Assembly: GCA_026708115.1 (NCBI GenBank)
Contig: JAPOVL010000033.1
Coordinates: 106,519 to 170,518, forward strand
DNA from: Chloroflexota bacterium
GTDB lineage: Bacteria; Chloroflexota; Anaerolineae; Aggregatilineales; Phototrophicaceae
Direction of reading: 5' to 3'
Length of the DNA stretch: 64,000 bases
Shown: positions 1-64,000 of the stretch, piece by piece
Numbering within the stretch: the first letter of the stretch is position 1
Layout of the letters: each line of letters opens with the position of its first letter
Translations under genes and position numbers: made by a program
The notes under the pieces: generated by a model
Told to the model about the DNA's origin: nothing
Seen by the model: only the letters and a program-made list of their open reading frames with translations
Database searches by the model: none

Positions 1-43
1 AAATCTACAAGACCCACCGTTTCTATCAGAAGGCCCTTGTCCC

Positions 44-1357
44 TTAACGATCGCCGAACTGGTTCATCACTTGTCGAGTTGCGGATGCGGCGCTGACTTC
101 GCCATGCAAAACCCGGGCCAGCGCCTCTTGCATGATCCGCGGGGCGGAGCCGCCCTCGCTTTCCGGCAGTGGCAGAATACCCTTGTATAAGAGGTCTTCA
201 AAGAATTGATGATCGACGTTTTCCGGCAAGCTATCCCGCAATATTGCGGGCTGAGTGGGTAGTTGATACAGCGCCTTTGCGAATTCGGCATGAAACGCAG
301 GCTCGGTCATCCATTCCAGAAAACGAGCCGCGAGCGTCTGGCGCGTTTGATCGGGCGTGATGATTACCCACAGCCAGCCATCGCGCGTTGCCAGGCTTTC
401 GCCGTTGGCAGTTGGTATGTTGGATGGGAACAATTCTATGTCATGCTGGTCCAGCATTGATAAGTATTCAGTTGAACCAAATACGGCGACCTTCGCTAGA
501 GCCGTATCGCCAATGAAGTCCGGCCGATAATCGGCAGGTGTCTGATAGCTGAGTACGTCGATGGGAATAAGGTCTTGCTTCACAAGTTGCTCATAGAACT
601 CTAAAACGGCAAAAAGCGCGCCTTCATCAATTGCAACGACATCGTTGCGGGAGGTGGAACCGCTCGCGGCTAGATACTGAAGATAAAATGTTTGGTTCAA
701 GCCGGTGCTGCGCGCTGCGGGGAAAAGCAGCGTAGCGCCGCGAGAAAGCACATCGTCGAAACGGACGCCAAGCCCCGCATCGCTCAGTGGCTGAGTCGAG
801 ACCGCGTGCAATACCTCAAAGAAATACGGCAAGCCATACAGGGCCGTGCCGCCGTCTTGCGGGATCTGGCCGAATTCCAGCGCGATTCCCAGGTCGCTAA
901 TTAACGCCGACGAGAACAAAGTCTCCATAGAGTACAGATACTGCCGCGCCTGCGTCGGGGTGAAGTCGCGCCGGCGGATGAGAGCGACATCCGGCAGAGC
1001 GCCGGGGGCTACCTCGCTTGCGGACCGAATGGAAGACATGATTCCACCGGTCACACCAACATCCTTGATACGGTATTTGACATCTATGTCGTTGTTGGAG
1101 GAGAAGACGCTTGTGTGTTCTTGCAAGAGCGCGAACGCAATACCAGATTTGTCGGATATCAGCGGAACCGGCAACCACGCCTGCAGCGGCTGCTCTGACG
1201 CGCCAACCTCGGAAGGCGGATTCTCTTGCGCATTTGCGCGAGAATCGCTTAAGCCCAATATGCAGAATAGAAGCGCGGCCAAGGCCAGCATGGTTTGCGC
1301 TGTTTTCGAGGAGATTCCTCCGCGTGGCATCAGGCGAAATGAGTTTGTCAATGTCAT
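44..1357 (-). CDS. ABC-type extracellular solute-binding protein
   Basis: Predicted periplasmic or surface ligand-binding component of an ABC importer, probably for sugars (SBP family 1/8 by overall look). About 437 residues from the ATG at 1357. An N-terminal hydrophobic stretch followed by a SANAQ-like cleavage region (RANAQE) suggests a Sec signal peptide; no convincing lipobox is seen. Near the C-terminus FLEWMTEPAFHAEFAK is the usual helix of this family. The reading frame is open 42 codons further upstream, but that extension has no hydrophobic start and the signal peptide argues for 1357; a GGAGG lies about 25 bases upstream, so the true start is not certain. No permease or ATPase gene lies beside it in the window; partners may lie left of base 1. 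Confidence 0.75.
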   Translation of the reverse strand: MTLTNSFRLMPRGGISSKTAQTMLALAALLFCILGLSDSRANAQENPPSEVGASEQPLQAWLPVPLISDKSGIAFALLQEHTSVFSSNNDIDVKYRIKDVGVTGGIMSSIRSASEVAPGALPDVALIRRRDFTPTQARQYLYSMETLFSSALISDLGIALEFGQIPQDGGTALYGLPYFFEVLHAVSTQPLSDAGLGVRFDDVLSRGATLLFPAARSTGLNQTFYLQYLAASGSTSRNDVVAIDEGALFAVLEFYEQLVKQDLIPIDVLSYQTPADYRPDFIGDTALAKVAVFGSTEYLSMLDQHDIELFPSNIPTANGESLATRDGWLWVIITPDQTRQTLAARFLEWMTEPAFHAEFAKALYQLPTQPAILRDSLPENVDHQFFEDLLYKGILPLPESEGGSAPRIMQEALARVLHGEVSAASATRQVMNQFGDR

Positions 1358-1514
1358 ACTGCCCAACTGGCGGATGGCATTTCCTCCCGGACCGTGATGG
1401 CAACGTACGAGCGGTAACAGTAGACCGTGCTTGAAAAGCGCGTCCTCTTCCCACCGCCTTGGTAGCAGCGTGGCCCAGTTCATTTACTTATTCCCTCGTG
1501 TCGCCATCCGCGTG

Positions 1515-2048
1515 CTATCGTTGACCATTGAGATGAAACAACACCTCTTCCATAGTGTGTGCGATAGTAATCATGCCCTGGTAACCGGCGCCAAGGTAGG
1601 GGCTTGCCTGCAGCGCTCCAATGATGTCTTGCCAGAGGCCGCCAAAGCAAATAAAGGGTCGGTCCGGGATGCCGCCGATGCGCATCAATTCCCAAGTCTC
1701 GGCGATCTCGTGCAGGGTGCCGGTGCCACCGGGCATTGCCAAATAGGCATCGGCATTTTCGACCATGTACGAGAGACGATCACGCAGGTCCGCAAAGTGA
1801 ACGATTTCGCAGTTGTAGGTGTTTGGCTGCAGATCGTAACGCTTGCCGATCTGATCTGTGGTCACGCCGATCACGTGCCCGTCGGCTTGGCGCGCGCCTT
1901 TGCTGACTGCTTCCATCATGCCGTAGTATCCGCCGGTCATGACCTTGTAACCTGCTTGCGCGAGCCCGGCGCCGATAGCGACCGCTGTATCATACAGGGG
2001 GTTGTCTGGGTGGACCTGGGAACTGCCAAACACGGTGATCGTCTTCAT
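1515..2048 (-). CDS. LOG family (TIGR00730-like) Rossmann-fold protein
   Basis: 177 residues starting MKTITVFGSSQ. The glycine-rich GGYYGMMEA and the PGGTGTLHE motif (about residues 105-113) are the signature of the LOG / 'lysine decarboxylase-like' family, whose characterised members are nucleoside 5'-monophosphate phosphoribohydrolases (cytokinin-activating LOG, PpnN-like). Substrate here is not known. The N-terminal third of this gene is present again as a decayed fragment at 3516-3624, showing that the region was tandemly duplicated. An extended -10 element lies about 40 bases upstream of the start. Confidence 0.85.
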   Translation of the reverse strand: MKTITVFGSSQVHPDNPLYDTAVAIGAGLAQAGYKVMTGGYYGMMEAVSKGARQADGHVIGVTTDQIGKRYDLQPNTYNCEIVHFADLRDRLSYMVENADAYLAMPGGTGTLHEIAETWELMRIGGIPDRPFICFGGLWQDIIGALQASPYLGAGYQGMITIAHTMEEVLFHLNGQR

Positions 2049-2086
2049 TCTTCCTCGTTCGCGAGTTACCCTTGGAACAAGATTTG

Positions 2087-2095
2087 AGTATAGCA
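2087..2095 (-). promoter_or_regulatory. Extended -10 promoter element of the LOG gene
   Basis: On the minus strand TGCTATACT (TGn plus a TATACT -10 hexamer) sits about 40 bases upstream of the ATG at 2048. The matching -35 region (TTAGCG) is poor, as is common for extended -10 promoters. Confidence 0.45.
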
Positions 2096-2260
2096 GACAT
2101 CGGCACGGGCGCTAATGTAGACTTGTATGAGCGGTCTCTAATGCAACATTTATCGTCTAAATGTCGTAGCTAGAGATACCCCTGAGATTTAGGGGGGAAA
2201 CTGGCTGTCTTTGTGATGTATAGTAAAGCTGTGGACCGACGGGTTGATAAAGGAGAGAGA

Positions 2261-3310
2261 ATGTTCACAAGATGGATTTACATAGCGCTGGTGATCGCGG
2301 TTATTGTGCCGTTGGCTGCAGTTGTCGCGAATGCGGACAATGCAGACGATGTAATTTGCGGCGATCTTGCCGAGTCCGATTGTCAGATTCTCAAAGACAA
2401 TCTTACGGCAATGGAATCCGTTGGGGCCATGTCGTTTAGCGTGTCCATGTCGATAGATGTGCCGGAGGGAGATGCCGTCAATGACAGGACTGCAATGAAC
2501 ATGTCACTTGCCGCGCAGGGCAGCCTGTCTGTTGATCCGGCGATCCTGGCCGAGATAGTGGATTTGGAGGATCAAATTGAGGAATCGCCGAGCCTGTTGT
2601 TGTCGCAAGACACAATTACCGTACTGGATTCCTTCATAGCCGAGCTCACTGGAGACGTCAGACTGGATCTCCACATGGTGGCGGAAGGCGAAACATTAGA
2701 CGTCGAGATGCATTTGCTGATGAGGGACGGCATCTTTGTGCTGGATGCCGGCGCTCTGGAAGATCTCATGGGACAGCCCATGCAAGGCGTGGACTGGTTG
2801 GGTTTGGACGCCAACGGTATTATGACGCTCGTGGCTTCAGATCCGAGTGTGACCGAGGCGCTTGGTCTGATGGAAGATATGGGGACAGATGCAAGCGACA
2901 TACAAGCGGTTGAAGAGGCAGCTACCTCAGTCACGCGTTTGGCCGATAGCGAAATCAACGGGGTTGCGGTCGCTGTGTTCGAGAGCTCGGTGGATATGGG
3001 ACTGCTGACCGATTTGGTCGTTGGACTTTACGATCCACAGGGTTTGATGAATCCAGCTGAAGTTGCGATGACACGGGAGGCCTTGGCCGAAACAGAGCTG
3101 ATCATGTGGCAGTATATTGGCATCGACGACCATTATACCTACCGCACGGCGGTCTCTATGGAAATGGGCAGCAGGGATGTCGAGGTCGACATGGCCATGT
3201 CGCTGTCGATGACCCTGGATCAAGGCAACTTCAATGAACCGGTGGTCGTCGAGATTCCCGAAGACGCGTTTGTCATGCCGCTTGCCATGCTGATGCAAAT
3301 GGGCAACTAG
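2261..3310 (+). CDS. Secreted protein of unknown function, paralogue A
   Basis: 349 residues from the ATG at 2261, which is preceded by AAAGGAGA at good spacing. An N-terminal signal peptide (MFTRWIYIALVIAVIVPLAA) is followed by a C-x(n)-ESDCQIL motif; the rest is rich in D, E, M and alternating hydrophobics, suggesting a beta-rich exported protein. The C-terminus VEIPEDAFVMPLAML is nearly identical to that of paralogue B at 3833-4882, and both share the N-terminal pattern C..L..(S/P)(E)DC(Q/E)IL, the LRMRDGI-like and GMGWLGFD-like segments and the RL(A/P)DSE(I/V)(N/D)GV segment. I do not recognise the family; the layout recalls outer-surface or LppX/LolA-like lipid-binding folds, but that is only a guess. 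A rho-independent terminator follows directly. Confidence 0.8.
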   Translation: MFTRWIYIALVIAVIVPLAAVVANADNADDVICGDLAESDCQILKDNLTAMESVGAMSFSVSMSIDVPEGDAVNDRTAMNMSLAAQGSLSVDPAILAEIVDLEDQIEESPSLLLSQDTITVLDSFIAELTGDVRLDLHMVAEGETLDVEMHLLMRDGIFVLDAGALEDLMGQPMQGVDWLGLDANGIMTLVASDPSVTEALGLMEDMGTDASDIQAVEEAATSVTRLADSEINGVAVAVFESSVDMGLLTDLVVGLYDPQGLMNPAEVAMTREALAETELIMWQYIGIDDHYTYRTAVSMEMGSRDVEVDMAMSLSMTLDQGNFNEPVVVEIPEDAFVMPLAMLMQMGN

Positions 3311-3323
3311 CCAGAGAAAAAGT

Positions 3324-3348
3324 CGGGGCGAGTTTTACACTCGCCCCG
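3324..3348 (+). terminator. Terminator of secreted protein A
   Basis: CGGGGCGAG, a 7-base loop and CTCGCCCCG form a 9-bp perfect stem followed by a short T-rich stretch, 14 bases after the stop codon. The paralogue B gene has an equivalent hairpin at 4895-4922. Confidence 0.75.
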
Positions 3349-3378
3349 TTTGGATTTATGTCGCGCACTTAGCATTAT

Positions 3379-3464
3379 CGGAGAGGGTGGGATTCGGACC
3401 CACGGCACCCGGAGGATACAACTGTTTTCGAGACAGTCCCAATCGTCCACTTTGGCACCTCTCC
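3379..3464 (-). tRNA. tRNA-Ser(CGA), copy 1, possibly degenerating
   Basis: Minus-strand cloverleaf: acceptor GGAGAGG pairing with CCTCTCC, discriminator G, anticodon stem ACTGT/ACAGT with loop CTCGAAA (anticodon CGA), a long variable arm typical of tRNA-Ser, and T stem GTGGG/CCCAC. The T loop reads TCCGAAT, so the nearly invariant U55 is C; the variable-arm stem has two G-U wobbles that are Watson-Crick pairs in copy 2. CCA is not encoded. About 86 nt. Copy 2 (4951-5037) has a canonical T loop, so this copy may be the redundant, decaying one. Confidence 0.85.
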
Positions 3465-3515
3465 CGAGCAGCGCCCCGGTATACACTTCCCGCAGAGAAA
3501 GGGAGCGCTATCATT

Positions 3516-3624
3516 GTATCTGCCGGTCATGACCTGCAACCCGCTTGCGCGAGCCCGGCGCCGATATCGACCGCTGTATCGTAGGGCGGACTTGGGAACT
3601 GCCATATTCGGTAATTATCTTCAT
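3516..3624 (-). pseudogene. Decayed 5' fragment of the LOG gene
   Basis: The minus strand starts ATGAAGATAATTACCGAATA and reads MKIIT.YGSSQVRP, matching MKTITVFGSSQVHP of the intact LOG gene, then shifts frame; the DNA from 3516 (GTATCTGCCGGTCATGACC on the plus strand) to 3624 aligns along its length with 1931-2048. About a dozen bases are missing in the middle, and the remaining two thirds of the gene is absent, replaced by the flank of tRNA-Ser copy 1. This is the junction of a tandem duplication. Confidence 0.8.
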
Positions 3625-3786
3625 TCTGCTCGGATTGCCAAATATCGACGGAACAAACCCGAAGTGCGGCGGACGATGGCTATGGCGCTGATGTGAACGC
3701 GTAGCCTTCATACTCAATTGAAACTTGATGCTTTCGCCCGGCGTAAACCGAGAGACCTCAATAATTCGGGGGCTGTAAACTAATAA

Positions 3787-3815
3787 TTGAGGTATATTTG
3801 AATCTTACATAAAAT
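3787..3815 (+). promoter_or_regulatory. Promoter of secreted protein B
   Basis: TTGAGG, a 17-base spacer and TAAAAT, ending 17 bases upstream of the start codon region. Good sigma70-type match in an AT-rich stretch. Confidence 0.55.
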
Positions 3816-3832
3816 TCGGAGATGAGAGACAC

Positions 3833-4882
3833 ATGATGTTGACCGAGAAACTGAAAGCAGCGCTTGTCTTTGCGTTGTTACTGTTTCCACTGGCCAGCGC
3901 CGGTGCGCAAACCGATGATGACAGCGCGGTCTATTGCTCAACATTGTCGCCGGAGGACTGCGAGATCCTGGCGTTGAATGAGGCCTGGGGAAAGCAAAAC
4001 GCGTCGGTGGCGTTCGAGATGACAGCCAACGCTTATATCAGCGTCAGTTTTGAAGGGATGCCATCCGAGGAAACGAATGCCGTTGTCACTGGTACTGGAA
4101 AACTGGCAACCGACAAGGAAGCATTCTATGACTGGTCAGATGTTGACAACGATGTTTCAGTTGAGGCTCTTGTTGACATACTTGAACGCGTTTTCAAGGG
4201 GATTGAGGGCGAAGTTTCGTTGAGCATTACCTCCACGGCTCACGACGAAACGACCAATTTGACGCTCAATCTGCGTATGCGCGACGGGATATACTTGCTG
4301 GACGCGGCTACGCTAGAAGGCTTGACGGGCGAATCGATGGGCGGCATGGGCTGGCTCGGTTTTGACGTCAGCGGCCTGGTCAGCGCACTGGCGGCTGAGG
4401 AGGACTTCAGTTCGGCTATTGGTCTGGCTACAGTCACAAATGAACCGGAGTTGGATGCGTACACGTCGATCGTTCGCCTGCCGGACAGCGAAGTTGATGG
4501 CGTGCGCGTTGCCGTGTTCGAATTCGACAGCGATGTGGCGGCTGCCGCAGCAGACTTCGAAATGCGGGACATGATGTATATGGCCGGTTCTGACACGCCC
4601 CTGGACGAAGCGTCCGTTGAAAGCATGATGTCAATGTTGAAGTCGATGCGGATGTCTGGCCTGGAGTTGATTGGCTTGGAAGACTATCGCACCTATCGCA
4701 TGACCTTTGACTTCGAAATGACATTCGACGGCGCGACGATGGGCGATCCCGACATAGACAGCATGTCATTGCTGCTCTCCGTGGCAGTCGACCTGCGCGA
4801 CCACAACTTAGCCGTTGATGTCGAAATTCCCGAAGACGCTTTTGTCATGCCGCTTGCCATGCTGATGCAAATGGGCAACTAG
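3833..4882 (+). CDS. Secreted protein of unknown function, paralogue B
   Basis: 349 residues starting MMLTEKLKAALVFALL, with a signal peptide ending near SAGAQ and a GGAGATGAGAG ribosome-binding region. Same length and layout as paralogue A (2261-3310): C..LSPEDCEIL near the N-terminus, LRMRDGIYLLDAATLEGL in the middle, GMGWLGFDVSG, RLPDSEVDGVRVAVFE, and the shared C-terminus VEIPEDAFVMPLAML. The pair clearly arose by the duplication that also copied the tRNA. No recognised catalytic motif; function unknown. It has its own promoter and terminator. Confidence 0.8.
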   Translation: MMLTEKLKAALVFALLLFPLASAGAQTDDDSAVYCSTLSPEDCEILALNEAWGKQNASVAFEMTANAYISVSFEGMPSEETNAVVTGTGKLATDKEAFYDWSDVDNDVSVEALVDILERVFKGIEGEVSLSITSTAHDETTNLTLNLRMRDGIYLLDAATLEGLTGESMGGMGWLGFDVSGLVSALAAEEDFSSAIGLATVTNEPELDAYTSIVRLPDSEVDGVRVAVFEFDSDVAAAAADFEMRDMMYMAGSDTPLDEASVESMMSMLKSMRMSGLELIGLEDYRTYRMTFDFEMTFDGATMGDPDIDSMSLLLSVAVDLRDHNLAVDVEIPEDAFVMPLAMLMQMGN

Positions 4883-4894
4883 CCGAAGAAATTG

Positions 4895-4922
4895 TCGGGG
4901 CGAGGCTAGGCGCTCGCCCCGA
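4895..4922 (+). terminator. Terminator of secreted protein B
   Basis: TCGGGGCGAG, an 8-base loop and CTCGCCCCGA form a 10-bp perfect stem just after the stop codon; same arm sequence as the terminator of paralogue A. Lacks a strong T run. Confidence 0.65.
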
Positions 4923-4950
4923 CTACGATATATCAAGCGCTTGCTGTTAA

Positions 4951-5037
<87 letters not shown>

Positions 5038-5118
5038 CGAGCAGCGCCCCAGTATACACTGCCCGCACAAAAAGAAAACACTGGCTTTGTCGATACGGGC
5101 GGCGCGCTACACTCGTCC

Positions 5119-5580
5119 CTAGGCGCGCAGCTTACGGAAAAACCGGCGTATTTGTTCAGCTGCCTCTTCCGCGAGCACACCATGTTCGACCTGCGTGTGA
5201 TGGTTGAGTCGATGGTGCCTCGTGACATCCATTACGCTGCCGGCGGCGCCGGCTTTGGGATCGATAGCCGCATATACCAGACGCGGCACGCGGGCCAGCA
5301 CCAAGGCGCCGGCGCACATTGCGCATGGCTCCAAGGTACAATAAAGCGTCACATCCTCCAGCCGCCATTGACCCAGGACATCGGCCGCCTGCCGCAAGGC
5401 GATCATCTCGGCGTGAGCGGTTGGGTCTTGGTCGGCTTCGCGGCGGTTGTAACCACGCCCGATGATCCGACCCTTATGCACTGCGATCGCGCCGATCGGC
5501 ACATCATCGGATTCCAGCGCATTTTCCGCCTCGCGCAGGGCAATGCGCATCCATTTGCGGTCGTCATCGGTGACCGGCAT
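5119..5580 (-). CDS. tadA: tRNA-specific adenosine deaminase TadA
   Basis: 153 residues. Deaminates A34 to inosine in the anticodon of tRNA-Arg(ACG). The zinc site is complete: HAEM (His and catalytic Glu) about residue 56 and PCAMC about residue 85. The DDVPIGAIAV and GRGYNRRE segments are typical of the family. Two bases separate its start from the stop of the upstream gene at 5583, so the two are probably co-transcribed and translationally linked. Confidence 0.93.
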   Translation of the reverse strand: MPVTDDDRKWMRIALREAENALESDDVPIGAIAVHKGRIIGRGYNRREADQDPTAHAEMIALRQAADVLGQWRLEDVTLYCTLEPCAMCAGALVLARVPRLVYAAIDPKAGAAGSVMDVTRHHRLNHHTQVEHGVLAEEAAEQIRRFFRKLRA

Positions 5581-5582
5581 GG

Positions 5583-6113
5583 CTAAAAGAGGCTCATTTG
5601 CTGCGGCTTGTCGACATCCTCGTCGTCCTCGCCGGAATTGACGGGCTCTTCATCGTCGCTCGCTTCGGTTTCCTCCGCGGCCAGGCTGTCTTCAAAGGTC
5701 AGGGGGGCGGGTTCATCATTCGTTTCGCTCGTTTCGATGTTTTCAAGCGCGTCGGTCGAGATCGCGCTTCCAGGTTCAACCGTCGCTTGTGCCGGGTCAA
5801 TCGGCAAGGTCTGATCGTCGGCGTCAGAACGACCCTCGGCGTGCAAGGTACATAGCGGGCAAAGACATTCCGCTGCGTGGGGCAGCGTATGCTCTAGAAT
5901 CTCCATATCCGCCATGTGATCCGAGCTAATTTTGTCGACGTGCATGGTGGCTTCAATGTGCAATTGCGCCAACTCGTCTTCGTTGAATCCGACATCAAGC
6001 ATGACCGCAGTCAAGGTAGGCAAGGTCACGCGATCATCTTGGCGCAGGACGTGCTTGTATTGCTCACGGAGGCTGCGGATCCATTCTTCAAAAAAGACGC
6101 TGCGTTGATCCAT
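5583..6113 (-). CDS. Acidic protein with CxxC motif and clamp-motif-like tail
   Basis: 176 residues, family not recognised. The N-terminal ~75 residues look helical (FFEEWIRSLREQYKHVL). A CLCPLC motif (two CxxC-type cysteines at about 84-89, with nearby His) could bind a metal. Residues from about 95 to the end are strongly acidic and low complexity, ending QQMSLF. That last pentapeptide resembles the bacterial sliding-clamp binding motif QL(S/D)LF, but short matches occur by chance. It precedes tadA with a 2-base gap. Confidence 0.6.
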   Translation of the reverse strand: MDQRSVFFEEWIRSLREQYKHVLRQDDRVTLPTLTAVMLDVGFNEDELAQLHIEATMHVDKISSDHMADMEILEHTLPHAAECLCPLCTLHAEGRSDADDQTLPIDPAQATVEPGSAISTDALENIETSETNDEPAPLTFEDSLAAEETEASDDEEPVNSGEDDEDVDKPQQMSLF

Positions 6114-6197
6114 TGTTCTTCGTCCTCGACAGGCACGTTTGCGCCAGTTTATCAGATGAAGCTGGCAAAATACGCCCGAGCCCGACCAGTTGGCTCG

Positions 6198-8066
6198 CTA
6201 ATCCGCTCGTAGGAAGAGCGCCTGACCATGACTAAGGCCCTCCAGCCGCAAGCTGCCGTCTTTGACAACATACTGCTCGCCGCCGAGCAGGTCGGTAAGC
6301 GCCCTGCCGTCAGCGATGTTTGCCAAAACCATATCGAGTTCCAAGGCGGGCACAGCATCGACGCCGCGGTAGGCGGCCACTATTAATTGTTCCGCATGGG
6401 CTTGTCGCTGGAACGCGATCAGATCGCCCCCCGCATATAGCATTTGGAAACCGCCGTTTTTGAGGGCGTCAGATCGCTTGCGAATGCCAATCAGCTTTTG
6501 ATGGAAAGCGCGCAAATCGCGATCCCACTCGCGCTCATCCCAAGGCATGCAGCGGCGATTATCCGGATCGTGTCCACCGTCCAGGCCTACTTCGTCGCCA
6601 TAGTAGATGCAAGGTGTGCCCGGGAAACCCATCAGCAGCGCCGTACCGGCTTTGACCAAGTCGCGGTCTCCATCTGCGACGCGCAAGGGACGGCTGATGT
6701 CGTGGCTGCCGATCTGGTTGAACTGCTGCAGCGCGATGACATAGGGAATGGCGGTGAGGTATTGCCGCCATTGTAGAGCCAGGTATTCTGTCGATAGCGG
6801 ATGGCGATCGCCGAAAGGTTCGTTTTGCGGAACGCCGTGATCGCCCATGCCCAGCCAGCGCCGAACAGGCGTGTTGAAGCCCTGATAGTTCATCGACGCG
6901 TCCAACTCGTCCCCCTGCAGGTGGGCGCTGCTATCCTGGAAGAATTCGCCCATCATGTAGGCGCGCGGATTTTCCTCCTTGAGAGCCGCGCGCATGTCCC
7001 GCCAGACCTCGCTGTCGCGCTGGGTATGCCAGAAATTGCCAGTCATATTGGCGACATCGAGGCGGTAGCCGTCAATGCTGTACGGTGGTCGCAGCCATTT
7101 CCGCATAGAACTGTCCGCGTCGCGGTAAATCAGCCCCCGCAGCTGGTGGCTGTTGTAATTGAGCTTTGCCAGATACTTCACGCCGAGCCAACTCTCAATT
7201 TCGCCGGTATCGGGATGCTGATAGAAATATTCCGCCGATTCGCAATCTGGATCTTCCCTGGCGGCCAGTACCCAGGGATGGTGGAAGCCGATATGGTTGG
7301 GCGTGAAATCCAGGATCAACTTCATATCGCGCTTGCTCATCGCCCGGCGCAAGTCTCGCAAAGCATCGTCGCCGCCCAGGCACTCAGCAATTCGATTGAA
7401 ATCACGCACTAGATAAAAGTGATTGGTTTCGGCGTCAAAGATTGGGTTGAGATAGATTGCGGTCACGCCCAGGTCTGCCAGATAATCGAGGTTTTGAGTG
7501 ATCCCTTGCAAGTCCCCGCCGAAGTAATCAACATTGCGCGCTTCTTCAAACGGGCGCGGCAGATCGCCCCATTCACGCTGAATGACCGGCTGGCCCATCC
7601 AGGTTGGCTCGCCAGTTTGGCGGTCATTGGCGGGCTCGCCATTGGCAAAGCGCTCGGGAAAGATCTGATAGAAGATCTGCTCCCGAACCCACAAGGGCGC
7701 GTCATAGTCGCCGAGAACGGTAAAATTGAACCAGTCGGGGCTGTCGACCGGGCTGATGCCGAATTGGTTGTAGTAAAACGAACCAGACTCGGTCAAGAAA
7801 TGAAAACAGTAATTGTTGTGATGCATGATGATTGGCAATTCGGCCGACCACCAGTCGTAATACTGATCGGTGTCAGACTTGGCCATGCGTATCCGGCGCC
7901 ACTCGCCGTCGGGTCGACTGCGCAAATACAGGGCGCGGATGTCAGCTTCTGACGATACGCGGATGCGCACTGTGATCGATTCACCGATATTTGGCAGCGG
8001 ATTGCTGAGATAGCGCTCCGAACTGTCGTGGTGAACATAGCACGTCCAATCTGGCAAATTGCTCAT
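6198..8066 (-). CDS. GH13 alpha-glycosidase (MalZ/neopullulanase-like)
   Basis: 622 residues, probably cytoplasmic (no signal peptide). Residues 1 to about 125 look like an N-terminal CBM34-type beta domain, followed by the catalytic barrel: QIFPERFANG, region I DFTPNH, region II GYRLDVAN (nucleophile Asp), region III MGEFF (acid/base Glu) and region IV GSHDISR (Asp). The order and spacing, and ASMNYQGF, fit maltodextrin-trimming enzymes such as MalZ, neopullulanase or cyclomaltodextrinase; exact specificity cannot be read off. Its ATG overlaps the TGA of malQ by 4 bases, so both enzymes are made from one message for maltodextrin or glycogen breakdown. Confidence 0.88.
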   Translation of the reverse strand: MSNLPDWTCYVHHDSSERYLSNPLPNIGESITVRIRVSSEADIRALYLRSRPDGEWRRIRMAKSDTDQYYDWWSAELPIIMHHNNYCFHFLTESGSFYYNQFGISPVDSPDWFNFTVLGDYDAPLWVREQIFYQIFPERFANGEPANDRQTGEPTWMGQPVIQREWGDLPRPFEEARNVDYFGGDLQGITQNLDYLADLGVTAIYLNPIFDAETNHFYLVRDFNRIAECLGGDDALRDLRRAMSKRDMKLILDFTPNHIGFHHPWVLAAREDPDCESAEYFYQHPDTGEIESWLGVKYLAKLNYNSHQLRGLIYRDADSSMRKWLRPPYSIDGYRLDVANMTGNFWHTQRDSEVWRDMRAALKEENPRAYMMGEFFQDSSAHLQGDELDASMNYQGFNTPVRRWLGMGDHGVPQNEPFGDRHPLSTEYLALQWRQYLTAIPYVIALQQFNQIGSHDISRPLRVADGDRDLVKAGTALLMGFPGTPCIYYGDEVGLDGGHDPDNRRCMPWDEREWDRDLRAFHQKLIGIRKRSDALKNGGFQMLYAGGDLIAFQRQAHAEQLIVAAYRGVDAVPALELDMVLANIADGRALTDLLGGEQYVVKDGSLRLEGLSHGQALFLRAD

Positions 8067-9583
8067 TGACCAGTTTCCTTCCGCTGTTTTGGATGTCGCT
8101 GATACAGCCAGGTGAAATGGCGCAGAGCGTCCTTGCCGGGATGCGCGTAAGCCCCTTCGGTGAAGCGCCAGGTCCAGTTTCCGGCTGCTGCTCCCGGCGT
8201 ATTCATGCGCGCATCCGATGCCAGACCCAGCACATCCTGCATAGGCATGACAAATGCCTGCGCCGGCGAACGCATCCCCAGCCGCGCCAATGTCCAGACG
8301 ATATCATGAACATCGTGCCCCAGGTAATCTTTCACGAAGCCGCGGGTGTTATCGTCAACCTCGTTGTCCCACCAACCGCGCGTGGTATTGTTGTCGTGGG
8401 TACCAGTGTAAACGATAGAGTTTCGCCGATGATTGTGCGGCAAGAATGGATTGGCCGGGTCGCTGAACGCGAATTGCAGCACCTTCATGCCGGGCAAGCC
8501 GAAATCGTCGCGCAGCTTCTCGACGCCCGGGGTGATTATGCCCAGGTCTTCGGCGATGATCGGCACGTCGCCAAGGGTCCTTTCCAAGGCCTGGAAGAAG
8601 GAGGCGCCAGGACCCGCTTTCCACTGGCCATTAATGGCAGTTGCTTCGCTGGCGGGTATTTCCCAGCAAGCCTGGAAGCCGCGGAAATGATCGACGCGGA
8701 TATAGTCCACCAGCCGCAACAGAGTCTCGATTCGATGAATCCACCATTGGTAGCCTTCGGCTGCCATGACATCCCAGCGGTAGAGCGGATTGCCCCAGCG
8801 CTGACCGGTCGGGCTGAAGTAATCGGGCGGCACGCCGGCAACAACCGTTGGATTGCCCAGCCCATCCAGGAAATACTCATGCTGATTCGCCCAAACGTCG
8901 GCGCTGTCGTGGGCGACAAAGATCGGCAAATCTCCGATCAACTGTATGCCTCTGCTGTTGGCGTATGCTTTGAGAGCGCCCCATTGGCGATAAAAAAGCC
9001 ATTGCCGGAAGCGCTCCAAATTGACTTGACTGTCGCAATGCTGCTTTGCTTCCGCAAGCGCTCGTTTATCGCGGCGTAAGAGCGATCTTTCCCACTCGAT
9101 CCAGGGACGCAGCTTGTGCTGTCGCTTCAAAGCGGCGAATAGAGCGAATTCATCAAGCCAAGCGCCGTTCTCGTTAACGAACTCTTCGTAATCATAGTTC
9201 AGTTGCGGACTCGCGCCCTCCGTGAAGTTGCGCTGCGCCAGCGCGAGCTTCTGATTGTGGTAAGGAATGATCCAACCGAAATCGACGCGTTCCCGCGGGA
9301 AGGGCGGAACATCGGCCAGATCGCCTTTCTCGAGCAGACCCTCATCGACGAGTGTGTCCAGACTAATCAGATTGGGATTGCCGGCAAATGCGGACAGCGT
9401 TTGATAGGGAGAGTCTCCATAACTGGTCGGTCCGAGGGGGAGCACCTGCCAGATCGATTGCCCTTGCGCTTCCAGCCAGTCTACGAAGCGATAGGCCGAG
9501 GGACCCAGATCGCCGATACCGTAATTGCCCGGTAGAGAGCTGGGATGAAGCAAAATGCCGCTAGAACGCGGAAGTGAGATCAT
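8063..9583 (-). CDS. malQ: 4-alpha-glucanotransferase (amylomaltase)
   Basis: 506 residues, GH77, cytosolic. Transfers maltodextrin segments between 1,4-glucans, releasing glucose. Start MISLPRSSGILLHPSSLPGN is the typical N-terminus; catalytic segments visible are IRVDHFRGF (nucleophile Asp), IIAEDLGIITP (Glu) and GTHDNNTTRGWW (Asp). Length is usual for bacterial MalQ. First gene of a two-gene unit with the GH13 enzyme; stop/start overlap of 4 bases. Confidence 0.94.
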   Translation of the reverse strand: MISLPRSSGILLHPSSLPGNYGIGDLGPSAYRFVDWLEAQGQSIWQVLPLGPTSYGDSPYQTLSAFAGNPNLISLDTLVDEGLLEKGDLADVPPFPRERVDFGWIIPYHNQKLALAQRNFTEGASPQLNYDYEEFVNENGAWLDEFALFAALKRQHKLRPWIEWERSLLRRDKRALAEAKQHCDSQVNLERFRQWLFYRQWGALKAYANSRGIQLIGDLPIFVAHDSADVWANQHEYFLDGLGNPTVVAGVPPDYFSPTGQRWGNPLYRWDVMAAEGYQWWIHRIETLLRLVDYIRVDHFRGFQACWEIPASEATAINGQWKAGPGASFFQALERTLGDVPIIAEDLGIITPGVEKLRDDFGLPGMKVLQFAFSDPANPFLPHNHRRNSIVYTGTHDNNTTRGWWDNEVDDNTRGFVKDYLGHDVHDIVWTLARLGMRSPAQAFVMPMQDVLGLASDARMNTPGAAAGNWTWRFTEGAYAHPGKDALRHFTWLYQRHPKQRKETGQ

Positions 9584-9643
9584 GAAGAATAGTCCGGGAA
9601 GAAAATGGCGCTTCAGTTAGTCTCAGCATAGTAATTTAGAATG

Positions 9644-9672
9644 GGGGCGGACGCAATGATTTTCGTCGCCCC
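9644..9672 (-). terminator. Possible hisS terminator
   Basis: GGGGGCGGACG and CGTCGCCCC can form a stem of about 9 bp with one bulged base; on the minus strand it is followed by a T/A-rich stretch and lies about 125 bases beyond the hisS stop codon. The rest of the gap 9584-9796 shows no gene. Confidence 0.35.
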
Positions 9673-9796
9673 TCCGCGCTCACCAGTTTTTCTGAAGCTG
9701 TGACCATTGGAAACCTTGCCCCGGCGCATTGCCAGCGACCGCGTTCTTATAACGCGCGTCAGGATGTTGACAACGGTTTTCGCATTGTGCCCGTTC

Positions 9797-11128
9797 TCAA
9801 CGGGTGGTACATAGCATGTCTGTAACCGCGCCTGCAATGTCAGACATCGAGAGCGTTCGCTCTTCACCATCACTCAGTCGACGAAGCTTGACCAGCCCGG
9901 CGTTAATTTCATCGGGACCCGCTAAGGCGACGATGGGAATGCCTTTCTTGTCGGCATAGCTGAACTGCCGGCCCAGTTTGCGCGGCTCGAAGTAGAGTTC
10001 AGTGTTGATTCCGGCGTCGCGCAATTGATTGGCGACTCTCATGGATGGCGTTCTGGTCTCTTGGCTGAAGACAGTTACCAGCACCTGAACCAGTGTGCCG
10101 CCCAGATTCGCGGGATACAGGTCAAGCTCATCCATCAAATCAATGATGCGCTCAATGCCAAATGAGGTGCCGGTTGTCGGCAGGCTCTGTTTGCGGAACA
10201 TGCCGATCAGTTCATCGTAACGTCCGCCGCCAGTGACGCTGCCCAGGTTGGGCCGGGAAATCACGGTCTCGAAAATGGGACCGGTATAATAGCCGAGTCC
10301 GCGCACCATGGTGAAATCGAAGTCGTAACATCTCGTCGGGATGCCGGAATCGGACAATACATTTGCCAGTCCGCGCAGATCGTCCAGACCGTTGTCGCCA
10401 GCGCCGATTGCCTTCGAGATGAGGTCGAGGTTGCCGCTACCCGGCTCGTATGCTTGCAGCAGATCCATCATCCGGCTGACGGCATCTGGCTGGACCTCGC
10501 GCGCGATTAGTTCCTGGCGCACGCCAACGGCGCCTATCTTGTCGAATTTGTCTACGCTGCGATATAGATCCGGCAACTGCGCATCTGGCACGCCAGAAAA
10601 TTCTCCAATGGCCGCCAGCAATTTGCGGTGGTTGATTTTGATGGTGAATTGCGGAAACTTCAGCCGATCCAAGATACGGTGCATCATTGTCACGATTTCG
10701 GCGTCAGCCTCGATGCCAGCCACGCCGACGATATCCGCGTCACACTGATAGAATTCACGATAGCGCCCTCTTTGCGGACGTTCTCCCCGAAATACCGGCG
10801 CGACATGGTAGCGCTTGAAAGGGAAGCTCAGTTCGCTTTCGTACTGGGCAACGACTCGCGCCAGGGGAACTGTCAAATCGTAGCGCATCGCTAGCGGTTC
10901 CCTGCTGCTGCGCCCATGCTGCGCGCTGAAAATCAGTTGTTCCGCATCTTCGCCATATTTGCCAAGAAGGGTCTCGCGCAATTCGAGGATGGGTGTATCG
11001 AGCGGTTCGAATCCGAAGCGATGAAATACATCGGTGATGACCTCAATGACATATTTGCGACGCAACATCGTCTCTGGCAAAAAATCACGGAATCCCTTTG
11101 GCGTTCTGGGATTGATGGTTTTACTCAT
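9797..11128 (-). CDS. hisS: Histidyl-tRNA synthetase
   Basis: 443 residues, class II aminoacyl-tRNA synthetase. Motif 1 region GFRDFLPETM, motif 2 region with MRYDLTVPLARV and RGERPQRGRYREFYQ, the HisA box GLGYYTGPIFE and motif 3 FGIERI are all present; the C-terminal anticodon-binding domain follows. A leader of about 250 bases separates it from the upstream DinB-like gene and contains a structured element (11201-11286) that occurs again in front of ftsL. Confidence 0.96.
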   Translation of the reverse strand: MSKTINPRTPKGFRDFLPETMLRRKYVIEVITDVFHRFGFEPLDTPILELRETLLGKYGEDAEQLIFSAQHGRSSREPLAMRYDLTVPLARVVAQYESELSFPFKRYHVAPVFRGERPQRGRYREFYQCDADIVGVAGIEADAEIVTMMHRILDRLKFPQFTIKINHRKLLAAIGEFSGVPDAQLPDLYRSVDKFDKIGAVGVRQELIAREVQPDAVSRMMDLLQAYEPGSGNLDLISKAIGAGDNGLDDLRGLANVLSDSGIPTRCYDFDFTMVRGLGYYTGPIFETVISRPNLGSVTGGGRYDELIGMFRKQSLPTTGTSFGIERIIDLMDELDLYPANLGGTLVQVLVTVFSQETRTPSMRVANQLRDAGINTELYFEPRKLGRQFSYADKKGIPIVALAGPDEINAGLVKLRRLSDGEERTLSMSDIAGAVTDMLCTTR

Positions 11129-11200
11129 TGACGGTCCTCTGGTTGCGAATCGGTCAACGCAGCAAAAGGCGTCAGACTGGATCTCTTTGTTTATAAACTG

Positions 11201-11286
11201 CGTTGCTCATGCAACGAGAAGGTTTGTTATTCTGCGTGAGCGCGACATTCCGGTGACCTTTTCGCTGCCGCCGAGCGGCTGTTTGG
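11201..11286 (-). repeat. Structured intergenic element, copy 1 (hisS leader)
   Basis: Read on the minus strand, ACAGCCGCTCGGCGGCAGCG, then AAAAGGTCACCGGAATGTCG, CGCTCACGCAG and finally the hairpin CGTTGC-ATGA-GCAACG. The same blocks in the same order and similar spacing occur at 57149-57240 on the same strand in front of ftsL, where the last hairpin is CTTGC-ATGA-GCAAG: the stem sequence changes but pairing and loop are kept. Either a dispersed non-coding repeat or a shared cis-acting RNA; no known riboswitch class was recognised. Confidence 0.55.
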
Positions 11287-11313
11287 GAAGGATAAAGCTG
11301 TTGCGCGAATGCG

Positions 11314-11344
11314 AAAAGGGGCGACTCAATTGTCCGCCCCTTTT
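11314..11344 (-). terminator. Terminator of the DinB-like gene
   Basis: AAAAGGGGCG, an 11-base loop and CGCCCCTTTT form a perfect 10-bp stem with A and T runs on either side, so it could act in both directions. It is about 35 bases after the stop of the DinB-like gene on the minus strand and upstream of the hisS leader. Confidence 0.8.
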
Positions 11345-11378
11345 ACATTTGCCTCGAAGACTCGGCAATTTGAAATCT

Positions 11379-11972
11379 CTATGCCATAGACCTTGCGGCT
11401 AGCGCCTGCCGTTTGACTTCTTCAATTTGGCCATAATGACCGACCTCGTGCGAAAGCCCAAAGAGGAAGGCAGCCGGGGCATTCATGTTGCCAAAGCGCG
11501 CGGCAAATCGCTCTGAAACGACGCGATTCACATCAAGAAAAGGCCTATCTGGCCAGGTCTCGAGATAGGCGTTGCGCATGCGCCGGCTTTCCTCGAGCCG
11601 CTGACGGACTTTGGCGACTGTTGTCATATCGCGCCAAGGCGTCTCGTACCGCGGCCGTTCGGAAGCGGCCACGCCACGAGCAAGCAAAGAACTGAAGGCG
11701 GCCGCTTCTTCGCTGCTGGCGGTGACGTGCGCAATGAGATGTCCGAAAGTCCAGCCGATTCTCTCCTCACCCTCTACCGCATAGGGATCATCGGCTTCCG
11801 GATCTTCGGGCGTGTTGACGATATCGCCGTCGGTCAATCCGTCCAGCAGCGAGAGCAAGAAGTCAATACTTTTGTCGCTGAATTCGCGTAGCGCCGCTGC
11901 GTCGATATTTTCACGCGCTGCATAGTCCAGGTAGGTTATTTCGCCGTTCTGCATCGGTGCAAAATCTATCAT
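11379..11972 (-). CDS. DinB-like metal-binding four-helix protein
   Basis: About 197 residues from the ATG at 11972, which has GGGAG eight bases upstream (a start ten codons earlier is less likely). GHLIAH in the first half and SHEVGHYGQI near the C-terminus supply the histidines expected of the DinB/YfiT-type superfamily. These proteins are often thiol-transferases or of unknown role, so no reaction is assigned. It has its own terminator. Confidence 0.7.
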   Translation of the reverse strand: MIDFAPMQNGEITYLDYAARENIDAAALREFSDKSIDFLLSLLDGLTDGDIVNTPEDPEADDPYAVEGEERIGWTFGHLIAHVTASSEEAAAFSSLLARGVAASERPRYETPWRDMTTVAKVRQRLEESRRMRNAYLETWPDRPFLDVNRVVSERFAARFGNMNAPAAFLFGLSHEVGHYGQIEEVKRQALAARSMA

Positions 11973-12146
11973 TGTGCATACTCCCGTGACGGTTGTGCCC
12001 AAGCCTATTCACATTTCGGATGATCTCAACGTCATCAAACTTACTTGACCATCCATCTGTTTGGTGAAAGACACTGGCGATGGTAAACTGAATTCGGTCC
12101 TTGCTAGCGCACAGGCTGATATCATTGATGAAACGGAAACTTGTTC

Positions 12147-14168
12147 ATGTTGACGGACGTTGAGAAACTGCTTTTTATCCTGCTGGCTGTATTCTCCCTT
12201 GGCGCGGCTTACTCCGGATTTGCCGAAATGATCAGCATCATCCAACGAGGTCGGGGTCAGTTGCAACTTGACGGACTCTGGCGACGGACGTTGCGGGCGC
12301 TGGCTATTTACCTGTTTCAGCGGACGACGCTGAGGACTCGACGAGCAACCGGCCTCTTTCATTGGGGCATCGTCTTGGGCTTTACCTACTATTTTCTTGT
12401 CAACGTTGTGGACTTGGCGATTGGCTTCGTGCCGGACTTTGAGTTGACATTATCTGGTTGGGGAGCGTGGTTTGACCTGTTTCGTTTGCTTGGGGACGTC
12501 TTGAGCGTTGTGGTGCTGTTGGGAATCTGCTATTTCATCGTCCGTCGGTTCTATTTGCCGGGCAGGCGCGCGCTACATTTCAATGACAATATTCTGCTTC
12601 ATCCCAGCGTGCGAGAGGGCGCTATAAGTCGCGATTCACTGATTGTTGCGGCTTTCATCCTGCTGCACGTCGGCGCGCGTTTTCTTGGAGAATCCATAAC
12701 AGTGGCGCAACACGGTCACGATCCTTTCATGCCCTTTGCTTCGGCAGTCGCGCCACTGTGGCAATATATGAATGTCGACGCGCTGGTAGCGTTGCGGCAC
12801 CTTTGCTGGTGGATTGCATTGGGCGGTATTCTGCTATTCTTGCCGTATTTTCCCTTTACAAAGCACGCGCATCTTTTCATGGCGCCGCTTAATTTCTTGA
12901 CCCGACCAGAACGCAGTTCACTTGGAGAGTTGGAACCACTTGACTTTGAAGACGACGCAATCGAACAGTTTGGCGCTGCTCGGCTGGAAGACCTTCATCG
13001 GACTCATATCTTCGATGGTTTTGCCTGTATCATGTGCAATCGATGCCAAGACGTTTGCCCGGCTTATGCGACCGGCAAGGAGCTGTCGCCGGCCGCGCTT
13101 GAAGTCAACAAGCGGTTCCACATCAAGGATAATTGGGAGTCGCTGGCAAACGGAAAAGAGCCTGGGCAGGCTTTAGGCGGCTTGCTCCTAAGCGAGTCGG
13201 CGCTTTGGGCATGTACAGCTTGTGGTGCCTGCGTCGACATTTGCCCGGTCGGCAACGAGCCGATGTTCGACATAATGGACATTCGGCGCGACGCCGTGCT
13301 CATGCAGAGCGAGTTCCCCAACGAGTTGCTGGGCGCGTTCAACGGTATGGAACGGCAAGGGAATCCCTGGCAAATAGCTGAATCTCGTCTCGGCTGGGCG
13401 CAGGGACTGGACTTTCAGGTTCCAACGGTAGAAGAGAACCCTGACTTTGAAATCTTGTATTGGACGGGTTGCGCGGTCAGCTATGACCCCAGGGCCCAGC
13501 AAACGGCCCGGGCGCTGGTGAAAGTCTTGCACGCCGCTGGTGTAAACTTCGCAATCCTTGGCGAGGAAGAACGTTGCACGGGGGACGTCGCGCGCCGTGC
13601 CGGTAATGAATATTTGTATTATGAAATGGCGAACGCCAATGTCGAAACGCTAAATGCCGTATCCCCCAAGAGGATTGTAGTCACGTGCCCTCATTGTTTG
13701 CACAATATCGGCAAGGAATACCACCAGTTTGGCGGGTCATTCCAGATTGTTCATCATAGCGAGCTGATTAACGAGTTGATAGGTTCTGGCAAATTGCCGG
13801 TTGCGGCCAATACCTCGCGCTGGAGCAACGTCACCTTTCACGATCCTTGTTATCTGGGTCGCCACAACGATATTGTCGACCCGCCGCGCGATGCTTTGGG
13901 AGCAATGGGCCTTGGCATCATAGAAATGTCACGCAATCGCAGAAACTCATTTTGTTGCGGCGCGGGTGGCGCGCAATTCTGGAAGGAAGAAGAACCCGGC
14001 GAAAAGAAAGTCAGTGTTGAGCGCATTCAAGAAGCGCAAGCGACAGGCGCGGAGGCTATCGCAGTCGCCTGCCCCTTTTGCATGCGCATGTTTGAGGACG
14101 CCGGCAAGGAACTTGGCGAGAAAACCGACGTGGTGGATATCGCTGAGATCGTCGCGGACAGTTTGTGA
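12147..14168 (+). CDS. Membrane-anchored Fe-S oxidoreductase (heterodisulfide reductase-related)
   Basis: About 673 residues. The N-terminal ~260 residues hold several membrane helices with histidines and resemble the haem-binding NarI/HdrE-type domain. Two ferredoxin-type clusters follow (CIMCNRCQDVCP about residue 295, CTACGACVDICP about residue 357), then two cysteine-rich CCG-type domains (ERCTGD...TCPHCLHN and the CCGAGG ... CPFCMRMF pair). Such proteins pass electrons between the quinone pool and a soluble partner (for example a glycolate, lactate or glycerol-3-phosphate dehydrogenase, or an ETF); no partner is adjacent. The frame is also open from a TTG at 12141; the ATG two codons later is preferred. 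Confidence 0.88.
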   Translation: MLTDVEKLLFILLAVFSLGAAYSGFAEMISIIQRGRGQLQLDGLWRRTLRALAIYLFQRTTLRTRRATGLFHWGIVLGFTYYFLVNVVDLAIGFVPDFELTLSGWGAWFDLFRLLGDVLSVVVLLGICYFIVRRFYLPGRRALHFNDNILLHPSVREGAISRDSLIVAAFILLHVGARFLGESITVAQHGHDPFMPFASAVAPLWQYMNVDALVALRHLCWWIALGGILLFLPYFPFTKHAHLFMAPLNFLTRPERSSLGELEPLDFEDDAIEQFGAARLEDLHRTHIFDGFACIMCNRCQDVCPAYATGKELSPAALEVNKRFHIKDNWESLANGKEPGQALGGLLLSESALWACTACGACVDICPVGNEPMFDIMDIRRDAVLMQSEFPNELLGAFNGMERQGNPWQIAESRLGWAQGLDFQVPTVEENPDFEILYWTGCAVSYDPRAQQTARALVKVLHAAGVNFAILGEEERCTGDVARRAGNEYLYYEMANANVETLNAVSPKRIVVTCPHCLHNIGKEYHQFGGSFQIVHHSELINELIGSGKLPVAANTSRWSNVTFHDPCYLGRHNDIVDPPRDALGAMGLGIIEMSRNRRNSFCCGAGGAQFWKEEEPGEKKVSVERIQEAQATGAEAIAVACPFCMRMFEDAGKELGEKTDVVDIAEIVADSL

Positions 14169-14252
14169 AAGCCACTTGCAAAGTCAATGAATATCGCTTT
14201 TTAAACTATTTGTGTAAACTATTTAGGAATATCCTGTCGGCTGGTGTAGAGC

Positions 14253-14846
14253 GTGACCGTGACATTCAACTTTGAAGAGACGCCGGCACTGGAAACCGAG
14301 CGGCTGCGTTTACGGCGCATCCTCCCCAGCGACCTGGCCGCCTGGGCCGAGATCTGGCAGTGCCTCAGGGTAAGGCAATACCTGCTTGAATTTGAAGAGG
14401 CGCCTGATGATTCGGCAGTATGGTCTATCATGGAATGGGCGGACCGCATTTTTAAGCGAAAGACGGGCATTCGCTGGGCGATCACGCTTAAACCGAACAA
14501 TCGAATGATAGGCTCATGCGGTTTCCATTTGTATGAAGCGCATAGCAGACGGCTGGAAATCGGCTACGAATTGCATAACGCGTACTGGCGAAGGGGAATC
14601 ATGACTGAGGCGGTTGCTGAAGTGCTGCGCTTCTGTTTCGATTGCCTGAATGTTCATCGCGTCGAAGCCGATGTGACCGAAGGCAATGTCGCGTCGGCTG
14701 CCTTGTTGCGAAAGCTGGGTTTTGTCTTGGAAGGCCTCTGGCGCGAGCGCGTCTATTCGCGCGGCGCCTATCACGGCATGTGGCAATTCGGCCTATTGGA
14801 ACCGGAGTATCGGCAACATGTGGGCGTCGAATGTCCCGATTTCTAG
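14253..14846 (+). CDS. GNAT family N-acetyltransferase (RimJ/RimL type)
   Basis: 197 residues from a GTG at 14253 (a second in-frame GTG two codons on is an alternative). ETERLRLRRI near the N-terminus, IGYELHNAYWRRGIMTEAV (acetyl-CoA loop) and NVASAALLRKLGFVLEG are characteristic of RimJ/RimL-like acetyltransferases. Substrate unknown. It lies about 80 bases before the glycosyltransferase array on the same strand and might be co-transcribed with it. Confidence 0.85.
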   Translation: MTVTFNFEETPALETERLRLRRILPSDLAAWAEIWQCLRVRQYLLEFEEAPDDSAVWSIMEWADRIFKRKTGIRWAITLKPNNRMIGSCGFHLYEAHSRRLEIGYELHNAYWRRGIMTEAVAEVLRFCFDCLNVHRVEADVTEGNVASAALLRKLGFVLEGLWRERVYSRGAYHGMWQFGLLEPEYRQHVGVECPDF

Positions 14847-14927
14847 AATCGCCATTTTGGATCGTAGATTGTTGACAGCGATTGTCGCTTCGTTCATTTG
14901 TCCGTGGTTTTGTCGCCACAGCATCGG

Positions 14928-16823
14928 ATGAGTTCAATGCAGGTCAGTGAAATCAAATATCTCTTCGCCATGGTGCTGATCCTGCTTTTCGCCTCTGCTA
15001 TCGGGGGAATGGGTTTGAACGCCGACGTCATCTGGGGGGATGAGTTGGCGTCGTTTGTATTCATGGGCGCCTTTGATACTACGTTTTCTCCTTCACAGAT
15101 ATTAAACACAATTGCAACGCTTGCTCCCGATCATGTGCCGCTCTACTATCTTCTGGGCGCCGGATGGTCGCAACTGGTTGGATGGTCCCAGTTGGCACTG
15201 CGCTATCTATCGTTGTTGGCTGGGGTTGCGATGATCGCATGGCTATATCGGCTTGTTTGCGACGACATCGGCCGTCGAAACGCCATTGTCGCTGCCTTCG
15301 TGCTGACAAGCAACACCTATGTCATGATTTTTTTTCATGAAGTTCGGAATTATACGTTTATACTGCTGCTGGTAGTCGTTCACACTTGGTGCTATCGACG
15401 TCTCATTCGAAGCAACAATCCATCATCGTTGCTGTGGGGCTGCTTCATAGCATCCGCCGCTGTTCTGTTGTACATGCATTTTCTTGGACTTTTCTTCTTG
15501 GTTGCGCTTGGCGCTTCACATTTGCTGGTTGAACGTTGGTCTAGTCGCACTCGAAGTATGCTCGTCGGATGGGCTGTTGCGATGGGGTCCTTGCTTCCAT
15601 ATCTGCCGACCATATTAGCGGGTGGATTCAAGTATGGAGAAACTGAAAGCGCAATCTTGGCGACCGAGTTGGCTGAACCCCTTGTCGGCCTTCTTTCAAA
15701 CGGACTTGGAATACTACTGATTCCTTTAGTCTTGAACCTCGCTTACCAAATCTCGCGAAGAAGAAATACGATGATCTTGAGCCTCGTTTCGCTGGCTCTT
15801 ATATACGTCACACTTCTGATAGTTGCTAGCTGGATGTTTGAATTGATCACATTGAGCCGTATGCGTTATTTCCTGATTTTATGGTTCCCTAGTATGATCC
15901 TTATAGCGTTTAGCATCTCAGAGTTTTCCCATTCATCGAAGATCGTCATTATTCTATTAACAGTTTGGGCATTGGCAGGATTGCAGTTCGAGCGATCAGG
16001 ACAGATTCGCCAATATGCGACACATGATAAACGAATTCTGCAATATCCGCCGCTTCACTTCTATGAGACCAGTCTCTTGGGAAAAGTGCGCCCGGAAGAT
16101 TTCCTTGTTGGATTCTCCGAGTCGCTTTCCGTGAATGAAAACAAGGGCAGGCTAGGTGTTGGAATAGCTGACTACTATCTTGGCGCCCAGCTTGGCATCG
16201 ACGGCGTATTCCTGCATACGAACCTCAAGCGGTATCGTCTGGAGGAAGACGTTCGATCTATTCTAGAAGCGCGTCCTCTTGTTTTGCTCGCTCACGATCC
16301 CAGTAAGGCGCCGCTGAACTACGCCAAAACGTTGGCGGTCGTCCAGTCTGTCTTCGCGCCCTGTGATCTCTTGGTGGACGAGCCGACGCTCTTGATTCGC
16401 AGATACGCGCATGCAGTGATGGGATGCAATCACGAAGCCGCGCCGATTGAGTACGAAAACGGCATCCGCGTTGTCGACCGGGCCCTGCGACTCGATGCCG
16501 ACGCGGAGCGAATAGAAGCGCTTACCTGGTGGCATGTGCCGGATGAAGCCATGCTGGACGAATACAACATTTCCTTACAAATCATCTCGTCAGAAGGGAA
16601 GAATGTCCGACAAACCGATCATCACCTATACAACAATATCGTGCCATGGTCTGTGATCGATTTGTCGACAGCAGAGTTGCCTGCCGACGACTACGCGCTT
16701 GTGTTGATCTTGTACAGACGTGATACCGGGTCGAAAGTTGTCGGAGTGGATGAATCGACTGACGAGTTCGGCAGTATGCTCCCCTTACTGGGATTCACCA
16801 GGCGCCTGGAAGATGTGGAATGA
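14928..16823 (+). CDS. GT39/PMT-like membrane glycosyltransferase, array gene 1
   Basis: About 631 residues from ATG 14928 (in-frame TTG at 14898 and ATG at 14937 are alternatives). Polytopic GT-C protein: the first membrane helix is followed by WGDELAS (acidic DE pair about residue 38, the expected catalytic position in the first external loop), then DHVPLYYLLGAGW, FFHEVRNY (about 137) and SRMRYFLILWFP (about 310). The soluble C-terminal ~260 residues carry DYYLGAQLGIDGVF (about 415), a C-x20-C pair (about 479 and 500), and a region starting TWWHVPDE that ends the protein. Probably transfers a sugar from a lipid carrier outside the membrane; donor and acceptor are unknown. First of seven paralogues; closest relatives are genes 2 and 3. 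Confidence 0.8.
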   Translation: MSSMQVSEIKYLFAMVLILLFASAIGGMGLNADVIWGDELASFVFMGAFDTTFSPSQILNTIATLAPDHVPLYYLLGAGWSQLVGWSQLALRYLSLLAGVAMIAWLYRLVCDDIGRRNAIVAAFVLTSNTYVMIFFHEVRNYTFILLLVVVHTWCYRRLIRSNNPSSLLWGCFIASAAVLLYMHFLGLFFLVALGASHLLVERWSSRTRSMLVGWAVAMGSLLPYLPTILAGGFKYGETESAILATELAEPLVGLLSNGLGILLIPLVLNLAYQISRRRNTMILSLVSLALIYVTLLIVASWMFELITLSRMRYFLILWFPSMILIAFSISEFSHSSKIVIILLTVWALAGLQFERSGQIRQYATHDKRILQYPPLHFYETSLLGKVRPEDFLVGFSESLSVNENKGRLGVGIADYYLGAQLGIDGVFLHTNLKRYRLEEDVRSILEARPLVLLAHDPSKAPLNYAKTLAVVQSVFAPCDLLVDEPTLLIRRYAHAVMGCNHEAAPIEYENGIRVVDRALRLDADAERIEALTWWHVPDEAMLDEYNISLQIISSEGKNVRQTDHHLYNNIVPWSVIDLSTAELPADDYALVLILYRRDTGSKVVGVDESTDEFGSMLPLLGFTRRLEDVE

Positions 16824-16884
16824 TGTCCGTTCTCATGTTAGCTTGATATCACACGTTGTGAATTCGTTCTGAAACTATAGGCAG

Positions 16885-18798
16885 ATGACTCCGGCGTACA
16901 GATCTGAAGCCAAGATCCAAAGAAATCGCCCAGTAGCGATTATAGCCATGACGGGCATATTGCTGTTGGCATTCGCGCTGGGCGCTCACGGGTTGGATCT
17001 GGATCCGATATGGGCGGACGAGTTGTACTCATTGACAAGCATGGGAGCCTTTGAGTCCCCCTACACTCTTGGTCAAGTAGTGCAGTCTTTGCGTCGATAC
17101 AACCCTGATCACGTTCCGCTCTACTTTTATATGGGAGCACTTTGGGCAAGAGTAGCCGGCTGGTCTCAGTTGTCTATGCGCCTAATATCGCTATTTTTCG
17201 GCATGCTTACAGCAGCGACGCTATATCGCTTTGGAGCACATGTCCTAAGCCAACGAACAGCGCTGGTTGCTGCCTTTTTGACCGTCACAAGCGCTTTTGT
17301 GATCTTGTATTTTCATGATCTGCGCATGTATACAATGCTAATGTGGCTTGGTATCCTTCACACTTGGCTTTACTGGCGAATTGCGCACGGACATCATGTT
17401 TCGCGGCTGACTTGGGTGTTGTTCTGCGGATCCGCCATCTCTCTGTTTTATACACACAACTTTTCAACGTTAGTATTCGCTGGCCTAGCCTTCTATCATC
17501 TGCTGTTTATAAAGAAGTCACTTTGCTGGCTTAAGGTCATTGTCGCGTGGTGCATCTGCGCCCTGGTGTTCTTGCCTTACGCGCCCTTTGTGATTGATGG
17601 TATTCTGCTGCATCAAGAATTCGACCGAAACCCCTTAGATACCATGGCCGTGATAGACACGTTTGCTTTGCTATTGGCAAATGGTCAGATCGTCTTATGG
17701 TTGCCCATTCTGTTGACGATCGGATATGCGCTTGCGCGTCGCCAGCGTGGCTCGATTCTGCGGATCCTCGCTGTCGCAAGTTCTATGGTCGTCGTACTTC
17801 TTGCCATACATATGACATTTCACCTTATTACTATTACCCGTCTGCGATATCTGCTCGTCCCGTGGTTACTTATAAACGTTGTTATTGCATACGGCATTGC
17901 GGAAATCCCGAAACGCGCATGGATCGCTCATGTGTTGATTCTTGTCTGGCTGATTGCGGGTTACCGGTTTACAAGTTCAGGTGATATTCTCAATTACGCT
18001 GGGCTGATGTCAAGAACGGAAAATTTTCCGCCGCTGCACCAATATGAACGTCATTTGAGGGACAGCGTGGCGTCAACGGATTTTCTGGTGGGTTTTGACG
18101 AATCAGGCGTAGTGAGTCAGGTGCATCGCGAGTATTACAGTGCAAACAGCATCAGTGATTATTACTTGCAGACAATGCTCGGTATAGATGGCACATTTCT
18201 CCATTCAAGCAAGAAACGATATCGCCTAGAGCGAGATGTACGCGAAATACTGCAATCACATCCTCACGTTCTACTTGCGCACGACCCTTCGAACGTGCCG
18301 CTCAACTATGCCCGAACGCTTGCGATCATAGAAGAAGCTTACGCACCTTGTCCATCGTTGGTTGATGAAGCGGCATTGCGGATTCGCAAATACACACATC
18401 CCGTCATGCGCTGCGATCACCGTCCCGCTCCCATTGACTACGACAATGGCATGCGATTGATCGACCGCGCTGCATATTACGATGCCGACGGGGAGATTGT
18501 TCAAGCGCTGACCTGGTGGGATGTTCCTGACGCGGCAACATTGGACGAATACAACATTTCCGTTCAGGTCATCTCATCAGAATGGAACAATGTTCGACAA
18601 GTCGATCGACACCTTTATGACAAGCTCATCCCATGGAGCGTCATTGAATTGCCAACGGGTGATCTGACCCCGCGCGAGTACCGATTGATGTTGGTTCTCT
18701 ATGATCGTGAGACGGGCAGAAGAGTCATCGGTAGCGATCCGTCAAGTGGCGAATCAGCTGAGATACTGCCGTTGCTTGTTTTTAGCGTACCAGCGTAA
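16885..18798 (+). CDS. GT39/PMT-like membrane glycosyltransferase, array gene 2
   Basis: 637 residues. WADELYSLTSMGAFE (DE about residue 45), DHVPLYFYMGALWA, YFHDLRMY (144-149), TRLRYLLVPW, then SDYYLQTMLGIDGTF (about 424), HDPSNVPLNYARTL, cysteines 489 and 510, and the C-terminal DEYNISVQVISSEW...VDRHLYD segment. Same layout as gene 1 with clear sequence similarity over the whole length, including the HDPS(K/N)(A/V)PLNYA stretch found only in genes 1-3. The stop codon overlaps the start of gene 3 by one base (TAATG), which supports translational coupling. Confidence 0.82.
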   Translation: MTPAYRSEAKIQRNRPVAIIAMTGILLLAFALGAHGLDLDPIWADELYSLTSMGAFESPYTLGQVVQSLRRYNPDHVPLYFYMGALWARVAGWSQLSMRLISLFFGMLTAATLYRFGAHVLSQRTALVAAFLTVTSAFVILYFHDLRMYTMLMWLGILHTWLYWRIAHGHHVSRLTWVLFCGSAISLFYTHNFSTLVFAGLAFYHLLFIKKSLCWLKVIVAWCICALVFLPYAPFVIDGILLHQEFDRNPLDTMAVIDTFALLLANGQIVLWLPILLTIGYALARRQRGSILRILAVASSMVVVLLAIHMTFHLITITRLRYLLVPWLLINVVIAYGIAEIPKRAWIAHVLILVWLIAGYRFTSSGDILNYAGLMSRTENFPPLHQYERHLRDSVASTDFLVGFDESGVVSQVHREYYSANSISDYYLQTMLGIDGTFLHSSKKRYRLERDVREILQSHPHVLLAHDPSNVPLNYARTLAIIEEAYAPCPSLVDEAALRIRKYTHPVMRCDHRPAPIDYDNGMRLIDRAAYYDADGEIVQALTWWDVPDAATLDEYNISVQVISSEWNNVRQVDRHLYDKLIPWSVIELPTGDLTPREYRLMLVLYDRETGRRVIGSDPSSGESAEILPLLVFSVPA

Positions 18799-20717
18799 TG
18801 TCAGTAAAGACCACCGATAATTCAAGCACCAGAAACGATAGCCGCAGCCACCTATGGGCTCTCATGGCTATGATTTTAGTTCTGCTCTTTACCTTTGGTG
18901 TTGGTGTACACGGGTTGAACGCGGATCTGGTCTGGAATGATGAACTGGCGTCGCTTACGAATTTCGGCGCCTTTGATAAGACTTTGGCACTGCAAGACGT
19001 GCTCGCAACAATGAAGCAATATAGCCCAGCCGACGTGCCGGTTTATCCATGGATCGGTTATATTTGGGCGCGGATAGCCGGATGGTCTCAATTCGCGCTA
19101 CGGTCGCTGTCTCTTTTTGCAGGTGTGCTCATGATCGCGTTCCTGCATAGATTTGCGTCTAGCATCTTCGATTGTCGGGTAGCCATAGTCGCATCATTTC
19201 TGATAGCGAGCAACTCTTTTGTATTGCTGTACTTTCACGAGTTGCGAATCTACACATTGTTTATGCTTCTTGTCACCATCCATTTGACGTACTACTGGAA
19301 GCTTGCATATGACGCTCGCATTAAGAAACTTCCTTGGTTGGGGTTTCTAATGAGTACCGTTTTTATGGTTTATACGACGATAGTTTCCGTAGCTGTTATC
19401 GCTGCACTTGCAGTATTTCACGTGCTGTTTGCGCCAAAGGGTCGTCGATGGAAAAAGATCGTGTTTGGCTGGGCCATAGGAGCGCTGTTCTTACTCCCAT
19501 TCGCAACAGACTTCGTGCAAGGAGTCGGACTAGTTACAAGCGATGGACTGGCCGCTTCAAGCTCCGAAATCATCCGTGCCTTCTTGCACCTCGCTGTTAA
19601 CGGTTGGGATTTCATGTGGATTCCGCTCTTGGCTGCTGTATGGTATGCGCTGTGGAAAACAACCAATAGCAATCTGCCAAGATTGATTGCCATAGCGCTG
19701 GCTATGGCCGGGCTTCTACTGCTGATGAATTACCAATTCGCCTTAATCGCCGTGACGAGGATTCGCTACTTCCTTGTTGTCTGGATTCCGCTCTCAATCA
19801 TATTCGCATATGGCATGGTTTCATTGCCCCGTTGGAAGTCGCCCACGGTCGTCCTACTCGTGATATGGTTCGTGGCAGGTATCCAGTTCGGACAATCTGC
19901 AGACTTCTCAACATATTATGCTGGCGCGAAAGCATCAAGTGAGCAGTGGCCCCCACTCTTGCAAATCGTAACAGGCCTTCGAGAAAGAGTAAGTTCTCAA
20001 GACTTCTTAGTTGGATTCTATGAATCCCACGATCCGAACTATTTGTGGCAAGTCCACAGCGCAGGTAGCGTATCCGACTACTACCTGCGAACTCAACTCG
20101 GCATTGACGGAGTATTCCTTCATGCCAGCCTCAAGCGATACCGTTTAACTAAGGACGCACGCGACATACTCAAGGCGCATCCGCATTTGTTGCTGGCTCA
20201 TGATCCGAGTGATGTCCAGCTCAACTATGCGAGAACGCTGGAAGTTGTTCGGGAAGTTCTCATGCCATGTGACAAGTTGGTCGATGAACCTACGTTATCA
20301 ATCCGCAAATATGCGCATCCCGTTATGGGCTGCGAACGTGAACCCGCATCAATTCATTACGAAAATGGGGTTCGCTTATTGGACCGTGCCATTGAATTCG
20401 ATAATGAAGACCAGCGAATAGACGTATTGACCTGGTGGGATGTCCCGGACGACGAAATGCTGGACTTATACAATATTTCGCTGCAGATCATCACGCCTGA
20501 TTGGCAGAAACTACGCCAAGTCGATCGACACTTTTATGACGATCTGGTCCCATGGAACGTCATAGAGCTGTCCACGGCAGATCTGCCCGCTGGCGACTAC
20601 CGGCTCATGTTGATCTTGTACAATCGAGAGAACGGGTCCAAAGTTCAAGGCGTCGATGAACTCAGCGGCGAATCGGCCGGTATACTGCCAATACTGCGTT
20701 TTTCCATCGACGCCTAG
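18798..20717 (+). CDS. GT39/PMT-like membrane glycosyltransferase, array gene 3
   Basis: 639 residues, starting within the stop codon of gene 2. WNDELASLTNFGAFD (DE at 48-49), DVPVYPWIGYIWA, YFHELRIY (about 146), TRIRYFLVVWIP, SDYYLRTQLGIDGVF, HDPSDVQLNYARTL, the C-x20-C pair (CDKLVDEP...VMGC) and TWWDVPDDEMLDLYNISLQII at the head of the C-terminal region, ending ILPILRFSIDA. In the first loop DHVPL of the other copies reads ADVPV, so the otherwise conserved His is missing. Confidence 0.8.
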   Translation: MSVKTTDNSSTRNDSRSHLWALMAMILVLLFTFGVGVHGLNADLVWNDELASLTNFGAFDKTLALQDVLATMKQYSPADVPVYPWIGYIWARIAGWSQFALRSLSLFAGVLMIAFLHRFASSIFDCRVAIVASFLIASNSFVLLYFHELRIYTLFMLLVTIHLTYYWKLAYDARIKKLPWLGFLMSTVFMVYTTIVSVAVIAALAVFHVLFAPKGRRWKKIVFGWAIGALFLLPFATDFVQGVGLVTSDGLAASSSEIIRAFLHLAVNGWDFMWIPLLAAVWYALWKTTNSNLPRLIAIALAMAGLLLLMNYQFALIAVTRIRYFLVVWIPLSIIFAYGMVSLPRWKSPTVVLLVIWFVAGIQFGQSADFSTYYAGAKASSEQWPPLLQIVTGLRERVSSQDFLVGFYESHDPNYLWQVHSAGSVSDYYLRTQLGIDGVFLHASLKRYRLTKDARDILKAHPHLLLAHDPSDVQLNYARTLEVVREVLMPCDKLVDEPTLSIRKYAHPVMGCEREPASIHYENGVRLLDRAIEFDNEDQRIDVLTWWDVPDDEMLDLYNISLQIITPDWQKLRQVDRHFYDDLVPWNVIELSTADLPAGDYRLMLILYNRENGSKVQGVDELSGESAGILPILRFSIDA

Positions 20718-20800
20718 AACCATTTGTGGTGGACGAGACCTTCAAGGCAAGGCTCGGCCGTCCGACAATTATGGAATCATAAGCCATCGCATCTCGTATT

Positions 20801-22702
20801 ATGGTCGCTACAAAAGACACTCTCAGACTGCCCGGTAGGCTAACAATCATCCTCACCGTTCTTCTGCTGGTTTTTGCAATTGGCGTCAGCGGCGCGAATG
20901 GCTATATCTTCCGTACAGACGAACTGTTCTCTGTTTCAAATATGGGCGGGTTTGATCCGCCTTACGGTCCTGCCGAGATTATTTACTCGATTTCACAATT
21001 CAGTCCGGATCATGCTCCGCTGTTTTTCTTGCTTGGCGCTGGCTGGGCGAGCGTCGCGGGCTGGACACAGTTCGCCTTGCGCATGTTTGCTGTTTTGACG
21101 GCGACTGTGATGATCGCCTTTCTGTATCGGTATGCGGCTGATGCTTTCGATTATCGAACTGGTCTGCTTTCATCGTTCTTGATGGGCACATCCGCCTACT
21201 TGGTTCTGCACTTTCACGACTTTCGCATGTATCCGCTGCTGCTTTTGCTTGGGATCGTTCACAGTTGGCTCTATTGGCGGCTGGAGAGCGGACGAGCGAC
21301 CAATCGGTGGAACTGGTTCCTGTTTGTTTTGTCAGCGGTGTTGCTGGCATATACGCATACGTTTTCGGTCATACTTTTTGCCGGACTGGCGGCTTTTCAC
21401 CTGGTTCTTGCCCGCAAATCAAATCTCTTTATGAAGATTTGGGCGGGATGGGCGATAGCTGCGATTGCTTATCTGCCATATTTTTCAACAACACTGGCTG
21501 CGTTGCAGCAAGCGGCTCAAATCGACAAAGTGACGGCGGCCGCGGCCAGTATCGGAGAACTGATCGGGACTTTCTCGCATCTGCTGACGAATGGCGCTGA
21601 CTGGCTTCTGATTCTGTTTGGCGCGCCAGTCATATATGGCGTCCTTCGCCTTCGAGACCGCGCCTCATCCAGGCTGATGTTTCTTGCGATTGCAATGCTT
21701 GTCGTTCCGCTCGCGCTTAATGAGCTTGTCGGTTTGATTCCACTCTCGAGGATGCGCTATTTCCTGATACTCTGGTTTCCCTTCTTGTTGCTCTTTGCCC
21801 GCGGGATCACGCAAGTTCCACGCTGGACATGGCTCGCGCCGATTCTTGTGATTGCGTGGTCGATTGCCGGGCATCAGTATTATCATTCTGAGGATGTGCT
21901 ACTTTACATAGGGGGCATGTCCAAGACGCGCAATTATCCCGCTTTGGACGATTATGTAAGACAGTTGCATAACAAAGTTCGCTCGGAGGACTTCCTGCTC
22001 GGTTTCGCGCGCAATTACTATCTCAATCACGATCACAAACATGGCAAGAGCGTGTCCGACTATTATACGCAGTTACAACTAGGGATCGACGGCGCATTCG
22101 TGCGTAGCCGGGCGGTCGGTCCCTGGCTCGTCGAGGAGATGAACGAATTGATTGATGGGCATCCCTATCTGTTGTTCGCGTATGAACCGCAAAACTCGCC
22201 TAGCGGACTTGAAGGCGCCAAACACGTGATGCACAGCACCTACAAAGCCTGCGACGTCCTGGTGGATTCCAGCACGCTCTATGTACAAAGATTCGTCGAT
22301 CCCTTGCTAGACTGTGATCGAGATTATCAGCGTATCGAATACGAAAATGGCATTGCAATTGCCGATCGCTATGTTGAGTTCCAGCCGGATGCCGCTCTTT
22401 TGACGATACTGATCGGCTGGGATATACCCAACCAGCGTTTGCTGAATGATTTCAGTTTCTCGTTCCAGATTCACACCCCACAAGGGGAAAAAATTGCGGA
22501 GGGACATAGCGACTTTTATCTACATCAGTTTTCGCGTAAGTGGAACACGCTCGAACTGCCTATCGCCGGCATCGCTCCTGGTGAGTATCGTCTGGTTGTC
22601 ATTCTGTATAATACCCAGAGCGGGAAGAAAGTCGGCGGAGTCGATATTTCCACAGGCGAAACGGGCACGATTCTTCCGATTTTTTCGTTTACTGTAGAAT
22701 AG
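20801..22702 (+). CDS. GT39/PMT-like membrane glycosyltransferase, array gene 4
   Basis: 633 residues. FRTDELFSVSNMGGFD (DE at 40-41), DHAPLFFLLGAGWA, HFHDFRMY (137-144), SRMRYFLILWFP, SDYYTQLQLGIDGAF, GHPYLLFAYEP, the C-x20-C pair (CDVLVDSS...LLDC) and a shorter, more divergent C-terminal region (IGWDIPNQRLLNDFSFSFQIH). This copy begins the second subgroup (genes 4-6) with SDYY/ADYYTQ.QLGIDGAF and HPYLLFA(Y/F). It is 83 bases after gene 3, a gap large enough for an internal promoter, though none is obvious. Confidence 0.8.
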   Translation: MVATKDTLRLPGRLTIILTVLLLVFAIGVSGANGYIFRTDELFSVSNMGGFDPPYGPAEIIYSISQFSPDHAPLFFLLGAGWASVAGWTQFALRMFAVLTATVMIAFLYRYAADAFDYRTGLLSSFLMGTSAYLVLHFHDFRMYPLLLLLGIVHSWLYWRLESGRATNRWNWFLFVLSAVLLAYTHTFSVILFAGLAAFHLVLARKSNLFMKIWAGWAIAAIAYLPYFSTTLAALQQAAQIDKVTAAAASIGELIGTFSHLLTNGADWLLILFGAPVIYGVLRLRDRASSRLMFLAIAMLVVPLALNELVGLIPLSRMRYFLILWFPFLLLFARGITQVPRWTWLAPILVIAWSIAGHQYYHSEDVLLYIGGMSKTRNYPALDDYVRQLHNKVRSEDFLLGFARNYYLNHDHKHGKSVSDYYTQLQLGIDGAFVRSRAVGPWLVEEMNELIDGHPYLLFAYEPQNSPSGLEGAKHVMHSTYKACDVLVDSSTLYVQRFVDPLLDCDRDYQRIEYENGIAIADRYVEFQPDAALLTILIGWDIPNQRLLNDFSFSFQIHTPQGEKIAEGHSDFYLHQFSRKWNTLELPIAGIAPGEYRLVVILYNTQSGKKVGGVDISTGETGTILPIFSFTVE

Positions 22703-22773
22703 AGTTAGCGCTTCAATTGCATTCGTTGAATAAGTCGCAATTGGCAACTTTTCCCGACTAGGGAGACTTGGTC

Positions 22774-24696
22774 TTGCAGTTCAGCAGCATCTTCGCCGAC
22801 AACCGTGATACTATCGGCCAGAGCACGTCATCTTTGCTGATGGCGTTCATTCTCCTCTGCGTTTTTGCCTTTGGCGCCAATGGCTTGAATACCGACTCCA
22901 TCTGGACCGATGAGCTATACGCTATTACCAACATGGGTGGATTCGACGGACCCTATTCGCCGGCAGAAGTTGTCAATTCAGTGGCCGAGAACTTCCCCGA
23001 TCATGTGCCGCTCTTCTTCTTGCTTGGCGCCGGCTGGGCAAACTTCGTGGGGTGGACGCAATTCGCCCTGCGCTTGTTGCCGGTATTCGCAGGCCTGCTC
23101 ATGATTGCCTGGACATATCGCCTGGCAGGCGACTTGTTTGGTCGCTTTGCCGGCCTTGCTGCCGCGAGTCTCTTGGGTACCGCGGCCTATATGGTCCTGT
23201 ATATCCATGACTTCCGTATGTATTCACTCTTCCTGATGTTTACTGCCGTGCACATGTGGTTGTATTGGAGGTTGTTGGAACGCAAATCCAAATATGGACG
23301 TCTCACGTTTGTGGCATTCGCGTTGTCGACGGTGGCGCTGTTTTATACGCATTTTTTTGCTGGCATCCTGTTTGCGGGGTTAGGCGTCTACCATTTGCTA
23401 TTTGGGCCGCGATCCCGCCGCTGGTGGCAGATCCTATTGGGATGGGCTGTAGGCGCTTGCCTATTCCTGCCTTACTTGCCGGTCCTGGTTGATGGCATAC
23501 AGCGCGCCGCTGATAAAGCGGATGTCACCAGCCGAGCGGCTTCTGCCCCAGAGTTGCTTGGAACCCTGTTTTTGCTCTTGAGCAACGGTAGCTGGCTGAC
23601 GGGCGCAATGCTGGCAGGACTTCTTGCTTATGTAATAGCGCGCCGACGACCGCTGCGCTTGATCAAGATCATGACGATTCCTTTGACAATGGTGACTTTC
23701 ATCATCGTGGCCAATGAATTGATCGGCATCATTCCCCTAACCAGAATGCGCTACTTTATTGTCATCTGGATACCGGTTGCATTGATTCTGGGCGCCTGCC
23801 TCGGGCATGTCCCGCGACGGCGGTTGGTGAGCGGAATCGTACTGCTGGCCTGGCTTGTGTCGGGCTATCATTACTACCGATCGGAAGCGATCATGAACCA
23901 TGTAGGCAGCATGGTGTTTACCAGGCTCTATCCACCTCTGCCTGATTATGTCTGGCATCTAAAAGGCAAGATACGCTCGGAGGACTATCTGCTGGGATTC
24001 TCCCAGAGCAGCCATGTGAACAAAGTCCTGACACTGGGCAACAGTGTGGCGGATTATTACACGCAGGAGCAACTGGGTATCGATGGCGCCTTCATCCGTC
24101 GTGGCGCCTATGGAGAATGGCTGGAAGGCGAGATCAGACAATGGATGGGCGATCAACCCTATCTATTATTCGCCTTTGATCCTCAAGATTTGCCAAACAG
24201 TTATCAGCGCGTGCGCGAAGTCATCGAAAGCAATTATTTGCACTGCGGTGTCGTGGTGGAACAACCGCAACTTTTTGTCCAGCGCCATGTCAATTCACGC
24301 CTGGACTGTGACCGCGAATACCGGCCGATCGCCTATGAAAACGGCGTGACCCTGGTCGATCGTTTCGCCCAATATGCACCGGAAGAGCGAAAAGTTTATA
24401 TCCTTACCGGTTGGGAAGTGGAGAGCGAAGAGGCGCTATATCAGTACAATTTGTCCTTGCAATTCATCACGCCGGATTGGCAACGGCTAGGGGCCCAAAT
24501 CGACCGCCATCTTTATGATAATATTCTCCCGTGGTTTAGTGCCGAATTGTCTACCGAGGATCTGCCGCCCGGCGACTATCGTGTGATGGTCATTCTCTAC
24601 GATCGCGCATCCGGTAAGAAAGTAGGGGGAGTCGACCTGGCCAGCGGCCGGGAAGACAGGTTCTTCCCGATAGTCTCGTTCGTCGTAGAAGCGTGA
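22774..24696 (+). CDS. GT39/PMT-like membrane glycosyltransferase, array gene 5
   Basis: About 640 residues. The best start is a TTG at 22774 because AGGGAG lies eight bases upstream; another TTG at 22768 is too close to it. WTDELYAITNMGGFD (DE about 46), DHVPLFFLLGAGWA, YIHDFRMY (about 145), TRMRYFIVIWIP, ADYYTQEQLGIDGAF, the C-x20-C pair (CGVVVEQP...RLDC) and LTGWEVESEEALYQYNLSLQFI, ending FFPIVSFVVEA. The N-terminal half is nearly collinear with gene 4, the C-terminal half with genes 4 and 6. Confidence 0.8.
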   Translation: MQFSSIFADNRDTIGQSTSSLLMAFILLCVFAFGANGLNTDSIWTDELYAITNMGGFDGPYSPAEVVNSVAENFPDHVPLFFLLGAGWANFVGWTQFALRLLPVFAGLLMIAWTYRLAGDLFGRFAGLAAASLLGTAAYMVLYIHDFRMYSLFLMFTAVHMWLYWRLLERKSKYGRLTFVAFALSTVALFYTHFFAGILFAGLGVYHLLFGPRSRRWWQILLGWAVGACLFLPYLPVLVDGIQRAADKADVTSRAASAPELLGTLFLLLSNGSWLTGAMLAGLLAYVIARRRPLRLIKIMTIPLTMVTFIIVANELIGIIPLTRMRYFIVIWIPVALILGACLGHVPRRRLVSGIVLLAWLVSGYHYYRSEAIMNHVGSMVFTRLYPPLPDYVWHLKGKIRSEDYLLGFSQSSHVNKVLTLGNSVADYYTQEQLGIDGAFIRRGAYGEWLEGEIRQWMGDQPYLLFAFDPQDLPNSYQRVREVIESNYLHCGVVVEQPQLFVQRHVNSRLDCDREYRPIAYENGVTLVDRFAQYAPEERKVYILTGWEVESEEALYQYNLSLQFITPDWQRLGAQIDRHLYDNILPWFSAELSTEDLPPGDYRVMVILYDRASGKKVGGVDLASGREDRFFPIVSFVVEA

Positions 24697-24749
24697 TTGC
24701 CAGTTGATCACGCAGTGCTGTCGGGGAGTTGCAAGTACGGAATCAAGCC

Positions 24750-26693
24750 ATGCATGCTGCGCAATCCAGTAGCTCAGGGCGTCAGGTAGAACAGGGCGCA
24801 AACAGTTGGACCGTCGGCCGCGGAAGCGCGCTTGCCTGGCTGACGGTCATATTGCTGATGGCATTTGCTTTTGGCGCAAATGGATTGAATACGGAACCCA
24901 TTTGGGCAGATGAACTGTATTCTCTGACAAATATGGGTGTTTTCAATCCACCCTATAGCCCACAGCAGATCATCAAGTCGATCACCACCTACAGCTCGGA
25001 TCATGTACCCTTGTACTACCTGCTTGGATCCCTGTGGGCGCAGATTGTCGGCTGGACACAGGTTTCAATGCGCATGTTTTCGGTTCTGTGCGGGGTGCTG
25101 ATGATCGCCTGGCTGTATCGCCTGTCCACGGCGGTATTCTGCTGGCGGACAGGTCTGATTGCGGCATTGCTCATGACTACATCGACCTATGTGATTCTCT
25201 TTTTCCACGATATTCGCATGTATACGATGCTCTTATTGCTGTTCGCCATGCACGCCTGGCTATATTGGCGACTTGCTCATGCGCGGCAGGAATCCCGCCT
25301 GTATTGGTTCGCTTTCTTCGTAAGTGCCGTGGCTCTGCTATACACTCACGTGTTCTCGCTGCTGGTTTTCGCACTGCTCGGCTTATACCACCTGCTATTT
25401 GCGCCACGGACTGCGCGCTGGTTACGTTTGCTGTTCGTTTGGGGGCTTAGCGGGCTGCTGTTTCTGCCCTATATGCCAACTTTGTTTACTGCCATAGAAT
25501 TGGCCACGGAAAAAGTGAAGGTGACGACTGCCGCGGCCTCTATCCCGGAATTGATCTATAACTTTGCATTCCTGCTCGTTAACGGTCAGGATCTGTTAAT
25601 CCCGCTGTTTGCTGGCATTGTGATTTACTCGATCTGGCGCACGCGCTCGGGCAGCGCCTGGAAACTCGCGCTAGTGTCGCTGGCGGTATTGCTCTTGATC
25701 ACGCTGCTCAACGAGGTGGTTGGCATAATACCGGTCAAGCGCATGCGCTATTTCCTAATCTTGTGGATCCCATTCGTTATGATCTGCGCCTTCGCCCTTA
25801 CATCAATGCCACGTTGGCATCGCGCCACTTTTTTGTTCGCGCTCATTTGGATATTCGCGGGTTACCAATTCTATCGCTCGCAACAACTTCTAGACTATAT
25901 TGGCGGTATGCAGAAGGCGCGTCTTCACCCGCCAATACACGAATATACGGACGCGCTGCGTGGCAAGGTTCGGGCCGAAGACTTCCTGCTCGGGTTTTCC
26001 TTCGTTGATTATGTAAACAATGTCTACAAGTTTGGCGATAACGTGATTGACTATTACACCGACGCGCAGTTGGGCATCGACGGCGCATTTATTCCCTGGC
26101 GCTGGGGTGGGGAACGCTTGATGAACGATCTCGTTCGCAAAATCGATCGACATCCCTATATCTTGCTCGCGTACCATCCAAATGACCTCAAAAAGAATCA
26201 CGAAGACGTCTACGAGTATATCGTGACCCGCTACGATGATTGCGAGGCGGTCATTGACAGACAAGACCTAATTGTTCAACGTTTCGTGAATCCCCTGGCG
26301 GGTTGCCAGCACGAATACCGGCCCATTCATTTCGAAAACGGAATCATCATCGTCGACCGCTTCGGCGAGTACGATGCGACGAAGGACCTGTTCCGGATCG
26401 TCACCGGTTGGGAAGTCGCGTCCGATCAGCAGCTTGACCAATACAATATCTCGATACAATTGCTGGACTCTCAATGGGAGAAATACTGGCAGGGTGACTG
26501 GCATCTCTACAACCGCATCTTGAAATGGCACGAGTTGGAATTCCAGCCGACTCGTGAACTCACTCCGGGAGTCTACCGTCTCGTGGTTATCCTGTACGAT
26601 CGCGAAACTCGTGAGAGAGTCACAGGAACCGACATGACCAGTGGCGAAACCAGCCAACTGCTGCCGCTCTTGACCATCTCTGTCGAAGCCTAG
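24750..26693 (+). CDS. GT39/PMT-like membrane glycosyltransferase, array gene 6
   Basis: About 647 residues if started at the ATG 24750; a TTG at 24729 lies directly behind GGGGAG, too close for good initiation, so the start is uncertain. WADELYSLTNMGVFN (DE about 54), DHVPLYYLLGSLWA, FFHDIRMY, KRMRYFLILWIP, IDYYTDAQLGIDGAF, the C-x20-C pair (CEAVIDRQ...LAGC), and VTGWEVASDQQLDQYNISIQLLDSQ in the C-terminal region. It has a longer polar N-terminus (SSSSGRQVEQ) than the other copies. Confidence 0.8.
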   Translation: MHAAQSSSSGRQVEQGANSWTVGRGSALAWLTVILLMAFAFGANGLNTEPIWADELYSLTNMGVFNPPYSPQQIIKSITTYSSDHVPLYYLLGSLWAQIVGWTQVSMRMFSVLCGVLMIAWLYRLSTAVFCWRTGLIAALLMTTSTYVILFFHDIRMYTMLLLLFAMHAWLYWRLAHARQESRLYWFAFFVSAVALLYTHVFSLLVFALLGLYHLLFAPRTARWLRLLFVWGLSGLLFLPYMPTLFTAIELATEKVKVTTAAASIPELIYNFAFLLVNGQDLLIPLFAGIVIYSIWRTRSGSAWKLALVSLAVLLLITLLNEVVGIIPVKRMRYFLILWIPFVMICAFALTSMPRWHRATFLFALIWIFAGYQFYRSQQLLDYIGGMQKARLHPPIHEYTDALRGKVRAEDFLLGFSFVDYVNNVYKFGDNVIDYYTDAQLGIDGAFIPWRWGGERLMNDLVRKIDRHPYILLAYHPNDLKKNHEDVYEYIVTRYDDCEAVIDRQDLIVQRFVNPLAGCQHEYRPIHFENGIIIVDRFGEYDATKDLFRIVTGWEVASDQQLDQYNISIQLLDSQWEKYWQGDWHLYNRILKWHELEFQPTRELTPGVYRLVVILYDRETRERVTGTDMTSGETSQLLPLLTISVEA

Positions 26694-26699
26694 ACCCCC

Positions 26700-28610
26700 A
26701 TGCTAGATCTAGCCCCAAGCAAACGTAATCTATTCCAGGCTTTTCCTCGCTGGTGGCGGATGCTTCCATTATTGCTGCTGGTGACGCTGCTGGCGGCGCA
26801 AGGAATAAACGCCGATGTCATCTGGTACGACGAGCTGACCTCAATCGGCCATGCCGGCGGCTTGACAGGACCCTTTTCGCCGACAGACGTGCTTCACTCG
26901 ATCAGCACGCACAGCCCCAAACACGGGCCTTTGTTCTTTGAATTGCTGGCGGGTTGGGGCGCGCTTGTGGGCTGGCACCACGCTGTCCTACGCTGTTTGC
27001 CGCTCTTCTTTGGGGTTCTGACAGTCGCCTGGGTATACCGTATTGGTGCCGATTTTCTGGGCTGGCGCGCGGGACTATGGGCCAGCGCTTTCCTGGGGCT
27101 GAACGTCTTCTGGTTGGAGTACTTTCACGAAATCCGCATGTATACCGCGCAAGCGGCTATGCTCGTAGCGATGCTCTGGCATTACTTGCACATTGTGCAT
27201 TCAAAGTCAACTATTGGCAGAGTTCGTTGGTTCGGGCTGATCCTCTCAGCATCGTTGTCACTTTATGCCCAGCCTTATTCATTCTTCGTATTCCTGGCTG
27301 TCGGCTTCTATCACCTGATATTCGTTCCCAAAACGAAGCGCTGGATTCATACGGCCGCGGCCTTCTTGCTTGTCGGCGTACTATACCTGCCTTGGCTTCC
27401 AGTAACTTACATAGGAGTGACAACAAAATATGACGCTTGGGGAGAGATGCCCTTTGCGCAGGCGGTAGACGTCTTTCTCTTGCTACTGTCTAACGGAAAT
27501 TGGTTAGTGCTTTTGATCGCGTTTGTCGCGGCCGCCTTGCACCTGCGGAAGCGCGAGCACCTGAAAAAAACCTTACCCTTTTGGGTGTTTGCCTTTGTCA
27601 TCCTGGCGCTTCTATTGTCAGTGAATGAAGCCGTGAGACTGATTCCTTTACGTCGCTCGCGCTATTTCTTTATCGTCTTCTACCCCGCCGCGCTACTCGT
27701 TGGCAGTGGTTTGGCTTGGTTACGGCCCCGCGCGCTGCCACTGATTTTCCTGGCAATTTATCTCGGGTCTGGATTCTTGTTGCGGGCGACAGAAGACTAT
27801 GTCGGGTTTCAGGGTACGATTCGCGCCATCCAGAGCTATCCCCCGATTCACGACTACGTTCTGACACTGCGAGACGTCGTCTCTGAAGAAGACTTCATTG
27901 TTGGATTCTCGAACATCAATTTCATCATACGCCAAGGCAAAGCTGGCAAGAGCACGGCGGATTACTATTTCGAGAGGTTGATGGGCATAGACGGCACTTT
28001 CATTCGAACGAATCTTGATAACGCTCAACTCGAGGAGGATATCCCGGACAAGCTGGCAGACCATCCCTATCTTCTCTTTACCTACGATCCGACAAACAAA
28101 CCGGAGATCTTCGACCGAACCAGGTTAATCATCGAGAGAAACTATACGCCCTGTGAACTTGTTTTGGACGAAGCGGAACTGCGCGCATGGCGCTATGTCT
28201 ATCATACGTTGGATTGCGACCGTAAATACCGGCCGATACACTACGAGAACGGGATCGCTCTTGTTGATAAATTCGCTGATTTCATCCCCGATCGCGACGT
28301 CCTGCGCGTCGTGACCGGATGGGAAGTGGCAGACACAGCGCTCTTGCATCAGTTCAATATTTCGATTCAGATCCATTCGATCGACGGGCAAAAGGTCGCG
28401 CAAATCAACCCCGATCGTCACCTCTACGACGATGTCCTGAAGTGGTTCGTTGTAGAGTTGTCGACTTCGGATCTGTCGCCTGGCGACTATAGGGTCGTGG
28501 TCATGGTCTATGACCGAAATCCTCCTCACGCGAAGGTCTTCGGCGCCGACATCGAATCCGGCGAGTTCGGGAAGATTTTGCCCATACAGTCCTTCAGCAT
28601 TCCGGGATAG
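26700..28610 (+). CDS. GT39/PMT-like membrane glycosyltransferase, array gene 7
   Basis: 636 residues, starting 6 bases after the stop of gene 6. WYDELTSIGHAGGLTG (DE at 44-45), KHGPLFFELLAGWG, YFHEIRMYTAQ, RRSRYFFIVFYP, ADYYFERLMGIDGTF, the C-x20-C pair (CELVLDEA...TLDC), VTGWEVADTALLHQFNISIQIH and VDRH-like NPDRHLYDD. It is the most divergent copy, with KH(G)PL for DHVPL in the first loop and MGIDG for LGIDG, and forms its own branch by eye. Last glycosyltransferase before the methyltransferase gene. Confidence 0.8.
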   Translation: MLDLAPSKRNLFQAFPRWWRMLPLLLLVTLLAAQGINADVIWYDELTSIGHAGGLTGPFSPTDVLHSISTHSPKHGPLFFELLAGWGALVGWHHAVLRCLPLFFGVLTVAWVYRIGADFLGWRAGLWASAFLGLNVFWLEYFHEIRMYTAQAAMLVAMLWHYLHIVHSKSTIGRVRWFGLILSASLSLYAQPYSFFVFLAVGFYHLIFVPKTKRWIHTAAAFLLVGVLYLPWLPVTYIGVTTKYDAWGEMPFAQAVDVFLLLLSNGNWLVLLIAFVAAALHLRKREHLKKTLPFWVFAFVILALLLSVNEAVRLIPLRRSRYFFIVFYPAALLVGSGLAWLRPRALPLIFLAIYLGSGFLLRATEDYVGFQGTIRAIQSYPPIHDYVLTLRDVVSEEDFIVGFSNINFIIRQGKAGKSTADYYFERLMGIDGTFIRTNLDNAQLEEDIPDKLADHPYLLFTYDPTNKPEIFDRTRLIIERNYTPCELVLDEAELRAWRYVYHTLDCDRKYRPIHYENGIALVDKFADFIPDRDVLRVVTGWEVADTALLHQFNISIQIHSIDGQKVAQINPDRHLYDDVLKWFVVELSTSDLSPGDYRVVVMVYDRNPPHAKVFGADIESGEFGKILPIQSFSIPG

Positions 28611-28620
28611 GTTATCTGTA

Positions 28621-29295
28621 ATGAATTCAGTCAAGCGTCTGCTGAGGCCGCTCTATGCGCCGCTCGTTCGCAAGTATCGCAATCACGCGAAACTGAAAAA
28701 CCAGCAAGGGCTTATCCGCGCGGGCGTCAACGCATGCACTGGATCCGGAAAACCGCTCAAAGTCATTATTGGCGCCGGAGATACTCGTTACGAAAACTGG
28801 ATCACGACCGATATTCCGGCATTCCACGTTCTTAAACACGAGCATTGGGCGCTGCTCTTCCAGCCCGCGTCAATCGACAGAATGTTGGCTGAACATGTCT
28901 TTGAGCACTTGACAGTCGACGAATTAGGCCAGTTTCTGCGTTTGGCGCGCCTCTACATGGCCAAGAGCGGGCGCATTCGTCTGGCTGTGCCGGACGGAAA
29001 CCATCCCGATGCAAATTACATTGAACATGTGCGTCCCGGCGGCATAGGAGAGGGGGCCGACGATCACAAGGTGCTCTACACCAGCGAAAAGATCGTAAAT
29101 GTTTTGCAAGAGTGCGGCTACGAATTCCAACTCTTGGAATACTTTGACGACTCAGGTGAATTTCATCGGGAACCCTGGCATGCGGCCGACGGATTCATCG
29201 CTCGATCGGCTCTACATGACGAGCGCAATGTCGAAGGCAAACTGACTTATACCAGCTTGATCGTCGACTGTTGGCCAAGTCAATACATCGAGTAG
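28621..29295 (+). CDS. SAM-dependent methyltransferase-like protein
   Basis: 224 residues from the ATG at 28621, ten bases after gene 7; an in-frame upstream start inside gene 7 is unlikely. LKVIIGAGDTRYENWITTDI is an atypical glycine-rich SAM-binding segment, followed by SIDRMLAEHVFEHLTVDELGQFL and GRIRLAVPDGNHPD, the pattern of class I methyltransferases often found in surface-polysaccharide loci (predicted SAM-dependent methyltransferase family). Position at the end of the array suggests it modifies or caps the glycan made by the upstream enzymes, but this is inference. Confidence 0.72.
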   Translation: MNSVKRLLRPLYAPLVRKYRNHAKLKNQQGLIRAGVNACTGSGKPLKVIIGAGDTRYENWITTDIPAFHVLKHEHWALLFQPASIDRMLAEHVFEHLTVDELGQFLRLARLYMAKSGRIRLAVPDGNHPDANYIEHVRPGGIGEGADDHKVLYTSEKIVNVLQECGYEFQLLEYFDDSGEFHREPWHAADGFIARSALHDERNVEGKLTYTSLIVDCWPSQYIE

Positions 29296-29311
29296 AGACC
29301 AACCCCTGCTA

Positions 29312-30709
29312 TCAGATGTTGAGGAAGTGACCTTCCAAACCGTGTGCCACTTCCTTTATCGCTTCGCTCAACGTGGGGTGGGCGTGTACATTGCGCGCGA
29401 TCTCGGCCGCGGTCAATTCGGCTGAACGCGCCAAGGTCAGTTCGGGCAGCAGCTCCGTGACATCGTGGCCGATCATATGGGCGCCAAGGATTTCGCCATA
29501 TCGCTTGTCACTGACTACCTTGACGAAGCCGCTTGCGTCACCCATGCCTCGCGCTTTGGCGTTGGCTTGAAAGGGGAACTTGGCAACCGCTACTTCGTAA
29601 CCGCGCGCTTTGGCCTGATCTTCGGTGTATCCAAAGCTGGCGACCTGCGGCTGACAATAGATGGCGCGCGGCATCATATCGAAGTCGAGCGTAACGGTTG
29701 CTGTGCCGGCGATATGCTCCGCAGCGACCACACCCATTGCCTCGGCTACGTGGGCAAGCATCAATTTGGCGGTGACATCACCGATAGCGTAAATGTGCGG
29801 GATATTGGTCTGCATCTCTTCGTTGATCTCGATGGCGCCCCCAGCGTCGAGCGAAACTCCTGTGTTTTCCAGCCCGTATCCGGTCGTGCGCGGCTGAAAT
29901 CCAATCGCCTGAAGAACGCGATCGGCACGGAGCTGTTCTTGCTCGCCATCGCCAGTTGATACGGTTACAGTGACGCCACCAGCATCTTCGACGACCGTCT
30001 CGACCCGTGCGCCGGTCATGACTTTGATGCCCATCTTCGCATAGATCTTGCCGAGTTCCTTGCTTACCTCGGGATCCTCCAGTGGCAGAATCCGGTCCAG
30101 GAATTCGACCATGGTGACATCGACGCCATAGTTGCGCATGATATAGGCAAATTCGACGCCAATTGCGCCGGCGCCGGCGATTATCACGCTGCCCGGTAGA
30201 TTGTCTTCCATGATCTGTTCTTCATAGGTGACAACGCGCTCGCTCAGCGCTGTGCCCGGGATCAGACGCGTTGTCGCGCCGGTGGCGATAATGAGGTGCC
30301 TGAAATTGATCGTTTCTTCGGTTCCGTCGTTCAGTGAGACGGCCATATTGTTGGTGTCCGTGAGCGTCGCCCAGCCTTCAAAGGTCGAAATCTTGTTCTT
30401 GCGCATCAGAAACTGTACGCCCTTGGTCAAGCCCTTGGCGACTCGGCGACTGCGCTTAAAGGCTTTGGCGTAGTCCAGGCTGAATTCGCCGCTGATGCCA
30501 AAGGTATCAGCCTCATTGTTAAGGATGTATGCCAGCTCGGCGTTACGCAGTAATGCTTTGGAAGGAATGCAGCCGACATTCAGGCAAATGCCGCCCCAGT
30601 ATTTTTTCTCGACGATCGCGGTATTCAGCCCAAGTTGGCTGGCGCGGATAGCGGCGATGTAACCGCCCGGCCCGGCGCCCAGCACAACCAGATCAAATTC
30701 CTTAGCCAT
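29312..30709 (-). CDS. lpd: Dihydrolipoamide dehydrogenase
   Basis: 465 residues. FAD-binding [14 protein letters not shown] at the N-terminus, the redox disulfide CLNVGC with the following IPSKALL, the NAD-binding [10 protein letters not shown], and the C-terminal base motif HAHPTLSEA. This is the E3 component shared by 2-oxo acid dehydrogenase complexes and the glycine cleavage system; no E1 or E2 gene is adjacent. Convergent with the glycosyltransferase operon, with 16 bases between stop codons. Confidence 0.94.
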
Positions 30710-30843
30710 GGCGTTCTTGCTCCCGTTCGCTGATGAATGCGCAATTCGCCTAGTCTACCGCAGGCGCGGCACAAATTGAAGTGGGGCTGATGCGACCGCT
30801 CTGTGTGGACTGCCCCACAAGCTGGTCATTTCGCAGTATTCCA

Positions 30844-30852
30844 TGCTACAAT
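30844..30852 (+). promoter_or_regulatory. Extended -10 promoter of the toxin-antitoxin operon
   Basis: TGCTACAAT, an extended -10 element 24 bases upstream of the antitoxin start; the ribosome-binding GCGGAGG follows at 30860. No good -35 hexamer, which is compatible with an extended -10 promoter subject to autoregulation. Confidence 0.5.
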
Positions 30853-30875
30853 AGCGCCGAGCGGAGGACACAAGA

Positions 30876-31151
30876 ATGACCATCGACATCCCGGAAGACA
30901 TCGCCCTGCGTTTGGAACAACTTGCAGAGCAGCACGATACCGACCTAGGCAATCTGCTGCGCGATATGATTGAGCGCTATGCCAAAGAACGCTCTACCGA
31001 TGATAAGCGCTGGGCGACCCTGGCGGATTTGGCGCGTAACGCCAAAGAAGCTGGACTGGCTTCACCGCATCCTGTGAATACTGCAGCCCGCAGCCGCGAG
31101 ATACTAAACACTGAATACGCTGACTACCTCAAACGTCGCAAAAGCAGATGA
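30876..31151 (+). CDS. Ribbon-helix-helix type antitoxin
   Basis: 91 residues: MTIDIPEDIALRLEQLAEQ with a following helix (DLGNLLRDMIERYAKE) is a CopG/Arc-like ribbon-helix-helix start, with a charged C-terminal tail suited to wrapping a toxin. GGAGG lies eight bases before the ATG. The last four bases overlap the start of the PIN gene (ATGA), the usual arrangement of type II toxin-antitoxin pairs; the complex would repress its own promoter. Confidence 0.75.
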   Translation: MTIDIPEDIALRLEQLAEQHDTDLGNLLRDMIERYAKERSTDDKRWATLADLARNAKEAGLASPHPVNTAARSREILNTEYADYLKRRKSR

Positions 31152-31561
31152 CAGTCATCGCGGACAGCAATGTTCTTTATGCGCTTTACAACATCAGAGA
31201 CGCCTCCCATCTCGAGGCGATCACTTTTGTGTCCCAGAATAATGAAACCCTGCTTGTGCCGGACGTTACCTTGCCGGAAGTCTGCTACCTGCTTACACGC
31301 GATATCGGTTATTTCGGTTTGCAAGGGTTTCTTAGACACTTCACGCGCCTGAATGCGCAACTTGTGCCGACTGAGCTAGATGACCTGAGAAGAGTGCGCG
31401 AAATTGCCATTGTCTATGCAGATGCAGAGTTTGACATCGTAGACTGCTGCATCATGGCCATCGCAGAACGGCTGAACATCACACGTATCGCGACCTTCGA
31501 CCGGCGCGATTTCAGCATGTTCCGCCCCAGTCACTGCGAGTATCTCGAACTGTCGCCTTAA
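31148..31561 (+). CDS. PIN-domain toxin (VapC-like)
   Basis: 137 residues. The acidic PIN active site is visible: IADSNVLYAL (Asp about 6), LPEVCYLL (Glu about 44), DAEFDIVDCCIMA (Asp about 97-100) and ATFDRRDF (Asp near the C-terminus). Such toxins cleave RNA, often tRNA or rRNA. Translationally coupled to the antitoxin. The following 146 bases show no gene. Confidence 0.82.
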   Translation: MTVIADSNVLYALYNIRDASHLEAITFVSQNNETLLVPDVTLPEVCYLLTRDIGYFGLQGFLRHFTRLNAQLVPTELDDLRRVREIAIVYADAEFDIVDCCIMAIAERLNITRIATFDRRDFSMFRPSHCEYLELSP

Positions 31562-31707
31562 ACTAATGGATTCCCCCTTCCGAACCTAGCGCCTGCCTTC
31601 GGGTTTTGGCGGTCCATTGCCCGGCTCCGTGTCCTTGGTGCTTTTAGAACAATCTGGGGCGGTTGCTTCGCATCGCGTCAACGAGGGGCTTGAGACAGAA
31701 TCTAGCG

Positions 31708-32499
31708 TCAATGCCCGGGATGGCAGGCGCTTTTCAGCCTTTGGCGCTTTGCCTCGAAGAGAATGACGGTGGCGGCGGAAGCAACATTGAGCGATTCGGC
31801 TTCATGCGACATAGGGATAGACACGCTCGACCGGGAAATGCGCCGAGCCTCCGAACTAAGGCCGTGCGCTTCGTTGCCTACAACCAGCGCCCAGGGCGGA
31901 GCCCAATCTACCTCGGTATAAATCGCCTCTCCTCCAGCGTCCGCGCTGTACACTGCCAAACCAGCGCAATAGGCGCGGATCTCCTGCCAGTTCGCCTCGG
32001 CCACGGGCAAGCGGAAATGAACGCCCATACCGGCGCGCAAGACTTTCGAACTGTAAGGATCGACGCAACCTGGCGCCAAAATGGCGATGTCTACGCCCGC
32101 GGCGGCGGCGCTCCGCAAGACTGTTCCCATATTGCCCGGCTCGCGGACTGCATCCAGAATTAACGCCCGCTCAGCTTGATTCGGCATGCTCGGCTTGGGG
32201 ATACGGAAAACGGCCAGGATTCCTGGCGTCCGCTTTGTATCGCTGATGTGCGACAGGACGCCCTCGCTGACGGGGAGGAGCTCGCAATTGCGATTTTGCA
32301 AAGTAGCGATTAGCTCATAGTCGGCAGACTGAGGCGTATAAAGCGCGAGATCCGGCCTGCCTCCACTATTCACGGCATCCTTGATCAATCGGTCGCCTTC
32401 GAGGATCAGTTTTTTTTCGCTCCGCCGCAATCGCCCTTTGGCCTGCAACGATTTGACGTATTTGACACGCTTGTTTTGTATGCTGGTGACGATGTCCAT
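31708..32499 (-). CDS. TrmH/SpoU family RNA 2'-O-methyltransferase
   Basis: About 263 residues from ATG 32499 (MDIVTSIQNKRVKYVKSLQ; an in-frame GTG five codons earlier is possible). An N-terminal substrate-binding domain is followed by the knotted SPOUT domain: motif 1 REPGNMGTVLRSAAA, motif 2 VVGNEAHGLS and motif 3 IPMSHEAESLNVASAATV. Probably methylates rRNA, as in the RlmB/TsnR type; the target base is not predictable. Separated from rplT by a terminator. Confidence 0.85.
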   Translation of the reverse strand: MDIVTSIQNKRVKYVKSLQAKGRLRRSEKKLILEGDRLIKDAVNSGGRPDLALYTPQSADYELIATLQNRNCELLPVSEGVLSHISDTKRTPGILAVFRIPKPSMPNQAERALILDAVREPGNMGTVLRSAAAAGVDIAILAPGCVDPYSSKVLRAGMGVHFRLPVAEANWQEIRAYCAGLAVYSADAGGEAIYTEVDWAPPWALVVGNEAHGLSSEARRISRSSVSIPMSHEAESLNVASAATVILFEAKRQRLKSACHPGH

Positions 32500-32517
32500 A
32501 GTTGGCTTCACCAATTG

Positions 32518-32545
32518 AAAAAAGGGTCGCCATAGTGACCCTTTT
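32518..32545 (-). terminator. Terminator of infC-rpmI-rplT
   Basis: GAAAAGGGTC, an 8-base loop and GACCCTTTTTTC on the minus strand: 9-bp stem with a T run, 25 bases after the rplT stop and just before the TrmH-family gene. Confidence 0.85.
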
Positions 32546-32569
32546 CAACGTTGCAGTCGATTGTTCGCG

Positions 32570-32926
32570 CTATTGCAGGCTTTGCTTCGCCACAGACACG
32601 ACTTTGCTGAAGGTATCCACATCATGAATTGCCAAATGCGCCAGGCTCTTGCGATCAAGCTCAACACCCGCCAGTTTCAAACCATGGATGAACTGGCTGT
32701 ACTTCATGCCGTTCATACGGGCGGCTGCATTAATGCGTTGAATCCAAAGACGGCGCAACTGGCGACGGCGCTGTCGTCTATCGCGATAGGCGTACCACAG
32801 GCTGCGCATCATGGCCTCGTTGGCGCGCTTGAATAGCTTGCTGCGCGTGCCCCATTGTCCTTTGGTGAGCTTGAGGACCTTCTTGTGTCGTCTGCGTCGG
32901 ACGAATCCTGTTTTTGTTCTTGCCAT
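32570..32926 (-). CDS. rplT: Ribosomal protein L20
   Basis: 118 residues, normal length. Basic N-terminus [22 protein letters not shown] and the [22 protein letters not shown] core are diagnostic of bL20, an early assembly protein that binds 23S rRNA and in many bacteria represses this operon. Third gene of infC-rpmI-rplT. Confidence 0.96.
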
Positions 32927-32998
32927 GTTTCTTCTCCGTAGCTAAGACGTCCCGTGAATGAAAGGGCAGGGACGACCGGTTGGCGTGTTCCGGCGGTC

Positions 32999-33250
32999 CT
33001 AAGCCGGCGGATTCGCCTTGTACTTGCCGAGATAGGGCGCCAGGCGGCGGATGCGGCGTCGCATTGCAACTTCACCGACCTCCATGCGTTTGTCCCACTG
33101 CCGCTTAACGCGCTTTGCCGAACGTCGCCGCAGATGGCTCTTGCCGCCCTTGGTACGGACGATCTTCCCAGTGCCAGTCACACGAAAGCGCTTGGCGGTT
33201 GCCTTGTGCGTTTTGAGTTTATACTTTGTCGTCTTCTTCTTGCGTGGCAC
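32999..33250 (-). CDS. rpmI: Ribosomal protein L35
   Basis: About 83 residues from a GTG at 33250, with GGAG eight bases upstream. The core KLKTHKATAKRFRVTGTGKI ... HLRRRSAKRVKRQ is typical of bL35. The usual bL35 is about 64-66 residues; this one has about 8 extra residues at the N-terminus and a longer C-terminal tail (AMRRRIRRLAPYLGKYKANPPA). Located between infC and rplT as in most bacteria. Confidence 0.92.
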   Translation of the reverse strand: MPRKKKTTKYKLKTHKATAKRFRVTGTGKIVRTKGGKSHLRRRSAKRVKRQWDKRMEVGEVAMRRRIRRLAPYLGKYKANPPA

Positions 33251-33266
33251 TACCAATTCTCCAGTT

Positions 33267-33800
33267 TCATTTGCTTTCCTTGTTTGGCGCCAAGATCATC
33301 AACATGTCACGACCTTCCATATTCGGGCGCTGTTCTACGACGCCAACGTCTTGCAAGGCTTCTTCGATTTTTGCCAGGCGATCGCGTCCGATGTGCTGAT
33401 GTGTGATTTCTCTACCGCGAAACCGCACACGGAACTTGACTTTTTTCCCTTCTTGCAGCCACTTTGTCGCGCGTTTGATGTCGAATTGAAGGTGATATTC
33501 GTCCGTCTTCGGCCGCAGTTGAATCTCCTTGATCGTGACTTTAACCTGGTTCTTTTTGGACTTTCGTTCTTTACGGCGTTGCTCGTATTGAAACTTACCG
33601 TAATCCATTATGCGGCAAACTGGCGGTTGGGCCTTAGGCGCTACCTCGACCAAGTCTAGTCCTACATCATCCGCCCGTTCCTGCGCATAACGAATGTTGA
33701 CTACGCCAATATTGGTGTTGGTATCGTCAATCAGCCGAACTTCGCGTACGCCGCGAATATCTCGATTGATTCGATGTGGTGAACTCGCTATTTCGATCAT
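33267..33800 (-). CDS. infC: Translation initiation factor IF-3
   Basis: 177 residues from an ATG with AAGGGA upstream. N-terminal domain (IRGVREVRLIDDTNTNIG...DLVEVAPKAQPPVCRIMDYGKF) and C-terminal domain (KEIQLRPKTDEYHLQFDIKRA ... KVKFRVRFRGREITH) are complete. IF-3 keeps the 30S subunit free and checks start codons. First gene of the operon, transcribed from the promoter at 33861-33889; the 5' leader contains a short CGTAG/CTACG hairpin (33834-33852). Confidence 0.96.
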   Translation of the reverse strand: MIEIASSPHRINRDIRGVREVRLIDDTNTNIGVVNIRYAQERADDVGLDLVEVAPKAQPPVCRIMDYGKFQYEQRRKERKSKKNQVKVTIKEIQLRPKTDEYHLQFDIKRATKWLQEGKKVKFRVRFRGREITHQHIGRDRLAKIEEALQDVGVVEQRPNMEGRDMLMILAPNKESK

Positions 33801-33860
33801 TCCCTTCGGTTAATACGGGCAAACTAAAATATTCGTAGCCCAATGAACTACGGGCGCGTA

Positions 33861-33889
33861 GTTTAACACAGGCTGGAATTGCTTGTCAA
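33861..33889 (-). promoter_or_regulatory. infC: Promoter of infC-rpmI-rplT
   Basis: On the minus strand TTGACA, a 17-base spacer and TTAAAC (or TAAACT with 18 bases), about 60 bases upstream of infC. Perfect -35 hexamer. Confidence 0.75.
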
Positions 33890-33923
33890 TTATGAGTACT
33901 CGGCGAAGAATCGCGCATGCGCG

Positions 33924-34295
33924 CTATTTGTCATAGCTCAACTGCAAGGCTTGGAATTGGGAAAGTGACGATTCGTACATCTCTATGAGTTCCTCATCGC
34001 TGCCTTTGAATCGCCGCAAGGTCTGTTGCGCACAGGCCGTGCAACCTCTCATCGCCCTATAACTGTCAGTTTCACAAGCGAGGCAACCATTGAGCTCGAT
34101 CATAAGGGACATCAGGGCGATAACCTCGACACTGGTCTCACTTTTGTGGGACAGGCTATCTATGAGATCCATCCATTTGCGGCCGCGCGTGTTCCGAAGC
34201 GCTGGAATGGCGTAGTGGGGGAATAAGATTTCGTTGTCGGCGTACATGTTTTCTGATTTTGCCCCTGAGTGGCAAACAAGTAACTCCGCAATCAT
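33924..34295 (-). CDS. Small Cys-rich protein of unknown function
   Basis: 123 residues. The pattern ALMSLMIELNGCLACETDSYRAMRGCTACAQQTLRRF gives four cysteines in two CxxC-type pairs after a helix, recalling AhpD/carboxymuconolactone decarboxylase-like proteins, but the match is loose. An internal Met at residue 17 (MYADNEILF) could be the true start. No clear neighbour partner. Confidence 0.5.
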   Translation of the reverse strand: MIAELLVCHSGAKSENMYADNEILFPHYAIPALRNTRGRKWMDLIDSLSHKSETSVEVIALMSLMIELNGCLACETDSYRAMRGCTACAQQTLRRFKGSDEELIEMYESSLSQFQALQLSYDK

Positions 34296-34377
34296 TACAT
34301 CATATGCGCTTTTGCGGATGATGGCAAACCCAACATTGATGATTCCAAGGCAGAATTGAGCGTCCGCAATGGTCTGC

Positions 34378-35478
34378 TCATTTCATACGGCGGTAATGAC
34401 GCATTAAGTCCTGAAGTTGCTCATGCGGCAAGGCGTACAAAGTGTTCCCGTCTCTGCCAACTGTGGTTTGCGCCGCAACTAGCGCGTTGTACACGGACTC
34501 TTCGACACACTCGACCACCGCGCGAAATAACTGATCGATCAGCGTTCCCGCGAGGAAGGACGCTTCTTCGTTAATCGCGCCGGCCTCTCTCACAAGTTCT
34601 GTGGCTCCATGAACGCGGCGATTACAAGTTGAGAAGGCGATAACAAAGTCGCCGCTGCCACTGTGGCAGATGGTTCCGGTACGACCGAGCCCGAATGCCG
34701 CGCGTTTTGCCATGCGCTCGAGTTGCCGGGTCTCGAGTGGCGCGTCGGTAGCGATGACGACCATCACCGACCCTGGCGGCGAATCAAAGTTATCTTCGGC
34801 GACATGTTGCCCGATTGGCACGCCCAGCATGTGTAATTCATGGCGCTGGCCGAAGTTAGTCTGCAGCAGCGTGGCTACCGTATAGGCGCCGCCGATCACG
34901 AGGCGCGAGGCTGTGCCGATCCCGCCCTTGAAGCCGTAGCAGAGTGTCCCGGCGCCCGCTCCTACGCAGCCTTCGGCCACTGGTCCAGTGCCGGCGCCGT
35001 CGATTGCGCGCAACACATCAGCCTCGCCGATATGCCGTCCTTGACCATCGCTGAGGAAATTGTCGTTGCATTCCCCGACAACCGGACTGACATTGCTGGT
35101 TGTGATCGCAATGTCGGGATTCTCCCTGATCGAGTAGCTGACCACTGCGTCCCAGACTTTGCCTACATTGAGCGTATTGCTCAGGCAGATAGGCGTTTCA
35201 ATGACGCCGAGATCGCGGATCTGCTCAAATCCGGTTGCCTTGCCATAACCATTGATGGTGTAAACCGCGGCCGGCGCCTTCTCACGAAACACATTGCCGG
35301 AGTGGGGTAGAACGGCTGTGACGCCGGTGCGGATCGGGCCCCGGCCCGGTACCAGCTTTCCTTCGCCTTCATTTCTTGTGGCATGACCGACACGGACGCC
35401 GGGGACGTCGGTGATCCCGTTGAGCGGGCCCGTAGCGAGGTGGTTTGCTATTGGGATAAGGTCTCGAAATCTTGTCAT
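34378..35478 (-). CDS. P1 family peptidase (DmpA/BapA-like)
   Basis: 366 residues. NGITDVPGVRVGH near the N-terminus and the GSVMVVIATDAPLE segment mark the DmpA-type N-terminal nucleophile hydrolases, in which the precursor cuts itself before the nucleophile Ser (here Gly236/Ser237) to give two subunits. GFKGGIGTASR and VGAGAGT are also conserved. Known members are D- or beta-aminopeptidases acting on short peptides. Follows the ureohydrolase-like gene with a 9-base gap. Confidence 0.88.
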   Translation of the reverse strand: MTRFRDLIPIANHLATGPLNGITDVPGVRVGHATRNEGEGKLVPGRGPIRTGVTAVLPHSGNVFREKAPAAVYTINGYGKATGFEQIRDLGVIETPICLSNTLNVGKVWDAVVSYSIRENPDIAITTSNVSPVVGECNDNFLSDGQGRHIGEADVLRAIDGAGTGPVAEGCVGAGAGTLCYGFKGGIGTASRLVIGGAYTVATLLQTNFGQRHELHMLGVPIGQHVAEDNFDSPPGSVMVVIATDAPLETRQLERMAKRAAFGLGRTGTICHSGSGDFVIAFSTCNRRVHGATELVREAGAINEEASFLAGTLIDQLFRAVVECVEESVYNALVAAQTTVGRDGNTLYALPHEQLQDLMRHYRRMK

Positions 35479-35487
35479 AACTCGCGA

Positions 35488-36267
35488 TCACCGCAGGGCT
35501 CGTATAAGGGATAGCGTGGCTGCAAGCGCGCGATCGCTCCCCTCTAAAGTTCCGTTCCACAAGCTGAAGAGAATGCCCGCGGTGTCGCTCTTGGCCAAGA
35601 CCTGCCGCAGTGAATCGATACTTTCCGCCAAGGACGGTCCGTTCGGTTCGGGATAACTCATGGCGGGCATGTCTTCACAGTCGACGACATCGGTATCGAA
35701 GTGGATGTAAAGCGGCTTTCTTGGCAGAGCGGCTTGATTGAGCGCGTCCAAGCTCTCGTAAACTATCACTTGGCTTCCGCGCAGCATGATTTCTTCTTCG
35801 GGATCGAGATTGCGCACATCGCTAACAATCACATCGGATTCGGCGATGGGCTCAAGGTTGATACCCCGCATCAGATGTTGATTGCCGCGCCCGACCAGCG
35901 CCGCCAAAGGCATGCCGCCGAGGAACCCGCTCGGTGTCGTTTCCGGCGTGTTGAAGTCGCCATGCGAATCATACCAGAGGACGGTAGGCGCCTGTCTTTC
36001 CAGACCCTTGACCATGCCCAGGCAACTCGTGCAATCGTTGGCGAATACGACCGGGACCTTGTCCGGAAAAGCCTTGATGGTATCCGCGAGCGCGCGATTG
36101 ACAGCCACAACCGGGTCGTCGGACGCTTGAAAATCGGGCTGAATGTCGGCCCAATCAGCATCCAATTCATCAGCGACGCCCGCTGCGCGCAACGCTTGAA
36201 CTTCAGTGCGATCGCGTCGCTTTTCGCCCAGATAGTAGGGCACGCCGATACAGATGTAATTCGACAT
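35488..36267 (-). CDS. Arginase/agmatinase-like (ureohydrolase fold) protein
   Basis: 259 residues. Two of the metal-binding motifs are present: WYDSHGDFNTPE (usual DAHxD) and HFDTDVVDC (usual SxDxDxxDP). The first motif GGDH is not seen; the corresponding stretch is VFANDCTSC, so the first metal-ligand His seems replaced. This occurs in distant members of the ureohydrolase superfamily whose substrate is not arginine, so a specific reaction is not assigned. Middle gene of a three-gene operon with 9-10 base gaps. Confidence 0.75.
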   Translation of the reverse strand: MSNYICIGVPYYLGEKRRDRTEVQALRAAGVADELDADWADIQPDFQASDDPVVAVNRALADTIKAFPDKVPVVFANDCTSCLGMVKGLERQAPTVLWYDSHGDFNTPETTPSGFLGGMPLAALVGRGNQHLMRGINLEPIAESDVIVSDVRNLDPEEEIMLRGSQVIVYESLDALNQAALPRKPLYIHFDTDVVDCEDMPAMSYPEPNGPSLAESIDSLRQVLAKSDTAGILFSLWNGTLEGSDRALAATLSLIRALR

Positions 36268-36277
36268 TGCATTGCTC

Positions 36278-37270
36278 CTATTGAATAATCAAGACTTGCC
36301 CAACATAAATGAGGTTGGGATTGAGCAGACCATTGGCGGCGGCAATATCCCACATATTGCGCCCGTACAGGTTTGCGATGCTCGCCAGAGTCTCGCCGCG
36401 ACGCACAACATGACTCTGCGCTTCAGCAGAGACGGCGGCGGATTGCTGTCCGCTCAAACCGGTTGCCAGCGGCACTATAATAATCTCGCCGGCGTACAAG
36501 CGACTCTCGCCCCGTAGATTGTTCAAGTCCAACAGATCTTGCAAAGGCACGGCATAGCGCTGCGCCAGGGCTTCGACTGTGTCACCCGGCTGAACGACGC
36601 GTATGCGATAGAGCAATTTGGGAAGTGTCGGCACGGATGTCGGAACGACGGTTGGCACAATTGTGGACACAGATTTCGCCGCCACAGCTTCAAGAGTCGC
36701 TGTAGCGACGGCTTGCTCCTCAAATGCCGGAACTTTAAGGACCTGACCGACGTAGATCCGGTTCGGATTGGCAAGATTGTTGACAGTTGCCAGCGTCTGC
36801 CAATCCAGGCCGTAGCGCTGGGCGATCCGGTTTAGCGCTTCGCCCGGCTGAACGACATGGCTGCCCTCGAAACCATCCAACGCGCCTTCCGGCAAATGGA
36901 TGGTTTGCCCGCTTATGAGGTGACTCTCGCGCTGGATATTGTTCGCCGCCATCAAATCAGCTACGGTGACGCCATAACGAGCGGCAATCGACCGGATGCT
37001 ATCTTCCGGCCCCACTTGATGGCTGAGTAGTTGTATCTCTGGCACGGGAATGCGTAGTATCTGCCCACGCGCAAGGAACTCGTCGTCGCTCAGATTGTTG
37101 CGTTCCAGCAGCGCCTCTACCGACACTCGAAAATGCGCCGCGATCGATTCCAAACTGTCGCCCGCTTGAACCGTGTACCATTCATCGTTTGCTGATGCGC
37201 TGAAAACGCTCCAAAGCAGAAGGGCGGTTGTTATCGCAATGCAACAGATCCTTCGAGGCAAAGCGCGCAT
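36278..37270 (-). CDS. Exported protein with five LysM domains
   Basis: 330 residues. Signal peptide (ICCIAITTALLLWSVFSASA), then LysM repeats at about 31-75, 83-127, 137-181, 222-267 and 286-330, each ending in a (I/V)-Y/L-x-GQ-x-L-x-(I/V) pattern such as YVGQVLKVP. A Pro/Thr/Val-rich linker (about 200-217) separates repeats 3 and 4. LysM binds peptidoglycan or chitin-like GlcNAc polymers; with no catalytic domain it probably acts as a wall-binding adaptor. First gene of the operon with the ureohydrolase-like and P1-peptidase genes. Confidence 0.9.
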   Translation of the reverse strand: MRALPRRICCIAITTALLLWSVFSASANDEWYTVQAGDSLESIAAHFRVSVEALLERNNLSDDEFLARGQILRIPVPEIQLLSHQVGPEDSIRSIAARYGVTVADLMAANNIQRESHLISGQTIHLPEGALDGFEGSHVVQPGEALNRIAQRYGLDWQTLATVNNLANPNRIYVGQVLKVPAFEEQAVATATLEAVAAKSVSTIVPTVVPTSVPTLPKLLYRIRVVQPGDTVEALAQRYAVPLQDLLDLNNLRGESRLYAGEIIIVPLATGLSGQQSAAVSAEAQSHVVRRGETLASIANLYGRNMWDIAAANGLLNPNLIYVGQVLIIQ

Positions 37271-37434
37271 GCCCGTGTCCCTTATCGATCGTACATGACT
37301 GACCGAGCTAGATTAGAATTCACCCAAACTCACGCATTGTCGGCAGCCACACTATATTTGAGATTATAAACCCATGCTGCGAATTGCGTGCAGACTATCC
37401 CGTGTTGCGTGGTGGTCGCACTTGCGCGCCGGGG

Positions 37435-38088
37435 CTAGAGCCCGCTCAAATGCGTGACAGGCAAGTTGAGCGCTTCCTTAAGGATCTGCCAGTGGAAGGC
37501 CAGAAACTCTCGCAACAGCGAATGAGGATAGGAGTACCGATGATGAATGCGCTCCGCGGGAACGGGACTGGCATAAACTTCGACGCCCTGCTGAGTAAAC
37601 AGCCAGACCGCGCGTAGCATGTGATAGCTGTCGCTGACCAGCACGGCGCTTGTCCAGCCGCGTTTTCTCATCACTTGGCTGCTGAAGAGGGCGTTTTCCT
37701 CAGTGCTGCGGCTTTTGTCTTCGAGCAGGATCGCGGATTGGGGCAGGTCCCGCATTCGCAGGATTTCACGGCAAGCATCGGCTTCGCTGCGCGGGAAAGA
37801 CTCGGCTTGGCCGCCGGCGCAAATGACTGCCGGCGCGATACCCTCGCGCCACAAATCAGCGGCTTGCAAGCTGCGCCGGGTTAGGGCCGGTCCCGGTCTG
37901 CCGTCAGGGCGCAGGCCCGCGCCCAGCACGATGATGACGTCTGCCGGGCTCCTACTGTCTTGTCTGCCGGCGATATGAATGGCGGTCAAAAACGCTGCGA
38001 AATAAAGCATCGCGGCTAGCAGACAAAACAGTATGACGCGCTTGAAAATCATTCGGCGTTTGGTCTTTTGTACGGCATTGTTGTTCAT
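37435..38088 (-). CDS. YdcF/SanA-like DUF218 membrane protein
   Basis: About 217 residues from ATG 38088 (a GTG eight codons upstream is the alternative). One N-terminal membrane helix (ILFCLLAAMLYFAAFLTAI) and then the DUF218 core: ADVIIVLGAGLRPDGRPGPALTRR, CAGGQ...RSEADA, EDKSRSTEENA and VSDSYHML. Relatives (YdcF, SanA) have a Rossmann-like fold and are linked to envelope integrity, without a firmly known reaction. Confidence 0.82.
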   Translation of the reverse strand: MNNNAVQKTKRRMIFKRVILFCLLAAMLYFAAFLTAIHIAGRQDSRSPADVIIVLGAGLRPDGRPGPALTRRSLQAADLWREGIAPAVICAGGQAESFPRSEADACREILRMRDLPQSAILLEDKSRSTEENALFSSQVMRKRGWTSAVLVSDSYHMLRAVWLFTQQGVEVYASPVPAERIHHRYSYPHSLLREFLAFHWQILKEALNLPVTHLSGL

Positions 38089-38297
38089 CGACGGGCAATT
38101 CTCTTTTTCCACTACCTAAGGCCGCAATTGCAGTTGAATAACAGGTTCAGACAGATGTGCTTCGCTCGCGCGCGGTAGAAGAGTGTCAAATTATACATGA
38201 TGACCAGTTTTTCGCAGTAGTAGAATCTGCTTCATCACGCGTCACGTGGATACGTACCATCGCCATCAGTATAGCATAGGAGACGTGTTTGACTTTG

Positions 38298-38326
38298 TTG
38301 ACAGAGGAGCGACAAAAGTATACTAT
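38298..38326 (+). promoter_or_regulatory. Promoter upstream of the small accessory genes
   Basis: TTGACA, 17-base spacer, TACTAT, with a TATAAT overlapping three bases further. Perfect -35; about 50 bases upstream of the start at 38378. Confidence 0.6.
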
Positions 38327-38377
38327 AATCGTCGTATAGCAAGTGCTTGAGTCTTCTATTCTTACCTGAGGAAAGCT

Positions 38378-38617
38378 ATGAAAGAATATACTCCCAAGTC
38401 AAATCGGTTGCACTTGGTTTCAACACCGACAGCTTGGACAGGTATAGGTAGCTTAATTGATGTCTGCGGCGTATTGAATACGTACCATGTCGCGCCTTCG
38501 GGTGCAAAAGCGGACTATGAAGCTCTTCGTTCTGACTGGTTGGCGGTGGGCGATCTTATCACCGAAGCCATAACATTACACAAAGAAACGATTGACAGCG
38601 ATGTTAGCGAGCGATGA
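38378..38617 (+). CDS. Small protein of unknown function
   Basis: 79 residues with GAGGAAA six bases before the ATG, and a consensus promoter upstream. Sequence: an N-terminal polar start, TAWTGIGSLIDVCGVLNTYH in the middle and a helical end (DWLAVGDLITEAITL). Not recognised. Its end overlaps the following DUF2335-like gene, so the two are probably a pair. Confidence 0.55.
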   Translation: MKEYTPKSNRLHLVSTPTAWTGIGSLIDVCGVLNTYHVAPSGAKADYEALRSDWLAVGDLITEAITLHKETIDSDVSER

Positions 38618-39143
38618 AGAAACGGTTGCAGGCAAATCATCCGAAAATAACGACCCGATAGAAGACAATCCAATACCACCTGAACTAATTGAATATGTTC
38701 CCGCAGAGAAACGCGAAGAAATAATTCGCGAGATCGTTCTTCACGAACAATATTTAGGTCCACTAGCTCATCCAAGAATTGCCGCTGGTTACGAACGGCT
38801 TTTACCTGGGAGCGTTGACCGAATTCTCACTATGGCGGAGGAACAGCAGCGCCACAGGTTGAAACAGGAAGATCGCGGGCAACAGGCGGCCATAGAACGC
38901 GATAAACGCGGCATGAATCGCGGTTTTACCCTCGCCATGGCTTTGATGCTTGTAAGCGCCTTAGCGATTTACTTGGGATCCGATCTGGTCGGGTTTGGTA
39001 TGGTGGCTACGTCTGTCGTATCGCTGGCTGGGGTGTTTCTATACAGTCATCACAGTACGCAGCAGGAACTGCGAGAAAAGCGCGAAGCGTTGCAGAAGCC
39101 ATCCTCGCCTCCTGAACCGCCGCAGAGCGAGGAGGCAAGCTAA
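38601..39143 (+). CDS. DUF2335-like membrane protein
   Basis: About 180 residues from ATG 38601, or from a TTG at 38592. An acidic N-terminus, a helical soluble part (LLPGSVDRILTMAEEQQRHRLKQED), two membrane helices (about 110-150) and a Pro/Glu-rich tail. The HR-x-x-QE pattern before two helices is that of DUF2335 proteins, which occur in mobile or phage-like surroundings. Overlaps the upstream 79-residue gene by 17 bases. Confidence 0.65.
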   Translation: MLASDEETVAGKSSENNDPIEDNPIPPELIEYVPAEKREEIIREIVLHEQYLGPLAHPRIAAGYERLLPGSVDRILTMAEEQQRHRLKQEDRGQQAAIERDKRGMNRGFTLAMALMLVSALAIYLGSDLVGFGMVATSVVSLAGVFLYSHHSTQQELREKREALQKPSSPPEPPQSEEAS

Positions 39144-39195
39144 CAAAGTATTACAACATCTGCCGCTTCGCCCACTCGTGCGATATGAACTCCTC

Positions 39196-39651
39196 TCATT
39201 TTCGGAACATGAGGATTAGCCCCGACGATGTGTTTTTCTTTGGTACACGAAAGAGCAAAACGTCCAAACACTTTGAAAACTTCAATTCAACTATGAAAGG
39301 ATCCAATTCATCAGGTATCATCTCATCTACTCGCAAGTCATTTATGCTAAGAAATGACACAAAGGGAGAGAGAAGAGTGTAATCTTCCTCTTGAAATGTG
39401 GTCAGGTTTTCTTTATCCAAAATGACCTCAACATTACAGAATCTAGGATTCCAACTGAATACTACATCGAGCATAGCTAACACTGCCCACGTACCATCCA
39501 TGTTCAAAAGAGTCTGGTGTTCCAAATCATTGCCCGACATCTGTGAAACGTTTTGAATAAGAATGGTGCGCTGGCTCATATCGATTTCGTTTTGCGCTGC
39601 CGTTCCGATTGAAGCAACCAGGAACAGTAGCAAAGCTACTAAGAGCTTCAC
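39196..39651 (-). CDS. Small exported protein of unknown function
   Basis: 151 residues. Signal peptide MKLLVALLLFLVASIGTAAQ, then a mainly beta-like soluble domain with two cysteines (FCNVEV and FSKCLDV), which could form a disulfide. Not recognised. Lies on the opposite strand to the preceding pair and separately from nrdJ. Confidence 0.6.
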   Translation of the reverse strand: MKLLVALLLFLVASIGTAAQNEIDMSQRTILIQNVSQMSGNDLEHQTLLNMDGTWAVLAMLDVVFSWNPRFCNVEVILDKENLTTFQEEDYTLLSPFVSFLSINDLRVDEMIPDELDPFIVELKFSKCLDVLLFRVPKKNTSSGLILMFRK

Positions 39652-39717
39652 TGTGCCAACTCCTCTTCGTCAAAGAGTGATTACGAATGAGCTAGTGTGG
39701 ATCGGTAGGCTCAAGGC

Positions 39718-42252
39718 CTAACACTCGCTGTAACCACAAGTAAGGCACCTGCGGCAACTCTCCGCGCGGATCAGCGACGTTGTCCCGCATTCGGGGCAGA
39801 TATCCGCTCCCGAGATAGCGCCGTTGGCGGCGGCGTCTCCCGATGTGTCATCGTCCTCCATGGGCAAATCCAGTTGCAAAGGCTGATCTTCCGGGAAGAA
39901 CTCCATCTGCAGGACGCGCGCTACGGCATCGGGCAGCGAAAGCACGCGCTTGGGACCAAATCCGATGGGGCGCGCCCCGCCGATATCCTGCAGCTGCTCG
40001 ATGATCAGCCGCAGCATCTCGCGCCGGTTCTGTGGGGCGGTGGTGCGCAACTGAAGCGAGATCATTCGGCCCAGACTCTCGGCATCGGCCTGGATGTCCG
40101 TACCCGCCTTGCCGATAGCGATGAATACCTCGAAGGGGTTGCCGCGCTCGTCGCGGTTGATGGTGATATAGGCTTTGCCAAAGGGCGTTTGCGTCTTGAC
40201 CGTCAATCCCTGCAGACTGTCCGGACGCGGGTAAACGCGATGCGGCGTGGATGCCGGCTCGGCTTCGTCGCCTGGCTCCGCCTTGGCCGCGGGCTTCAAG
40301 TCTTCCATTTCATTTTCGGCTCGTTCGTCGCCCTTGAGCATCAGCACCTGCTCGTCTCGGCTGCCATCGCGATAGATCGTGCCGCCTTTACAGCCCAGTT
40401 CATACATTTTGCGATAGAGATCGCTGACCTGTTCGACGGTGTAGTCATTGGGCACGTTGCAAGTCTTGCTGATGGCGCTGTCAATCCAGCGCTGGAACGC
40501 GCCCTGCACCTTGACGTGCTCTTCCGGCGACAGGTCCATGGCGGTGACGAAATAATCCGGCAACTCCTTGGCATCGGGATGCGCCTCGTACCAATCTTTG
40601 ACGATCGGCACCTGTTCTTCGTGCAAGCCCAGGCGGCTCTTGCGATAGTATACCCAGGAGAAAAACGGCTCCACGCCTGTCGAGGTATTGACCATGGTTC
40701 CCGTTGTACCGGTTGGCGCTTGTGTCAGCAGGGTGACATTGCGAATGCCGTCGCGACGGACTTTCTGCCGCAGATTATCCGGCATCGCCTGCATATAGCC
40801 GCTCTCGATGAACTTCTCGGCATCAAATTGGGCGAAGGCGCCTTTCTCCAGCGCCAAATCACTCGATGTTTCATAGGCAGTGATGGCTATCGTCTTGTAG
40901 ATTTGCTCGATTAATTCCACGGACTCATCGCTGCCGTAACGCACGCCGAGCTTCAGCATCAATTCGGCGATGCCCATTGTTCCCAAGCCAACGCGCCGTT
41001 CAGCCATTTGCACGCGCTCGTTTTCTTCGAAGAAATAGGGCGTCGTGTCGATGACATTGTCCAGGAAGCGCGTCGAATACGCGACAGTCCGGCGTAAATC
41101 ATCCCAGGCGACATCGCGATTGTTTTCGTCGTAGAAGCGCGACAAGTTGATCGCACCCAGATTGCAAACTGAAAAGGCGCCCAGCGGCTGTTCGCCACAG
41201 GGATTGGTCGAAATCAGCGGATTGAAATACCAGCTATTCGCCATCTTGTTGCTGCGCTCGTTAAACCAAACCCCCGGCTCTGCGCTGGCCCAGGCGCTCT
41301 CGACGATCGCATGCCAAAGGTCGCGCGCTTTTACCGTTTTGTATTGAATGACCTTGCGCCCGGATGCGACCCAGGTATTGAGGTCGCCGTCCCAAAACGC
41401 GTCGTAATCAGGATCGCGCGTGTCTGGGAAGATTAAGGGCCAGTCGTCGTCCGCGGCAACAGCTTCCATCAAACGGTCGGAGACGCCGACGCTGATATTG
41501 GCGTTGGTGATCTGGCCCGCTTCACGTTTGCTGTTGATGAAGTTGAAGACATCGGGATGCCAGTCGTTCAGGATAAGCATCAGCGCGCCGCGCCGGCTGC
41601 CGCCTTGCTCAATGAGGCCGGTGACAAAGCTGTACAAGGCGCCCCAGGACACCGCGCCGCTGGAACGACCGTTAACCCCTTTGACATAAGAATGGCGCGG
41701 ACGCAAGGTCGACAAGTTGATGCCGACGCCGCCGCCCCGCGACATGATCTCGGTCATTTGAGTCAGCGTAGTCATGATCCCTTCGCGAGAATCATCAGGC
41801 GACGGAATGACGTAGCAGTTGTAGTAAGTCAGATCTTGGTCCGTGCCAGCCGCTGTGAGGATACGTCCCCCGGGTACGAACTTCCAGTCGTCCAGCAACC
41901 AGCGGAACTTCTCCGACCATTCATCCTGTTTGGCCGGATTCGCTTCTGTCGCGGCGACGCCACGCGCCACCCGGTCCATCATCTGCGCCGGCTCGGTTTC
42001 GATCGGTTTGTCGACATGTTCGAGGTCGCGCGCCACCACCTCGCCATCGAGCAGGGTGACAGTCACTTGCGGCAGGTTTATCTCGGTCACCGTGCCAACC
42101 TCGCGCTGGCCGGTTTTGGCATTGATGACCACAATCACCTTATCGCCTACGGTCAGGGACCTGCGGGTCATATCTTTCTGCGCGTAGCGATCAAGGAAAA
42201 TCTTGTATCCAAGTTCGTGCAAGGCGCTTCGTGTGGCGTGAGTCTGGACCAT
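39718..42252 (-). CDS. nrdJ: Adenosylcobalamin-dependent (class II) ribonucleotide reductase
   Basis: 844 residues. Makes deoxyribonucleotides with a B12 radical, so it works with or without oxygen. Visible elements: NCYVIP (first substrate-site Cys), NPCGEQPLGAFSVCNLG (catalytic Cys and partner), PTGTTGTM in the barrel, a TSCPD-like region (TPFGKAYITIN) and a C-terminal zinc-ribbon/thiol shuttle CPECG...CRRCLTCGYSEC. Residues about 30-90 (TVGDKVIVVINAKTGQREVG) look like an inserted small KOW/SH3-like beta domain not usual in NrdJ. The start codon lies behind a hairpin (42262-42299) that would mask its AGGA. Confidence 0.94.
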   Translation of the reverse strand: MVQTHATRSALHELGYKIFLDRYAQKDMTRRSLTVGDKVIVVINAKTGQREVGTVTEINLPQVTVTLLDGEVVARDLEHVDKPIETEPAQMMDRVARGVAATEANPAKQDEWSEKFRWLLDDWKFVPGGRILTAAGTDQDLTYYNCYVIPSPDDSREGIMTTLTQMTEIMSRGGGVGINLSTLRPRHSYVKGVNGRSSGAVSWGALYSFVTGLIEQGGSRRGALMLILNDWHPDVFNFINSKREAGQITNANISVGVSDRLMEAVAADDDWPLIFPDTRDPDYDAFWDGDLNTWVASGRKVIQYKTVKARDLWHAIVESAWASAEPGVWFNERSNKMANSWYFNPLISTNPCGEQPLGAFSVCNLGAINLSRFYDENNRDVAWDDLRRTVAYSTRFLDNVIDTTPYFFEENERVQMAERRVGLGTMGIAELMLKLGVRYGSDESVELIEQIYKTIAITAYETSSDLALEKGAFAQFDAEKFIESGYMQAMPDNLRQKVRRDGIRNVTLLTQAPTGTTGTMVNTSTGVEPFFSWVYYRKSRLGLHEEQVPIVKDWYEAHPDAKELPDYFVTAMDLSPEEHVKVQGAFQRWIDSAISKTCNVPNDYTVEQVSDLYRKMYELGCKGGTIYRDGSRDEQVLMLKGDERAENEMEDLKPAAKAEPGDEAEPASTPHRVYPRPDSLQGLTVKTQTPFGKAYITINRDERGNPFEVFIAIGKAGTDIQADAESLGRMISLQLRTTAPQNRREMLRLIIEQLQDIGGARPIGFGPKRVLSLPDAVARVLQMEFFPEDQPLQLDLPMEDDDTSGDAAANGAISGADICPECGTTSLIRAESCRRCLTCGYSEC

Positions 42253-42261
42253 GAGAGGGCT

Positions 42262-42299
42262 ATCCTAAACAGAATCGTTCAAATCAGGGCATTTAGGAT
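42262..42299 (-). promoter_or_regulatory. Hairpin covering the nrdJ ribosome-binding site
   Basis: On the minus strand ATCCTAAA, a 22-base loop and TTTAGGAT: a perfect 8-bp inverted repeat. The right arm contains the AGGA that lies 10 bases before the nrdJ ATG, so pairing would block translation initiation. No cobalamin riboswitch was recognised. Confidence 0.4.
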
Positions 42300-42825
42300 T
42301 TCATGACTAGCGCGCCTCGTATCTCAGTCAATCGCTGGCGCAATGTAGACGTCAGAGGCGTTTTTAGAACGGACAATTTCTAGTGAAATGGATTTCTCTT
42401 TTATAGCACGGAAGGCATTGATTGTCGAACAGAAACGACAGAAAAATGAGTTTGATTTCCTGCAAATCGACCCGCGTTTCGACAAACCCTTGCAATACCA
42501 AACGACGCAGCTTTTGTTCGAAAAATACAACGGTTTCGATGAAGCCTTATCACTCGGTATCGCGTCGAAAATGGCCGCATTCCTACGACATGATATTACG
42601 CGATTCACCACCAAAAACGCGGCCAGATTGGCGTCAAAAGCGCTTCATGCCAGCGCGTCGAATCTCCTAAACTGCGTGATGAAAACCGGCACGATCCGAA
42701 TTGGAGCCGATGTATATTCGACAAGTGTGACGGTCGTAGATTCAGTGATGTTCAATTACGAACGTCCTACCCGGTCTACCCTACGTCATGGTTGTCATCT
42801 TTTGCGAAGTCAATATGGTCAGAAC
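42300..42825. other. Intergenic region between nrdJ and the ftsZ terminator
   Basis: About 525 bases without a convincing gene. Open frames in both directions lack ribosome-binding sites and recognisable protein features. It should contain the nrdJ promoter, but no good hexamer pair was found. Confidence 0.5.
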
Positions 42826-42851
42826 AAAAAAGTGGGCCGTCAAAGCCCACT
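42826..42851 (-). terminator. Terminator of the dcw cluster after ftsZ
   Basis: AGTGGGC, a 7-base loop and GCCCACT followed by TTTTTG on the minus strand, about 27 bases after the ftsZ stop codon. Confidence 0.88.
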
Positions 42852-42877
42852 CTTGTCTCGTTTCAGTTGTTGCGGGT

Positions 42878-44113
42878 CTATTCCCGGCGATTCCTCTTGC
42901 GCAAGAACGCTGGCAACTCAGTGTTCTTCGGATCAATATTCTCATAAGTACGCGGATCTTCCTGTGGGGACGATGCGGGGCCCATCTGTTGACGCTGGAA
43001 AGATGATCCGCCCCCACTGGATATCGACTCTCCAGGGGACGGCGCCTCGATTTCAACATCCTCGTATATCGGTCGCTGCACCGGCGTTGGTGCATGCGGT
43101 ACCGGCGTCGGTTGGCGGATCGGCAACGTGCCCGCTTCTTTCATGCTCGCCTCGAGCCGGCTCCGCTCAAACCCGGTCGCGATCACGGTGATGTGGACCT
43201 CATCGCCCATACTCTCGTCAATGTGGGCGCCAAAGATCAAGTTACATTCCGGATGCGCGCTGTCCTTGATAATTGCCGCCGCTTCGTTGACCTCGAATAG
43301 TGTCAGGTCGCTGCCACCGGTGATCGAGAACAGGATACCTCGCGCGCCGTCGATCGTGACGTCCAGCAAGCCGCTGGTGATCGCCTGGTCTGCCGCGGCG
43401 CGAGCCCGGTCGTCGCCGGCCGCGCGTCCCACTGCCATCAGCGCCGCGCCGCCTTCGGACATAATCGTGCGCACATCGGCAAAATCGAGATTGATCAAGC
43501 CGGGCACGGTGATCAACTCGGATATGCCCTGGATGCCTTGACGCAATACATCATCGGCCAGCGAGAAGGCCTGCTGCAGCGTGGAGCGCTTGTCCGCCAT
43601 CTGCAAGAGACGATCATTCGGGATAACGATCAGGGTATCAACCTGGCTCTTCAATCCCTCAATGCCTGTTTTGGCAAGCTGAGCGCGGCGAGTTCCTTCA
43701 AAGGTAAAGGGACGGGTCACGACGCCAATGGTCAAAGCGCCCAACTCTTTGGCGATTTGCGCGATCACTGGTGAAGCGCCGGTGCCCGTGCCGCCGCCCA
43801 TACCGCAGGCAACAAAGATCATGTCAGAACCGCGCAAGACCTCGAGCAGGTCTTCCGAACTCTCTTCAGCTGCTTTTCGCCCGATCTCTGGATTGCCGCC
43901 GGCGCCCAATCCGCGCGTCAATTTGTCTCCAATACGCACACGCGTTTTGGCTTTGGAAAGCATCAAGGCCTGGTTGTCCGTGTTGACTGCGATGAATTCG
44001 ACGCCTCCAAGACCCTCGTTGATCATGCGATTCACGGCGTTGCCACCGCCACCACCGACACCAACGACTTTTATTTGCGCGAAATTCTCACCTGTAATTA
44101 GATCGTTGACCAT
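42878..44113 (-). CDS. ftsZ: Cell division protein FtsZ
   Basis: 411 residues; tubulin-like GTPase that forms the division ring. Nucleotide-binding [16 protein letters not shown], tubulin signature [10 protein letters not shown], and the synergy-loop region [11 protein letters not shown] are all present. A variable linker (about 320-390) is followed by the C-terminal peptide [11 protein letters not shown] that would bind FtsA. AAAGGA lies nine bases before the ATG and a promoter at 44174-44201 gives it its own transcript. Last gene of the dcw cluster. Confidence 0.97.
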
Positions 44114-44173
44114 TGTGACTTTCCTTTGAAATCAACGCGTTTACGCAACGCAATTGCCAGATTACTGCCCTTT

Positions 44174-44201
44174 ATTGTACGCCCATTCATAGCGAACGCA
44201 A
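44174..44201 (-). promoter_or_regulatory. ftsZ: Promoter of ftsZ
   Basis: On the minus strand TTGCGT, 16-base spacer, TACAAT; about 60 bases upstream of the ftsZ ATG, in the 133-base gap after ftsA. Confidence 0.6.
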
Positions 44202-44246
44202 ATCAAATATGAAGCAAAAATTAAAATGAAATACAGCCTTGTTTTC

Positions 44247-45482
44247 CTAGTCGTCCTGGGGCAAAAAACGACGCAAAAAGTCGTTCATTGCTCGTCCCCA
44301 GCGAGACACCGGCAAGCCAGCATTATCGTTGGTTTCCGGCTCCGCCATGCTGTCCATTTCCAAGCCCAGACGCAGCAGACCGACACTGGTGCTGTAGGAG
44401 GGGTTCTTGAGCGTGTCGGCGATACCCGTTATCTTCTCCGGTTGCGCCAAACGAACCGGTACGTTGAGTATTCGCGAGGCCAGTTCCCGGTAGCCCGGGA
44501 GTTGCGAACTGCCACCAGTGATCACGGCGCCGGCTCGTAATAGACCGGCATAACCGGATCGCTTGATCTCTTTTTCGGCCAGATCAAAGATCTCTTCAAA
44601 TCGCGCTTCAATTACCATCGCCAGGTCGCGGCGCTTCACCTGCAATATGTCGCCGCCGAAGGGCTCCACCGGGAAGACTTCGCTTTCTCCCACGGCATCC
44701 ATATCCGCGTGCCCTCGCTGCATCTTTACTTGTTCCGCCAGTTCGAAGGGCACGCGCATCCAATACGTGATGTCTTGCGTCACGTGGTTGCCGCCGACGG
44801 GAATGATGGCCGTATGCCAAACCGTGCCGTCAATGAAGATCGCCAGGTCGGTAGTCCCACCTCCAATGTCGATAATCACCGCGCCCATATCGCGTTCGTG
44901 GCTTGTCAAGACGGCATCGCCTGCCGCCAGCGGATTCAGGATGAAACGATCGACCAAAACGCCCGCTGTTTCCACGGCGTCTTCCAGGTTGGCCAGGCTC
45001 GTGGTGGATGCGGTAATGATATGCGCGTCAACCTCGAGGCGGAAGCAATGCATGCCGATCGGGCTGCGTATCCCTTCTTGGCCATCCAGCGTATAACTGC
45101 GCGGTACCACGTGCAAGACTTCGCGATTGTGCGGGATGGCGATTCCCCGTGCGACCGCCATCGCTTTTTCAAGATCTTCCGCTTGTACGCTGCGCGGACC
45201 GACAATCGTGGTGATGCCGCGGCTGGTCAACGAGGAAATATGACTGCCCGCTACGCTGACAAAAGCGCGGTTGATATCGTAACCGCTCGATTTTTCCGCT
45301 TTGCGAATGGACTTGCCAATCGCCGCGGACAAAGCGTTAACATCGTTGACCACGCCCTTCTTCATGCCGGCGCTAGGTTCAATACCCAAACCGACGACGT
45401 AAATATCCTCAGGGCGTACTTCGCCGACCATCGTACAGATCTTGTGCGTACCTACATCAATTCCTACTACCAGGTCACCCAT
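44247..45482 (-). CDS. ftsA: Cell division protein FtsA
   Basis: 411 residues; actin-like ATPase that ties FtsZ to the membrane. VGIDVGTHKICTMVGE (phosphate 1), the SHS2/1C domain (about 85-165), VDIGGGTTDLAIF (phosphate 2) and VITGGSSQLPG (adenosine site). The C-terminus (WGRAMNDFLRRFLPQ) forms a basic amphipathic helix as expected for membrane binding. Six bases separate it from ftsQ. Confidence 0.96.
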   Translation of the reverse strand: MGDLVVGIDVGTHKICTMVGEVRPEDIYVVGLGIEPSAGMKKGVVNDVNALSAAIGKSIRKAEKSSGYDINRAFVSVAGSHISSLTSRGITTIVGPRSVQAEDLEKAMAVARGIAIPHNREVLHVVPRSYTLDGQEGIRSPIGMHCFRLEVDAHIITASTTSLANLEDAVETAGVLVDRFILNPLAAGDAVLTSHERDMGAVIIDIGGGTTDLAIFIDGTVWHTAIIPVGGNHVTQDITYWMRVPFELAEQVKMQRGHADMDAVGESEVFPVEPFGGDILQVKRRDLAMVIEARFEEIFDLAEKEIKRSGYAGLLRAGAVITGGSSQLPGYRELASRILNVPVRLAQPEKITGIADTLKNPSYSTSVGLLRLGLEMDSMAEPETNDNAGLPVSRWGRAMNDFLRRFLPQDD

Positions 45483-45488
45483 AAGGAT

Positions 45489-46331
45489 TTAACGCCCCCA
45501 TAAAATCTTGTAAAAAGGCGCATCAGGATTCGCGATGTTCAATTCGGTAATTTCTATGCCTCGGCTGTTCAGGTTGTTAACATACGCCTGATACTCGTCG
45601 ATTTTCCTGCTCATGCCCGCGCTTGAATCTATTCCCATCCAAATCTGCCAACCTTGTTCGTTGGTCCAGCCCAGTCCATTGATCGGGTCGTAGTCGAGAT
45701 CGGTACCCGTCGGCAGGAACTCCTGTAAACGTAATGCGCCGAGTACGACGGCCTTGTCCAGTCTCTTAAGATCCGTCAGGGTCGCAGACGGGCCCTTGAA
45801 TGCATCGACTACCACGTTGACTCGTATCACGCCCGGCATAGCGGCTCGCGCGGGCATAATTCGTCCTTGAATATCAATCCAGGTTTCATTTCCCGCTTCC
45901 GACCAGACGATGGCGGGTTGACGCTCTTGCACCAACAACGTGATCAGGTTTGGGGGCCAACCTAGCTCCACAGTTACATCAGCAATGGACGAAGAGCGCA
46001 GTACGTTGCGGCGAATCTCTTCGGGATCCAGCCAAAACATGTGAAAATCGGCGATGCTGGAAAAGGCGAACACCTCCTCGCGCGCCAAAAAATCGTTGCC
46101 TCGAACCTGCACAGAACGTACATAAAACAAGTCGCTGGAAAAGAACAAGACCAGGATAACGCCAAACATCACGAAAAGGGTGCCACTCGTGACGCGCCAG
46201 CGCAAATGCGTCCGCGCTCGTTCGTTCCGTATAGCGGTCTGTCGCTCTGGTTTGGCGCCCGCTGACGCGCGATGAAGTACTCCTGGCCTGCGATCGGGCT
46301 GCCGTTTGCGAATCTGAACGTGACTGACCAC
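45489..46331 (-). CDS. ftsQ: Cell division protein FtsQ/DivIB
   Basis: About 280 residues from a GTG at 46331 with GGAAG eight bases upstream. A basic cytoplasmic N-terminus, a single membrane helix (about 50-70), then the POTRA domain (YVRSVQVRGNDFLAREEV) and the FtsQ domain (VLGALRLQEFL...). It scaffolds the divisome on the outer face of the membrane. Positioned between murB and ftsA. Confidence 0.85.
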   Translation of the reverse strand: MVSHVQIRKRQPDRRPGVLHRASAGAKPERQTAIRNERARTHLRWRVTSGTLFVMFGVILVLFFSSDLFYVRSVQVRGNDFLAREEVFAFSSIADFHMFWLDPEEIRRNVLRSSSIADVTVELGWPPNLITLLVQERQPAIVWSEAGNETWIDIQGRIMPARAAMPGVIRVNVVVDAFKGPSATLTDLKRLDKAVVLGALRLQEFLPTGTDLDYDPINGLGWTNEQGWQIWMGIDSSAGMSRKIDEYQAYVNNLNSRGIEITELNIANPDAPFYKILWGR

Positions 46332-46428
46332 CGACGATCTTCCGAGTATGCTTGAATCTCATCGCGACTTGGCTCGCATTTAGTTTACTATTGCTCGAAA
46401 TACGGCGCAATCAAAGACACGGGCAATA

Positions 46429-47355
46429 TCAGGCCCAGTCGCCCAGCGTCTGAATCTCGAGTTCCAGTCGCGTTCCAAAGATGTCTTCGACGCGTCCGCT
46501 CACCGCTTCGATTAGCCGGTAATAATCGCTGGCGCTCGCGTTTTCGCCTATGTTGACAAAGAAGTTGGCGTGGACCGGGGACACTTGAACATCCCCGATG
46601 CGAAAGCCCTTCAGATTTGCAGCCTCGATTAGCCTCCCCGCGTAATCGCCTGGTGGGTTCTTGAAGATGCTGCCGAGGCTGGCTCCCGGCGGCTGTGTTC
46701 GTCGGCGATAGTCACTGAACTCATTCATACGCTGCAGTATGGCGGCCGGCTGCGCCCTTTTCAGCTGAAAAATCGCCTTCATGACAAAGAATCTCATGTC
46801 AGCGCGCGTCTTGAGTGCTGAGTATCGGTATGCGTAATTTAGATCTTCCAGGTCATACCAGGTTTCGCCTTGCCCCGATTCAAACACCAGCGCTCTGCGC
46901 AGGCTGTTCGCCATATCGCCCCCGTGGGCGCCGGCATTGTTGACGACCGCTCCACCCACAGTTCCCGGCACGGCGATTGCCCATTCCATGCCTGTGAAGC
47001 CGCGTTCCTGGCAATAGCGAACCAGGCGAATCAAATTGGCGCCGCTGCTTGCCGAAACAAATGCGTCTTCGCCACATGTCTCGTGGGAGATTTGTGTAGC
47101 GCGGTTGATAACCGTCAGCCCACGGATGCCCTTGTCAGCAACCAGCACATTGGCCCCGCCACCGATGACGGTAACCGGCAAGCCGTATGACCAGGCTATC
47201 CGCAAGACGGCCAGGGCCTCCTGGAAACCAGGATCTTTGGCGATATAGAGATAATCTGCCGGCCCGCCCAGTCGCGCGGCGGTGAATCTTGCCAGCGGCT
47301 GATGACGCAGAACTTGCTCTGGGAAGGGCGGGTCGGGCGCGGCCATATCTGTCAT
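46429..47355 (-). CDS. murB: UDP-N-acetylenolpyruvoylglucosamine reductase
   Basis: 308 residues. FAD-dependent reduction to UDP-MurNAc. [36 protein letters not shown] (FAD-binding), [25 protein letters not shown] and the C-terminal [25 protein letters not shown]. In the usual type the catalytic Ser is in [11 protein letters not shown], present here. The start overlaps the murC stop by 4 bases. Confidence 0.94.
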
Positions 47356-48734
47356 TTGTCGGATTCAAGATAGAGATCGGCTATACGGTTAGCGTCTCCC
47401 GCGCTACAAATGAGTACCACCGTTGGACCCGTTATATCCCGGCGCAGGCGAGCGACGGCGTCCTCAAAGCTGGGCGCAAAGTGCGCGCTGGGATGATGCG
47501 TCATGGATGCGACCAGCTTCGGACTGGAGATACCCGGGATTGGGTCCTCGCGCGCGGCGTAGATCGGTGTGATCAATACCCGGTCGGCAGCGTCAAATGC
47601 CGAAAGAAAATCCGACCAGAATGCGCGCGCTCGGCTGAAGGTATGCGGCTGCCAAATCGCCCAAATCTGGTGTCGCGGATAGCGCGAGCGAGCGGCATGG
47701 ATGTTGACCCTGATCTCGGTGGGATGATGCGCATAATCGTCGACAATGATCACATCGTCCCGAATCCCGCGTATCTCGAAGCGACGCTCAGTATTCTTAA
47801 AGCTGGCCAGGGCGGACGCGCTCTCTTCAAAGCTGACGCCCTGTAGGTCGGCTACGATCGTTGCGGCCAGCGCATTGAGAACATTATGCGCGCCCGGGAC
47901 CCGAAGAACCAGGCTGCCTTGAAAAACGCCATTTCTAACGATGCGGGCGCTAGTCTCATTTTCGGAAAAAAGGAGCTCGGTCGCGAGCCAATCGGCGCTC
48001 GCATCGTCGGCGGCATAGCTGACGGCAGCAAGCTTTCGCTCATTCCGCATATTCAACAGACTGAGGGCGCCGCCATCATCGCTGCAGGCCACCAGCGTGC
48101 CCGAGGGGGGCACAAGCTCGGCGAATTTGGCAAATGCGCTCAGCTGATCCTCCGCCGTCAAGAAATAATCGGGATGGTCATGCTCGACGTTGGTGACTAT
48201 CGCGATTTGCGGCCGCAGTCCGTGGAACATATTGTCATATTCGTCGGCTTCAATCACGAAACTCTGTCCCGCGCCGACGCTCGCGTTCTTGCCGGTATTG
48301 CCCATGGTCCCACCGACAATATAACTGGGATCCGCGCCGGCTTGTTGCAGGATATGCACGATCATCGAGGTGGTTGTGGTTTTCCCATGTGTGCCCGCCA
48401 CTGCAATTGTCCGCTGTCCTGCCAGGAGCGGCGCCATGAAGGCCCGTCGCTTGACAATCGCTATGCCCTTTGACTGGGCAGCGCGCACCTCGACATGCTC
48501 CCCCGCGACCGCCGAGGACATCAGCACCAAATCGGCGCCGTCGACATAATCGGCCTGGTGACCGCAATAAATGCAGGCCCCTTCCTTCTGCAAGGCGGCG
48601 GTGATTTCGCTGGAACGAAGATCTGAACCACTGACGCTAAACCCGCGCTGCAGCAGAATGCGCGCAATGGCGGATAAACCCGCGCCACCGATGCCAATAA
48701 GATGTATGTGCTGCCCGGGCGTCAGTTTGAGCAT
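47352..48734 (-). CDS. murC: UDP-N-acetylmuramate-L-alanine ligase
   Basis: 460 residues. GIGGAGLSAIARILLQRGFSVSGSDL (N-terminal UDP-binding), AVAGTHGKTTTTSMI (ATP P-loop), the EADEYDNMF segment and DDYAHHPTEIR are diagnostic of MurC. Adds L-Ala to UDP-MurNAc. Next upstream genes are the two CvpA-like membrane proteins, 120 bases away. Confidence 0.96.
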   Translation of the reverse strand: MLKLTPGQHIHLIGIGGAGLSAIARILLQRGFSVSGSDLRSSEITAALQKEGACIYCGHQADYVDGADLVLMSSAVAGEHVEVRAAQSKGIAIVKRRAFMAPLLAGQRTIAVAGTHGKTTTTSMIVHILQQAGADPSYIVGGTMGNTGKNASVGAGQSFVIEADEYDNMFHGLRPQIAIVTNVEHDHPDYFLTAEDQLSAFAKFAELVPPSGTLVACSDDGGALSLLNMRNERKLAAVSYAADDASADWLATELLFSENETSARIVRNGVFQGSLVLRVPGAHNVLNALAATIVADLQGVSFEESASALASFKNTERRFEIRGIRDDVIIVDDYAHHPTEIRVNIHAARSRYPRHQIWAIWQPHTFSRARAFWSDFLSAFDAADRVLITPIYAAREDPIPGISSPKLVASMTHHPSAHFAPSFEDAVARLRRDITGPTVVLICSAGDANRIADLYLESDK

Positions 48735-48854
48735 TGGTCATCACAGCCCGCACTATGAAAATGGTCTTTGAGCGCTTCCGCGTCCGCCATGGCATACCCA
48801 AGCAAGTAACTGTCGGAAGAGTTTCGGCTATGGCATGGGCAGCCAAAAGCCAGG

Positions 48855-49382
48855 TCACACGATTAGTATGACAATCGCAAGCAGAACCAAGATAGTCAGA
48901 GCCAACAGGTCTCCGCTACCGGTCAAGCCGCCGCCTAATAGGATCGCCGGCATGGATCCCACACCTAGATAGCTCGCGCTGCCTTCCGTGGGAGCTGACA
49001 GCAGCTGCGGGAACGGATAGCGGTTGATATCGAGAAAATACCAGACAGACCCAGCCAGGAAATAGCCATTGACGCAACCGGCTGCCGCGCCTAGCAGCCC
49101 GTTTCGAATGCGGCCGATTCTGCCTTCGGCATTATTCACCACCTCGTTGCGGTAAGCGAATAAGACAATCGCCGCAAAGACGCAAAGCTGCAACAGGAAG
49201 ATCTGTTCATTCGTCAGCAGCAAATACAGGCTGCCACGCAGCAGACTGTCAAATTGCAAAATGGCAAAAAATCCCAGCAGCATGCCAGTTGTGCCAATCA
49301 GTTGGCGTTGCCAGCCCTGGAGCGCGCCGATCAGGCCGAAGAAGAGGGCCGTTGCCCACATTAACGATGAGAAACTAATCAC
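48855..49382 (-). CDS. CvpA-like membrane protein 1 in the dcw cluster
   Basis: 175 residues from a GTG with AGGAAAG at good spacing. Four or five hydrophobic stretches, GWQRQLIGTTGMLLGFFAI near the start, AGCVNGYFLAGSVWYFLDINRYPFP in the middle and a hydrophobic end. It resembles the CvpA/colicin V production family in layout and is clearly paralogous to the neighbour at 49447-49995: NGYFLAGSVWYFLDINRYP against NGYLVSGSIWYFMHINDYP. Role in the cluster unknown. Confidence 0.7.
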   Translation of the reverse strand: MISFSSLMWATALFFGLIGALQGWQRQLIGTTGMLLGFFAILQFDSLLRGSLYLLLTNEQIFLLQLCVFAAIVLFAYRNEVVNNAEGRIGRIRNGLLGAAAGCVNGYFLAGSVWYFLDINRYPFPQLLSAPTEGSASYLGVGSMPAILLGGGLTGSGDLLALTILVLLAIVILIV

Positions 49383-49446
49383 CTTGCTCTTTCCTGTTTA
49401 AGTCACGCGAAAACTAGAATATCCTACCGTCTCCGTAAACTCAGCA

Positions 49447-49995
49447 TCAAATCAGGACCAGCACCACCACAAACAGAACGATGACCATCAACGAAAGCAG
49501 GTCGCCCGAGGAGCCAGGTCCACCCGCCAGGACATAGAGCGGCAAATTTGCGATCGAGTGGAAGCTGAGTGAGCCATCTGCCGGCGCTTCCAAATACGGA
49601 GACAACGGGTAGTCGTTGATATGCATGAAGTACCAGATTGAGCCGCTCACAAGATAGCCGTTGGCAGCGCCAACAATGCCTCCCAGCACTTTGGACTGGG
49701 CAGGGTCTCGCCCTTCGCCGCCGGTCGCTGCGCGGGCTTCGCTGCCGATCAATGCCCGCGTCTGGTAAGCGAAGAACGCTATCAGCAAAAAGATGCTGGT
49801 CTGGGAGAGAAACTTTTGGCCGGCCGAAAAAGGCGCCAGAAGTTGCTGTCGCAAGGCAGCATCGAATTGGTGAAGCGCAAAGAGGCCCAACGTAATACCG
49901 GCCATGGCGATGATTTCTTTGGTCCAGCCTCGTTGGATGCCGACGAAAGCGAAACAGGCGACGAAGACCCACATCAAGGTGACTAACTCCAGCAT
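49447..49995 (-). CDS. CvpA-like membrane protein 2 in the dcw cluster
   Basis: 182 residues from ATG 49995, with GGAG six bases upstream inside the end of murG (a GTG at 50007 is an alternative). Membrane segments and the motif GIQRGWTKEIIAMAGITLGL resemble CvpA-family proteins; residues NGYLVSGSIWYFMHINDYPLSP match the paralogue just downstream. Starts one base after the murG stop codon, so probably translationally coupled to it. Function unknown; envelope-linked by position. Confidence 0.7.
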   Translation of the reverse strand: MLELVTLMWVFVACFAFVGIQRGWTKEIIAMAGITLGLFALHQFDAALRQQLLAPFSAGQKFLSQTSIFLLIAFFAYQTRALIGSEARAATGGEGRDPAQSKVLGGIVGAANGYLVSGSIWYFMHINDYPLSPYLEAPADGSLSFHSIANLPLYVLAGGPGSSGDLLSLMVIVLFVVVLVLI

Positions 49996-49996
49996 C

Positions 49997-51100
49997 TCAA
50001 GCTCCACCGACTTCGATTAGCAAGTCCGCCAGGCGACGCGCGCCTTCAGCGTTTGCCAAGGTGCCAGAGTTTGCCCGCATCTCCGCCAAACGTGAGTCGT
50101 CACGGACTAGCGATATGATCGCATCGAACAATGATGATGCCATGTCCTCGTCGTTCAGGCGTAGCGCGGCGCCACGATCGACCAAATAATCCGCGTTGAC
50201 GCTTTGGTAGCGCCAGGCATAGGGATAGGGAACCAGGATCGCGGGCAATGCAAATAGAGGCAATTCCGCCAGGGTACTCGCGCCCGCCCGACAGACTGCC
50301 AGGTCCGCGGCTGCAAAAGCCAATCCCATATCCTCATGAAGATAAGGGAAGGGGCGATACCGCGGATGCCGCCTATGTGCCTCCACCTGGGACATGCTCC
50401 GCTCCCAGTCAAAGTCGCCGGTGATGTGAATGATCTGCAATCCCTCGTCCAGCAGCCGGGGCAGGCAGTTGCCAAGCGCGATATTGATACTGCGAGCGCC
50501 GCGACTGCCCCCGAAAACCAGTACCGTTTTGTCGGGGGGATTCAGCTTGAATCTTGCGATCGCTTCTTCCCGCGTCGCTTGCAAGCGATTTCCCTGCAAG
50601 GGATAACCGGTAACGACCGACCTTCCCGCAGGAAAATATTCGGCGGATTCGCCGACCGTGGTCGCAATTCGCGCTGCGAAGCGCTGCAAGACCTTGATCG
50701 TCAATCCCGGTTCGATATCGGGCAAAAATATAACGATTGGTATGCCAAGCATACGCGCCCCAAGCGCGATTGGCAAGTTTGCCCAGCCACCTGTCAAGAG
50801 CGCGACGCCTGGTCGCAGGTTGCGCAATCTGTTGAGGGCTTGCAGAGTGCCCAGGCTTAGTTTTGCGGCGCTCGATACGACTGTAAATAAATCAACGCCA
50901 TGCAAGGGCCCGGCGCGAACCTCGTGATACGCTGCAAAAGGGATGCCCGACTCCTGCACCAGCTTTCGTTCCATGCCGCCCACCGCGCCGACAAAGAAAA
51001 GTTGATGTTCACTATTGCCGTCGGCCAATAGCGCCCGAGCGGTTGCCAGCGCGGGATAGACGTGACCGCCGGTTCCCCCAGCCCCGATCAGTATTCGCAA
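49997..51100 (-). CDS. murG: Lipid II synthase MurG
   Basis: 367 residues from a TTG at 51100 with GGAG eight bases upstream. Transfers GlcNAc to lipid I on the inner face of the membrane. IGAGGTGGHVYPALATA near the start, GGWANLPIALGARMLGIPIVI and LVFGGSRGARSIN are characteristic, as is CRAGASTLAELPLFALPAILVPYPYA in the C-terminal UDP-GlcNAc site. The start lies 88 bases inside the end of ftsW in another frame. Confidence 0.95.
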   Translation of the reverse strand: MRILIGAGGTGGHVYPALATARALLADGNSEHQLFFVGAVGGMERKLVQESGIPFAAYHEVRAGPLHGVDLFTVVSSAAKLSLGTLQALNRLRNLRPGVALLTGGWANLPIALGARMLGIPIVIFLPDIEPGLTIKVLQRFAARIATTVGESAEYFPAGRSVVTGYPLQGNRLQATREEAIARFKLNPPDKTVLVFGGSRGARSINIALGNCLPRLLDEGLQIIHITGDFDWERSMSQVEAHRRHPRYRPFPYLHEDMGLAFAAADLAVCRAGASTLAELPLFALPAILVPYPYAWRYQSVNADYLVDRGAALRLNDEDMASSLFDAIISLVRDDSRLAEMRANSGTLANAEGARRLADLLIEVGGA

Positions 51101-52337
51101 ACTCGTTTCTCCGTTCGGAAGCGCGTTTCCGCCGCAGTGCCACCCGCTGTACGCTCAACATCAAGCCGATGCCGATCATCACCACCATCAACGAAGATCC
51201 ACCGAAGCTGATGAAGGGCAAGGGCACACCCGTAGACGGCACGGCGTTGGTCATCACCGCGATGTTCAGCAATGCCTGGACGATCACCCACGATGTGAAG
51301 CCCACGCAAAGCAGCGAACCAAAGGTATCGCGCGCGTGCCGCGCCATCCAGAATCCTCGTATCGCCAAAGCAACGTAGAGCGCAACGACGACTGCAGCGC
51401 CCAAGACGCCAAACTCCTCGCCGATGACCGCAAAAATGCTATCGGTATGTGGCGCTGGCAAAGCGCCGAATTTCTGGGCTGATTGTCCTAGTCCCACGCC
51501 AGTCCAGCCGCCCTTCATGAAGGCGGCGATCGCCTGTTGGGTATGATAGTTCGTCAACGTCAGATCGTTGAGTCCCGCCAGAAAGTCGGTAATACGGTTC
51601 TGCGCGTAGCCCAGCCCCGCGACCAACACATATGCCACAGCGCCCAGCAATCCCCCCATCGCTATGATATGGAGCAAGTTCGCGCCGGCGACAAAAAACA
51701 TGATGCCGGCCGTCAAGGCCACGATTGCTGCCGAACTTAGGTCCGGCTGTTGTGTAATCAAGAAGGCGATGATGCCAACGACCATTAAGAAAGGTAGAAA
51801 TCCAAAGAAAAAACTGCCGACTCGAGCGTTCTTTGATCCGAGCCAAGCCGCCAAATAAACGACGACTGTGAACTCCGCCAGTTCGCCCGGCTGAAAGCGA
51901 CCCCCAACCAAGGAACGACGAGCGCCAAACTTGTCATCGCCCACCAACAGCACCGCGATCAGAGCGCCAATCGTGAAGAGCAGCAACCACACCGAAAAAC
52001 GTTTCCAAAACCGATAGTCAAGTGCCGCGAAGAACATGAGCGCCATGCTGGAAATGAGAACGTTGCGCAGGTGCTCCTCCACGAAGAAGCCCGTTGCGGT
52101 CCCGTAGGTATCATTGCTCCAGTCAAACGTGGAACTGTAAACCATGAGCGAGCCAATTATCAGGAGCAGGATGACGATAGCGAGCAGCGGCTTGTCCAGC
52201 GTCGCGAAAAAACTGCGGTTGGCCGGCGCTAGCGGGCGAGCGCTATCGTCGCCGACAATCGTCAAGCCGGGATTGCGACCCAACCGCCGCCGAAACCGAC
52301 GACGCCCGCTATCATTGTGGATGGCTTGTTCCGTCAT
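51012..52337 (-). CDS. ftsW: Lipid II polymerase / cell division protein FtsW
   Basis: 441 residues from ATG 52337 (an upstream in-frame extension would overlap murD and is not likely). SEDS-family polytopic protein: FSTFDW-like first loop, YGTATGFF..., RFWKRFSVWLL, GRFQPGELAEFTVV, the conserved loop QQPDLSSAA, GIGLGQSAQKFGALPAPHTDSIFAVIGEE and PSTGVPLPFISFGGSS. Polymerises lipid II with its partner PBP (FtsI, here with a changed active site). Its basic C-terminal tail runs 89 bases into murG in another frame. Confidence 0.94.
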   Translation of the reverse strand: MTEQAIHNDSGRRRFRRRLGRNPGLTIVGDDSARPLAPANRSFFATLDKPLLAIVILLLIIGSLMVYSSTFDWSNDTYGTATGFFVEEHLRNVLISSMALMFFAALDYRFWKRFSVWLLLFTIGALIAVLLVGDDKFGARRSLVGGRFQPGELAEFTVVVYLAAWLGSKNARVGSFFFGFLPFLMVVGIIAFLITQQPDLSSAAIVALTAGIMFFVAGANLLHIIAMGGLLGAVAYVLVAGLGYAQNRITDFLAGLNDLTLTNYHTQQAIAAFMKGGWTGVGLGQSAQKFGALPAPHTDSIFAVIGEEFGVLGAAVVVALYVALAIRGFWMARHARDTFGSLLCVGFTSWVIVQALLNIAVMTNAVPSTGVPLPFISFGGSSLMVVMIGIGLMLSVQRVALRRKRASERRNEFANTDRGWGNRRSRLSRAGNRSGAIGRRQ

Positions 52338-52374
52338 AGGACTCGCTCTTTGTCCGCCCGCATGCGTAAAACCA

Positions 52375-53784
52375 TTATAGTGCAGATACCAATTGGCGAA
52401 AGTGATCTCCGCGCTCGGCAAAGTCGGCATAGGCATCGTAGCTCGTTCCGCCGGGCGACAAGAGCACAACATCACCATCTTGCGCGACTTGAGATGCGCG
52501 ATGTACGGCCTCTTCCAGCGTCTGCGCCCGCGACAGCCGATCGTCGCTGATACGCATCAGCGAAAGCAGCTTCATGACCTTGGTGGCGACCTGTTTCTCG
52601 CCCTCCTTGCCGAAGATGATGACATGACGCGCTTTTGCCAGCGCCAACTGAAGCGCGGCTTCCCAAGGCAAGTCTTTGTCCGCGCCACCGATCAGCAATA
52701 CCAGTGGTTCGTCGTAGCTTTGCAAGGCGGCAATCAGGCGTTCCGGCGCGGTAGCGATACTGTCATTCACGTATGTAACTCCGGCGAGTCGGCGCACCGT
52801 CTCCAAGCGATGCTCTACCGGACGAAACGCGCCAATCGCCTCGCGCATCGCCTTGGGCATGACACCGGGACGATCGGTGGCCAATCCCATCGAACCGCTT
52901 ATCGCGCAGGCCGCCAGGACATTCGCTACATTATGATCGCCCCGCAGCAGAATCTCGTCCCGCGGGCAGACAACATGCGGCGTCGAATCGTAACTGGCGG
53001 ATCCTGCCACAAAAACACGATTACCCAATAGAAACGCGCCATCGGGCACCAGATCATAGGCGCTGAACGCCGACAGTTCACCGCGAACAAGCTGCTCCAT
53101 CGCGCGGCTGCCGGGGTCATCCCAGCCGAGGACCGCGACGTCTGTTTGCTTCTGGTATCGGAAGATATTGGCTTTGGCAGCGGCATAACGCTCCAGCGTG
53201 CCGTGCCGGTCAAGATGATTGGGCGTCACGTTGAGTACGGCAGCGACTTGCGGGCTGTTGCTCATCAACTCGAGTTGAAAGCTGGAAAGTTCCATGACAA
53301 CCGCATCATTTTTCGTGATTTTCGGAAGGTCTTCAACAAGCGGGTTGCCGATATTACCCCCCAGCCAGACCCTGTAGCCGGCTGCCCACAGTATCTTTGC
53401 CACTAGGGCAGCGGTCGTTGTCTTTCCGGCGCTGCCAGTGATGCCAATGACTGGCGCCAGGCATCGCTCGATAAACAATTGCGCGTCGTTGGTAAAGGGA
53501 ATGTTGCGCTTGCGCGCCAACTCAAATATCGGCAGGTCCAGCGGCACCCCACCGGAAACACAGATGGCTTTTGCGCCGATCAATACCTCTTCCGGGTGCC
53601 CGCGCAGAAAGAAACGGACCCCAGGATATTGCGAGCGGCGGATGCCCAACTCTTTCGCGCCGCGGCTATCTGTGACCACAACTTCGGCGCCGATGGTTGG
53701 CAACCAGCGCGCTAAAGCCCTTCCCTGTCGTCCAAAGCCGAATATGACAATCCGTTTACCGGACAGGTAGTCTGGTGCTGGCAT
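52375..53784 (-). CDS. murD: UDP-N-acetylmuramoylalanine-D-glutamate ligase
   Basis: About 469 residues from ATG 53784 (a TTG four codons upstream is also in frame). VIFGFGRQGRALARWL (UDP-binding), ITGSAGKTTTAALVAKIL (ATP P-loop), MELSSFQLELM, VLNVTPNHLDRHGTLERY and FRPVEHRLETV are the family motifs. The C-terminal third has the DKDLPWEAA segment and LLSPGGTSYDAYADFAERG. Adds D-Glu. Confidence 0.94.
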   Translation of the reverse strand: MPAPDYLSGKRIVIFGFGRQGRALARWLPTIGAEVVVTDSRGAKELGIRRSQYPGVRFFLRGHPEEVLIGAKAICVSGGVPLDLPIFELARKRNIPFTNDAQLFIERCLAPVIGITGSAGKTTTAALVAKILWAAGYRVWLGGNIGNPLVEDLPKITKNDAVVMELSSFQLELMSNSPQVAAVLNVTPNHLDRHGTLERYAAAKANIFRYQKQTDVAVLGWDDPGSRAMEQLVRGELSAFSAYDLVPDGAFLLGNRVFVAGSASYDSTPHVVCPRDEILLRGDHNVANVLAACAISGSMGLATDRPGVMPKAMREAIGAFRPVEHRLETVRRLAGVTYVNDSIATAPERLIAALQSYDEPLVLLIGGADKDLPWEAALQLALAKARHVIIFGKEGEKQVATKVMKLLSLMRISDDRLSRAQTLEEAVHRASQVAQDGDVVLLSPGGTSYDAYADFAERGDHFRQLVSAL

Positions 53785-53824
53785 TAGTCGAGGCAATCCG
53801 GATCCAAATGTGGAAAAGCGCGCA

Positions 53825-54874
53825 TCAAAGCGGTCCGAGTGCGCGCTGCCGCAGCAGTGCCAAGGCCACGCCGATGAATGCGCAAAGAATGCTGATCAGC
53901 CAAAAGCGCTGAACGATTTGCGTCTCGCTCCAGCCGCCCAATTCAAAGTGATGATGTATTGGCGTACGGCGAAAGGGTCGGATATCCACGCCATAAAACC
54001 GTCGGCTCAACTTGGCGGAAGCCACCTGCAAGATCACGCTCAAGATCTCCATGACGGGCACGATCGCGACAATCGGCAACAAGAGCCACTGACCGGTCAT
54101 AACCGCGACCGTGCCAAGCGTCGCGCCCAGAGCCAGGGAACCTGTATCTCCCATAAACAACTGTGCGGGATGCGCGTTGTACCAGAGAAAGGCGAAACAG
54201 GCGCCCACGACTATAAAACAAAGGTCGATTAAGAAAATCTGATTCTGCAAATAGGCGATAACGCCGTAAGCGCCGAAGGCGCTCGCCGTAACGATACCGG
54301 CAAGACCATCCAATCCATCGGTGAAGTTGGTGGCGTTGGAACTGCCGATGATGATAAAGGTGCTGATCGCGATAAAGATTAGCGGGTGCAATGGGATTTC
54401 TACCGGTATCAGCGGAAGCGGCATGGAGTTAGCGTAGGAAAAGCCAACTTGCGACATGATGGTGGATGCGATCAGGGCCAGAACAATCTGGGCCAGGAAC
54501 TTCACTTTGCCAGATAAGCCTTCGCCCACGCTGCCGCGCGATGTCTGTATGCCTTCCCAGTCGTCGATCAAGCCCAAAAGAGCGAATCCAATCAATACCG
54601 ATAGCGGAAGCAAGATGCTTCGCCCTTCGCCTTCCTGGACAATGCGCGAGATATTGAGAGCGAGCGTGATGGCAATTGTTGGCAAGATGATCATAATCCC
54701 GCCCATTGTCGGCGTGCCGACTTTCTTCACATGCGCGCTGTCCATCAACTCTGCGCGGATCTGCTTGCCGAGCTTGAAGCGATGCAGGATTTCTACAAAG
54801 GGACCACCCCAGATAACACCCAGTAAGAATGTCGCCCCACCTACGCTTAATGCCAGCGGTAGTTTCGCTTCCAT
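53825..54874 (-). CDS. mraY: Phospho-MurNAc-pentapeptide translocase MraY
   Basis: About 349 residues from ATG 54874 (an in-frame start 25 codons earlier would overlap ftsI). Makes lipid I by moving phospho-MurNAc-pentapeptide to undecaprenyl phosphate. Polytopic with KKVGTPTMGGIMI, the catalytic NFTDGLDGLAG, YNAHPAQLFMGDTGSLALGA and the RRTPIHHHFEL motif. It lies directly after ftsI; the usual murE and murF between them are absent. Confidence 0.95.
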   Translation of the reverse strand: MEAKLPLALSVGGATFLLGVIWGGPFVEILHRFKLGKQIRAELMDSAHVKKVGTPTMGGIMIILPTIAITLALNISRIVQEGEGRSILLPLSVLIGFALLGLIDDWEGIQTSRGSVGEGLSGKVKFLAQIVLALIASTIMSQVGFSYANSMPLPLIPVEIPLHPLIFIAISTFIIIGSSNATNFTDGLDGLAGIVTASAFGAYGVIAYLQNQIFLIDLCFIVVGACFAFLWYNAHPAQLFMGDTGSLALGATLGTVAVMTGQWLLLPIVAIVPVMEILSVILQVASAKLSRRFYGVDIRPFRRTPIHHHFELGGWSETQIVQRFWLISILCAFIGVALALLRQRALGPL

Positions 54875-54887
54875 CTGCAGCGGGCCC

Positions 54888-56636
54888 TCAGCTACCGACC
54901 GAACTGATATTGACTGTGGAGCGCGCCAGGTTGTGCCGTACCTCGTCAACCGGTATCTCCAGCAAGATCACCAGTCGATCGGCCAGGCGCCGGAATACCG
55001 GCGCGGCGACTTCATAGCCGTAGTAATCATCAGGTCGATCCAACTTGACCAGGACGACGACTTGCGGATCGTCGGCCGGCAAAAAACCAATGAAGGTCAC
55101 GATGGATGAATTGCGCCCCACTTCATAGTCCAGGGCAGTTGCGATACGCGCAGTGCCCGCTTTCCCGGCGATGGTATAGCCGGGCAATTGCGCCTCGGGC
55201 GCCCCTTCGGCGACCGATTGCACCAATAGCTCGGTGACAATACTGGCGGTCTCCTCGGATATGACGCGGCGTATGGTGATCGCCTGCGCATCTTGCACGC
55301 CATCTTCGGTGATCGCCTGGCGCACGATGCGGGGCTGACGCATGATTCCGTTGTTGGCGATTGCCGCAAAGGCCGTAATCATTTGCAGGGGCGTCGCCTT
55401 CATGCGCTGTCCATAGCTGTTCAGTCCCAGATAACTTTCCGACCAATTGCTGTCGCCGGGTACCTTGAGTTCGCCGCTTTCTTCCGCGAACAAATCGACG
55501 CCGGTAATCTGTCCCAAACCAAATGCGCGCATCATGCTGTAGAAATTGTCCGTGCCCATCTCGAGAGCGATGGTAGCGGCGCCAACATTGACGGAACGAA
55601 CAAGTATTTGAGAGACATCTATGGTGCCGTGGGTTTGGAATCGGCGATTCCAAACCTTGTAGCCGCCTACGTCAAGGTTTCCCTCATCATTGTAAGTCCA
55701 GTACGGTGTGATGGCGCCCGTTTCCAGGCCTGCGGCAACCGTCAGCGCTTGCACGATAGATCCAGGCTCAAAGTCTTCGTTGATGGACGGGTTTAGCAAG
55801 AGATTTGGATCTTCGATTTCCAAGAAGATGTTGGGGTCCAATGTAGGGTCGTTGGCCATGGCGAGAATATCGCCGTTGCGTGGGTCCATGACGATGGCCG
55901 AGCCTCGGAACGCGCCCGATTCCAGAACCGCTCTTTCCAATTCCGATTCCACCCAGAATTGTACATCCCGATCCAAGGTCAACAGGATGTCTTGGCCTCG
56001 CTGATCGGTCGGTACATCCTCCGGCAAATCAATCGGAACATTGCTGATGGAAAGATCCAGCACACGGCCGGCCAAGGTATCATTGTAAGCGCCTTCGACG
56101 CCCATTGCGCCTTTAAGTTCCTCGTCAACAACGAAACCGATCACGTGGCCCGCCAAGGGACCCTGTGGGTAAAAGCGCTTCGGTATCTTTTCCAGATCGA
56201 CGGAAATCTCGTCTAGGGCGGCAATTGCTTGTCCTTGATCCGCCGAAATGGGACCGGCGACGAACTCCCAAAGATTATCGCTGGTGGCGCGACGATGTAT
56301 CTCGAACTCGTCGATATCGAGGATAAGCGCGAGTTGCCTGCTCAGGCCCAAAGCATCAGCGACCAGGCTAGGGCTGACACCAACACGATACTGCAAGGCG
56401 TTAAAGGCCAGGGGTTCGCCGTCTCGGTCATAAATCAGGCCGCGTTCCGCTGGTATCCTGCGCGTCGAACTGGTGATGGCGCTCCCGCGCCGTTCCATCT
56501 CCTGTCGGACTGAGCGCGGGAAAAACTGGAAGTTTGCCAGGTTTATCACCAGGTAACCAGCCATCACGATCAGAAAGATAATCACGAAAGGCAGTCGTGA
56601 ATGGATCGTTGTCTGCTGGGTGGAAAGTCCTTGCAT
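54888..56636 (-). CDS. ftsI: FtsI/PBP2-family protein with altered active-site motifs
   Basis: 582 residues in the ftsI position. One N-terminal membrane helix (about 16-36), RGLIYDRDGEPLA, then the penicillin-binding transpeptidase domain from about residue 245. The SxxK motif reads S293-I-V-Q296 (codon CAA at 55751-55749), so the general-base Lys is missing; the SxN motif SVN (348-350) is intact; KTG reads K492-A-G. FEPGSIVQALTVAAGLE otherwise matches the usual FEPGS(T/V)FK context. Either an unusual functional variant or a non-catalytic partner of FtsW. Preceded by ftsL and followed by mraY. Confidence 0.85.
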   Translation of the reverse strand: MQGLSTQQTTIHSRLPFVIIFLIVMAGYLVINLANFQFFPRSVRQEMERRGSAITSSTRRIPAERGLIYDRDGEPLAFNALQYRVGVSPSLVADALGLSRQLALILDIDEFEIHRRATSDNLWEFVAGPISADQGQAIAALDEISVDLEKIPKRFYPQGPLAGHVIGFVVDEELKGAMGVEGAYNDTLAGRVLDLSISNVPIDLPEDVPTDQRGQDILLTLDRDVQFWVESELERAVLESGAFRGSAIVMDPRNGDILAMANDPTLDPNIFLEIEDPNLLLNPSINEDFEPGSIVQALTVAAGLETGAITPYWTYNDEGNLDVGGYKVWNRRFQTHGTIDVSQILVRSVNVGAATIALEMGTDNFYSMMRAFGLGQITGVDLFAEESGELKVPGDSNWSESYLGLNSYGQRMKATPLQMITAFAAIANNGIMRQPRIVRQAITEDGVQDAQAITIRRVISEETASIVTELLVQSVAEGAPEAQLPGYTIAGKAGTARIATALDYEVGRNSSIVTFIGFLPADDPQVVVLVKLDRPDDYYGYEVAAPVFRRLADRLVILLEIPVDEVRHNLARSTVNISSVGS

Positions 56637-56653
56637 AAAAGGGGCTTCTCGCG

Positions 56654-57124
56654 CTAGCTGCCAAAGGCTTCGATTTGTTCTCGTAAAGTCGCTAGTTGCC
56701 GTTGTATCCAGCCGCTGAAGGTCTCGTCATAGATCGGCGTCGGATCCTGGTTGGCGCGCGCGCTCGCCGCTTCTGCAAAGGAGTTTCTGCGCGTCGGGCT
56801 ATAGCCCTCGATCACCACATAATCTATTTCAGCGTTGGTCGCCGGGCGAAAACCGATATCTTGGGCGCGCAGTGTCAAGCGCGGGACGGTACGGAACCGG
56901 GCAATCTCTGCGATTAGCTGTTCATTTGTATATTTGAGCTCGTCGCGCTGGATAATCAAGTCTTCAATCGTTCGATTGGTGATGGCGAAGGATGCCACCT
57001 GCGATAAATAGATGCTGCCAAGCACGAGCAAAATAGCGGTGCCGAGGATCGCAAGCATCGCCGCTTGATTGCGGGCATAGAAGCGCTTGCGGCTAAGCGT
57101 ATGTTGAAACCAATTCTGTGCCAT
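56654..57124 (-). CDS. ftsL: FtsL-like septum protein
   Basis: 156 residues. Basic start, a single membrane helix (about 25-45), a heptad-like coiled coil (TIEDLIIQRDELKYTNEQLIAEIARF) and a conserved-looking DIGFRPATNAEIDYVVIEGY segment. Assigned from topology and from its place between rsmH and ftsI; FtsL sequences are poorly conserved. In the divisome it pairs with FtsQ and activates FtsWI. The C-terminal ~50 residues are longer than in most FtsL proteins. Confidence 0.75.
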   Translation of the reverse strand: MAQNWFQHTLSRKRFYARNQAAMLAILGTAILLVLGSIYLSQVASFAITNRTIEDLIIQRDELKYTNEQLIAEIARFRTVPRLTLRAQDIGFRPATNAEIDYVVIEGYSPTRRNSFAEAASARANQDPTPIYDETFSGWIQRQLATLREQIEAFGS

Positions 57125-57148
57125 CTTACTCTTTTTTCAATGTACTCC

Positions 57149-57240
57149 CTTGCTCATGCAAGTAGCGCGTTTATAGCTTTCTGTGAGCGCGGCATTCCCC
57201 GGGGACCCTTTCGCTTGCTGCGCGCCAAGCGGCTGTTGAC
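57149..57240 (-). repeat. Structured intergenic element, copy 2 (rsmH-ftsL gap)
   Basis: On the minus strand ACAGCCGCTTGGCG, GAAAGGGTCCCCGGGGAATG, CCGCGCTCACAGAAAG and the hairpin CTTGC-ATGA-GCAAG, matching the hisS leader element (11201-11286) block by block and in the same order. It sits in the 224-base gap between rsmH and ftsL. Covariation in the terminal hairpin suggests an RNA structure, but a mobile-repeat origin is equally possible. Confidence 0.55.
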
Positions 57241-57348
57241 TGGTCTGTCTGAACAGTTGCCCGGCCGGCTGGAAGTCCAGGGTCCTGTTAAAGCAGACGC
57301 CAGCACAGTTACAAATTTATCAAAAACGCGATATTTCGCAACAGAGGT

Positions 57349-58281
57349 TCAATCGAACTTCAACTTTTCGACGACCCTCAGCTTGGCGCTGCGGCTCCGC
57401 GGGTTGCTGCTTAGCTCTTTATCACCGGGCACGATCGGTCGTCGATTGACGAGCTTGACCAGCGCTCGCTTTTCTTCAATTGACGCCATGCCCGGCGGAG
57501 CGACAACCTCCGCTGCCAAATCCCGGAAGCTCCGCTTGACGATACGGTCTTCCAGGCTGTGAAAGCTGATCACTGCCAGTTTCCCGCCGGGACGCAGCAA
57601 GTCGACGGCGATCGGCAGCGCCTTTTCCAGGGATTCCAATTCCCGGTTAACTGCGATGCGCAACGCTTGAAACACCTTGGTAGCCGGGTGAAGCTTCGTC
57701 ATTCGCCGCCGCTTGGGGACCACCGTTTTGATAAGACTTGCCAACTCGCTTGTGCGTCGTATTGGCCTCCGAGCTACGATAGCGTCGGCGATCTTACCGG
57801 CGGCCTTCTCTTCCCCGTATCGAAAGAAGAGCTCGGCAAGGTCCTTCTTTGGAAGAGAATTAACCAGTTTTTCCGCAGTGACGCCGTCGTTCAAAGCGTC
57901 GAAGCGCATGTCGAGCGGGCCCTCATGTCGAAACGCGAAACCGCGCGCGGGATCGTCCAGTTGCATGGACGAGAGGCCCAGGTCCAGTATGATCGCGTCG
58001 ACCTCGCGCCAGCCGCGCTGGCATGCCACAGCGCGCATATCCACATAACTGGTCTGTGCGACAGTCACGCGTTCAAGATATGGCGCCAGATTGCGGCGGG
58101 CGATCTCAATCGCGCTGGCGTCAAGATCGAATGCCAACACTGCTCCGGCGCCCGCTTGCAGCAGGGCGCGCGTGTGACCGCCAGCCCCAAGCGTCCCGTC
58201 AATGACTCGATCGAGCCTCCCGTCGCAGGGCTTTGTCAGTCGAAGCAATGGCTCAACCAGCACTGGTATATGCGTGCTCAC
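57349..58281 (-). CDS. rsmH: 16S rRNA m4C1402 methyltransferase RsmH
   Basis: About 310 residues from GTG 58281, with AAGGGA nine bases upstream and the typical start VSTHIPVLVE; further upstream frame is likely not translated. DGTLGAGGHTRALLQ (SAM-binding), DLGLSSMQLDDPARGFAFRHEGPLDMRFD, EKAAGKIADAIV and VISFHSLEDRIVKRSFRD are diagnostic. First gene of the dcw cluster; the usual mraZ in front is missing. Confidence 0.95.
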   Translation of the reverse strand: MSTHIPVLVEPLLRLTKPCDGRLDRVIDGTLGAGGHTRALLQAGAGAVLAFDLDASAIEIARRNLAPYLERVTVAQTSYVDMRAVACQRGWREVDAIILDLGLSSMQLDDPARGFAFRHEGPLDMRFDALNDGVTAEKLVNSLPKKDLAELFFRYGEEKAAGKIADAIVARRPIRRTSELASLIKTVVPKRRRMTKLHPATKVFQALRIAVNRELESLEKALPIAVDLLRPGGKLAVISFHSLEDRIVKRSFRDLAAEVVAPPGMASIEEKRALVKLVNRRPIVPGDKELSSNPRSRSAKLRVVEKLKFD

Positions 58282-58434
58282 AAATTGTAATCCCTTCACG
58301 CTTGGCGCATTCAATTGTAGCTCGTTTTGCCAAACCAGCATGCCCATATTGCCCTATACCACGTTCTCCACAACAGCGTATCATGATAAAATATAGGCTG
58401 TCCCAATTGCTTGCCAATATCACCCCAAGCGCCG

Positions 58435-60321
58435 ATGGAATACCAGAAACCACAGCATATCGAGACCATTCTTAAGAATCTGCCTGCCAAGCCCGGCGTT
58501 TACCTGCTGAAGAACAGCAAGGGTAGGATCATCTACGTGGGCAAGGCCAAGCGCCTGCGCAATCGCGTCCGCAGCTATTTCACGACGGTCGCCGATGGCA
58601 ATAGCAAGACGCTGCGCATGCGCGGAGAAGTCGATGACATTGATTTCATCATCACAGAAAACGAAGTCAAGGCGCTGATCCTGGAAGAAACCCTGATCAA
58701 AAAGCACAAGCCGCGCTTCAACATCGAGCTCAAGGACGACAAGCGCTATCCCTATATCCGCGTCAGTTGGGCCGATGCCTTCCCAAAAGTGGAAACCACC
58801 AGGCGCATTCTCAACGACGGCTCGCGCTACTTCGGTCCTTACACAGCTATGTGGGTGGTTCAGAAAACCTTGAGCGATTTGCGCAAAGCCTTTCCCTATT
58901 TGACCTGCGACCGCGACATCAACGGCCAGGACGAGCGCGCTTGCCTTTTCCACGACATCAAGCTCTGCAACGCGCCTTGTATCGGCGCCGTCAGCCGAGA
59001 TGAATACCGCCAGATGATTCAAGAACTGATGGACGTGCTTAGCGGCAAGGCTGAATGCGTGCAGAAACGCTTGATGAACGAAATGCTGAGCGCCTCTGGT
59101 CAACTCAACTTTGAAAAAGCCGCCGGCATCCGCGACCAGCTGAAGGCGATAGACTACATCACCAACAAGCACAAAGCCGTTGGCAAGAACATGACCGATC
59201 ACGATGTCATCGCCCTGGCCCGCGACGAACGTGACGCCACCGTACAGATCATGTTTATCCGCAACGGCAAGCTGATCGGCAGCGATTCGCGAACTGTAGA
59301 CAATACCGAAGGCGAATCGGACGCCGTTGTGCTGGAACAATTCATCAGCCAGTTTTACGCGGCCAGCAGCAACATCCCGCGCGAACTGATTTTGCCCAAC
59401 GAAGTCGAGGAAGCGCGTATCCTGGAACGTTGGCTCAGCGACAAACGCGCCAGTTCGAAAGTATCAATTCATGTGCCGCAGCGTGGCGACAAACGCAAAC
59501 TGGTCGCGCTGGCGCAGGAAAACGCGCTGGAAAGCCTGCAAATGATGCGCGCTCAATACGAGGCCGATACCACCAAGCACGAACAAGCGCTGGCGCAACT
59601 GCACGAAGCTTTGGGGCTGCCGCGCATCCCCAACCGCATCGAATGTTACGACATCAGCACGACGCAAGGCACCGCGATCGTCGCCAGCCGGGTGGTCTTT
59701 GCCCGTGGCGTGGCGCGCAAGAGCGAATATCGCCGTTTCAATATTCGGTCGGTTTCCCACGGTGGTTCGGACGATTATCAATCAATGCGCGAGGCCCTGA
59801 CACGGCGCTTTCTGCGTTGGAAGGACGCGGTCGAGTCGGGGCTGTCGCTGACGCCGGCCGGGGTGGACAAGGACGAAACCTGGCGGCTGCTGCCGGACTT
59901 GCTCTTGATTGACGGCGGCAAAGGGCAGCTCAATGTCGCTAGGAGCGTATTGGCCGAATTTGGCTTGCGGGACCGGGTGCCGGTCGCGGCCTTGGCGAAA
60001 CGCATTGAAGAAGTCTTCCTGCCAGATCGAGCGCTGCCTATCTTGCTGCCCCGCCGCAGCGAAGCGCTTTATCTTGTTCAGCGCGTGCGCGACGAAGCGC
60101 ATCGCTTCGCCATTACCAGCCATCGCAAGCGCCGGCGCAAGCTGAGCCTGGCCAGCCGCCTGGAGACGATACCAGGCGTGGGACCCAAACGCCGCAAGGT
60201 CTTGCTCAAGCACTTTGAAAACTCGATTGACGCCATCAGAACGGCCAGCGTCACCGAACTGGCGGAGGTCAATGGCATCAACAAGGAAGTTGCTTTGGCG
60301 ATCAAGAGTCATCTCGATTGA
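58435..60321 (+). CDS. uvrC: Excinuclease ABC subunit C
   Basis: 628 residues from ATG 58435 (MEYQKPQHIETIL). GIY-YIG nuclease domain PGVYLLKNSKGRIIYVGKAKRLRNR, a UVR motif (LNFEKAAGIRDQLKAI), the RNase H-like second nuclease with ECYDISTTQGTAIVAS, DLLLIDGGKGQLN and the C-terminal helix-hairpin-helix pair IPGVGPKRRKVLLKHF. Makes both incisions in nucleotide excision repair with UvrAB. Divergent from rsmH, and convergent with serA with 6 bases between stops. Confidence 0.95.
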   Translation: MEYQKPQHIETILKNLPAKPGVYLLKNSKGRIIYVGKAKRLRNRVRSYFTTVADGNSKTLRMRGEVDDIDFIITENEVKALILEETLIKKHKPRFNIELKDDKRYPYIRVSWADAFPKVETTRRILNDGSRYFGPYTAMWVVQKTLSDLRKAFPYLTCDRDINGQDERACLFHDIKLCNAPCIGAVSRDEYRQMIQELMDVLSGKAECVQKRLMNEMLSASGQLNFEKAAGIRDQLKAIDYITNKHKAVGKNMTDHDVIALARDERDATVQIMFIRNGKLIGSDSRTVDNTEGESDAVVLEQFISQFYAASSNIPRELILPNEVEEARILERWLSDKRASSKVSIHVPQRGDKRKLVALAQENALESLQMMRAQYEADTTKHEQALAQLHEALGLPRIPNRIECYDISTTQGTAIVASRVVFARGVARKSEYRRFNIRSVSHGGSDDYQSMREALTRRFLRWKDAVESGLSLTPAGVDKDETWRLLPDLLLIDGGKGQLNVARSVLAEFGLRDRVPVAALAKRIEEVFLPDRALPILLPRRSEALYLVQRVRDEAHRFAITSHRKRRRKLSLASRLETIPGVGPKRRKVLLKHFENSIDAIRTASVTELAEVNGINKEVALAIKSHLD

Positions 60322-60327
60322 ACTTGG

Positions 60328-62010
60328 TTAGATCTGCAGTTGATGCACATGGCGTATGAAGTCTTGCCCGCGCAGAATCTCCATTAGGGACTCGGGAAGC
60401 GCTTCGTCGAAGTTGAGCACGGTCAGGGTGTTGCCGCCGGGTTGGGCGCGGCCGGTATGCCAACTGGCGATGTTGATGCCGTTTTCCGCCATCAGGGTAC
60501 CGACGCGGCCGATGACGCCCGGCTGGTCATAACTGCCCATGATGAGCAGATGCCCGCGCGGCTCGAAGTGGATACGGTAGCTGTTAATCTGCAGGATATA
60601 GGGCTTCTGCCGGTCCAGCAGCGTCCCGGCGATGCTGATCTCCTCGTTGTCATCCAGCGTAATCTGGCTGGTGATGACATTGCTGTATTCGCTGATCTTG
60701 ATGCCTTTGGCCTGCGTGATCCGCCAGCCGTGCTCGGTCGCCAGAACGGGCGCGTTGACATAGCTCACCTTGTCGCCGTGTATCGGGGTCAGCAGCCCCT
60801 TTAATATGCCGACCGTCATGGGCTTGATCAGCCCGTTCATGTCTTCGCCGATGATCTCGATGGCGATGCGCCGAATGGGACCGCGCGCCAAGATGTGCTG
60901 CAGGCTGCCGATGCTTTCGGACAATTGCATATAAGGGCGGGCGTCGCTGTAGTTCAGGCCCGGCAGCAGGGGCATGTTGACGACGTTGCGATAGTCGCGG
61001 TCGTCCAGCGCGTCAATCACTTGCTTGACGATCTGAATGGACAAGTCTTGCCGCGCTTCGGCCGTGTTGTCGCCGATATGCGGCGTATGAATCACCTTAT
61101 CCAAACCGATCAAGGGACTGTTGAAGGGCGGCTCTTCGTTCCAGACGTCCAGGGCGACGCCGCCCAGGCGCCCGTCCTTCAGGGCGTCCGCCAGCAGGGC
61201 TTCCTTAATGACGCCGCCGTGGGCGGTATTAATGAAGCGGGCGCCGGGTTTCATCTGGTCGAGCATGTCCGCCGTGAAGAAATCGACGGTCTCGTCGGTG
61301 GCGGGCACATGCAGGCTGACGTAGTCCGCCGCCCCCAGCAATTCGCGCAGGCCGACCAGTTGAATGCGCTTGTCGTTGACCTGCTCTTCGCGGATATAGG
61401 GATCGTTAGCCAGAACGCGCATGCCGAAGGCCAAACAGAGATGCGCGACACGCTGCCCGACCCGACCAAGGCCGATGATGCCGACCGTTTTGCCATGCAA
61501 TTGTTTACCGACTTGCGGCCCGCGGTCGAAGAGCCACCAGCCTTCGCGCAGGCTGTCATGGATATCGGGCAGATTTCGGTTAAGCGCCAACATCAAGGTC
61601 AGCGTATGTTCGGCGGCGGCGATGGCGCTGACACCGGGGATATTCATCACCAGGATGCCGCGTTCTGTGGCATAGTCGACGTCAATCCCGGTCAAGCCGG
61701 CGGACATACGCGCGATCAGTTTCAGGTTCGGCGCGTGTTCCAGCAGAGGCGCGTCCAGTTTGAAATCGGAACGGGTGATGATGGCGGCCGCGTCGTTGAG
61801 GGCGGCCCGCACGTTGGCGGTCTTTGGCGGGACGATGATTACCGCGACATCGTCGGCCGCCTCCAGCAGGGCGATGCTTTCGGGCGTGAGGTCTGTCGCG
61901 ACCAAAATGCGCCGCAGGTGTTTCGCAGCGCCAACTGCCTGGGCCGAGGCAGCTTGATTACTTGTCTGGGCGCGGCGGTGCTGGTCGCTGCCGCCGGTTG
62001 GCTGGCTCAA
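60328..62010 (-). CDS. serA: D-3-phosphoglycerate dehydrogenase
   Basis: 560 residues. First step of serine synthesis. NAD-binding GIIGLGRVGQRVAHLC, RFINTAHGGVI, catalytic-loop PFNSPLIGLDKVIHTPHIGDNTAEA (His of the H-E-R triad), an intervening domain and a C-terminal ACT domain (LLIMGSYDQPGVIGRVGTLMAENGIN) likely binding serine as feedback signal. The first ~30 residues are polar and poorly conserved-looking. Stop/start overlap of 4 bases with the HAD phosphatase gene upstream. Confidence 0.95.
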   Translation of the reverse strand: MSQPTGGSDQHRRAQTSNQAASAQAVGAAKHLRRILVATDLTPESIALLEAADDVAVIIVPPKTANVRAALNDAAAIITRSDFKLDAPLLEHAPNLKLIARMSAGLTGIDVDYATERGILVMNIPGVSAIAAAEHTLTLMLALNRNLPDIHDSLREGWWLFDRGPQVGKQLHGKTVGIIGLGRVGQRVAHLCLAFGMRVLANDPYIREEQVNDKRIQLVGLRELLGAADYVSLHVPATDETVDFFTADMLDQMKPGARFINTAHGGVIKEALLADALKDGRLGGVALDVWNEEPPFNSPLIGLDKVIHTPHIGDNTAEARQDLSIQIVKQVIDALDDRDYRNVVNMPLLPGLNYSDARPYMQLSESIGSLQHILARGPIRRIAIEIIGEDMNGLIKPMTVGILKGLLTPIHGDKVSYVNAPVLATEHGWRITQAKGIKISEYSNVITSQITLDDNEEISIAGTLLDRQKPYILQINSYRIHFEPRGHLLIMGSYDQPGVIGRVGTLMAENGINIASWHTGRAQPGGNTLTVLNFDEALPESLMEILRGQDFIRHVHQLQI

Positions 62011-62675
62011 GAGAACAAGCCCTTCCTTCTGAATTCCGCCAATATGTCGTAGAGGCTGTCGTAAACGCGTTTGTTGATTCCGGCGAAGTCATCAAGCGTG
62101 GAATGCGACAGGTCGGGCACGGAATAACAGGTCATGCCCGCGGCTAGTGCCGACTGCGTCCCGGCCGGGCTATCCTCCAGGGCAAGGCAGCGCGCGGGCG
62201 GGTAGCCCAGTTGCTCGGCGGCGTGAAGATAAATATCGGGCGCCGGTTTGCCGCGCGGCATATGCTGCGCCGAATAGCGCTGCGGGATCAAGGCGTCCCA
62301 GCCAAGCAAATCCACGAAATGGTCGATCACGCAATCCCAGGAACTTGAGGCGATTGCGCGCGGAATCCCTCGCTCGGCGGCGAAGCGGATGATCGCTTCC
62401 GCGCCCGGACGCGGCTGAATCTTCTCCAGAGGCGTGCGGAGAATGCGCCCAGTAATCTCATCAATAATCGCCTCGGGCGTGTCGCCCACGTTGGGATAAT
62501 GGCGGTGGATGATGCGCGCGAACTCATCTACGCGGACGCCAATCGTTTGCTCGCGCACATCTTCGGCATAGGTATAGCCAGCGCCTTCTATCATTTCGAT
62601 TTCCGCCTCGTGCCAGAGCGGTTCGGAATCGACCAGCAGGCCGTCCATATCGAAGATTATCGCGTCGAAACTCAT
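62007..62675 (-). CDS. HAD-family phosphatase (beta-phosphoglucomutase-like)
   Basis: 222 residues. FDMDGLLVDSEPLW (nucleophile Asp and acid Asp), IASSSWDCVI (Ser of motif II), RGKPAPDIYLHAAEQL (Lys of motif III) and ALEDSPAGTQSALAAGM (motif IV). The fold and DGLLVDSE signature fit sugar-phosphate phosphatases or mutases of the HxpB/beta-PGM group. Coupled on both sides by 4-base overlaps to serA and the serB-like gene, which suggests a role linked to serine metabolism, not proven. Confidence 0.88.
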   Translation of the reverse strand: MSFDAIIFDMDGLLVDSEPLWHEAEIEMIEGAGYTYAEDVREQTIGVRVDEFARIIHRHYPNVGDTPEAIIDEITGRILRTPLEKIQPRPGAEAIIRFAAERGIPRAIASSSWDCVIDHFVDLLGWDALIPQRYSAQHMPRGKPAPDIYLHAAEQLGYPPARCLALEDSPAGTQSALAAGMTCYSVPDLSHSTLDDFAGINKRVYDSLYDILAEFRRKGLFS

Positions 62676-63529
62676 GTCGTAGTTATGCCTTCAAATGCCT
62701 GAATAAACTGGCCAAGTCGCTTATCCGTTTGGAAGCTGACTGCCTTTGGGTCACGCGCCAGATTGATGCCCTTGAGATAGAGCGATTCGAATGCGCCCCC
62801 CGCCACAGTTTGCCAGCCAGCGCGCCCAGCTGCAATTGGCAGGATCGGCGCCAGGGAACAGGCGCTCACAAAGACCTCGGACGCCGTTTTCACCTTGTCC
62901 CGCGCCAACACGCCGCCATAACCAATGAATAGATCGACCTGTTCTTTTGCCGCAAGATCGCTGGCGCCGTCGCCGATCATGATGCGCCGTCCAGGCAAAT
63001 CGTCCGCCAGTTCGCTGATAATCTGGGACTTGCCCTTCGATACCGTCAGCGGACCTTCGTCGTAATCCAGATAGGTCTGGGCATGTTGGGTCTGTGGCTC
63101 GTGATAGCGCCACCATTGCCCGGACAGTTGGTTGTATTCCAATTCGACAGCGCGGATACGCGAGGCATCCACCCCCAGTCGCCGGCCGAAACCCTTGACG
63201 GCATCGATCAGTCCGCCACTGATGATGAAAACCTGCTTGCCCAGGTAATGGAGCGCCGCGATAACTTCGGCCGCGTCCTCGACCATGGTTTCCCAGTAGC
63301 GTTCCTCAATCGCCTTGAGCTGGGCGCGGGTGGGACGGATGGCGCGCAAGCGTTTTCCGTAGACTTCGGCGAGATCAAGCTCGCCGTCCATGGCTTTGCT
63401 GGTCAGCAAGCCGACGCGGTCCCCCTTGCCTTTGAAGCGAGCGAGCTCGTCAATGCCCTCGATAGCCGACAAGGTGCTGTCGCAGTCGAAGAAAATCAGG
63501 TCGTAGCTTTGCCAAGCGCTGTCGGGCAT
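62672..63529 (-). CDS. serB: Phosphoserine phosphatase-like HAD-IB protein
   Basis: 285 residues. FFDCDSTLSAIEGIDELA (motif I DxDST), FIISGGLIDAVKGF (motif II, Ser), YDEGPLTVSKGKSQII (Lys) and RRIMIGDGASDLAAKEQVD (motif IV GDGxxD) match phosphoserine phosphatase. The last step of serine synthesis, placed in one unit with serA. GAGG lies eight bases before the ATG. The C-terminal ~60 residues extend past the usual SerB length. Confidence 0.88.
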   Translation of the reverse strand: MPDSAWQSYDLIFFDCDSTLSAIEGIDELARFKGKGDRVGLLTSKAMDGELDLAEVYGKRLRAIRPTRAQLKAIEERYWETMVEDAAEVIAALHYLGKQVFIISGGLIDAVKGFGRRLGVDASRIRAVELEYNQLSGQWWRYHEPQTQHAQTYLDYDEGPLTVSKGKSQIISELADDLPGRRIMIGDGASDLAAKEQVDLFIGYGGVLARDKVKTASEVFVSACSLAPILPIAAGRAGWQTVAGGAFESLYLKGINLARDPKAVSFQTDKRLGQFIQAFEGITTT

Positions 63530-64000
63530 GTTCCTGTCCTCGGCGGATACCAGATCGTCATCATTATAGTCGCGCGCTCAGATATATGAACGGCGGTTTG
63601 CCGGGCTGCTTGCCAGCCGGCATGCAGAGCCGCTCGGGGCCGGCGCTTTGTGATGCGCAATTGGTCCTCAAATGCTGGGAAGATGCCCTCATTTTGCCCC
63701 CTTTTTGTGTAACCGTATAGATACAGTATGTATACGGGGGGGGGTACCCCCTGTCCAGATCTGAGGACATGACAATTTTCGTTGGGCAGATATTTGCGAC
63801 AAAACTTGGCAATTTTGGCGTGTTTTCGGGCGACCTGATAGGTCGCCCCTACAAGGCTTGTCCGGTATTGGGTCATGCTGACGCGCTTTTTGTACCCCTC
63901 ACCCCCCCGGCCCCTTGCCCCCCTCGGTCCCCCCGCTAAGCGGGGTGATCTTCACCCGAAAAAGTGGACACAGTTTTTGTCTAATTGGCACGCAACTCAT
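63530..64000. other. Intergenic region with low-complexity and palindromic stretches
   Basis: No gene seen. Contains a nine-G run within GGGGGTACCCCC near 63740, and at its right end long C-rich runs (63898-63935) next to CCCCGC-TAA-GCGGGG. The last 40 bases may start a neighbouring feature beyond the window. Confidence 0.55.
63713..63737. repeat. Perfect inverted repeat CCGTATA/TATACGG
   Basis: CCGTATA, an 11-base AT-rich centre, TATACGG, about 185 bases upstream of the serB-like start. Could be an operator site or a weak hairpin; no function assigned. Confidence 0.5.

Follow-up and report, generated by a model that had tools for sequence, protein, structure and literature searches.

Why a bacterium would keep a long row of similar glycosyltransferase genes, and what sets one copy apart from the next, is the question raised by this locus in a Chloroflexota bacterium that is likely a marine-sponge symbiont. 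In the window (the whole 64,000-nucleotide stretch of DNA analysed), ORF calling gives seven intact consecutive paralogous GT-C reading frames on the + strand (14898-28610, Table 1). Counted from the first start codon, genes 1-7 encode 641, 637, 639, 633, 642, 654 and 636 aa, with intergenic gaps of 61, -1, 83, 65, 32 and 6 nt in order.

A tandem array of predicted GT-C glycosyltransferases

The original prediction described seven tandem paralogous GT-C genes of nearly equal length, and this is confirmed (633-654 aa, gaps of -1 to 83 nt, 32-46% identical). Full-length pairwise identity within the array ranges from 31.7 to 45.7%, with gene 7 being 32-38% identical to the others. None of the seven copies is broken, and none passes a named NCBIfam model. 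The basis for the proposed single operon is the close spacing. Promoter-like and terminator-like sites on both strands are near chance (21 against 16.9 expected, sd 4.1, and 25 against 19.6, sd 4.6), and we therefore make no claim of operon signals.

Table 1. Array features in the window, with supporting evidence
Feature	Coordinates	Strand	Evidence and remarks
Gene 1, predicted GT-C glycosyltransferase	14898..16823	+	PMT_2 34.8 bits; alternative ATG start at 14928; orthologues in 5 other seven-gene genomes
Gene 1 head, putatively exchanged (residues 51-429)	15048..16184	+	Two-breakpoint fits and dS
Gene 1 tail, kept (residues 430-641)	16185..16820	+	86-89% nt in four fits
Gene 2, predicted GT-C glycosyltransferase	16885..18798	+	PMT_2 29.9 bits; AlphaFold2 model, pLDDT 90.2
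Gene 2 head, putatively exchanged (residues 48-433)	17026..18183	+	Right border 433 to 458 depending on comparison
Gene 2 tail (residues 434-637)	18184..18795	+	Beta tail dS
Gene 3, predicted GT-C glycosyltransferase	18798..20717	+	PMT_2 41.5 bits; other head in G017 and G022 orthologues
Gene 3 head (residues 1-425)	18798..20072	+	Segment replaced in G017 and G022
Gene 4, stable predicted GT-C glycosyltransferase	20801..22702	+	PMT_2 30.2 bits; 15 pairs, head 88-95%, beta tail 85-91%
Gene 5, stable predicted GT-C glycosyltransferase	22768..24696	+	PMT_2 38 bits; 15 pairs, head 87-96%, beta tail 82-93%
Gene 6, stable predicted GT-C glycosyltransferase	24729..26693	+	PMT_2 41.1 bits; 15 pairs, head 89-97%, beta tail 86-93%
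Gene 7, stable predicted GT-C glycosyltransferase	26700..28610	+	PMT_2 24.7 bits, below cut-off; 10 pairs, head 87-92%, beta tail 85-96%
Likely SAM methyltransferase (224 aa)	28621..29295	+	Start inferred; PHROG 6636, E 0.0011

PMT_2 (PF13231) is the only Pfam model above its curated cut-off; genes 1-6 exceed it and gene 7 misses it narrowly (24.7 bits, cut-off 26.1). In NCBIfam none of the seven genes passes a model, the best being archaeo_STT3 with gene 7 (13.6 against a 450-bit cut-off), and no named family model for ArnT, PMT or STT3 in Pfam or NCBIfam is matched. The expected DE pair in the first external loop, as DE(L), and the H(D/E)xR(M)Y motif, as H(D/E)xRxY, are found in all seven genes. 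The RYF segment holds in six of seven as RxRYF, and gene 2 has RLRYL instead. D45, E46, H144, R147 and Y149 (gene 2 numbering) are conserved in 48/48 array proteins of seven genomes.

The one structure model among the seven genes, that of gene 2, predicts an ArnT/PMT/STT3-like membrane domain followed by an alpha/beta domain (384-505) and a beta-sandwich (517-634), which agrees with the long exported C-terminal region proposed earlier. Its best Foldseek match is ArnT (5ezm, E 5.7e-8), and PMT4 and STT3 are also matched. The tail weakly matches the Wzt carbohydrate-binding domain in Foldseek (E 1.1e-3, TM 0.53 by query length and 0.49, rmsd 8.9 A), and Wzt is not among the matches listed in a further structural comparison of the tail. 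Solved relatives sought by sequence gave nothing meaningful for the GT-C profile. From motifs, profile and model, we predict that the seven genes encode GT-C membrane glycosyltransferases that attach surface sugars. A defence-system reading was dropped, as PADLOC has no match for gene 2, gene 7, the methyltransferase or the PIN protein; a phage origin was also dropped, with genes 2 and 7 lacking a PHROG match.

The final gene is present as predicted and, judging from its sequence, likely encodes a SAM methyltransferase. The assignment is weak (PHROG 6636 'methyltransferase', E 0.0011); the longer ORF (28510-29295) has no Pfam or NCBIfam model above cut-off, and no solved relative was found by sequence at E <0.05. 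Given a start at 28621, it lies 10 nt after gene 7. Of the 30 relatives' loci with a visible end, 19 contain it, and the gene-7 type and the methyltransferase co-occur in 18/19 loci against 1/11.

The comparison of syntenic loci revealed a fixed site with variable copy number. Among 33 same-genus loci, seven copies are found in 6 (in one, the seventh gene is cut by a contig end), six in 1, two in 23, one in 2 and fragments only in 1, confirming that an expansion of this depth is unusual. Fe-S and GNAT genes lie upstream in all 32 fetched loci (G004, 83% complete with a best match of E 3.6e-53, was left out), and lpdA lies downstream in 28 of the 32. The loci of G008, G021 and G025 are cut by contig ends, and G033 has inverted rplT and infC and no lpdA match. 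With these constant neighbours at a fixed site, a mobile-element explanation was set aside. The intact GT-C genes thus form a deep tandem expansion, restricted to this lineage, at a fixed chromosomal site.

Heads and tails of genes 1-3

Between the six genomes with seven genes, genes 4-7 keep 82-97% identity along their whole length, as the flanks do. In genes 1-3, some of the six genomes carry a replaced membrane/catalytic half (the head, residues 50-430 approximately). The replaced heads are 33-54% identical with near-saturated synonymous sites, while their tails are mostly 71-92% identical. The head is at least 15 points below the beta tail in 11/15 genome pairs at position 1, 3/15 at position 2 and 8/15 at position 3, against 0/55 pairs at positions 4-7; the tail is 15 points below the head in 6/15 pairs at position 2 and 1/15 at position 3.

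Synonymous divergence (dS reported for 12/15 genome pairs per position) follows the same division: replaced heads have dS of 1.5-2.2 or are saturated, and flanks have 0.07-0.45. Gene 1 of our genome has a head dS of 1.5-2.0 against 0.21-0.36 in the beta tail. Its gene 2 head has pS of 0.76-0.77 against all five other seven-gene genomes, with beta tail dS of 0.21 to G021, 0.27 to G009 and 0.62 to G008. Point mutation as the origin of the divergent heads was rejected on these synonymous sites; dN is likewise raised in replaced heads. Position-2 beta tails are themselves replaced in G017 and G022 (dS 2.17 and 1.26 against our gene 2), and tails are therefore not strictly constant. Position-3 beta tails have dS of 0.40-0.82 in most pairs, above the flanks.

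The position-3 heads of G017 and G022 resemble the position-1 heads of four genomes at 57-60% and those of other position-3 genes at 33-36%: in these two genomes a position-1-type head is joined to the tail of position 3. The trees built from heads and from tails are mutually rejected (AU p 1.4e-7 and 1.2e-6). The borders of the replaced segment recur at residues 47-51 on the left and 423-458 on the right. Two-breakpoint fits of gene 1 against G008, G009, G017 and G022 give 59-60% nucleotide identity inside and 86-90% outside, and breakpoint fits of gene 2 against G008, G009 and G021 give 54-55% and 81-89%; for gene 3 against G017 and G022 the head is 46-47% and the tail 82-84% identical. Both borders sit in the two blocks that, within residues 1-440, are most alike between the paralogs of positions 1-3. 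In the two-gene loci, head and tail identities of close pairs track each other and no clear head swap is seen. The exceptions are G013/G030 and G026/G030 (head/tail 64 against 77-78, Fe-S identity 84%) and pairs with G028, whose tails are up to 14 points below the heads.

Since the heads of genes 1-3 differ while the tails stay alike, the front halves were likely swapped between strains. We consider it probable that the predicted catalytic half, which differs wholesale between close relatives, was exchanged by homologous recombination; this would change the surface glycan.

A donor of our gene 2 head was not found in 34 genus genomes, where the best candidates are position-2 heads at 52-54%. 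A search of public proteins scored 7999 candidates and gave 149 matches, 120 of which were listed; 110 of these (590-699 aa) were compared by head and tail with 47 array proteins (157 in all), and 5/110 match array proteins at 98% identity or more. Heads close to that of our gene 2 come only from public proteins with no genomic context, P0001-P0004 among those listed. The head-tail combination of our gene 2 recurs in P0001 (head 95%, beta tail 88%) and P0002 (head 92%, beta tail 85%). P0003, expected to join this head type to a tail of another class, has a tail nearly equidistant from several tail classes (70-74%, whole length), which counts against the exchange. Separately, P0069 has a position-6-cluster head on a divergent tail.

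Within our genome, the tails of genes 1-3 are 56-58% alike and the heads 34-37%. Exact same-register runs between paralogs are at most 20 nt, leaving gene conversion between neighbouring paralogs unsupported; the higher likeness of the tails is therefore of older date or stems from other genomes.

Alternatives to the proposed exchange of heads

Birth and death with differential loss would place the variation in an older, larger array from which each lineage lost different paralogs, no head having moved. Copy number does vary in the genus, and the other position-2 heads reach only 52-54% likeness to that of our gene 2. We nevertheless find this explanation unlikely: the tails of these very genes cluster by array position (beta tail dS of 0.2-0.6 for most pairs), and the borders are intragenic at recurrent residues, so whole-gene loss is insufficient and recombination would still be needed. 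Fusion of heads and tails from different strains during assembly is very unlikely. Similar paralogs are known to mislead assembly, and every sequence compared is a MAG or derived from one. The recurrence of our gene 2 combination in P0001 and P0002 argues against such chimaeras, however, as does the identical position-3 combination in the separate assemblies of G017 and G022, and none is seen at positions 4-7 of the same contigs. We give even less credence to a rate increase in the membrane half driven by relaxed or diversifying selection, with no recombination. GT-C heads can tolerate change and dN is raised too, but synonymous sites approach saturation in the heads and not in the tails of the same genes, the effect is absent at positions 4-7, and heads are conserved within an allele class (our gene 3 against G009: dN 0.03, dS 0.14).

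A different alternative concerns the product. In PMT- or OST-like glycosylation of exported proteins, head exchange would alter protein glycans and not a polysaccharide. This is rather improbable, given that PMT_2 alone passes among Pfam models, that the archaeal STT3 model falls so far short of its cut-off with gene 7, and that ArnT is the best structural match.

A possible route to surface glycan variation

ArnT and the other bacterial PMT_2 GT-C glycosyltransferases belong to the GT83/GT39 area of CAZy. The array proteins share their membrane fold, the DE pair in the first external loop and the PMT_2 profile, and differ in the extra C-terminal beta-sandwich, the seven tandem copies, the exchanged heads and the failure of the ArnT, PMT and STT3 models. 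The tail matches the beta-sandwiches of Wzt carbohydrate-binding domains and GH2 weakly in structure, with no sequence relationship by any search here.

The proposed exchange is related to known segment exchange. In the DoMo process of Helicobacter pylori restriction-modification genes, target recognition domains move between genes by recombination at conserved flanks, including weakly similar motif-coding DNA (PMC3983042, PMC3077401). Here too, a segment (specificity-bearing in that case) probably moves via conserved flanking sequence, and the same segment type is found at different gene positions, the position-3 heads of G017 and G022 resembling position-1 heads. Unlike in H. pylori, where the change in DNA motif was measured, the part that would move here is the membrane catalytic domain, 380 residues long, of a predicted glycosyltransferase. 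Segmentally variable genes have a variable segment of more than 70 residues between conserved ones, and glycosyltransferases are among those named (PMC387263). Genes 1-3 fit this description (variable segment about residues 50-430, between conserved flanks); the study classes gene by gene, whereas here three slots of seven vary, four do not, and segment replacement is shown. The gtr modules or multi-component transmembrane glycosylation systems also employ a GT-C enzyme outside the membrane (PMC8035078), as predicted here, but their lipid-sugar synthase and GtrA flippase are not seen in the array; the single GtrA match of the genome is on contig C5 and the array on C45. The portions of open-licence PMC literature searched yielded no description of GT-C head exchange. 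What is new here is the way in which the copies evolve.

We tentatively propose a combinatorial surface-glycan machine, in which the tail of each slot fixes the acceptor or step and the head fixes the sugar and linkage. Each enzyme would transfer a sugar from a polyprenyl-phosphate carrier, at the external side of the membrane, onto an exported acceptor. Donor and linkage are predicted to depend on the head, and the alpha/beta and beta-sandwich tail is predicted to bind the acceptor, or a partner, for its step. Strains of this sponge-symbiont lineage may take up the DNA of a relative and trade heads much as restriction systems swap recognition domains, through crossovers at two motif-borne sites, the left one in the conserved DE-motif block and the right one in the DYY...GIDG block or the tail. 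Three slots would be open and four locked as a core; in the last of these, gene 7 would add a sugar that the methyltransferase caps. Rare heads may be favoured by selection from phages or the sponge host. The earlier interpretation is supported in part, and its proposal that each enzyme has its own donor or acceptor is modified: genes 1-3 are hypervariable, but genes 4-7 are stable, and variability mainly in the catalytic half favours a position-fixed or shared acceptor over an own acceptor for each enzyme. The suggestion of variable decoration gains evidence from heads of genes 1-3 replaced between genomes with tails largely kept.

Surface-glycan variation in uncultured symbionts crowded within an animal is an open question, and this locus gives a concrete handle on it: the borders of the exchanged segment, the variable and stable slots, and a testable division between head (donor or linkage) and tail (acceptor or step). 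If the proposal is true, head type in metagenomes could predict glycan type and interactions with phages or the host, and the natural junctions would guide the design of chimeric GT-C enzymes.

Composition of the array and its family

The original prediction placed seven tandem, paralogous GT-C glycosyltransferase genes ahead of a methyltransferase gene, and this arrangement holds: the seven consecutive ORFs encode proteins with pairwise identities of 31.7-45.7%, all of which (7/7) carry the DE pair, H(D/E)xRxY and RxRY(F/L). In profile searches, six of the seven proteins exceed the Pfam PMT_2 cut-off and the remaining one falls narrowly under it, while zero NCBIfam models score above cut-off. 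With up to 50 candidates scored per genome, PMT_2 matches number 41 in the source genome (4.8 Mb, 56 contigs) and 24-50 in genomes of the same genus, so an abundance of GT-C genes is normal for this genus. GT83 in CAZy is the ArnT family. GT83 is reported in PMC6306507 as one of the most abundant glycosyltransferase families of sponge Chloroflexi. Further GT-C relatives of the source genome, on contigs C45 and C33, are included in the table with other features of the window.

Features of the window and of two further loci of the source genome
Feature	Position	Strand	Details
Tandem GT-C array	14898-28610	+	seven ORFs, 633-654 residues
Likely methyltransferase gene after array	28621 (most likely start)	+	224 residues
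tRNA-Ser pair	3379-3464 and 4951-5037	-	anticodon cga in both; 1.5 kb apart
LysM protein	36278-37270	-	330 aa; five LysM stretches
Division/cell-wall cluster	42878-56636	-	FtsZ, FtsA, FtsQ-type POTRA, MurB, Mur ligase, GT28, FtsW/RodA, glycosyl transferase family 4, transpeptidase domains
Two GT-C relatives, contig C45	L063:5331-15442		between pheT-like (856 aa) and pheS-like (358 aa) ORFs; names from reading sequences
Third GT-C relative, contig C45 (same L063 interval)			just past pheS-like ORF, near glutamate-5-kinase-like ORF; names from reading sequences
Two adjacent GT-C relatives, contig C33	L064:8591-11686		~510 aa, beside groES-like and groEL-like ORFs

Replacement of heads at positions 1-3

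Five other genomes of the genus (G008, G009, G017, G021 and G022) carry the seven-gene set, and each protein can be divided into a head (the predicted membrane and catalytic half, about residues 50-430) and a C-terminal tail that includes a beta-sandwich part, the beta tail. At positions 4-7, heads and beta tails are 82-97% identical in all measured pairs, and the head is at least 15 points below the beta tail in 0/55 pairs, versus 11/15 at position 1, 3/15 at position 2 and 8/15 at position 3. Replaced heads retain 49-54% identity at position 1, 49-51% at position 2 (source genome versus the rest) and 33-36% at position 3 (G017 and G022 versus the rest); the G008 position-1 head is intermediate (72-73% identical to one class). 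Some tails change too, with the beta tail 15 points below the head in 6/15 position-2 pairs and 1/15 position-3 pairs.

Faster drift of the heads is strongly disfavoured by the synonymous divergence of replaced heads relative to tails and flanks, together with constraint within head classes (NG86 counts between seven-gene genomes). Values of dS are 0.07-0.45 in flanking genes and 0.10-0.67 at positions 4-7. At position 1, between-class heads reach 1.5-2.2 and beta tails 0.21-0.36; at position 3 of G017 and G022, head dS is 2.8 or saturated and beta-tail dS 0.40-0.67, with tail dS of up to 0.82 in unswapped pairs. The gene 2 head of the source genome has a pS of 0.76-0.77 against each of the five other genomes; its beta-tail dS is 0.27, 0.21 and 0.62 against G009, G021 and G008, but 2.17 for G017 and 1.26 for G022, two genomes in which the tail is replaced. 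Heads of the same class are constrained (dN 0.03, dS 0.14 for gene 3 of the source genome against G009). For the 18 genes in slots 1-3, the tree built from heads and the tree built from tails are mutually rejected by the AU test (p 1.4e-7 and 1.2e-6); the tails, unlike the heads, sort by array position.

Breakpoints improved the likelihood by 64-134 in all 14 fits to genes of positions 1-3; six controls drawn from positions 4-7 gained 6-42, with a mild step at position 6. All four comparisons of gene 1 of the source genome place its borders at 50/51 and 429/430. For its gene 2, the left border is 47/48 in three comparisons and the right borders are 433, 438 and 458; against G022 the borders are 433/434 and 559/560, corresponding to the tail change. 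Position 3 has a single border at 423-426 in three comparisons. The left border lies immediately after the DEL motif, and right borders fall within or beyond the DYY...GIDG block. Residues 41-60 (62%) and 421-440 (65%) have the highest mean nucleotide identity between position 1-3 paralogs among 20-residue blocks across residues 1-440.

Heads also match across positions: the heads that G017 and G022 carry at position 3, on a position-3-type tail, share 57-60% identity with position-1 heads of G008, G009, G017 and G022, and 50-52% with those of the source genome and G021. We clustered 157 proteins (47 from arrays, 110 public ones among the matches listed) by 70% single linkage. Beta-tail clusters 0, 1 and 2 carry 9, 10 and 2 head clusters, which are types rather than events, cluster 0 uniting position-1 and position-3 tails; the beta-tail clusters of positions 4-7 carry one each. 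The gene 2 head class of the source genome occurs on tail cluster 2 (with public proteins P0001 and P0002) and on cluster 0 (P0003, P0004), a weaker example since the longer tail of P0003 is about equidistant (70-74%) from several tail classes. Among other public proteins, P0062 has a beta tail 81% identical to that of gene 1 of the source genome but a head at just 31%, and P0069 joins one position-6-type head to a divergent tail.

Exact runs shared by paralogs of the source genome are at most 20 nt, which makes head exchange between strains likelier than exchange inside its own array, as judged from these sequences. No donor for its gene 2 head was found among 34 genus genomes, and no clear head swaps were seen in the close two-gene loci compared. 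The same head-tail combinations recur in separate assemblies, and every compared genome is a fragmented assembly.

Site, copy number and habitat

Fe-S and GNAT genes lie upstream of the array in 32/32 fetched same-genus loci, and lpdA lies downstream in 28/32; three end at contig edges and one (G033) deviates there. Of 33 loci including that of the source genome, six have seven genes (the seventh of G021 is cut), one has six, 23 have two, two have one and one (G025) has fragments alone. The six seven-gene genomes cluster in an Fe-S protein tree (without displayed support values), adjoined by the six-gene G032, so the expansion looks like that of a single clade. Gene 6 counterparts are 87-90% identical in the five other seven-gene genomes. 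These genomes are probably from marine-sponge symbionts, judging by isolate prefixes (RHO, COS and APA), which fit sponges sampled in PMC8163846. In G033, an 8.5-Mb genome, rplT and infC lie on the opposite strand to the right of the array (locus L062) with no lpdA match, and the first array gene is only 25% identical to gene 7 (neighbour names hisS, DinB, rlmB, rplT and infC were assigned by reading sequences).

Proposed roles of heads and tails

GT-C enzymes such as ArnT and PMT draw sugars from polyprenyl-phosphate at the outer face of the membrane. According to PMC8035078, some large GT-C enzymes have extracellular carbohydrate-binding domains thought to bind the acceptor. The predicted heads would set the donor or linkage and the predicted tails would hold the acceptor or step, a division that fits the exchange of heads while tails mostly keep their slot. 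A gene-7-type enzyme is present in 18/19 loci with the likely methyltransferase gene versus 1/11 without (Fisher p 3.8e-6, kinship ignored; the source locus, G021 and G025 excluded), which suggests that the predicted gene 7 product is methylated.

In restriction-modification genes, segments that determine specificity are known to recombine (PMC3983042 and PMC3077401); glycosyltransferases are named among segmentally variable genes in PMC387263. Our search of open-licence PMC literature found no description of GT-C genes in tandem whose membrane heads are replaced and whose tails stay bound to their slots, some slots being open and others locked. Head exchange may be favoured because rare surface types may evade phages or the host.
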